DNA of 25,322 bases from a virus: IMG/VR virus record IMGVR_UViG_3300006923_001903, positions 1 to 25,322 of that record; one strand, written 5' to 3'. The translations under genes were made by a program, and so were the position numbers. This document shows, in pieces, positions 1 to 25,322 of the stretch (positions are counted from its first letter, which is position 1; the number at the start of each line of letters is the position of its first letter). The notes beneath the pieces were generated by a model that was not told the origin of the DNA, ran no database searches, and worked only from the letters and a program-made list of their open reading frames with translations.

Positions 1-102
1 AATGTCCTCGGCGCAGAGCGCTGGCTTGAAAAGAACGATATCAACGGCGCCGCAGTTACCTTTTTATGCGACCGCGGCGAAAGATACATGAGTTTATTCT
101 AG
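1..102 (+). CDS. C-terminal end of a cysteine synthase / cystathionine beta-synthase-like PLP enzyme (partial)
   Basis: An open frame runs from base 1 to a TAG at 100-102 and encodes 33 residues; the start lies outside the window. The end reads VTFLCDRGERYMSLF, which resembles the conserved C-terminal strand and helix of fold-type II PLP enzymes of the O-acetylserine sulfhydrylase / cystathionine beta-synthase group (typically a D-x-G-E-R-Y motif close to the C-terminus). In that family this segment packs beside the PLP active site. That is the family role; the PLP-lysine region is not visible here. A sulfur amino-acid enzyme would be an unusual phage metabolic gene. Assignment rests only on this short tail, so other fold-type II PLP enzymes are possible. 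Confidence 0.5.
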   Translation, partial: NVLGAERWLEKNDINGAAVTFLCDRGERYMSLF

Positions 103-110
103 ATTTATCT

Positions 111-138
111 TTTACCTTCGTGAGAAAGTTCTTATAGT
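111..138 (+). promoter_or_regulatory. Sigma70-like promoter for the ParB-like gene
   Basis: TTTACC at 111-116 and TATAGT at 133-138 are separated by 16 bases. The same hexamer pattern and N16 spacing recurs at five other places in the window. The predicted start, near 145, would leave a leader of about 60 nt before the ATG at 205, which has a good Shine-Dalgarno (AAGGAG). Confidence 0.5.
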
Positions 139-204
139 GTATATGTTGAGACGACATAATGTCTTAACCTTAACCGCTCAAAATAACGAGCAAGGAGAAT
201 ACAC

Positions 205-1242
205 ATGTATTCAAGTGAATTGAACGAGAAGCTACGTTCAGATAGAGATTGGTACAGAAATAACATCGAACTAGTCTCAGTTGAGAATATTTCTATATCA
301 GACTTGAAAGGTCAAGTCCGAAAGGGCGGTATCTGTTCAGGAAATGTAAAGAAGTTGATGGCAGATATTAAGGCTCGCGGCCTCTTGGTGCCTATTACAA
401 TAGATGATGAGGATTTCACGGCTATCGATGGCAATCATCGTCTCACAGCCTTCAAACAATTAAATCAAGAAGAGCCCGGCGGAGATTGGGATATGATTAA
501 GGTTTACAGGCGCACTTTCTCATCTCCGGAAGAAAGACAAAAATACCAGCTTGTAAATAATAAACACCCGCCCTGCAAAGCCAGTACGGATGAAGACTAT
601 GTTGATGTGATTGTCAAAAATCTTCAAGATGGCAGATATGGAGATATTACCTGGGATAATTATCACGATGATTGCACTAACTACGAATTGCTCGTAGAGC
701 GTGTCAAAAACAATTTTAGCGATTTAAATATGAATGCCAACACAATTAAAAAGCTAGTCCGAAGAGCTGTCCAATCAGCCCCGGGCAGCAAATTTAAAAA
801 TCATATGATGAGCGATCTTGTTAAAGCCGCCGGCTGCAGCAAAGTTACCAAATGGAATGGCGTCAGAGCAAAGGAAGAATCAAATGGTTGGTGGCTGACT
901 ACTTGTGGTCAAGCTGGTCACATTTTTCCACAATTGGCTGGCAATTCTCTCAATAGAAAGATTAACAATAATAATATTAACAATAGTGTTATTTTTAATT
1001 GTTCAAACCTTGAAGGTATGGATGGTGCCAAGCTGGACAAGTGGAGGAGAGATCGAGTAGCGGATGTTAACAAGATCAATAATGCTAATAAGATTTTGAA
1101 GGCAAAGTTGATTGATGAGATTCTCTTTTCACCCCACAAGATTGAAGATGGCTGTGCTGAAGATAGCTTCTTTAAGGTGAAGAAGAAGTCTAATCGCACC
1201 GGCGATTTTGACCCTGACAGTATTCCAACCTCTGGTTGGTAA
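205..1242 (+). CDS. ParB/Srx-like nuclease-domain protein
   Basis: This 345-residue protein has a ParB N-terminal-like core. Residues about 24-84 contain the recommended-residue layout (hydrophobic strands, then a GNHR motif at 76-79 within AIDGNHRLTAF) typical of ParB/Sulfiredoxin-type domains, which bind CTP or act as nucleases or phosphotransferases in different families. The remaining 260 residues are not recognised. They include an Asn-rich, low-complexity stretch near residues 252-262 and a basic tail. A strong AAGGAG lies 8 nt before the ATG. The gene stands alone between its promoter and a strong terminator, and the DNA methyltransferase follows. ParB-like proteins in phages can act in DNA modification, nuclease or partition roles; I see no ParA here, so plasmid-type partition is not supported. 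Confidence 0.72.
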   Translation: MYSSELNEKLRSDRDWYRNNIELVSVENISISDLKGQVRKGGICSGNVKKLMADIKARGLLVPITIDDEDFTAIDGNHRLTAFKQLNQEEPGGDWDMIKVYRRTFSSPEERQKYQLVNNKHPPCKASTDEDYVDVIVKNLQDGRYGDITWDNYHDDCTNYELLVERVKNNFSDLNMNANTIKKLVRRAVQSAPGSKFKNHMMSDLVKAAGCSKVTKWNGVRAKEESNGWWLTTCGQAGHIFPQLAGNSLNRKINNNNINNSVIFNCSNLEGMDGAKLDKWRRDRVADVNKINNANKILKAKLIDEILFSPHKIEDGCAEDSFFKVKKKSNRTGDFDPDSIPTSGW

Positions 1243-1246
1243 AAAC

Positions 1247-1273
1247 AAAAGCCCCCTCACAAGGGGGCTTTTT
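1247..1273 (+). terminator. Rho-independent terminator after the ParB-like gene
   Basis: A GC-rich hairpin (AGCCCCCT / AGGGGGCT with a short loop) is flanked by an A-run and followed by TTTTT. It starts 4 nt after the stop codon and separates this gene from the methyltransferase, whose Shine-Dalgarno (AAGGAA) lies directly after it. Confidence 0.93.
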
Positions 1274-1287
1274 AATAAGGAAATAAT

Positions 1288-2058
1288 ATGAATATAGATC
1301 TAAGAGAGCAAGAGGCATATGAATTTTTAAAAACTCTAGATAAAGATTCTGTTGATTTAATTTTAACAGATCCGCCCTATGAAATTTCTAGACCGTCAGG
1401 CTATATCTCTAGTTTGACGAAGCCCGATGGCACTCCGCAGTCCGAAAGAACAATTCGAAGGTTTGCGGTTGATTTGGATTTTGGTGAGTGGGACAAGCAA
1501 AACCTGAATCTTTTGCCATTTCTACAAGAGATGCACAGAGTGTTAAAACCTTCTGGCACGTTAATCATGTTCTACGATCTGTGGAAGATCGAAACATTAA
1601 AGAACGCGATGGAAGCTTCAAAGTTTAAACAAATCAGGTTCCTAGAGTGGGTTAAGACAAACCCAGTTCCACTTAATAGCAAGATAAATTACCTAACAAA
1701 TTCTAGAGAAATTGCCCTAACGGCAGTCAAGAAGAGCAAACCTACCTTTAATAGTGAATACGACAACGGCATATATCGATATCCAATCTATCACGGCAAA
1801 GATAGATTTCATGATACACAGAAGAGTCTAAAACTATTTGAGGAGTTGATTGAGAAACATTCCAACGAAGGCGATTTGGTTGTTGATTGCTTTCTAGGCT
1901 CAGGAACAACAGCCGTTGCGGCTTTAAAAACAAAGAGAAACTTTATTGGTTGCGAAATTGATAACGGTACTTATATTAAGATGAAGGAAAGGGTAGAAAA
2001 ATATGAAGACGAGCAGAACAAAGAGCAAGATTCCATTTGTAGGGTTGCATGCACATAG
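1288..2058 (+). CDS. DNA methyltransferase, N6-adenine or N4-cytosine (beta class)
   Basis: This 256-residue protein has the catalytic DPPY motif (residues 28-31, preceded by LILT) near its N-terminus and the S-adenosylmethionine-binding FLGSGT motif (202-207) near its C-terminus. This order, motif IV before motif I, defines the beta class of amino-methyltransferases. The region between, about 90-190, would hold the target-recognition part. The enzyme would transfer a methyl group to adenine N6 or cytosine N4 in phage DNA, most likely to protect it or to mark it. No matching endonuclease is visible next to it, so it is probably an orphan enzyme. Its 3' end overlaps the start of the polymerase gene by 56 nt in another frame. 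Confidence 0.9.
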   Translation: MNIDLREQEAYEFLKTLDKDSVDLILTDPPYEISRPSGYISSLTKPDGTPQSERTIRRFAVDLDFGEWDKQNLNLLPFLQEMHRVLKPSGTLIMFYDLWKIETLKNAMEASKFKQIRFLEWVKTNPVPLNSKINYLTNSREIALTAVKKSKPTFNSEYDNGIYRYPIYHGKDRFHDTQKSLKLFEELIEKHSNEGDLVVDCFLGSGTTAVAALKTKRNFIGCEIDNGTYIKMKERVEKYEDEQNKEQDSICRVACT

Positions 2059-5000
2059 TGTCGTAGGATCCCCGTTTGATGGGTTTGGATATCCACAAGA
2101 TCATATGGATTTTGCATATGAGAATGGCTCCCACGCGCTGGCCCTGACCGACCATGGCAATATGAATGGCACTTCTTATCAGGTGCTTCACGCCAAGAAG
2201 ATGAAGGCCGAGGGTAAAGAGTTTAAGCCAATTTTTGGTGTTGAGGCCTACTTTATACCTTCGATTGCCAAATGGAAAGAGGCTTATGAAGAAGCCAAAG
2301 CTGATAAGAAAACAGCTCGTGGCCTTGAAAAGAACGATGGTCGTTTGGTAACCGAGGACGAGGGAGCTTCGAAGCAGAAGAATAACATTATCAAAGCCCG
2401 TCGACACTTGGTATTGATTGCGCAAAACCAAACTGGATTGAACAATATCTTTAAGATTGTATCAGAGACGCACCAGGGCGATCACTTTTATCGTTACCCT
2501 CGCGTAGATTATAAATTACTGGAGAAATATAATGATGGAATTATTGCCTCGTCTGCTTGCCTAGGCGGTGTTTACGCAGGCGATTATTGGGATAATCGTG
2601 ATGATGGTCCCGATGCTATTTTGAGCGCTATGCGCGACACAACCAGTAAAATGCAGAGCATTCTTGGTGATCGTTGGTATGGCGAATTACAATGGAATAA
2701 TGTACCAGAGCAGCACGAACTAAACCAATATGTCGTACAGATACATCAGGAGACTGGACTTGAGCTTATCTCCACGGCGGATAGTCACTATCCAAGCCCA
2801 GAAGCATTCAAGGACCGTGAGCTATATAAGCGTTTGGGCTTTCTTAACCGTCCCAACAAGCCGGAATGGCTGACGTCAGAGTTACCAATTGATGTTGATG
2901 AGGTGGGCATGGAGCTTTATCCAAAAAATGGCGATCAAATGTGGGAGTCTTATAAGAAGTACTCTGAGGAATGTCAAGTAGTTTATGATGATGATCTTAT
3001 TTATGATTCAATCGTAAAGACACATTATATTGCGAATGAACGTATTGAGAGCTTTATGCCAGACGAGACAGTTCGCCTACCAAACTTTGTTGTACCGGAA
3101 GGAGAAACTGCGGATGAGGCATTGCTCAAAGTATCAATTGCCGGCCTCCGAGCATTACACCTGGGGGGGAATAAAGAGTACACTGATCGCCTACAGCACG
3201 AACTAAACGTAATTGTAGATAGGGGCTTTTCAAAGTACTTCTTGACGATGAAGGCAATTGCTGACAAAGCGAACGACAACATGCTTTCGGGCCCCGGAAG
3301 AGGCTCGGCTGCAGGTTCTCTTGTCGCTTATGTCTTGGGTATCACGCAAGTAGATCCAATCAAATATGGCCTTCTTTTCAGTCGCTTTCTGAGGTCTGAC
3401 ACTACTGACTACCCAGATATTGATTATGATGTTAGTGACGCCTTTGGTCTAAAAGAGATCTTAGCCGAAGAGTGGGGAGAATCGACTGTTGTACCTATTT
3501 CAAATTATAATACTTTGCAGCTGCGCTCTCTGATTAAGGACATCGGCAAGTTTTATGAAGTTCCATTTGCAGAAGTTAATAAAGTTACAAATGTGATGGT
3601 TAGAGAAGCCACCCCGGGAGCTAAGGCTAAGAACGGGATCAAGGCTGGTCTCTATGTCCCGACCTTTGAAGAGGTGATGGAGTTTTCTGATAGCTTACAG
3701 AGCTTTCTTAAGAAATATCCTCACATCAAAACGCATGTTGAGGCGCTTTACGGACAGGTACGCTCTGTTAGTCGACATGCTGGTGGTGTTGTTATCGGAG
3801 AGAATCTGGATAAGCATATGCCACTCATCAATCGCGGCGGCGTTATTCAGACACCCTGGGCAGAAGGTCAAAACGTTAGGCATTTAGAGCCGCTAGGTTT
3901 TATTAAGTTTGACTTGCTAGGTCTCTCTACTCTAGAGATGATCGAGTCGGCAATCGGCCACGTATTGAAGAGATACGAGGGAATAGAAAATCCAACCTTT
4001 GAAGACATCAGCGATTACTATAACAATAAATTACATCCGGATGTTTTAGATCTAAACGATAAGAATGTTTATGATAATATCTTCGGTAAAGGAAAGTTTG
4101 TTGGTGTATTTCAGTTCACCAACGACGGCGCACAGAGGTTCTGCAAAAGTGCGAAACCTAAAGATATAATTGATATTTCTGCAATTACATCTATTTATAG
4201 ACCGGGCCCATTAAGTGCCAACGTAGATAAATTATACACAAAAGCAAAGAATAATCCAAATGATATTCATTACATAAACAATATTGTGAAAGAAGTGACA
4301 GAAGAAACCGCTGGTTTCTTAATCTTTCAGGAGCAAATTGCTTTACTGGCGCACAAACTAGGCGATGGTATCTCTCTAGAAGAGGGAAACAAACTAAGAA
4401 AGCTCTTAACTAAGAAGGGCACAGGAAAAGGACATGAACAAAAAGATAAGATTAGAGAGAAGTTTATTCGAGGGTGTATACAAAGCTCCATCGATCGAAC
4501 CACTGCCGGCCAAATATGGCAGAATTTTGAATATTTCTCTGGATATGGCTTTAATAAGTCTCATGCTGTTTCTTACTCTATCCTCTCATACCAGTGCGCT
4601 TGGCTTCTAAATTACTATCCTGAGTGCTGGACTGCGGCGTTCTTGGATAAAGAGCCAGAGTCACGCAAAGAAGCTGCCATTAGCTTGGCAAAAAAGTATG
4701 GCTTTATAATCGCGCCATTGGATATCAACACTTCAGGTAAGCAATGGGAAATAAGTGAAGACGGAAAGACATTAATTCAGCCCTTGAGTTCTATTAAGGG
4801 TTTGGGTGACAAGGCCATCGAACAGATAGCCAACAATCGTCCTTTTAATACGGTAGAGGATCTTCTGTTCAGCCCAGAGATCACTTATTCTAAATTGAAT
4901 AAGAAGGCTTTAAATGTTTTATGTCTAAGCGGAGCGTTGGACGACTTAATTGATGAACGTTTCGCTGGCTTAAAGCATTTTTGGGCGTCCGTCGTAGATG

Positions 5001-5437
5001 ATAGGCCAAAGAATAACAAGAAGTTCAAGGAACACCTAGAAATATATGAAGAAATGGGAGATTTCACAAAAGCTGAGCGGATTAGTCAGATTAGCTCTTT
5101 AACTGGTATCTTTCCGTTTGAACTGGTGATGGATGAAAACATTGTGGAGAGCTTAGAAAAGTATCTTGTACCTCCACTTGGCAATTGGGATTCAGACCTG
5201 GGTGTTGCTTGGTTTGTTCCCCGCGAAGTCGTACGCAAGAAAACCAAGAATGGCAAGCCATACTGGATTCTCAATGTTATCGATACGACGTCAGAGATTA
5301 CAAAGATTAGGTGCTGGGGTGTGAGAGATTCAGACCAAATTCAGCTTAACCGTCCTTACATGGCAAAGTTAGATTACAATGACACTTGGGGTTTCTCAAC
5401 GCGTTCTATGCATCACAACTTCAAATTGTTGGGATAA
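2003..5437 (+). CDS. dnaE: DNA polymerase III alpha subunit (DnaE type)
   Basis: This 1144-residue replicative polymerase is close to the full length of bacterial DnaE (about 1160). It begins with a PHP domain (about 10-290: HAHS at 16-19, DHGN at 50-53, GVEAY at 79-83, ADSH at 259-262). The palm contains GPGRGSAAGSLVAY (430-443), the metal-binding PDIDYD (471-476, D472 and D474) and KFDLLGL with D637, matching the three catalytic aspartates. A fingers segment, a helix-hairpin-helix-like stretch (IKGLGDKAIEQIA) and a C-terminal OB-like region follow. The ATG at 2003 is chosen because the PHP motif starts shortly after it; it overlaps the methyltransferase and has a purine-rich GGAAAGG upstream. 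Most phages use family A or B polymerases, so a DnaE gene suggests a phage replicase that may recruit the host sliding clamp. Confidence 0.96.
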   Translation: MKTSRTKSKIPFVGLHAHSVVGSPFDGFGYPQDHMDFAYENGSHALALTDHGNMNGTSYQVLHAKKMKAEGKEFKPIFGVEAYFIPSIAKWKEAYEEAKADKKTARGLEKNDGRLVTEDEGASKQKNNIIKARRHLVLIAQNQTGLNNIFKIVSETHQGDHFYRYPRVDYKLLEKYNDGIIASSACLGGVYAGDYWDNRDDGPDAILSAMRDTTSKMQSILGDRWYGELQWNNVPEQHELNQYVVQIHQETGLELISTADSHYPSPEAFKDRELYKRLGFLNRPNKPEWLTSELPIDVDEVGMELYPKNGDQMWESYKKYSEECQVVYDDDLIYDSIVKTHYIANERIESFMPDETVRLPNFVVPEGETADEALLKVSIAGLRALHLGGNKEYTDRLQHELNVIVDRGFSKYFLTMKAIADKANDNMLSGPGRGSAAGSLVAYVLGITQVDPIKYGLLFSRFLRSDTTDYPDIDYDVSDAFGLKEILAEEWGESTVVPISNYNTLQLRSLIKDIGKFYEVPFAEVNKVTNVMVREATPGAKAKNGIKAGLYVPTFEEVMEFSDSLQSFLKKYPHIKTHVEALYGQVRSVSRHAGGVVIGENLDKHMPLINRGGVIQTPWAEGQNVRHLEPLGFIKFDLLGLSTLEMIESAIGHVLKRYEGIENPTFEDISDYYNNKLHPDVLDLNDKNVYDNIFGKGKFVGVFQFTNDGAQRFCKSAKPKDIIDISAITSIYRPGPLSANVDKLYTKAKNNPNDIHYINNIVKEVTEETAGFLIFQEQIALLAHKLGDGISLEEGNKLRKLLTKKGTGKGHEQKDKIREKFIRGCIQSSIDRTTAGQIWQNFEYFSGYGFNKSHAVSYSILSYQCAWLLNYYPECWTAAFLDKEPESRKEAAISLAKKYGFIIAPLDINTSGKQWEISEDGKTLIQPLSSIKGLGDKAIEQIANNRPFNTVEDLLFSPEITYSKLNKKALNVLCLSGALDDLIDERFAGLKHFWASVVDDRPKNNKKFKEHLEIYEEMGDFTKAERISQISSLTGIFPFELVMDENIVESLEKYLVPPLGNWDSDLGVAWFVPREVVRKKTKNGKPYWILNVIDTTSEITKIRCWGVRDSDQIQLNRPYMAKLDYNDTWGFSTRSMHHNFKLLG

Positions 5438-5450
5438 AATGAATCTTGGA

Positions 5451-5467
5451 TGCTAATTAAGTTAGCA
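5451..5467 (+). terminator. Weak hairpin after dnaE
   Basis: TGCTAA (5451-5456) and TTAGCA (5462-5467) form a perfect 6-bp stem around a 5-nt loop. It is followed by GATTTATTT rather than a clean T-run. It could be a weak terminator or an RNA processing/stability element in the 55-nt gap between dnaE and the next gene. Confidence 0.35.
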
Positions 5468-5492
5468 GATTTATTTGCGAAAGGAGAAGATT

Positions 5493-5678
5493 ATGCCTGG
5501 TCCAAAAAAACGTAGAGATAGAAGACACGAAGCTGAGCAAGCAGCAGCCGCAGCAGCAGCCCGGGCGACAGCTCAGGATGTTAAGACTAGTGAGTCCCCT
5601 GCGCCTGCCACACCGCCTGCCACAGCAAAGAAAACTAAAAAGCCTAGAAGAAAACTTTTTACTAAAAAAGAAGATTAG
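5493..5678 (+). CDS. Small basic Ala/Pro-rich protein, histone H1-like in composition
   Basis: This 61-residue protein starts with a lysine/arginine cluster (PGPKKRRDRRH), continues with an alanine-rich helix and an Ala-Pro-Thr linker, and ends with a second Lys/Arg cluster (KKTKKPRRKLFTKK). That composition resembles histone H1-like or AlgP-like nucleic-acid-binding tails, so binding DNA or RNA is a reasonable inference, but no fold is recognisable. The ATG at 5493 is preferred over an upstream TTG in frame because AAGGAGAAG lies 5-12 nt before it. Its last codons overlap the start of the promoter for the next gene. Confidence 0.7.
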   Translation: MPGPKKRRDRRHEAEQAAAAAAARATAQDVKTSESPAPATPPATAKKTKKPRRKLFTKKED

Positions 5679-5681
5679 TTC

Positions 5682-5709
5682 TTGACTTTAAAACTTTCGA
5701 TAGTATAAT
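5682..5709 (+). promoter_or_regulatory. Sigma70-like promoter, nearly leaderless arrangement
   Basis: TTGACT (5682-5687) and TATAAT (5704-5709) are separated by 16 bases, a strong match to the bacterial housekeeping consensus. The predicted transcription start, about 5716, is roughly 2 nt before the ATG at 5718, so the mRNA would have almost no 5' leader. Confidence 0.8.
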
Positions 5710-5717
5710 AAAGAAGA

Positions 5718-5981
5718 ATGGGAAGTTTAAAGCGAAAGATAGCGCGCAAGAAAAAGAAGCGCGCGGAGAAAGAACTTAAAACTAAGCTTGGCATGTTTGA
5801 CAAGCTGGGAGATGAATGCCTGGTTTGTCAGGAACCATTCGACAAGACCTCTAAAGAGCAAGTACAGACTTGGAATGTAGTCGTCCGCCGCGACAAGGGA
5901 GAGGTCCGCTTATACTGCCCTGATTGTTGGCAGAGAGCAAAAGACGTAATTAAACAACTGGGAGACATGAATGATAATTGA
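5718..5981 (+). CDS. Small zinc-binding protein conserved in T4-like marine phages
   Basis: This 87-residue protein has a very basic N-terminal helix (RKIARKKKKRAEKELK) followed by a zinc-ribbon-like domain: C-L-V-C at about 35-38 and C-P-D-C at about 68-71. The core phrase TWNVVVR with YCPDCW resembles small hypothetical proteins I associate with cyanophages and pelagiphages, where function is unknown. Zinc binding and contact with nucleic acid are inferred from the cysteines and the basic helix. No clear Shine-Dalgarno precedes the ATG, consistent with the leaderless promoter just upstream. Its end overlaps the dUTPase start by 11 nt. Confidence 0.82.
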   Translation: MGSLKRKIARKKKKRAEKELKTKLGMFDKLGDECLVCQEPFDKTSKEQVQTWNVVVRRDKGEVRLYCPDCWQRAKDVIKQLGDMNDN

Positions 5982-6465
5982 GTATGCGAAAAAAGACAAC
6001 GAAGTTAAGTCACCGAGCAGATCTAATCCGTCTGACGCGGGCTTGGATGTATATGCAAATTTACCGGAATCTATTACGATTAGCCCGGGCAAAAACAGAA
6101 CGATCCCCACTGGATTACGATTTGGAATTCCTCACGGCTATATGCTTCAGGTTTGTAATAGGTCCAGTATGGGCGCGAAACGTTCCCTGATCGTAGGAGC
6201 GCATATTATTGACTCGGGGTATGATGGTGAAGTCTTTATCGATCTTCATAACATAGGTTGCGAAAGTCAATTGATTAATAATCAAGACAAGATAGCACAA
6301 CTAGTTTTAGTACCAGTAGTTCATTTTCGCGCGCGCCAAAGCGATACGAGAAATCTATATGAGCACCAAGGCTTGACTATTAGCAGCCGAGGAGCCGGCG
6401 CTCTGGGCAGTACCGACCAGCCCCCGGCGCATCCTTTAAATGATATCCCTGTCGGTGGATTTTAA
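5971..6465 (+). CDS. dut: dUTP diphosphatase (dUTPase), trimeric type
   Basis: This 164-residue enzyme hydrolyses dUTP to dUMP and pyrophosphate, keeping uracil out of DNA and feeding thymidylate synthesis. The five motifs of the homotrimeric family are readable: SDAGLDVYA (21-29), NRSSMGAK (63-70), HIIDSGYDGEV (78-88), DKIAQLVLVPV (106-116) and the glycine-rich SRGAGALGST (139-148). Motif 5 has Ala-Leu where many members have Gly-Phe, so the stacking aromatic residue is missing or displaced. A short unusual tail rich in proline follows motif 5. It overlaps its upstream neighbour by 11 nt and abuts the next gene through TAATG. Confidence 0.95.
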   Translation: MIIEYAKKDNEVKSPSRSNPSDAGLDVYANLPESITISPGKNRTIPTGLRFGIPHGYMLQVCNRSSMGAKRSLIVGAHIIDSGYDGEVFIDLHNIGCESQLINNQDKIAQLVLVPVVHFRARQSDTRNLYEHQGLTISSRGAGALGSTDQPPAHPLNDIPVGGF

Positions 6466-6725
6466 TGAAGGTTAATAAGGAGCAGTGGCAAGAAATGTTC
6501 AGCCACTCAGATTCGTTGGAGATCCCGTACGTTAATCATCCCTCACACTATAACCATGGTAAATATGAAGTTATAGACATTATTGAAGATTGGAATTTGG
6601 GCTTTCACTGTGGAAATGCAATCAAGTACATTGGCCGGCACAAATACAAAGAGAATGGCAGGCAAGATATTGAAAAAGCAATTTGGTATCTAGAAAGATA
6701 TCTTGAAGTAATAGATAATGACTGA
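6465..6725 (+). CDS. DUF3310 protein (SaV-like / T7 gp1.7-related nucleotide kinase family)
   Basis: This 86-residue protein matches the DUF3310 pattern: NHPSHYNHGKYEVIDIIEDW, then GNAIKYIGRHKYK, then DIEKAIWYLERYL. In phage T7 a related domain occurs in gp1.7, a nucleotide kinase, so a nucleotide-metabolism role is likely but unproven for this short form. Its ATG overlaps the dUTPase TAA by one base and its end overlaps the next gene by 8 nt, placing it in the same transcription unit as dUTPase. Confidence 0.9.
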   Translation: MKVNKEQWQEMFSHSDSLEIPYVNHPSHYNHGKYEVIDIIEDWNLGFHCGNAIKYIGRHKYKENGRQDIEKAIWYLERYLEVIDND

Positions 6726-7188
6726 GTGGCTCACCGGATCTGGAGAGCCAATATCCTTTGACGAGATACTGAAGATTGTTAAAAAGCACTCAGAAGCAAA
6801 AGGTACAGTATACGTTGGCAGCGACAGTTTTCTTCATAAGAAACAGTGTGTGTTTTCGACAGCAATATGCCTGCACAAAGCCGAAGGACAGAAAGGCGGC
6901 CGATACTTCGTCAAGAGACTGACCTTTGGGGCAGGAAGATTCTCAGTCTTGATGGTTAGGATTGCAACAGAAGTTCAAAACTCTATTGATGTTGGAATGA
7001 AACTTATGCGACATTGCCCACAGATTAACATTGAGTTGCACTTAGATGTAAGCAGTGCAAACAAGAATACTAAAACGAGCAAGTTCTCGGATATGCTGAT
7101 TGGGTATACGAAAGGAAATGGTTTTGATTGTAAGGTTAAACCTGAAGCTTTTGCTGCATCTTCAATAGCAGACAGGCACTCAAAATAA
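6718..7188 (+). CDS. DUF458 / YkuK-like ribonuclease H-fold protein
   Basis: This 156-residue protein resembles the DUF458 (YkuK) family, which is predicted to adopt an RNase H-like fold. Visible motifs are VYVGSDSFLH (metal-binding aspartate in the first strand), FSTAICLH, LHLDVS and the C-terminal VKPEAFAASSIADRHSK, whose late Asp-x-x-x-Lys is typical. The biochemical activity of the family is not established; nuclease activity is an inference from the fold. It overlaps the DUF3310 gene by 8 nt, and the next gene follows after a strong AAGGAGG. Confidence 0.82.
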   Translation: MTEWLTGSGEPISFDEILKIVKKHSEAKGTVYVGSDSFLHKKQCVFSTAICLHKAEGQKGGRYFVKRLTFGAGRFSVLMVRIATEVQNSIDVGMKLMRHCPQINIELHLDVSSANKNTKTSKFSDMLIGYTKGNGFDCKVKPEAFAASSIADRHSK

Positions 7189-7197
7189 GGAGGAAGG

Positions 7198-8223
7198 GTG
7201 AAGAAGGGATTATCATATGATGATGTGTTGCTGGTACCACAATACAGTGACATAGAAAGTAGAAGGCAGGTTGATATTGGAAGTGATCTAGGCGAGCATC
7301 TTCATTTTAATTTGCCGGTTGTTTCAAGCCCAATGGATACTATCACCGAAAGTGATATGGCGCTAGCTATGCACCACGCCGGCGGCCTAGGCTTGGTTCA
7401 TCGCTATAATAGTATCGAAGAGCAGGTTAAACATGTTGCGTTAGTTTTAGCAAAAGATACGAAAGCTACTGTTGGTGCTGCGATCGGTATGACGGATGAT
7501 TACGAGATCCGCGCCATGGCTCTTAGGGCCGTCGGAGCACAAGTACTTTGCGTCGACGTCGCTCACGGCCATCATTCGGTGATGGAAAGGTGCTTAAAAA
7601 CTCTCAAAGATAGGTTCGGAGAGTCAATCCATCTGATGGCCGGAAACGTCGCGACACTTAAGGGTTTTGACGCTCTGGCCTCCTGGGGAGCGGACTCAAT
7701 TCGAGTCGGAATTGGAGGCGGCTCTATATGCTCAACACGTTTGGTTACGGGACATGGAATTCCAACCTTTCAGAGTCTTTTGGAGATATCACAGACTACT
7801 TATAGTTCGAAGATAATAGCAGATGGCGGTATAAAAACCACAGGAGATATGGTTAAAGCCTATGCTGCCGGCGCAGACTTTGTCATGATAGGGTCGATGC
7901 TGGCGGGAACTAAGGAGACTCCCGGTGAAACCTTTTCCAGTAACTCAGGGAAAAAGTATAAAGTATACAGAGGTATGGCCTCCTCTGCCGCGCAAATCGA
8001 TTGGAGAGGAAAGTCATCAACTCCGGAGGGGATATCGACTACCGTTCCGTATAAAGGAGGTGTTGAGCATATCCTTCAAAATATTAGTGGCGGCATTCGC
8101 AGCGGCCTTTCTTATTCAGGTGTACACAACTTGTCAGAACTTCGATGTAAAGCAGATTTCTTACGACAGACAAATTCAAGCCAACTAGAAAGCAACACTC
8201 ATATTCTCCGGAGGTATAGTTGA
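7198..8223 (+). CDS. IMP dehydrogenase / GMP reductase family enzyme without CBS domains
   Basis: This 341-residue TIM-barrel protein contains LSYDDVLLVPQ (5-15), DVAHGH (120-125), the catalytic loop GIGGGSICSTR with Cys178, IADGGIKTTGD (207-217) and ADFVMIGSMLAG (226-237). It therefore belongs to the IMPDH/GMPR family. It has no CBS pair and its length fits GMP reductase (about 347). The Arg-Tyr dyad expected in the IMPDH flap is not visible, and the flap reads RGMASSAAQIDWRGKSSTPEG, which matches neither enzyme perfectly. IMPDH would oxidise IMP to XMP; GMPR would reduce GMP to IMP. The second would supply IMP to the purA product encoded downstream. Translation starts at a GTG 4 nt after a near-perfect Shine-Dalgarno. 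Confidence 0.9.
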   Translation: MKKGLSYDDVLLVPQYSDIESRRQVDIGSDLGEHLHFNLPVVSSPMDTITESDMALAMHHAGGLGLVHRYNSIEEQVKHVALVLAKDTKATVGAAIGMTDDYEIRAMALRAVGAQVLCVDVAHGHHSVMERCLKTLKDRFGESIHLMAGNVATLKGFDALASWGADSIRVGIGGGSICSTRLVTGHGIPTFQSLLEISQTTYSSKIIADGGIKTTGDMVKAYAAGADFVMIGSMLAGTKETPGETFSSNSGKKYKVYRGMASSAAQIDWRGKSSTPEGISTTVPYKGGVEHILQNISGGIRSGLSYSGVHNLSELRCKADFLRQTNSSQLESNTHILRRYS

Positions 8224-8561
8224 AAGATCCGACGATACCAGATCCTAAAACACGAAAAAAATTCATGTTTTACGATACAGAAAAGAGACAGGCTGATTTG
8301 AGAATACGTTTGCGACACGACGGCCTGAATCAGTCTCACTTCTTTCGCGCTATGATAACTGGATATTTGGAAAACGATCCAGATATAGTTTCCTACTTAA
8401 GCCGCTATAGGGGTGATAACAATATACAGGGAATAAACAAAAGACAGGCTTCCGAAAGACTCATAAAGAAGGGAGCGGAGACCAAAAAGATATTTGCTTT
8501 GGATAAAAACGATATTGAAAATGTATTTGATCTGATTGCAGAGGAGCACCCGGAACTATGA
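8220..8561 (+). CDS. Small ribbon-helix-helix-like protein, phage hypothetical
   Basis: This 113-residue protein starts with TTG, overlapping the previous stop by TTGA and preceded by a strong CGGAGG. Residues 22-55 (DLRIRLRHDGLNQSHFFRAM.., then GYLENDPDI) have a basic strand followed by two helices, as in MetJ/Arc-type ribbon-helix-helix DNA-binding proteins. The C-terminal part is charged and predicted helical. A transcriptional regulator is a reasonable inference, strengthened by the sigma-like gene that overlaps it. I know of similar proteins in marine phage genomes but not of an assigned function. Confidence 0.6.
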   Translation: MKDPTIPDPKTRKKFMFYDTEKRQADLRIRLRHDGLNQSHFFRAMITGYLENDPDIVSYLSRYRGDNNIQGINKRQASERLIKKGAETKKIFALDKNDIENVFDLIAEEHPEL

Positions 8562-8794
8562 AGTGCTTAAAAGTGTGTCGGCAAGTAAACTTTCCTTGTT
8601 CGGTGAAAGAGTGTAGATCGTGGATTGAGTATGAAGAAGATTTGAATTGTATTCACGAGGCCATAAGAAAGAATGGAAACATGACATTAAGAGAAGTTTC
8701 AGAGCGTCTAGGCGTTAGTTTTGTAAGAATTAAACAGATAGAAGAAAAAGCATTAAAAAAACTAAGCAAAATGATCAAGAAGGATACTATTTAA
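8558..8794 (+). CDS. Sigma-70 region 4-like helix-turn-helix protein with Cys-rich N-terminus
   Basis: This 78-residue protein has Cys residues at about 3, 7, 14 and 19, possibly a zinc site, and then a helix-turn-helix matching sigma-70 region 4: NMTLREVSERLGVSFVRIKQ followed by IEEKALKKL. In sigma factors this region binds the -35 box. On its own it could act as a phage regulator that redirects host RNA polymerase or as a transcriptional activator; there is no region 2, so it is not a complete sigma factor. It overlaps its upstream neighbour by ATGA. The recurring promoter in this window is housekeeping-like, so its target promoter is unknown. Confidence 0.75.
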   Translation: MKCLKVCRQVNFPCSVKECRSWIEYEEDLNCIHEAIRKNGNMTLREVSERLGVSFVRIKQIEEKALKKLSKMIKKDTI

Positions 8795-8835
8795 ATTAGT
8801 AAAAAGTGCATTTGTATTATTTGCATACTATTTAA
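8784..8835 (+). repeat. Short direct repeat flanking an AT-rich gap
   Basis: The 11-mer ATACTATTTAA occurs at 8784-8794, spanning the stop codon of the preceding gene, and again at 8825-8835. Bases 8795-8872 are AT-rich and hold no convincing TTNACN-N16-TATANT promoter. The repeat could be an operator or a phage-specific promoter element for the acidic-protein gene. Confidence 0.4.
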
Positions 8836-8872
8836 TTTAAACCGTATTTCTGTTTTTTAAAGGAGAAAAATT

Positions 8873-9379
8873 ATGAAAAAGCGATTGCTTAAAGAAGAGA
8901 CAACTCGCAGATTTATGAAGTTAGCCAACTTGCAGCCTATCAAAGAGGGCTACTTCGAAGAAGAAGAAGATCCCGAAGTTGGGATGGACGCTCTTGGAAC
9001 GGGTGAGCCTGAGATGGGTGAGCCTGAGATGGGTGACGAAGAGGCAACCCTCGACGCCGAACCCGAAGGCGAAGGCTGCACGGACGATGTTGTTTCGCTA
9101 GTCGACGCAATTGCTGCTGCGATTGAGCAGGCAACTGGTTGTCAGATGTCCGTCGCGAACGATGGCCCAGCCGAAGAACCCCCTGTGGACGATGCCCTTC
9201 CGGTAGAAGATGAAGGACCTGTCATGGAAGCTGACACCGCACTAGAGGAAGACGATGGCGTTGAAGAGGCTTTAAACGAGGCCAATATTCAACTAGCTGA
9301 TGATAGAGAAGAGTGGCTTGTCAAAGAGACTCTGCGTAGAGTTACAAAAAGATTGGTTAAGGCCAGCAAGAAAGAGTAA
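8873..9379 (+). CDS. Acidic low-complexity phage protein
   Basis: This 168-residue protein has a basic N-terminal segment (MKKRLLKEETTRRFMKLANL), a very acidic Glu/Asp/Pro-rich middle, a short hydrophobic helix (VVSLVDAIAAAIEQATGC, about 76-93), another acidic stretch and a basic C-terminal helix (KETLRRVTKRLVKASKK). The acidic part contains a tandem GEPEM-GEPEM repeat encoded by two copies of about 15 nt. The opening resembles a motif I associate with marine T4-like phage proteins, perhaps virion or prohead-related, but I cannot assign a function. A strong AAAGGAG precedes the ATG and a strong terminator follows. Confidence 0.75.
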   Translation: MKKRLLKEETTRRFMKLANLQPIKEGYFEEEEDPEVGMDALGTGEPEMGEPEMGDEEATLDAEPEGEGCTDDVVSLVDAIAAAIEQATGCQMSVANDGPAEEPPVDDALPVEDEGPVMEADTALEEDDGVEEALNEANIQLADDREEWLVKETLRRVTKRLVKASKKE

Positions 9380-9406
9380 TCGTTAAATAGTTTAAATAGA
9401 ACTACA

Positions 9407-9440
9407 AAACCTGCTAGAATAAACTAGCAGGTTTTTTTTT
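9407..9440 (+). terminator. Rho-independent terminator
   Basis: CCTGCTAG pairs perfectly with CTAGCAGG across a 6-nt loop, followed by nine or more T residues. It lies about 30 nt after the acidic-protein gene and directly before the Shine-Dalgarno (GGAG) of the next gene. Confidence 0.95.
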
Positions 9441-9451
9441 GGAGATAAATT

Positions 9452-9847
9452 ATGGAGTCGATAGATTTTGATATGTTTAATGCCCTCTTCTGGTACTTAA
9501 TGGGTATATTTTCTTATAAAATTATATCAAAGGTGTTGAATCTTATCGCATCTTTGGCTCTTTTTCAAGAAGCGTTACTTAGCTCGATCGCTCTTCTCAA
9601 GCATGCAAGCGACAACTACGAATTAGCTAGCAATCACGCGTATGAGAACAGAGCAGAGTCTGATCGCGAAGGAGCTAACCATGCTCGCGATGGAGACCAG
9701 AAAGCGCTGGAGTTTTGGCGCAGACTGGCAGTGATTAATATAGTTAACATGACCCCCAAGAGATTTCGAGCGATGATCGTGTTTGATGATTGGAGGGGCG
9801 CTATGAAATATTTAAATAAAAAAGGAATAGAAGATGCTGAATATTAG
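9452..9847 (+). CDS. Membrane-associated hypothetical protein
   Basis: This 131-residue protein has hydrophobic segments at about 8-22 and 28-50, likely membrane-embedded or amphipathic. A charged central region rich in Asn, Glu and Arg and a C-terminal part (RRLAVINIVNMTPKRFRAM) follow. No family is recognised. A GGAGATAAATT precedes the ATG. The 14-nt overlap with the following ClpP-like gene suggests translational coupling, although the gene is not obviously related to proteolysis. Confidence 0.65.
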   Translation: MESIDFDMFNALFWYLMGIFSYKIISKVLNLIASLALFQEALLSSIALLKHASDNYELASNHAYENRAESDREGANHARDGDQKALEFWRRLAVINIVNMTPKRFRAMIVFDDWRGAMKYLNKKGIEDAEY

Positions 9848-10469
9848 TAAAAAGGACAAGAAAGAAGAGCCTGAAGCTTCAATAAGCTTGGCAGATTTAG
9901 ATTCGGCCCTCTCCGAAGCGCCAAAGATTAGGACGGTTGGTATATATGGCGACATTAACGAAGAAAGATGTTCTGAAGCAATATACGGCCTTAAGTATTT
10001 GATGCTGTGCAGCGACCCCCCACCAGAAGACTCAGAAGAGAAGCCTCCATATGGAGAACCAATTGAGTTTTGCATTTCAACCTATGGTGGCTCGGCTATG
10101 GATATGTTCGCTGTCTATGACACCATGAGGGAAATTAGAGAATATTGTCCAATTCAGACTGTCGGAATGGGGAAGGTGATGTCCGCCGGCGTCCTGCTGC
10201 TCGCCGCCGGTACAAAAGGCGAAAGAAGAATTGGCAAGAATTGCAGAGTAATGATTCATGGTGTCATTTCTGGTCAGCACGGCCACTTACACGACGTTGA
10301 GAATGAGTTTGAAGAAGCAAAGATCACTCAAAAGTTATATGTTAAGGCGTTAGCTAGCGAAACAAATATGACAGAGAGCCATCTTCGCAAATTAATTCAG
10401 AGAAAGACCAATGTTTATATTGACGCGAAAGAAGCTGTAGAATTGGGCATTGCAGATATTATCGTCTAG
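9834..10469 (+). CDS. ClpP-like serine protease
   Basis: This 211-residue protein has the ClpP/crotonase-type fold signatures. The segment GMGKVMSAGVLLLAAG aligns with the ClpP catalytic-serine region and places Ser117 at the nucleophile position. MIHG gives His142, and YIDAKEAVELGIAD supplies a likely Asp197. It has a charged N-terminal extension of about 30 residues and a Pro/Glu-rich insertion at 60-75 not seen in ordinary ClpP. ClpP normally forms a tetradecamer fed by an unfoldase such as ClpX; no phage unfoldase is visible here. A role in prohead maturation or host-protein turnover is possible. Confidence 0.88.
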   Translation: MLNISKKDKKEEPEASISLADLDSALSEAPKIRTVGIYGDINEERCSEAIYGLKYLMLCSDPPPEDSEEKPPYGEPIEFCISTYGGSAMDMFAVYDTMREIREYCPIQTVGMGKVMSAGVLLLAAGTKGERRIGKNCRVMIHGVISGQHGHLHDVENEFEEAKITQKLYVKALASETNMTESHLRKLIQRKTNVYIDAKEAVELGIADIIV

Positions 10470-10475
10470 GAGAAA

Positions 10476-11348
10476 ATGATGGGATGGTGGATAAACAATT
10501 ATAACAAGAGATCGGCCAAGAAGTTTGGATGGGATCCAACATGGTTTAATGTTGAGAAATATAACTCAGAACTAGAAAGGGAAGTTAAGGATTTCCAAAA
10601 AGCCCACGACCTTAAGGTTGACGGGATGGTTGGAACCAACACTTTTAGACGCTTACAGCTGCATCATGAAATGCACCAAGACTCGATTGAAGGTATGAGT
10701 AGTCTGATGGTAAACGGTAAATTAATACCGATCGCTTGGCCGAAAGTAAGAAGAGACTTGCTTCCCTCAAAATGTTATAAGACTTCTAGAAAACAAAGAA
10801 AGCCTCATGTTATCGTAACTCATTGGGATGTTTGTACTTCTGCTGATTCTTGCAAGAGAGTATTAGAGAAGAGGGGCATTTCCACACATTTTGTAATCGA
10901 CAACGATGGAACGATTGTTCAACTAGTTGATGCCAATAATATTGCTTGGCATGCCAGAGGGTCAAACAACAATTCAATTGGTATTGACTTATCTAATGCT
11001 TATTATTTAAAGTATCGCCCACGCTATAAGAGAATGGGCCTAGAAGCCCGTCCGGTTCTCATGGATAGCAGAGTCCATGGTCGCCGCCTTAAGCCGCATT
11101 TGGGCTATTATCCTGCGCAGTTAGAGGCATATAAAGTGTTAATTGACTTTCTGAACAAGGAGCTAGGAATTCCCCTAGAATATCCGAAAAATGACGATGG
11201 AAGTTTATGTACTGGTGTATATCGCGATGCCGTGAAGGGTAAATTTAAGGGTGTAATCAATCATTACAATTTGACTAGAGGTAAAATTGATACTGCTGGT
11301 TTAAAAGTTGATGAAATTATTGAATCTATTAAGAAAGAAAGGAGCTAA
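10476..11348 (+). CDS. Endolysin: N-acetylmuramoyl-L-alanine amidase with peptidoglycan-binding domain
   Basis: This 290-residue protein combines an N-terminal peptidoglycan-binding repeat (VKDFQKAHDLKVDGMVGTNT, about 37-56) with an amidase_2/PGRP-type domain from about 110 to the end. Zinc ligands are readable as His116 in VTHWD, His159 in AWHARG and a C-terminal His in INHYN, followed by GKIDTAG. It would cut the amide bond between N-acetylmuramic acid and L-alanine to lyse the host. No signal peptide is evident, so release would need a holin; none is obvious nearby, though the membrane protein at 9452 is a weak candidate. AGGAGAAA precedes the ATGATG start; the second ATG at 10479 has the better spacing. 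Confidence 0.93.
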   Translation: MMGWWINNYNKRSAKKFGWDPTWFNVEKYNSELEREVKDFQKAHDLKVDGMVGTNTFRRLQLHHEMHQDSIEGMSSLMVNGKLIPIAWPKVRRDLLPSKCYKTSRKQRKPHVIVTHWDVCTSADSCKRVLEKRGISTHFVIDNDGTIVQLVDANNIAWHARGSNNNSIGIDLSNAYYLKYRPRYKRMGLEARPVLMDSRVHGRRLKPHLGYYPAQLEAYKVLIDFLNKELGIPLEYPKNDDGSLCTGVYRDAVKGKFKGVINHYNLTRGKIDTAGLKVDEIIESIKKERS

Positions 11349-11356
11349 TTATTATT

Positions 11357-12868
11357 ATGAATTCAGAAAAGAAAGTATTAAATAGTAAAACTACCTCAAA
11401 GTTAAACCTTGAATCGCTGATGGAAATGGTTGAACAACAAATGTCAGCCATCAATGTTTTAACCGAAGACGAAACTGCTACGATTGATTACTCAAATATC
11501 AATATATCATTGCCAACAATCAAGATCACTGAAGATTGGGGTAAGATGAATTCCAAAGACCGCGCCATCATCGAGAGTTTTTCTAGCCGTATTGGCGGAA
11601 ACTCTTTGGAAGAAAAGATAGCTAGTATTAATACCATCATCTCTGAAAAGAAAGAATCTGCAACCATATCAGAAATTCTCTCTAGCATGGTTGTTTGTGA
11701 AATACTTTCTTCAATCATCAGAGAGTTCACAGAATCAGCTGGTGGTTTTATTTTTGAGGGCTTTCTTGCTGGATTGTTTGGTGGCGAATCTGTGCAAATT
11801 ACCAGCCCCGAAGAGATTGAGGGAATGGACGCTTCAGGGAAGCCAATTACAGATGTGGTATTAAACGATAAGCATTATTCACTTAAACTTTTAGGCCAGT
11901 CAACGGGCGTTAAGGGGTCTTTTGCCAACATGGTAGAACACTTTGCTCAGTTGGATCATGTCATTTACTTGGATGCACGCCGGGTCGGCAAAGACCAAGG
12001 CCTTGAGTTTGGCGAGTTTATAATTACTTTAGAAAACTTCTTGGATGTTTTTGTTACCCCTTTGTTGAAAACTGTTACTGCCAAGGGGGTTAAAGTCGAG
12101 ACGGCTGCAGCAATGAAAGATCTCCTTAAAAAATTAGATTCTGAGGGCAAGCCAGTCAAGTTTATTAGATTTGGCAAGGTTGGCTTTGTTCCTGGCGAGC
12201 GCGCCACTGATTTCGGATTTTCGCCGTCTGGAAGATCTTTGCCGTTGAATGAAGTGAAGGTCACGGGTGATTCTCTTAATAAAATATTAAATAAAGTAGT
12301 GCAGATGTCAGACGAAGAGCTACAAGAATATGCTCCCTTTACAATTAACCACTCAGATCAAAGATTTGAAGGCACCAAAGCCTCAAAATTGTTTGGTTCA
12401 ATGGCTGTTGTTGATATTTTAAAGAGAAACATCGAGTCAGGCAATAAAGAGGCTATTATTGATTCCCTAAGACAGACACCGGGATATAAACAAAACCAAC
12501 AGTTTGAATTTACTAGACATCAGGCTGAATCGATTCGTGGTTTTCGCTCCGTTGGAACTCTAATGATTGGCGAACAATATATGAAACAAACTTGGGCTGC
12601 TTATGCCGATCTCCTAAAAGAAACTATTGGTCCTGTCTACGCAACACTTCAGACTTTCACTGGAAATGTAAATAACTATTTCTTAGCTACAACTGAAGAA
12701 GGGCAGAACAGAAAGCAGTTTGCCTTGGATGCAATTGGGGATGCAGAGAAACTGCAGCAAGCAACTTCAAATGCAGTTCAATCGATCGAAGGCGGAGGAT
12801 CTGGCGGAGAAACACATATGGATTATTCCGTTTCGCCACCAACACGTCGCCCCGGCCCCGGCGAGTAA
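11357..12868 (+). CDS. Large unknown phage protein
   Basis: This 503-residue protein is not recognised. Its N-terminal third is helical and Ser/Thr/Ile-rich (about 1-135). A glycine-rich segment (GGFIFEGFLAGLFGG, about 128-142) follows, then DVVLNDKHYSLKLLGQ, a D..SLK pattern that could belong to a PD-(D/E)XK-like nuclease core, then LDHVIYLDARR. The C-terminal third ends with a Gly/Pro-rich tail. The residue pattern around SLK is only suggestive. It sits between the endolysin and GroEL, and its end abuts the groEL promoter. A structural or DNA-packaging role is equally possible. The nearest Shine-Dalgarno (AAGGAG) is about 13 nt upstream of the ATG, which is longer than usual. Confidence 0.7.
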   Translation: MNSEKKVLNSKTTSKLNLESLMEMVEQQMSAINVLTEDETATIDYSNINISLPTIKITEDWGKMNSKDRAIIESFSSRIGGNSLEEKIASINTIISEKKESATISEILSSMVVCEILSSIIREFTESAGGFIFEGFLAGLFGGESVQITSPEEIEGMDASGKPITDVVLNDKHYSLKLLGQSTGVKGSFANMVEHFAQLDHVIYLDARRVGKDQGLEFGEFIITLENFLDVFVTPLLKTVTAKGVKVETAAAMKDLLKKLDSEGKPVKFIRFGKVGFVPGERATDFGFSPSGRSLPLNEVKVTGDSLNKILNKVVQMSDEELQEYAPFTINHSDQRFEGTKASKLFGSMAVVDILKRNIESGNKEAIIDSLRQTPGYKQNQQFEFTRHQAESIRGFRSVGTLMIGEQYMKQTWAAYADLLKETIGPVYATLQTFTGNVNNYFLATTEEGQNRKQFALDAIGDAEKLQQATSNAVQSIEGGGSGGETHMDYSVSPPTRRPGPGE

Positions 12869-12877
12869 ATTATTTAA

Positions 12878-12906
12878 TTGACTTAAATAGTTATCGTTCT
12901 TATACT
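12878..12906 (+). promoter_or_regulatory. Sigma70-like promoter for groEL
   Basis: TTGACT (12878-12883) and TATACT (12901-12906) are separated by 17 bases. The predicted start is about 12913, giving a leader of about 30 nt. The sequence after the -10 box, ATATGTGTAA, also occurs just after the purA promoter -10 box. Confidence 0.8.
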
Positions 12907-12943
12907 AATATGTGTAAGAATTAGAATATAATAGTGAGGTCAT

Positions 12944-14512
12944 ATGTCTAAGAACTATCAGAACGGCAAAGATTTGCAAGTTCGTATAATTGATGGGGTA
13001 AACAAGCTGGCAGACAATGTAGCTTCTACCCTCGGCCCGAAAGGTCGAAATGTAATATTGCATAAGAAAGGTGGTCGACCAATCATCACGAAGGATGGCG
13101 TCACGGTTGCTGAGTTTATTGAGCTTGACGATCCTTTCGAGAATGCTGGCGCGCAGATTATAAAACAGGCCGCGTCCCAAACAAATTTGAAGGCGGGTGA
13201 TGGAACAACTACTTCCACTGTTCTAGCCAGATCAATTCTAAATAACGCTCAGAAATACCTAGCCGCAGGAGCATCGCCAGTCGAACTTAAACGCGGGATG
13301 GACAAATCAGTTGAAGTGATTATGGATAGACTCAAGGACATGGCGCATCCTCTATCTTCCACAGACGACATAGAACATGTAGCCACCATCTCCGCGAATG
13401 GAGACACTGCTATTGGAAAGATGATTGCCATGGCAGTTGATCAAGCAGGAAAGGATGGTTCAATAACGATTCAGAACGGCAGATCAATGGAGACAACTGT
13501 TGATATTACCGAAGGCTTTAGGTTTGATTCTGGATACTTTGCCTCTGCCTTTGTTACTGATGAGAGAAAAGCAGCGGTCGAATATGATGATGCCATGGTA
13601 CTGGTGACTAATCACAAGATTGAACTGGTGGAAGATATTCTGCCCGTCTTGGAAGTTGTTTCACGAGAAGGCCGCCCGCTGATTATAGTTGCTGAAGAGG
13701 TCGAAGGTCAAGCTTTGGCTGCTTTGATTATGAATACTGTGCGCGGCACCATGAAGATCGCAGCAGTGAAGGCGCCACGCTATGGTCAGGAGAGGAATAA
13801 TATCTTAGAGGATCTTTGTTTATCTGTCGGTGCGACATTTGTAAGCAGAGCTTCGGGTATTAATATAAAAGAGACTAAGCTAGAACACTTGGGCCGCTGT
13901 AAAAAGATAGAGGTGCTTAAGAATTTCACAACTCTTATAAGCGATGGTTGCGATTGGGAAAAAGTTGATGAGCGAATTGAATCTCTCAAGGCGGAAATCA
14001 AACAAACGGATGATGTTCACGAGTGCGAGAGGGTTCAAGAAAGGATATCTAGACTTGCTAGCGGCGTTGCTATAATCAGAGTCGGCGCGCCAACAGAGGT
14101 TGAAATGATAGAGAAGAAGCACAGGATCGAAGATGCCCTAGAGGCTGTCAAATCTGCTCGCGAAGGCGGAATTGTTCCTGGCGGCGGCTCAAGTCTTGTA
14201 AGGTGTATGGATTTTGATGTTGAGGTTGATGGCGAAGATCAACGCTTGGGCGTCGAGATTGTACGCAAGTCTCTTGCCGGGCCATTAAGACAAATGGCTT
14301 TAAATGCCGGGGAGAGTCCTGATATGATAACCAGTCTGGTCAGAAACTCAAAGGCCGACGAGGGGTGGGATTTTAACTCTGGCGAGTTGGTTCCTATGTT
14401 AAAGATGGGCATAATCGATCCAGTTAAAGTTACACGCATTGCGTTGCTTAATGCAGTGTCTGTGGCTTCAACAATTATCACGACTGGTTATGCGATTGTT
14501 GAAAATGAGTAG
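12944..14512 (+). CDS. groL: Chaperonin GroEL (phage-encoded)
   Basis: This 522-residue protein is a group I chaperonin subunit. It contains STLGPKGRNVILHKKGG near the N-terminus, the ATP-binding AGDGTTTSTV (84-93, Asp86), the hinge and apical regions, and GIVPGGGSSLVR near the C-terminus, with EDALEAV upstream of it carrying the catalytic aspartate. E. coli GroEL has 548 residues; this copy ends at VENE without the Gly-Gly-Met tail, so the cavity floor tail is missing. Phage GroEL is known in a few large phages such as Pseudomonas phage EL, where it folds phage proteins. No GroES/gp31-like gene is visible in this window. It has its own promoter, a Shine-Dalgarno (GTGAGG), and overlaps the next gene by 8 nt. 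Confidence 0.97.
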   Translation: MSKNYQNGKDLQVRIIDGVNKLADNVASTLGPKGRNVILHKKGGRPIITKDGVTVAEFIELDDPFENAGAQIIKQAASQTNLKAGDGTTTSTVLARSILNNAQKYLAAGASPVELKRGMDKSVEVIMDRLKDMAHPLSSTDDIEHVATISANGDTAIGKMIAMAVDQAGKDGSITIQNGRSMETTVDITEGFRFDSGYFASAFVTDERKAAVEYDDAMVLVTNHKIELVEDILPVLEVVSREGRPLIIVAEEVEGQALAALIMNTVRGTMKIAAVKAPRYGQERNNILEDLCLSVGATFVSRASGINIKETKLEHLGRCKKIEVLKNFTTLISDGCDWEKVDERIESLKAEIKQTDDVHECERVQERISRLASGVAIIRVGAPTEVEMIEKKHRIEDALEAVKSAREGGIVPGGGSSLVRCMDFDVEVDGEDQRLGVEIVRKSLAGPLRQMALNAGESPDMITSLVRNSKADEGWDFNSGELVPMLKMGIIDPVKVTRIALLNAVSVASTIITTGYAIVENE

Positions 14513-14744
14513 AAGCATACAGATAGGGCAGCTTATATATATACCTTCAAGTGTACGTTTATTAAAATTTGGCATGCTGGGCGAGGCCAGAGCCAGCCAT
14601 CGAGCCTATTCTGTACCAGAGAGGCACCATACAACGAAAAAGCCCGTTAGCTTGCTAGTAACTGAGGTTCAAGATGACCATGTTGGTGTGCATTATTTAG
14701 GCGAGACTTGGTATGTGAGCAGTAAAGATATCTACGAATTATAA
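14505..14744 (+). CDS. Small protein, possible SH3/KOW-like fold
   Basis: This 79-residue protein is read from the ATG at 14505, inside the last codons of groEL (8-nt overlap, ATGAGTAG), so it is probably translationally coupled to GroEL. It starts MSRSIQIGQLIYI, continues with a basic loop, then VSLLVTEVQDDHVGVHYLGETWYVSSKDIYEL. The layout, an N-terminal IGQL/GDLV-like strand, a middle VTE strand and a Trp strand near the C-terminus, resembles the small barrel proteins of the right-hand array, so it may be a distant relative. A GroES function is not supported by motifs. Confidence 0.6.
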   Translation: MSRSIQIGQLIYIPSSVRLLKFGMLGEARASHRAYSVPERHHTTKKPVSLLVTEVQDDHVGVHYLGETWYVSSKDIYEL

Positions 14745-14758
14745 AAAGGGAAAGTTTA

Positions 14759-15010
14759 TTGGAAGACTATAAGTACATTTTATATTTGAAAAGAGGATGC
14801 TCCTTTTGCGTAAAAGCTGAGAACTTTTTAAGCCTGAAAGAAATAAATTATAAACCAATTTACTTCGACCAGAATTTAAAAATATTAGAAGACGTGAAGG
14901 ATGCCTACAGTTGGTCAACGGTACCGATGGTTTTCGAAAAGAGCGAGAATGATTATAGCTTTATAGGCGGCTATACAGATTTGATTGAAAAGCAGGAAGC
15001 TGATGAGTGA
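14759..15010 (+). CDS. Glutaredoxin-like thiol oxidoreductase
   Basis: This 83-residue protein has a thioredoxin fold signature: LYLKRGCSFC with the active-site Cys14-x-x-Cys17, then STVPMVFE carrying the cis-proline (Pro55), then GGYTDL. This is the glutaredoxin layout; the CSFC pair replaces the classic CPYC. Phage glutaredoxins usually reduce ribonucleotide reductase, but no RNR gene is in this window. The predicted start is TTG, the only reasonable codon ahead of the domain, after AAAAGGGAAAG. It overlaps the next gene by 8 nt. Confidence 0.88.
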   Translation: MEDYKYILYLKRGCSFCVKAENFLSLKEINYKPIYFDQNLKILEDVKDAYSWSTVPMVFEKSENDYSFIGGYTDLIEKQEADE

Positions 15011-15350
15011 TCCGAAAAAGAAAACAGTTTATTCACTTCCTCTCGCTGCCCTGCAAGAACTACTAGAAGAGTGCGAAACCCAGCTAGGATATTCAGAAGA
15101 AGTGCTCATACAGAAGCTGGCCGATGATCCTATTAATAGAATGTTGACCTCTTTGTTGTGTGAGTTTTATTCTTCTTCTAACGCCGCACTCAAGCACCTA
15201 GTAGAAGCGCTAGAGGGGTACGAAGAAGAAGATAAGAACCAAGTCTTTATATCTGCAGAAGGCATGTTGATCGTTGAGTCTGCTCTGGTGTCTAGATATT
15301 TGGTATCGAAAGAGCTGCTGAAATATAATGTATCTTTGGCTATAAATTAA
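15003..15350 (+). CDS. Helical hypothetical protein
   Basis: This 115-residue protein is read from the ATG at 15003 that overlaps the glutaredoxin stop by 8 nt (ATGAGTGA). The sequence is mostly helical, acidic and leucine-rich, with no catalytic motif and no membrane segment. A repeated hydrophobic pattern (LPLAALQELLEE, LLCEFY, ALVSRYLVSKELL) suggests a helical bundle. I do not recognise the family. It is the last gene before a noncoding stretch of about 95 nt that contains two hairpins. Confidence 0.6.
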   Translation: MSDPKKKTVYSLPLAALQELLEECETQLGYSEEVLIQKLADDPINRMLTSLLCEFYSSSNAALKHLVEALEGYEEEDKNQVFISAEGMLIVESALVSRYLVSKELLKYNVSLAIN

Positions 15351-15366
15351 TTTGCATCTCCCTGTT

Positions 15367-15419
15367 TTTTTAAGTGCTTTTGGGCTTAAAAAGTATATTT
15401 ATAACAGACGTGTACGTCT
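15367..15419 (+). other. Two hairpins in the gap before the PAP2 gene
   Basis: TTTTTAAG (15367-15374) and CTTAAAAA (15385-15392) form an 8-bp AT-rich stem with a 10-nt loop. A second hairpin, AGACG / CGTCT (15406-15419), lies just downstream. Neither has the GC stem plus T-run of a normal terminator; they may mark a transcript end, a processing site or regulatory RNA. I see no good TTNACN-N16-TATANT promoter in the gap. Confidence 0.4.
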
Positions 15420-15445
15420 CTTCTAATGAAGCTTGATGGAAGGAA

Positions 15446-16075
15446 GTGTCATCAGTGCCGAAGTGTGATAAAGTAAAATATATCTCATTGATGTTGGTTG
15501 CGTATCTCGGATTATATGGATTAATCCAGGCTTTCGTGACAACTCACGAATTTGATTTTATAACTGAATTTGATAACGCCATTCCTTTCATGCCCCAACA
15601 TATATGGATATATCATAGCATACTGCCAGTAATACTGTTGACAATGCTGTCTCTCGTACAAAGTCGAGGGGTTTTTCTTACGACCTTCTGGGCTTGCATC
15701 GTAGCAACTGCAGTTTTGAATGTATCTTATTTATGTTTTCCAAGTTTTTATCCACGCTTAGAGTTTGAAGTCAACACAATCTCTGAAGCTATGTTATATT
15801 TAACAAGACAAATTGATGCATCTAATAACACTTTTCCATCTGGTCATGTAACCTTCGCTTGGATAATGTTTTTGGGTGCTTGCAAAACAGAATTAGCGCG
15901 CAAGGTCGAGGGGCTAAAAGCTTTGTATTTGCTGTGGGCTTTGGGTATAGCACTATCAACTTTAACTTTGAAACAGCACTATTTGGTGGATGTATTTTCA
16001 GGAATCGTTTTGGCGTTTATAAGTTTTTATGCCTCTCGCCTCTTTATTGACTCCAGAGCCCTTGCTCAAACCTAA
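15446..16075 (+). CDS. PAP2-family membrane phosphatase
   Basis: This protein of about 209 residues has five or six predicted membrane segments (about 11-30, 54-71, 77-95, 133-147, 158-172 and 183-200). The PAP2 signature is present in its second and third parts: PSGHVTF with His134, and STLTLKQHYLVD with His178 and Asp182. The first K..RP motif is degenerate or absent. Family members hydrolyse lipid phosphates such as phosphatidic acid or undecaprenyl pyrophosphate, at the outer face of the inner membrane. In a phage it could alter the host envelope or help superinfection exclusion; that is inference. The start is GTG; the GTG at 15455 is about equally likely because the GGAAGGA ends too close to 15446. 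Confidence 0.85.
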   Translation: MSSVPKCDKVKYISLMLVAYLGLYGLIQAFVTTHEFDFITEFDNAIPFMPQHIWIYHSILPVILLTMLSLVQSRGVFLTTFWACIVATAVLNVSYLCFPSFYPRLEFEVNTISEAMLYLTRQIDASNNTFPSGHVTFAWIMFLGACKTELARKVEGLKALYLLWALGIALSTLTLKQHYLVDVFSGIVLAFISFYASRLFIDSRALAQT

Positions 16076-16086
16076 TTACTGGTAAG

Positions 16087-16524
16087 ATGTATAATATTAT
16101 TACCGAAAAAGACCGCCTGGCGAAGCCTTGTGTAGAAATTTCTGATGTACAACAAGGTGAAGCGCTAGGAAAGACTCTTTTAGGGATCTTAGATTCTCAC
16201 AAAACAGGTGTCGGCTTGGCGGCCAACCAAGTGGGCATCGATAGACGTGTTTGTGTCGTTAAAGTTGTCAAACCGATTATTTTAGTTAATCCAAAAATAG
16301 CTGGTAAGTTTGGTAAAATAAATTTCAAAGAAGGTTGTCTTTCGTTTCCTGGGGATTATATTATTACTGAACGATATGCGGATATTGCTGTCAAGGCAGA
16401 CAATCATCCGAATATAATATATTTTAGTACCAAGGAAAATGCTCTGGAGTGCGTTTGCGTGCAACATGAGATAGATCATCTGGATGGTATTACAATGTTC
16501 GATCGCCAAGCAAAGGAGAGATAA
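16087..16524 (+). CDS. def: Peptide deformylase
   Basis: This 145-residue metalloenzyme removes the formyl group from the N-terminal methionine of new proteins. All three family motifs are intact: GVGLAANQVG (41-50), EGCLS (82-86, metal-ligand Cys84) and QHEIDHLDG (126-134, His127, Glu128, His131). It lacks most of the C-terminal extension of bacterial enzymes, as is typical of phage-encoded PDFs in marine phages. The upstream spacing is short (GGTAAG), so translation may depend partly on the PAP2 gene before it. It supports the idea that this phage supplies its own protein-maturation functions alongside GroEL and ClpP. Confidence 0.96.
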   Translation: MYNIITEKDRLAKPCVEISDVQQGEALGKTLLGILDSHKTGVGLAANQVGIDRRVCVVKVVKPIILVNPKIAGKFGKINFKEGCLSFPGDYIITERYADIAVKADNHPNIIYFSTKENALECVCVQHEIDHLDGITMFDRQAKER

Positions 16525-16707
16525 ATGGCTAAATATAATTCAAAAACCGGTTCAAATTACGCGCCAAAGAAAACGTCGCAAGGCAATGGCACATATTCTA
16601 GAACGCCCCACGTAGGCGGAGAGACCTTTTACGGAGGAGCACGCGCAGGAAGTACCCCGAGTAAGGCTCGACGACGAAAGAAGCCGTACAGGGGCCAAGG
16701 AGGGTGA
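16525..16707 (+). CDS. Small basic Gly/Ser/Lys-rich protein
   Basis: This 60-residue protein is rich in Gly, Ser, Lys and Arg (for example GGARAGSTPSKARRRKK) and is likely unstructured and nucleic-acid or nucleoid binding; no family is recognised. A strong AAAGGAGAGATAA precedes the ATG, directly after the deformylase stop. Its end overlaps the next small gene by 4 nt. Confidence 0.65.
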   Translation: MAKYNSKTGSNYAPKKTSQGNGTYSRTPHVGGETFYGGARAGSTPSKARRRKKPYRGQGG

Positions 16708-16853
16708 GTGAGCGTGAACAGCAATATAAGGATCTGCAAGAAAGACATGAGTTGCTGATCCAGGCTGTTCATGATATGTACGATTTGATACGCAAACTGC
16801 GTAATGAAAATCGACAACTTAAGGAAACCATAGAGGAGTATCAAAATGGATAA
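16704..16853 (+). CDS. Short coiled-coil protein
   Basis: A 49-residue frame starts at GTG 16704, overlapping the preceding stop by GTGA, and ends at TAA 16851-16853. It is almost entirely a charged amphipathic helix (heptad-like YKDLQERHELLIQ then LIRKLRNENRQL), consistent with a coiled coil. Function is unknown. The AAGGAGG upstream is unusually close to the GTG; coupling to the previous gene may be important. Confidence 0.55.
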   Translation: MSEREQQYKDLQERHELLIQAVHDMYDLIRKLRNENRQLKETIEEYQNG

Positions 16854-16983
16854 AGAAGAAAGGCCGTATGTTCATGTTTCGCTTCCCCCTCCCGAATGGG
16901 AAGAATATATCAGAAGAATGAAGGAAAAACAAGAGCAAGAAGATCTTGACGAAAAACGCGCCGTTATTATAATTGATATATGA
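16846..16983 (+). CDS. Short acidic/charged hypothetical protein
   Basis: A 45-residue frame from ATG 16846 overlaps the preceding gene by 8 nt and the following gene by 4 nt (ATGA). It reads MDKEERPYVHVSLPPPEWEE, then a charged helix, then the hydrophobic tail VIIIDI. The conserved small-gene chaining supports it as a real gene, although no family is recognised. Confidence 0.55.
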   Translation: MDKEERPYVHVSLPPPEWEEYIRRMKEKQEQEDLDEKRAVIIIDI

Positions 16984-17240
16984 GCAAGAAACGTTCGAAA
17001 AATTATGTAAAAAAGCCGAAAGGTTTTAAGACTTTAAAAGAAAACAAAAAGGTTAGTGACTACATTATTAATCATATTAGACATGGCTGTTACGAGGTAA
17101 TTCTTAAGATAGATGAAAAAATGATTTATCTTACCAACTTTAAGAACAAAAAAGCAGCTGCAAGTTTTATTAAAGCACACAAGAAAGATCAAGTTGTAAT
17201 TGATCCTGAGACTTGCATACCTACACCAGATTTTAAATAA
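16980..17240 (+). CDS. Small basic hypothetical protein
   Basis: This 86-residue protein is lysine-rich at its N-terminus (MSKKRSKNYVKKPKG), followed by an alpha/beta-like stretch (YEVILKIDEKMIYLTNFKNK, then AAASFIKAHKKDQVVID). It overlaps the upstream gene by ATGA. No family is recognised. The next small gene follows after a clear AAGGAG. Confidence 0.6.
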   Translation: MSKKRSKNYVKKPKGFKTLKENKKVSDYIINHIRHGCYEVILKIDEKMIYLTNFKNKKAAASFIKAHKKDQVVIDPETCIPTPDFK

Positions 17241-17250
17241 GGAGAAAACA

Positions 17251-17349
17251 ATGAGCGACATGTATCACTTTGAAAGTGATAAGCTTTTCACAAGGATTAT
17301 GATTGGTTTAGTTATTGGCACAGTAATTTTTGTAGCATTTGGGCTATAA
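17251..17349 (+). CDS. Tiny single-pass membrane protein
   Basis: A 32-residue frame from ATG 17251, with AAGGAG 7-10 nt upstream, encodes [13 protein letters not shown] followed by one hydrophobic segment ([17 protein letters not shown]). It ends 4 nt before tRNA-Arg. The good Shine-Dalgarno and single hydrophobic helix support a real micro-protein, possibly holin-like or a membrane modulator; the function is unknown. Confidence 0.6.
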
Positions 17350-17353
17350 TTAC

Positions 17354-17430
17354 GCGCCCGTAGCTCAGCTGGATAGAGCATCGGCCTTCTAAGCCGAGGG
17401 TCACAGGTTCGAATCCTGTCGGGCGCACCA
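17354..17430 (+). tRNA. tRNA-Arg(TCT)
   Basis: A full cloverleaf is readable: acceptor GCGCCCG / CGGGCGC, D-arm GCTC..GAGC, anticodon stem TCGGC / GCCGA with loop CTTCTAA, and TPsiC arm with GTTCGAA. The anticodon TCT reads AGA, a codon frequent in this AT-leaning genome. The 3' CCA is encoded. Confidence 0.96.
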
Positions 17431-17439
17431 ATAAAAACC

Positions 17440-17467
17440 TTACAAGGCAATGTTTAGTTATTATAAT
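17440..17467 (+). promoter_or_regulatory. Sigma70-like promoter, nearly leaderless arrangement
   Basis: TTACAA (17440-17445) and TATAAT (17462-17467) have 16-nt spacing. The predicted start is about 17474 and the ATG is at 17476. No Shine-Dalgarno is visible for the following gene. This promoter may also drive tRNA-Glu and tRNA-Lys. Confidence 0.65.
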
Positions 17468-17475
17468 ATGGAAAC

Positions 17476-17700
17476 ATGGCATTAAAAATTGGTGATTTGG
17501 TCATTCGCTCTCGCTCCCCCTCCGGTTTCAGCAGAAATGCAATAATCGGACTGGTGGTTGGAGAAATTGACTGGCACTTGGATGATGATCATCGAGGGCG
17601 CAAGCAGAAGCGTTATGAGGTTCTATTTCCAGATGATTTGGAGGCTAGGTTTTGGAATGAGGAAGAGTTAGTAGCAGTTTTAAGCGACGAGGCGCAGTAG
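17476..17700 (+). CDS. Small SH3/KOW-like protein, array relative, ending inside tRNA-Glu
   Basis: This 74-residue protein reads [12 protein letters not shown], then a [11 protein letters not shown] strand, YEVLFPDD and a C-terminal [16 protein letters not shown]. This is the layout of the tandem small-protein family at 19874-25322 (KIGDLV start, IGLVV middle strand, W..EEL.. near the end). Its last ten bases (17691-17700, including the TAG stop) are also the first ten bases of tRNA-Glu. It has its own promoter with essentially no leader. No function is known. Confidence 0.72.
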
Positions 17701-17767
17701 TTTAACGGTTAAAATACCGGCCTTTCAAGCCGTGTGAGTGCGAGTTCGAATCTCGTCTGCGCTACCA
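17691..17767 (+). tRNA. tRNA-Glu(TTC)
   Basis: The acceptor stem GGCGCAG / CTGCGCT contains one G-T pair at position 1, the anticodon loop is CTTTCAA with anticodon TTC, and GTTCGAA marks the TPsiC loop; CCA is encoded at the end. The first ten bases overlap the end of the preceding protein gene, so cleavage by RNase P removes the 3' part of that mRNA. Confidence 0.94.
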
Positions 17768-17774
17768 GATTATT

Positions 17775-17984
17775 ATGAAAAAGATTATATTTTTATTAGT
17801 GTTATTATTTTTTGCTAACTTGCAGGCGTCATGTTACGTACGCCACCCCGGTAGCAGAATTTCTTCACAGCGAATGTACAGAATGGAACCCAGAATTAAG
17901 TGTCATTGGAGATATGTTCGTCGACGAGGCACTGTTATAAGAAAGGTACGCGCTTGTCGACATATAATGGTGAGAGTATATTAA
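17775..17984 (+). CDS. Small secreted basic protein
   Basis: This 69-residue protein has a typical signal peptide (MKKIIFLLVLLFFANLQAS, then C20) followed by a short, arginine-rich mature part with three more cysteines after C20. A lipoprotein is possible because a Cys follows the signal peptide, though the -3 residue is not the usual Leu. The role is unknown; periplasmic phage proteins of this size can affect host envelopes or infection exclusion. It lies between tRNA-Glu and tRNA-Lys and has no strong Shine-Dalgarno. Confidence 0.55.
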   Translation: MKKIIFLLVLLFFANLQASCYVRHPGSRISSQRMYRMEPRIKCHWRYVRRRGTVIRKVRACRHIMVRVY

Positions 17985-17990
17985 TTTTTT

Positions 17991-18066
17991 GCCCTCTTAG
18001 CTCAGTTGGTAGAGCACGCGGCTCTTAACCGCTAGGTCGTAGGTTCGAATCCTACAGGGGGTACCA
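17991..18066 (+). tRNA. tRNA-Lys(CTT)
   Basis: Acceptor GCCCTCT / AGGGGGT (with wobble pairs), D-arm GCTC..GAGC, anticodon loop CTCTTAA with anticodon CTT, and TPsiC loop with GTTCGAA are all present, with encoded CCA. It reads AAG. It begins 6 nt after the previous gene's stop. Confidence 0.94.
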
Positions 18067-18069
18067 AAT

Positions 18070-18330
18070 ATGATAGGAACTATGTCAAAGAAAGAAGAAC
18101 TAGAGGCGATTAAGAAAATTGTTGAAGAAGAGTCAGTGACTGCTTTTGTCGACAATGGCGCGCAATATGAGTTTCATCACTTATGTGGAGATTTAGGAAC
18201 AGTTTTTATTTATGAGCTTCCCGAATCTGAAGTGCCGGTTGAGTTTGAGATGGTAAAAAATTTAGAAAAGAGACTTAAAGTGTTGAGTGCTAAGCATACT
18301 GTGGGAATATTTTACCAAGGTAAGAAATAA
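18070..18330 (+). CDS. Small hypothetical protein
   Basis: This protein of 86 residues from ATG 18070, or 82 from ATG 18082, follows tRNA-Lys almost immediately. The ATG at 18082 (MSKKEELEAIKKIVEEE) has AGGAA about 3-4 nt upstream, so the start is uncertain. It begins with a charged helix (KKEELEAIKKIVEEESV), continues with a mixed segment (FHHLCGDLGTVFIYELPESEV) and a C-terminal helix and strand (HTVGIFYQGKK). No family is recognised. It precedes the purA leader. Confidence 0.6.
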   Translation: MIGTMSKKEELEAIKKIVEEESVTAFVDNGAQYEFHHLCGDLGTVFIYELPESEVPVEFEMVKNLEKRLKVLSAKHTVGIFYQGKK

Positions 18331-18331
18331 T

Positions 18332-18359
18332 TTTACTTTTCTCTTATAGTTGATATAAT
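18332..18359 (+). promoter_or_regulatory. Sigma70-like promoter for purA
   Basis: TTTACT (18332-18337) and TATAAT (18354-18359) have the same 16-nt spacing as the other promoters here. The predicted transcription start is about 18366, giving a leader of about 74 nt that contains the G-rich segment. Confidence 0.65.
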
Positions 18360-18370
18360 ATGTGTAATGC

Positions 18371-18420
18371 GTGGTGGCCCCTTGGTGGGCGGGATCCCGA
18401 TTTGGGGTGTGGGAATGGGG
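18371..18420 (+). promoter_or_regulatory. G-rich purA leader, candidate G-quadruplex or structured regulatory RNA
   Basis: Between the promoter and the purA Shine-Dalgarno (AAGGAG, 18429-18434) lies a stretch far richer in G than its surroundings. It contains G runs at 18387-18389, 18391-18393, 18404-18407, 18411-18413 and 18417-18420, and a perfect CGGGATCCCG palindrome (18390-18399). Five runs of three or more G permit an RNA G-quadruplex; the palindrome and GCCC/GGGC pairing permit alternative stems. It does not match the purine riboswitch consensus that I know. Confidence 0.55.
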
Positions 18421-18439
18421 TTTATTATAAGGAGAAAAT

Positions 18440-19429
18440 ATGCATGCTGATATAGTGATAGGTGTACAACATGGGGACGAGGCAAAGGGTAAAGTTACCC
18501 ATTATTTATGTAAATACAAGGATTACACGCATGTCTTAAGATTCAACGGAGGTTGCAATGCTGGACATACCATCTATCATGAAGGTAAGAAATTTGTAAC
18601 TCACCATATTCCTGCTGGCGTTTTTTATGGGATTAAATCCATTATCGGCCCAGGCTGTGTGGTTAACGCAGAACAATTTTTTAACGAATTACAAGAACTC
18701 AAAGATGGGGGTGTGGATGTCGAAGGAAAGATTTTTATCGCTAAAAACACTCACGTCATTACTAACGCACATATTTTTGAAGAAGAGAGCGAATCAAAAA
18801 TTGGCACAACTAAACGCGGCAACGGGCCTGCATATCGCGATAAATACGCACGACTAGGAGTTCAGGCAGAGGATGTACCCGCTCTAAAAGACTATATAAT
18901 TGATATGTATGAGGAATTTTACAGCGATCAAAATATCAATGTATTGTGCGAAGGCGCTCAGGGTTTTGGGCTTGATATAGATTGGGGCGATTATCCGTTT
19001 GTGACTTCGAGTCACTGTGGTGTTGCAGGCGCCTTGTTGAACGGTATTCCGCATACTTGGATCCGAGACGTTTGGGGTGTTGGAAAAGTTTACGAGACTT
19101 ACGTCGGAGCGAAGACCTTTGAGCCAGCTGACGACCAAGAATTTTTTGCTCGCGTACGTGAGGCTGGTGAAGAATACGGAGCAACCACTGGCCGCGCCCG
19201 GCAGTGTAACTATCTCAACCTAGCTAGCTTGAAAAGGGCCATTAACATAAACTCAGTAAACAAGTTAATTCTAAATAAAGTTGATGTATTGAGAGAATTG
19301 GATACTTGGAAACTATTTAGTGGTGAAGAAGTGGTCTCGTTCGATACCGAAGACGAGATGACAGAGTATATAAAGAAAGAATTATCCAATGTAGAGATTT
19401 ATTTTTCAGACTCAAAACACCGAATTTGA
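18440..19429 (+). CDS. purA: Adenylosuccinate synthetase, short phage/archaeal-like form
   Basis: This 329-residue enzyme belongs to the PurA family: GDEAKGK (12-18) with the catalytic-base Asp13 retained, NAGHT with His43, IGTTKRG (121-127), FVTSS, TTGRAR (249-254, Arg252 and Arg254 equivalents of the aspartate loop) and the guanine-specific NKVD (279-282). Bacterial PurA is about 430 residues, while archaeal PurA and phage PurZ are about 340, so it is of the short type. The canonical reaction joins IMP and aspartate using GTP. PurZ of Z-genome phages works on dGMP and lacks the catalytic Asp; here it is retained, so ordinary AMP synthesis is the safer reading. Two changes, Trp12 to His and Gly15 to Ala near the P-loop, are unusual. 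It has its own promoter, a G-rich leader and a strong Shine-Dalgarno. Confidence 0.93.
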   Translation: MHADIVIGVQHGDEAKGKVTHYLCKYKDYTHVLRFNGGCNAGHTIYHEGKKFVTHHIPAGVFYGIKSIIGPGCVVNAEQFFNELQELKDGGVDVEGKIFIAKNTHVITNAHIFEEESESKIGTTKRGNGPAYRDKYARLGVQAEDVPALKDYIIDMYEEFYSDQNINVLCEGAQGFGLDIDWGDYPFVTSSHCGVAGALLNGIPHTWIRDVWGVGKVYETYVGAKTFEPADDQEFFARVREAGEEYGATTGRARQCNYLNLASLKRAININSVNKLILNKVDVLRELDTWKLFSGEEVVSFDTEDEMTEYIKKELSNVEIYFSDSKHRI

Positions 19430-19448
19430 ACACCCGGGAGTTCGCGCG

Positions 19449-19670
19449 ATGAAAAATCAAAAATTTCACGAACGACTTCAACTGATAAACGAAGCAAGGC
19501 ATAAAATTACTCGAATGAAGAGCAAGAATGTTTTCGTTTTAGACATCGATGCCATGAGTTTACTGGAACGTCTTTCAAAAGAACTTCGGAGCATGCTGTC
19601 TGAGAATTTACTTTTGCAAGAAAACAATATGACATTGTTAACAAAGCAAAAGACAAGGAGAGATAAATAG
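19449..19670 (+). CDS. Coiled-coil hypothetical protein
   Basis: This 73-residue protein is dominated by charged amphipathic helices (FHERLQLINEARHKITRMKS and SLLERLSKELRSMLSEN) and ends in a basic tail. It has CGGGAG about 10 nt before its ATG. It likely forms a coiled coil; no family is recognised. The next gene overlaps its stop by one base. Confidence 0.6.
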   Translation: MKNQKFHERLQLINEARHKITRMKSKNVFVLDIDAMSLLERLSKELRSMLSENLLLQENNMTLLTKQKTRRDK

Positions 19671-19843
19671 TGCCCAGGATTTATGTTCCAAATCCAAACG
19701 AAAAGAAACTAGAAGAGTCGCTCAAACAGCTTTATCTTCTGAAGACCGCAATAAAGACTGAAAGCGAAGAAAAGCTAAACGATAGGATTGATAAGATAAG
19801 ACAACTGGTTGTCGAGGCTTCCGAATCGTTAAAAAATGCTTAA
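19670..19843 (+). CDS. Short helical hypothetical protein
   Basis: A 57-residue frame begins at GTG 19670, using the last base of the previous stop, with AAGGAG about 10 nt upstream, and ends at TAA 19841-19843. It begins MPRIYVPNPNEKKLEESLKQ and continues as a charged helix; a coiled-coil partner of the previous protein is possible. Its stop overlaps the -35 box of the next promoter (TTAACT). Confidence 0.55.
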   Translation: MPRIYVPNPNEKKLEESLKQLYLLKTAIKTESEEKLNDRIDKIRQLVVEASESLKNA

Positions 19844-19867
19844 CTTTTTATTTTGCGTGCTTATATT
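19840..19867 (+). promoter_or_regulatory. Sigma70-like promoter opening the small-gene array, leaderless arrangement
   Basis: TTAACT (19840-19845) and TATATT (19862-19867) have 16-nt spacing; the predicted transcription start coincides within a base or two with the ATG at 19874. No Shine-Dalgarno precedes that ATG. Confidence 0.6.
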
Positions 19868-19873
19868 CCAATT

Positions 19874-20068
19874 ATGAAAGTTGGCGACCTAGCGAGATGG
19901 TCTGATCCAAAGCGCTGCTATCTTGTCGGCCATATAGGAATTGTGCTTAGATTGGAAAGTATGAGTACCAACGATGGTGCTTGGATATTTTGGTTTAATG
20001 ACGAGTATGGTCCTCAAGAATCTTGGACGCCCTTAACATGCGTGGAAAAAATCAGTGAAAGTCGGTGA
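19874..20068 (+). CDS. Array member 1: small SH3/KOW-like protein
   Basis: This 64-residue protein begins MKVGDLARWSD and has HIGIVLRLE, WIFWFND and a C-terminal W..L..VEKISESR. The ATG at 19874 is preferred over an in-frame upstream ATG at 19853 because the former fits the family start and the promoter. Its last 14 nt (20055-20068, GTGAAAGTCGGTGA) also encode the first residues of the next gene. The fold is inferred from the strand pattern; function unknown. Confidence 0.7.
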   Translation: MKVGDLARWSDPKRCYLVGHIGIVLRLESMSTNDGAWIFWFNDEYGPQESWTPLTCVEKISESR

Positions 20069-20240
20069 TATCGTCCTGCTCAAAGAGGAATACCAGATAA
20101 AAGGTGTTTACTATGGCCATGGCGTTATTACATCTATAACTGACTACCCCGAAGAGGGATTTGTTTCTCACAGAATACAGTGGATCGATGATTTTTCTTT
20201 TCACGGAACACATGAACTGGAGTTGCTCAGTGAAGCATGA
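20055..20240 (+). CDS. Array member 2: small SH3/KOW-like protein
   Basis: This 61-residue protein starts at GTG 20055 (MKVGDIVLLKEEY when initiated), within the SESR-stop codons of member 1. It has a GHGVITSI strand, IQWIDDF and ends HELELLSEA. A weak GGAAA precedes the start, so coupling to the upstream gene is likely. Its end overlaps the next gene by 11 nt (GTGAAGCATGA). Confidence 0.7.
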   Translation: MKVGDIVLLKEEYQIKGVYYGHGVITSITDYPEEGFVSHRIQWIDDFSFHGTHELELLSEA

Positions 20241-20418
20241 ACTTGTAAAAGAAATCGAACACATGCTCGCACAGAAGTGCGATGCTCGTTCCCTGGATGA
20301 CGAAGAGGACTTCAGGGCTGTAATGGAAGTCATTGGGAATACAATCGAACGGTGGATTGACAATCGGTGTGGATGCCGTATGCGTCGACTGGGAAAGTGT
20401 AACAATGAAAGTCGGTGA
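20230..20418 (+). CDS. Array cargo gene: small helical protein
   Basis: This 62-residue protein starts at GTG 20230, inside the end of member 2. It does not have the GDLV barrel layout; it is helical and charged with several cysteines (MKHELVKEIEHMLAQKCD, then WIDNRCGCRMRRLGKC). Its C-terminus nevertheless ends NNESR-stop, formed by the same 14-nt junction (20405-20418) that starts the next barrel protein. It looks like an unrelated gene placed into the chain. Function unknown; a Cys pair may bind zinc. Confidence 0.6.
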   Translation: MKHELVKEIEHMLAQKCDARSLDDEEDFRAVMEVIGNTIERWIDNRCGCRMRRLGKCNNESR

Positions 20419-20596
20419 TTTGGTGAGGCTATCTATGCGAAAGACTCGTAAGGGTCGACCATACGAAGACACGATAGGCGTAGTCACACATATATATCCG
20501 GCTGATGCGGTCGACTTTATTTTTGTTAAGGCAGTTTTCGATGCTGAACACACATTTAATATCAATGATTTAGAGGTCGTCAGTGAAGGTCGGTGA
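20405..20596 (+). CDS. Array member 3: small SH3/KOW-like protein
   Basis: This 63-residue protein starts at ATG 20405, in the shared junction ATGAAAGTCGGTGA. It has MKVGDLVRLS, TIGVVTHIYP, an FDAEH segment and ends NDLEVVSEGR. The last codons contain GAGGT, a Shine-Dalgarno for the next gene, so one stretch serves the C-terminus, translation of the next gene and its start codon. Confidence 0.7.
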   Translation: MKVGDLVRLSMRKTRKGRPYEDTIGVVTHIYPADAVDFIFVKAVFDAEHTFNINDLEVVSEGR

Positions 20597-20675
20597 TCTG
20601 GTTCAAGACCACCATGACGGCGAGAAGGAATGTATGCTCGACGATTGGCTAGAGATCTTGAATGAAGCTGGGTGA
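20583..20675 (+). CDS. Array member 4: minimal 30-residue remnant
   Basis: This 30-residue frame starts at GTG 20583 in the junction GTGAAGGTCGGTGA and ends at TGA 20675. It retains only the family N-terminus MKVGDLVQDHH and the C-terminus DDWLEILNEAG; the whole middle of the barrel is missing. It reads as an internally deleted copy that still preserves both junctions and the reading frame. It may be nonfunctional as a protein while still passing translation to the next gene. Confidence 0.5.
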   Translation: MKVGDLVQDHHDGEKECMLDDWLEILNEAG

Positions 20676-20844
20676 TCTAGTGATACCTTCAAGTTATTCG
20701 AATTACAGGGAAATATTTCCTCCAAAGATGATTGTTAAGGTTGTCCAAAGTGAGAGAGCCGGAAAGGCCACTACTTTATATGTGCTGGAGGGTGAAGATC
20801 TCCCTAGACGAGAAGAAACGCTTATTCTTGTTTCTGAGGCTTGA
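20662..20844 (+). CDS. Array member 5: small SH3/KOW-like protein
   Basis: This 60-residue protein starts at ATG 20662 in the junction ATGAAGCTGGGTGA. It has MKLGDLVIPSS, a PPKMIVKVVQS strand, TTLYVLEGED and ends ETLILVSEA. It is the last chained member before two tRNAs. No catalytic motif is seen. Confidence 0.68.
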   Translation: MKLGDLVIPSSYSNYREIFPPKMIVKVVQSERAGKATTLYVLEGEDLPRREETLILVSEA

Positions 20845-20887
20845 CTATGAAGAAACCGTTCCTATGGTTGAGACGTAAGCAGATTGC

Positions 20888-20964
20888 TGGCCCATAGCTC
20901 AGTAGGTTAGAGCGCCATTCTTATAAAGTGGGTGTCACGGGTTCAAGTCCCGTTGGGCCAACCA
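20888..20964 (+). tRNA. tRNA-Ile(TAT)
   Basis: The acceptor TGGCCCA / TGGGCCA, D-arm GCTC..GAGC, anticodon stem CCATT / AGTGG with loop CTTATAA, and TPsiC loop with GTTCAAG form a full cloverleaf with encoded CCA. The anticodon TAT reads ATA directly, without the lysidine-modified CAT tRNA most bacteria use. Confidence 0.92.
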
Positions 20965-20969
20965 CACAC

Positions 20970-21043
20970 GGACCTTTAGCTCAGTTGGTTAGAGCCCCCC
21001 GCTCATAACGGGGAAGTCCTCGGTTCAAGTCCGAGAGGGTCCA
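20970..21043 (+). tRNA. tRNA-Met(CAT) or tRNA-Ile2(CAT)
   Basis: Acceptor GGACCTT / AGGGTCC, D-arm GCTC..GAGC, anticodon stem CCCCG / CGGGG, loop CTCATAA and TPsiC loop with GTTCAAG are present. CCA is not encoded. G1-C72 is paired, so it is not an initiator; it could be elongator Met or an Ile2 tRNA modified by TilS. It starts 6 nt after tRNA-Ile. Confidence 0.9.
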
Positions 21044-21074
21044 CTATAGAAATCAAATCCCACAGCGAGGAAAA

Positions 21075-21548
21075 ATGATGGAATCTTGGATTTTCAAACC
21101 TAAATACGGAAAGGATATCTATACCAAAGTAGTCGAATGTTTTACCGATAGTTTTCTGGACTGGTATACTAATGGCGTTGGTTATGCCTTCGAAGAGCTT
21201 GATAGCGGCTATGTAGAGTTGTCTGCGCGCATCGAGGATAACAGTTGTCATGAATACTTCGCAGAAGTGTGTCATATGGACTCGCCAATCGAAGGCGTAC
21301 AGTTGACCGAATACATGATGATTCTGTTGATAGAAGCTGGCGTTGCTTACCGGCAAGGTGAAGATGAGGATGATTATATCCTCGAAGACGTGGAAATGAC
21401 TCAAGTTTTAGGGGCTCTTTCTGAAGATGGAACAAGTATATACTCCCCGTACGGGTCTAGGTGTTGGGTATATCCAGTCGGAAACGATGGACGTAAAGCA
21501 AAAGCTGTAAATATGTTGGATGCGCTCTTGTCTATTCAAGATGCGTAA
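21075..21548 (+). CDS. Acidic hypothetical protein
   Basis: This 157-residue acidic protein is not recognised. It has an alpha/beta pattern (DIYTKVVECFTDSFLDWYTN, VGYAFEELDSGYVELSA, YMMILLIEAGVAYRQG) and many Asp/Glu residues, which can suggest a DNA-mimic or a helical assembly, but this is not specific evidence. It follows the tRNA pair with a good GCGAGGAAAA upstream; ATG 21075 or 21078 could start it. It is larger than, and not part of, the chained barrel family. Confidence 0.65.
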   Translation: MMESWIFKPKYGKDIYTKVVECFTDSFLDWYTNGVGYAFEELDSGYVELSARIEDNSCHEYFAEVCHMDSPIEGVQLTEYMMILLIEAGVAYRQGEDEDDYILEDVEMTQVLGALSEDGTSIYSPYGSRCWVYPVGNDGRKAKAVNMLDALLSIQDA

Positions 21549-21586
21549 CTATAGTTATAACGTAAACGACACAACGGAGAATCAAA

Positions 21587-22369
21587 ATGTCGTATCATAT
21601 GGATGAGAATGGAAACTACAAGCGCTCTGTTCGATGTGGACACTGCTACGAGACTGGTCACAACAAGAGTTCCTGCAAAATAAAGAAGCAGAGTCATTTA
21701 GATCAGATTGCTGGATATGAGCAGCAACTCGCAGAAGATAACTTCACCGACGATTGGGAGCGTAACTACGCCAAGCGAAATCTTGAGCGTCACAAGGCCG
21801 AACTTAATAAGACTGCAAATCGCGGCAAGAATCGCAAGTGCTCTTACTGCAAAGATGAGGGTCACACTCGTAGAACCTGTAGTTTTCGTAAGGGCGATAT
21901 GAATAAGTATGCGGTCAAGTGCGTTATGGCCCGCGAGAAGTTCGTCGAAAATATGACGGAAGTTGGCTTTGGTCTCGGCGCTTTGGGGTATCGAACAGAT
22001 CCTTGGGGTGATTCTAAGGTTCTTACAATGGTAGAGAGTATTTTTTGGGGTTCGTTTACCCACAATGTGGCTGTTGAAAGCCCCAATCATTACAACGATA
22101 TCGTACGCACTCGCTCTTTTGAATCGACTGAGCATTACCCTGCCGGAAGAACGTATGGTACTCTGTTACCGTCAAGTGTTTCAAACATTAACAATCGTGA
22201 AGTATCTGTTCGTTTCGAAAGGCGATGTTTCGAGATTGTTTCGCCAGTAGAGTCGAATCCCCCCGAAGACTTTTTAACGATCGAGTCGGCCCTTCGAGCC
22301 GCGAAAGAAAGCGGAGAGTTTGATGATAGTCGACCGTATGATTACCATGGTACCGTTTACGATGAATAA
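21587..22369 (+). CDS. Protein with two CCHC zinc knuckles
   Basis: This 260-residue protein carries two retroviral-type zinc knuckles of the form C-x2-C-x4-H-x4-C: CGHCYETGHNKSSC at about 17-30 and CSYCKDEGHTRRTC at about 85-98. A helical linker (HLDQIAGYEQQLAE.., about 37-70) lies between them. The C-terminal 150 residues are not recognised. Such knuckles normally bind single-stranded nucleic acid, so RNA or ssDNA binding is likely. The ATG follows a clean ACGGAGAATC. Its genomic neighbours give no further clue to its role. Confidence 0.78.
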   Translation: MSYHMDENGNYKRSVRCGHCYETGHNKSSCKIKKQSHLDQIAGYEQQLAEDNFTDDWERNYAKRNLERHKAELNKTANRGKNRKCSYCKDEGHTRRTCSFRKGDMNKYAVKCVMAREKFVENMTEVGFGLGALGYRTDPWGDSKVLTMVESIFWGSFTHNVAVESPNHYNDIVRTRSFESTEHYPAGRTYGTLLPSSVSNINNREVSVRFERRCFEIVSPVESNPPEDFLTIESALRAAKESGEFDDSRPYDYHGTVYDE

Positions 22370-22419
22370 TCGCTTTACTAGCAGGACTTTGTTCCTACTG
22401 TTCTTTCACGGAGGTTTTG

Positions 22420-22713
22420 ATGGATGAAACAATTACGCTTCCTCGCGAGACAGTCGAGGCATTTTTAGAGGTTTCTTCTCGCGTCCTCAGTATGTCAGAC
22501 CCAACTGGGCCTGAAAATCTGGAGAGGGTAGAAGTCGCATTTAATAATAACAAGCGAAAGCAGTTGTCCGAGGCAGTATATCAGGCCGAAAAAGCTATCT
22601 ACGAGGCGGATAAAGAGCCACTAACGACTAGCCAAATGAGCGCGAACGCAGAAAAACGACGCCGCACAGAAGATGATTATTCACAATCGAAGGAACGGTG
22701 GATTGCACGATGA
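22420..22713 (+). CDS. Small helical hypothetical protein
   Basis: This 97-residue protein starts at ATG 22420; a TTG immediately before it is in frame but the ATG is preferred with ACGGAGG 6-12 nt upstream. It is mostly helical and charged (ETVEAFLEVSSRVLSMSD, then QLSEAVYQAEKAIYEADKE) with a polar C-terminus. No family is recognised. It overlaps the next gene by ATGA. Confidence 0.62.
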   Translation: MDETITLPRETVEAFLEVSSRVLSMSDPTGPENLERVEVAFNNNKRKQLSEAVYQAEKAIYEADKEPLTTSQMSANAEKRRRTEDDYSQSKERWIAR

Positions 22714-22994
22714 ATATGAAGGACGCTAGAAAGCTGAAGCCGGGATCAATCGTCCGCGAGGCTTGGCATCCCAACTCTAAGGTTCAGGGCATTGTGCTTT
22801 CAAAACAGCATATTCGAGAGGAGCACACAGCCAAGCTCTTGTGTCAAAAAAAGAAAGAGCGCTATGACGTGACAGTTCATTGGCTCGGCCCCGCGCACAC
22901 TGTTCCGCGCAAAAAATGGGTCGACCCGTCTCCCACGCCGCGCGTCCAAGTACGTGAAAATTGGGAAATAATGCTCGTTAGCCATGCAGAATAG
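22710..22994 (+). CDS. Larger relative of the small SH3/KOW-like array family
   Basis: This 94-residue protein starts at ATG 22710 (ATGA overlap) and reads LKPGSIVREAW, then VQGIVLSK, YDVTVHWLGPA, and WEIMLVSHAE at the end. It shares the family order of a G(D/S)(L/I)V strand, a GIV strand, a V.WL strand and a terminal (L/M)LVS motif but carries an insertion in the middle. It seems to be a longer, diverged relative. Confidence 0.6.
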   Translation: MNMKDARKLKPGSIVREAWHPNSKVQGIVLSKQHIREEHTAKLLCQKKKERYDVTVHWLGPAHTVPRKKWVDPSPTPRVQVRENWEIMLVSHAE

Positions 22995-23003
22995 GAGTTC
23001 AGA

Positions 23004-23198
23004 GTGACGAAAACATATATTGTGACGCCAGACACAGACATGTCAGATGTACGCAAGATAACTTGTAACACAATCGAAGAGTGCGCTGAGACTGCTAGGA
23101 TATTCTTTTTGACGCCTTGCCAAGTAGTTTCAGAGGACGGGATAGAAACTGCTGCCGTGACAAAGGGCGGCGGTATTAAAATACTTAACCATGCCTAA
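23004..23198 (+). CDS. Small hypothetical protein
   Basis: This 64-residue protein starts at GTG 23004, about 9 nt after the previous gene's stop, with AGGAG a few bases upstream. It begins MTKTYIVTPDTDMSDVRKI and has a Cys/Thr-rich middle (ITCNTIEECAETARIF) and ends GGGIKILNHA. It does not look like the barrel family. Its end overlaps the -35 region of the following promoter. Confidence 0.55.
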   Translation: MTKTYIVTPDTDMSDVRKITCNTIEECAETARIFFLTPCQVVSEDGIETAAVTKGGGIKILNHA

Positions 23199-23212
23199 GT
23201 TGTGTCTATATT
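23185..23212 (+). promoter_or_regulatory. Sigma70-like promoter for the second part of the array
   Basis: TTAACC (23185-23190) and TATATT (23207-23212) have 16-nt spacing. The predicted start is about 23219, 4 nt before the ATG at 23223; no Shine-Dalgarno is present. Confidence 0.55.
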
Positions 23213-23222
23213 TTCATCAGTA

Positions 23223-23420
23223 ATGAAAGTAGGAGACATAGTAAAGCCTTGCTCTTCGGTTTATAAATCGATCCTCAATATAGAGGGTTATAAATATGGT
23301 GTGATACTTGACACCTACGAAGATGAATATGGGATAGTATATTACGAGGTTCATTGGGAAGAAGCGCCGGAATGGTGGAAAGAAGATGAACTGCTATTGG
23401 TGAGTGACGCGCCAAGATGA
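23223..23420 (+). CDS. Array member 6: small SH3/KOW-like protein
   Basis: This 65-residue protein starts at ATG 23223 and has [30 protein letters not shown] and a C-terminal [14 protein letters not shown]. It follows the promoter above with almost no leader. Its stop overlaps the next gene through ATGA. The family features are especially clear in this copy. Confidence 0.72.
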
Positions 23421-23677
23421 AAGAATGGTATCTTTATGTTTTACTTTGTGCAGACGGTACTTACTATACAGGTATAACGACAGATACAAAACGACGACTG
23501 CATGAGCATAACAAAACGAAGAGAGGCGCTAAATACACTCGCGCCAGAAGACCCGTTCAGCTCATCTATGTTGAAGGATTCTCTCTACATGGAGAGGCCC
23601 TTCGCGCCGAGAGAAAGTTTAAGTCCCTCACTAGAAAACAAAAAGAGGAAACTATCAATGCCCCCTTGCGACCTTAA
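23417..23677 (+). CDS. GIY-YIG nuclease, YhbQ/UPF0213-like
   Basis: This 86-residue protein matches the YhbQ/UPF0213 branch of GIY-YIG nucleases: [20 protein letters not shown] (about 3-22), the catalytic arginine in [18 protein letters not shown], then [14 protein letters not shown] with the likely catalytic glutamate. Family members cleave DNA or act in repair or, for homing enzymes, in mobility. It is embedded in the small-gene array, overlapped by 4 nt upstream and 20 nt downstream. Such a nuclease could promote recombination among the array's repeated junctions, but that is speculation. Confidence 0.9.
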
Positions 23678-23882
23678 CGAACCAAAAGTAGGTGATATTG
23701 TTGGATGTTCTGACGGTGATGTTGGTGTCGTAGTGTCGACCTATCATCGTTATAGCGATATCTCGGATGACTCATGCATGGTAGAAGTGGCATGGAGTAG
23801 CGGCAGGACACTTACTGACCCGTGGAGTTCAAAGGATTTTAGCAGCGCCAGAAATATGTTTTGGATAATGAGTAGGGCGTGA
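23658..23882 (+). CDS. Array member 7: small SH3/KOW-like protein with N-terminal extension
   Basis: This 74-residue protein starts at ATG 23658, with GAGGAA 7 nt upstream inside the nuclease gene. It has a short extension (MPPCDLNE) before [11 protein letters not shown], then [16 protein letters not shown] and ends MFWIMSRA. The 20-nt overlap with the nuclease is longer than usual in the chain. Its end overlaps the next start by GTGA. Confidence 0.68.
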
Positions 23883-24073
23883 GGATAGGTGATCTAGTTA
23901 CCGTTCTATATGAAAGTAAGCGTTATTACATCGTTTTAGAGCAACTACCAAGAGATAGTCGCGGCTTTAGCGAAAGAACGTACAAGCTGCTAGGTTTGAA
24001 AGACGGAGCAACACGCAATGTCAAATACTCAGAGATCAGGCTCGTTAGCTCGATTGAAGACCCGGGATTGTAA
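23879..24073 (+). CDS. Array member 8: small SH3/KOW-like protein
   Basis: This 64-residue protein starts at GTG 23879 and has [33 protein letters not shown] and a C-terminal SEIRLVSSIEDPGL. It is less similar than most members but keeps the opening strand and the final VSS. Its stop codon is immediately followed by the next ATG with no overlap. Confidence 0.64.
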   Translation: MRIGDLVTVLYESKRYYIVLEQLPRDSRGFSERTYKLLGLKDGATRNVKYSEIRLVSSIEDPGL

Positions 24074-24247
24074 ATGAAGACAGGTGACCTGATAAAGTGT
24101 GGTGGCGAGTTTGCTATCATTTTAGATGTTTCGGAAGTATATAACGGAATCTCGCCAAATAACTTTTGGCTCGAATGTTTGTGGTCTGATGGGGAAATCG
24201 ACGGAATAGAATCTGACGATGTGGAATATCACTATGAAAATCGGTGA
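24074..24247 (+). CDS. Array member 9: small SH3/KOW-like protein (57 residues)
   Basis: This 57-residue frame starts at ATG 24074 and ends at TGA 24245-24247. It reads MKTGDLIKCGG, then EFAIILDVSE, FWLECLWSDGE and ends EYHYENR. It has the family opening and a Trp-containing strand. Its last 14 nt (24234-24247, ATGAAAATCGGTGA) are the start of the next member, so the junction pattern supports it as a real gene although it is short. Confidence 0.66.
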   Translation: MKTGDLIKCGGEFAIILDVSEVYNGISPNNFWLECLWSDGEIDGIESDDVEYHYENR

Positions 24248-24434
24248 CCTAGTAAGGTTTAGGAACCACATGAGTAGCCCTCATGGCATTGTATTAAGAA
24301 TAGTCGACTTGCCCGAATCACCGCATCCGTCACAGCCAGAACGCGGTGCTGCCTACATCGAATGGGCTTGCAAATACACGGCGCCTGGCAACTATCAGCT
24401 ATCCATTTTGGAGGTAGTCAATGAAGCTAGTTAG
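24234..24434 (+). CDS. Array member 10: small SH3/KOW-like protein
   Basis: This 66-residue protein starts at ATG 24234 in the junction and has MKIGDLVRFRN, PHGIVLRIVD, AAYIEWACKY and ends QLSILEVVNEAS. Its last codons contain GGAGGT, a strong Shine-Dalgarno for the MazG-like gene, and the final 14 nt also encode the start of that gene. Confidence 0.7.
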   Translation: MKIGDLVRFRNHMSSPHGIVLRIVDLPESPHPSQPERGAAYIEWACKYTAPGNYQLSILEVVNEAS

Positions 24435-24720
24435 AGACAAAATCCCTGAAATCATTAGAGAAAGCGGCAGAGAGTGTGTGATCCACATAGCCAAAGACGA
24501 TGAATACAAGACTCGTCTGTATGAAAAGCTATGCGAAGAAATAGCCGAGTTCATCGAGACGCCGTGTGAAGAGGAAGCTGCTGATATATATGAAGTTTTC
24601 TTATCAATATGTACTCTGCACGATATGAATATCGAGACAGTCGCCAACCGCGCATCGGCCAAAAAGCTGCAACGCGGCGGTTTCAAAGACAAAATCGTAC
24701 TAGAAGAAGTTAGTGGCTAA
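24421..24720 (+). CDS. MazG-like / phosphoribosyl-ATP pyrophosphohydrolase-like protein
   Basis: This 99-residue protein opens with MKLVRDKIPEIIRESG, a hallmark of a compact MazG-like family, and continues with EKLCEEIAEFIE (E39, E40, E43) and EEAADIYE (E52, D55), the metal-binding EExxE and ExxD motifs. Such enzymes remove pyrophosphate from NTPs or dNTPs and can be house-cleaning enzymes or alter nucleotide pools. A C-terminal helix (NIETVANRASAKKLQRGGF) matches the family. It is joined to the previous barrel gene by the array junction ATGAAGCTAGTTAG, so it looks like cargo placed in the chain. Substrate is not predictable here. Confidence 0.88.
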   Translation: MKLVRDKIPEIIRESGRECVIHIAKDDEYKTRLYEKLCEEIAEFIETPCEEEAADIYEVFLSICTLHDMNIETVANRASAKKLQRGGFKDKIVLEEVSG

Positions 24721-24901
24721 CTCAACGAAATGCTTAACAAGTGGCGCATGGTTTCATATCGGAGTCAGCGAAGACGGTATAACTGCTAAGGTGGATTTGC
24801 CATTCAGGCTGGACATAGATGAAGAAGAAGCTAAAATCATTGAGGTTCTGGTACATAACCAACTTGAGTTGGTATTGAGGAGTTACTTTGAAAGTCGGTG
24901 A
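24713..24901 (+). CDS. Array cargo gene: small hypothetical protein
   Basis: This 62-residue protein starts at GTG 24713, overlapping the MazG-like gene by 8 nt. It reads MANSTKCLTSGAWFHIGVSE and ends EVLVHNQLELVLRSYFESR. It lacks the GDLV barrel opening, but its final 14 nt (TTGAAAGTCGGTGA, 24888-24901) start the next barrel member. The last codons contain GAGGAG as a Shine-Dalgarno. Like the gene at 20230, it appears to be an unrelated gene taking part in the chain. Confidence 0.58.
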   Translation: MANSTKCLTSGAWFHIGVSEDGITAKVDLPFRLDIDEEEAKIIEVLVHNQLELVLRSYFESR

Positions 24902-25082
24902 CTTAGTTCAAGTTTTACCAGCGAAGATTGGTTACTATATTATCATTGGGAGAGCAGATATGGAAGACGATTATGTTGGACGAGTAGCCTATTGGGACTT
25001 GCACCCGCTTCCATCTGCGAACTTCCACTATGGAGGGCCAATGGCTGAGAGATTTATCGAGGTTGTAAGTGAAAGTCGGTGA
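24888..25082 (+). CDS. Array member 11: small SH3/KOW-like protein
   Basis: This 64-residue protein starts at TTG 24888 (MKVGDLVQVLP when initiated), after GAGGAG in the previous codons. It has YYIIIGRADM, VAYWDLHP and ends RFIEVVSESR. It is joined on both sides by the 12-mer GAAAGTCGGTGA, which is identical at the two junctions. Confidence 0.7.
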   Translation: MKVGDLVQVLPAKIGYYIIIGRADMEDDYVGRVAYWDLHPLPSANFHYGGPMAERFIEVVSESR

Positions 25083-25257
25083 CTTGGTAAAAAACATTCA
25101 TGCCCTTTACCCAGCCGGAATGGGGATTATAATAGAGATAAGCAAGCCGCAGTTGGCAAACCCTAACGCTTGCCCTTACAAAATACATTGGTTTGACGAA
25201 TACGAGCCCGCTTGGATGAGGGCTGACTGGTTGGAGATTTTAGATGAAAGCAGGTGA
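25069..25257 (+). CDS. Array member 12: small SH3/KOW-like protein
   Basis: This 62-residue protein starts at GTG 25069 and has MKVGDLVKNIH, GMGIIIEISKP, YKIHWFDEYEP and a C-terminal ADWLEILDESR. GAGG lies a few bases before the start. Its final 14 nt (ATGAAAGCAGGTGA) start the next member. Confidence 0.7.
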   Translation: MKVGDLVKNIHALYPAGMGIIIEISKPQLANPNACPYKIHWFDEYEPAWMRADWLEILDESR

Positions 25258-25322
25258 TATTGTAATCGCAACGGAAGACACTTATACCTTTGACGAGGGC
25301 GATGTTGGTCTTCTGGTCGCAG
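25244..25322 (+). CDS. Array member 13: small SH3/KOW-like protein, cut by the window end
   Basis: The frame from ATG 25244 reads MKAGDIVIATED, then DEGDVGLLVA, and is cut at base 25322. It matches the family opening and middle strand, so the array continues beyond the window. GGAGA in the previous gene's last codons is the likely Shine-Dalgarno. Confidence 0.62.
   Translation, partial: MKAGDIVIATEDTYTFDEGDVGLLVA

Follow-up and report, generated by a model that had tools for sequence, protein, structure and literature searches.

A Phage-Borne GMP Reductase-Like Enzyme and a Short PurA Suggest a Route from Guanine to Adenine Nucleotides

Why would a phage encode both an enzyme of the IMP dehydrogenase (IMPDH)/GMP reductase (GMPR) family and an adenylosuccinate synthetase (PurA)? 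The question arises on a 25,322-bp fragment of an IMG/VR virus record, here called the window, for which a first-pass annotation had proposed a GMP-to-AMP route. The IMPDH/GMPR-family enzyme (P0001) is encoded by a 341-aa open frame with a GTG start (7198..8223, + strand), preceded by the Shine-Dalgarno sequence AAGGAGG (7187..7193, +), and matches PF00478 over its entire length (E 6.8e-107). The PurA frame (P0002; 329 aa, ATG start; 18440..19429, +) follows the Shine-Dalgarno sequence AAGGAG (18429..18434, +) and matches PF00709 with an E value of 3e-82, above the Pfam family cut-off. The closest IMG/VR relatives share 87% identity with the enzyme and 80% with PurA. Compared with relatives at 70-87% identity, the enzyme gene showed dN of 0.08-0.15 and dS of 1.1-1.6 (dN/dS ∼0.07-0.1), and the PurA gene showed dN of 0.14-0.22 with saturated dS. 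Both genes are real and under strong purifying selection. The window also encodes a DnaE-type DNA polymerase III alpha (2003..5437, +; PHROG 405, E 1.3e-221; synteny) and a dUTPase (5971..6465, +; PHROG 135, E 1.5e-36; synteny), the latter a conserved neighbor in this nucleotide-metabolism neighborhood. In many relatives, the DnaE gene is a neighbor of those for PurA and the GMPR-like enzyme.

We aligned the enzyme with E. coli GuaB, E. coli and Salmonella GuaC, Staphylococcus-type GuaC, phage GuaCs, and cellular short homologs. The catalytic Cys and Thr (E. coli GuaC Cys186 and Thr188) correspond to a Cys178-Ser-Thr180 motif (7729..7737, +), and Cys178, Thr180, and Glu277 are kept in the enzyme and invariant across 40 phage proteins. 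Glu277 aligns with E. coli GuaC Glu289 and lies in a truncated flap (residues 258-280; 7969..8037, +) of the form RGMASxxAQxxWRG....PEG, which has no Arg-Tyr dyad. CBS domains, the inserted flap segment, and the dyad are missing in 41/41 phage representatives. GMPRs likewise have no dyad and a truncated flap, and E. coli GMPR requires Cys186, Thr188, and Glu289 (Min et al., PMC2525682). CBS domains are usually, though not always, absent from GMPRs. Every phage copy has Ala261 where the aligned canonical IMPDHs carry Gly (Gly415 of the IMP site, human IMPDH2 numbering). Arg69, within an HRY motif (codon at 7402..7404, +), occupies the position of a Lys conserved in E. coli GuaC and GuaB; it is invariant in 40 phage representatives, and Arg is also found there in Staphylococcus-type GuaC and phage G. 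Asp209, which in the IMPDH/GMPR family contacts the ribose hydroxyls, is invariant in the phage proteins as well. The first-pass annotation had described a 341-residue enzyme lacking CBS domains and the IMPDH dyad, with a flap that fully fits neither enzyme type; the uninterrupted PF00478 match and the alignment bear out all of this.

Profile models placed the enzyme nearest to IMPDH. It scored 289.2 bits with the IMPDH model TIGR01302 (curated cut-off 481.5, a shortfall partly explained by the absent CBS domains) and 171-212 bits with the GMPR models, all under their cut-offs (TIGR01305, 196 bits vs. 492; TIGR01306, 171 bits vs. 466). In a Foldseek search with the enzyme model, the best 50 matches were all IMPDHs. 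The models of the two proteins were of good overall quality, with pLDDT values of 85 and 89; in the AlphaFold model of the enzyme, the barrel is good, but the flap and the Cys loop are poor (pLDDT below 50 for the loop and for part of the flap), and thus, the predicted active-site geometry cannot decide function. IMPDH-like scores have a precedent in Trypanosoma brucei GMPR, which is closer by BLAST to IMPDHs than to GMPRs yet works as a GMPR and shows no IMPDH activity; two altered IMP-site residues, one of them the same Gly-to-Ala change, were named as a possible reason (Bessho et al., PMC4701174). An IMPDH-like score, therefore, need not mean IMPDH activity.

In an unrooted tree of 85 proteins, the phage proteins formed one clade (99/98), joined by a few proteins from MAG or single-cell contigs. 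A single branch (100/99) set the canonical dyad-bearing IMPDHs apart; dyad presence amounts to one change on this tree, and the phage enzymes fall on the dyad-less side. GMPR types 1 and 2 formed separate clades, and the short forms of Legionella, Bdellovibrio, and haloarchaea formed further ones, the haloarchaeal clade joining the canonical IMPDHs (98/79); the order of these short clades is unsure, because the bootstrap had yet to converge and there are some long branches. Classical GuaC membership was ruled out by the subcut-off TIGR01305 and TIGR01306 scores and the position outside both clades. The best reading of the sequence data is that the enzyme may represent a third GMPR-like lineage beside the two classical GuaC clades.

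The second protein had been called a short GTP-dependent PurA, and the residues tested for IMP, aspartate, and GTP agree. Counterparts of E. coli PurA D13, H41, K16, T129, R143, Q224, T239, R303, R305, K331, and D333 are all kept in the window and 32 other phages. In the window protein, D13, H43, R252, R254, K280, and D282 correspond to E. coli Asp13 (the general base), His41 (the acid), Arg303 and Arg305 (the aspartate loop), and the GTP-selective K331 and D333. The C-terminal guanine-contact segment around E. coli PurA Ser414-Pro417 is not conserved in the short phage form, and scores with the NCBIfam PurA equivalogs were both under the cut-off (274.7 of 402 bits and 250.4 of 395.6 bits), marking a short, divergent member.

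The window belongs to a group of uncultured, mostly marine myoviruses (tailed) of ∼160-190 kb; a DnaE search found no near cultured relative. The near-full-length relative G001 encodes a tail sheath, large terminase, major head protein, DnaE, DnaB, RecA, and a B12-type ribonucleotide reductase (RNR), and RNR scored above the cut-off in 15/20 large relatives. GC content is 42.3% in the window and 38.4% and 34.6% in the near-full-length relatives G001 and G013, making the earlier description of an AT-leaning genome a fair one. GC content was also set against PurA presence; the difference was small and confounded by relatedness, and we did not use it as evidence. Among the 20 large relatives, 17 carry the enzyme, 15 carry PurA, and 2 (G013 and G016) carry a Lyase_1 protein. 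By their sequences, these two are clearly PurB-like: they scored 442.5 and 431.4 bits against a PRK09285 cut-off of 446, no other family came near, and the SSTMPQK(V/I)NP signature is present. GMP synthetase was found in none of the 20, whereas all 14 control genomes were positive. Five of the 17 enzyme carriers have no PurA match, which we count among the evidence against a GMPR reading, and some of these records are fragments.

In all 27 sequences that carry both genes (near-duplicates included and so, not 27 independent events), the enzyme and PurA are encoded on one strand. PurA lies ahead of the enzyme within 5 kb in 19 of them; 7, including the window, have it after the enzyme at a distance of over 5 kb; and in the remaining one (L073), PurA starts 13 bp past the enzyme gene. 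Retention of the pair in three different layouts speaks for a shared function.

Because the dyad is lost, Cys/Thr/Glu are kept, Ala261 is present, the gene is linked to PurA, a PurB-like protein occurs in two relatives, and GMP synthetase is found in none of 20, we consider it quite probable that the 341-aa enzyme is a GMPR. A GMP → IMP → adenylosuccinate → AMP route, in which this enzyme would feed IMP to PurA, appears likely, if slightly less so. With NADPH, the enzyme would reduce GMP through a Cys178-linked E-XMP* intermediate, releasing ammonia and IMP. The phage PurA would then use GTP to join IMP and aspartate into adenylosuccinate, which PurB, either the host's or, in G013 and G016, the phage's, would convert to AMP. 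Overall, guanine nucleotides of the host would end up in the adenine pool, from which phage RNR and host kinases could supply dATP for an AT-rich genome. These phages, then, can probably convert host guanine to adenine nucleotides during infection; we infer what the enzyme acts on, in which direction and with which cofactor, as well as what the phage gains. The GMP-to-AMP route first proposed for this locus is thus supported. The kept PurA residues, the linked pair, the PurB-like proteins of two relatives, the lack of GMP synthetase in 20 large relatives, and a separate IMPDH in the bacteria with the nearest homologs favor it; however, the enzyme belongs to neither classical GuaC family, lying outside both clades.

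The chief competing explanation makes the enzyme an IMPDH whose water activation needs no dyad, relying instead on Thr180/Glu277 or on Arg270 in a surrogate role; alongside PurA, such an enzyme would push IMP into both purine branches and not convert G to A. The top profile and fold matches are indeed IMPDHs, and position 258 is Arg as in IMPDH rather than the Phe/Tyr of GuaC. Moreover, Arg270, in the WRG motif of the flap, is invariant in the phages (although not kept in the Legionella short forms) and might replace the missing Arg. Simulation, with support from mutants, identified a Thr-Glu path by which water could be activated when Arg418 is missing, but removal of Arg418 from IMPDH slows hydrolysis ∼1000-fold (PMC2525682). 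An essential IMPDH that lacks CBS domains does exist in cyanobacteria, namely GuaB3 (PMC13273366); nevertheless, the phage enzyme scored only 79.4 bits with the GuaB3 model TIGR01304 (curated cut-off 342), too low for membership. The change of Gly415 to Ala in all phage copies also speaks against an IMPDH, and an IMPDH would be expected to partner with GMP synthetase, not with the PurB of two relatives. Related bacteria, furthermore, already have a canonical IMPDH: a full-length, ∼490-aa enzyme generally accompanies the short form in Legionella and Bdellovibrio (14/15 genomes searched), and the short form is, therefore, unlikely to be their main IMPDH. Taken with these points, IMPDH function in the phage enzyme seems unlikely.

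Less likely again is that the enzyme applies the same chemistry to a different substrate (XMP, dGMP, a modified GMP, or some other purine nucleotide) and serves to clean up nucleotides or to modify DNA. No curated equivalog scores above its cut-off, the phage proteins form their own clade, and the flap has no basic residue (Lys/Arg) three positions before the Glu, where E. coli and Staphylococcus GuaC have one. Against this, the core catalytic residues and Asp209 are all retained, and the association with PurA and PurB suggests that the product is IMP. A further variant, in which the route would act directly on the deoxynucleotides of degraded host DNA (dGMP → dIMP → deoxy-adenylosuccinate → dAMP), we hold to be improbable; if true, host dG would be salvaged into dA, bypassing RNR. 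Finally, the idea that the second protein is a PurZ, producing the Z base (2-aminoadenine) from dGMP for a Z genome, was rejected as highly improbable: the protein is short like PurZ and PHROG 1211 groups PurA with PurZ, but it keeps Asp13 (Ser in PurZ) and the counterparts of R303, K331, and D333 (Lys, Phe, and Asn in phiVC8 PurZ), scores 129.5 bits with the PurZ model NF038379 (cut-off 300), well under its PurA model scores, and in a fold search, matches PurA structures, including the short Pyrococcus horikoshii 5k7x, above those of PurZ. The 329-aa protein is, by these residues and scores, a short PurA and not a PurZ/Z-base enzyme.

Phage purine genes are usually read as a boost to de novo synthesis. 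If the GMP-to-AMP route is true, virus-borne interconversion of G to A would be another strategy, one in which the host purine pool is rebalanced toward an AT-rich viral genome. The route would, in addition, point to a role for the widespread short IMPDH/GMPR branch of Legionella, Bdellovibrio, and haloarchaea, including the structure 3r2g, which is labeled as an IMPDH. Phage GMP reductase annotations are already known (Cr30, RAS14, and phage G, which we counted with the classical types), PurA and PurZ are common in phages, and a pelagimyophage paper mentions GMP reductase in passing (PMC7029224). A linked GMPR-like/PurA pair within a single phage group, occasionally accompanied by PurB, was not described in the literature searched, weak evidence given its incomplete coverage.

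Among known systems, the short paralogs of Legionella (PDB 3r2g) and Bdellovibrio are the closest. Like the phage enzyme, with which they are 44-50% identical and whose length they share, they have no CBS domains and combine a short, dyad-less flap with the HR motif and with Ala in place of Gly415. They are, however, cellular genes in separate clades; their flaps exceed that of the phage enzyme by a few residues, and Arg270 is absent from those of Legionella. We found no functional characterization of these paralogs in the literature searched, and the genes around the Legionella and haloarchaeal homologs inspected gave no functional hint. RefSeq names the Legionella adelaidensis paralog and plasmid homologs guanosine monophosphate reductase, an annotation and not a test. 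GMPR type 1 (E. coli GuaC, TIGR01305) and type 2 (Staphylococcus GuaC, TIGR01306) likewise have no CBS domains or dyad and carry the Cys/Thr/Glu triad, and in type 2, Arg also replaces the active-site Lys; however, identity is only ∼29-33% (tblastn), scores are far under both models, and the clades are separate. T. brucei GMPR, whose GMPR activity has been shown, is likewise IMPDH-like in sequence and has the same Gly-to-Ala change but contains CBS domains and has Ile at its Tyr411 site, where the phage enzyme keeps the equivalent Tyr257 (PMC4701174, PMC7160140). The phage PurA shares all tested core catalytic and binding residues with E. coli PurA and its short form with P. horikoshii PurA (PDB 5k7x/2d7u), although at 329 aa, it is only ∼30% identical to solved PurAs and falls under the NCBIfam cut-offs. 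PurZ of the Z-genome phages phiVC8 and S-2L is also a short, phage-encoded member of the PurA superfamily but differs in the residues that define the substrate, at Asp13, Arg303, Lys331, and Asp333 (E. coli numbering) in the case of phiVC8.

A PurA match was absent from five large relatives (G002, G004, G005, G006, and G019), all of which carry the GMPR-like gene. Upstream of purB, the two PurB-carrying relatives, G013 and G016, each have a frame similar to SpoU/TrmH-type RNA methyltransferases (L209:3282-3683 and L210:764-1309, respectively). Relative G001 encodes a PALP-family pyridoxal-phosphate enzyme (L345:12370-13254, E 1.1e-60), with DnaE immediately downstream.

The window itself encodes a GroEL-type phage chaperonin (12944-14512, PHROG 5725) and, in the same stretch, a ClpP-like protease (9834-10469) and a peptide deformylase (16087-16524). 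The protein encoded at window 21587-22369 is 260 aa long, carries a pair of CCHC zinc knuckles (CGHCYETGHNKSSC and CSYCKDEGHTRRTC), and had no match in PHROG. Toward the right end, window 19874-25257 encodes eight or more short proteins, each 60-66 aa long (starts at 19874, 20055, 20405, 20662, 23223, 24234, 24888, and 25069), whose N-terminus reads M/V/L-K-(V/L/I)-G-D and which carry SESR/SEA near the C-terminal end. These proteins make up an expanded paralogous family, possibly SH3-like. We found eight similar small proteins in relative G001 and none in relative G013.

GMPR-like proteins of the phage clade (52-57% identity) were also present on five contigs from cellular genomes (L219, L220, L221, L222, and L223), among them the Pelagibacteraceae single cell AG-430-L09 (L221) and a WOR-3 bin (L222). 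These contigs may be phage contigs, and they could hint at hosts.

Among known structures, PDB 3r2g from Legionella, labelled IMPDH, is a member of the short clade that lacks the Arg-Tyr dyad found on the flap of canonical IMPDHs. Because of this placement, its IMPDH label appears doubtful.
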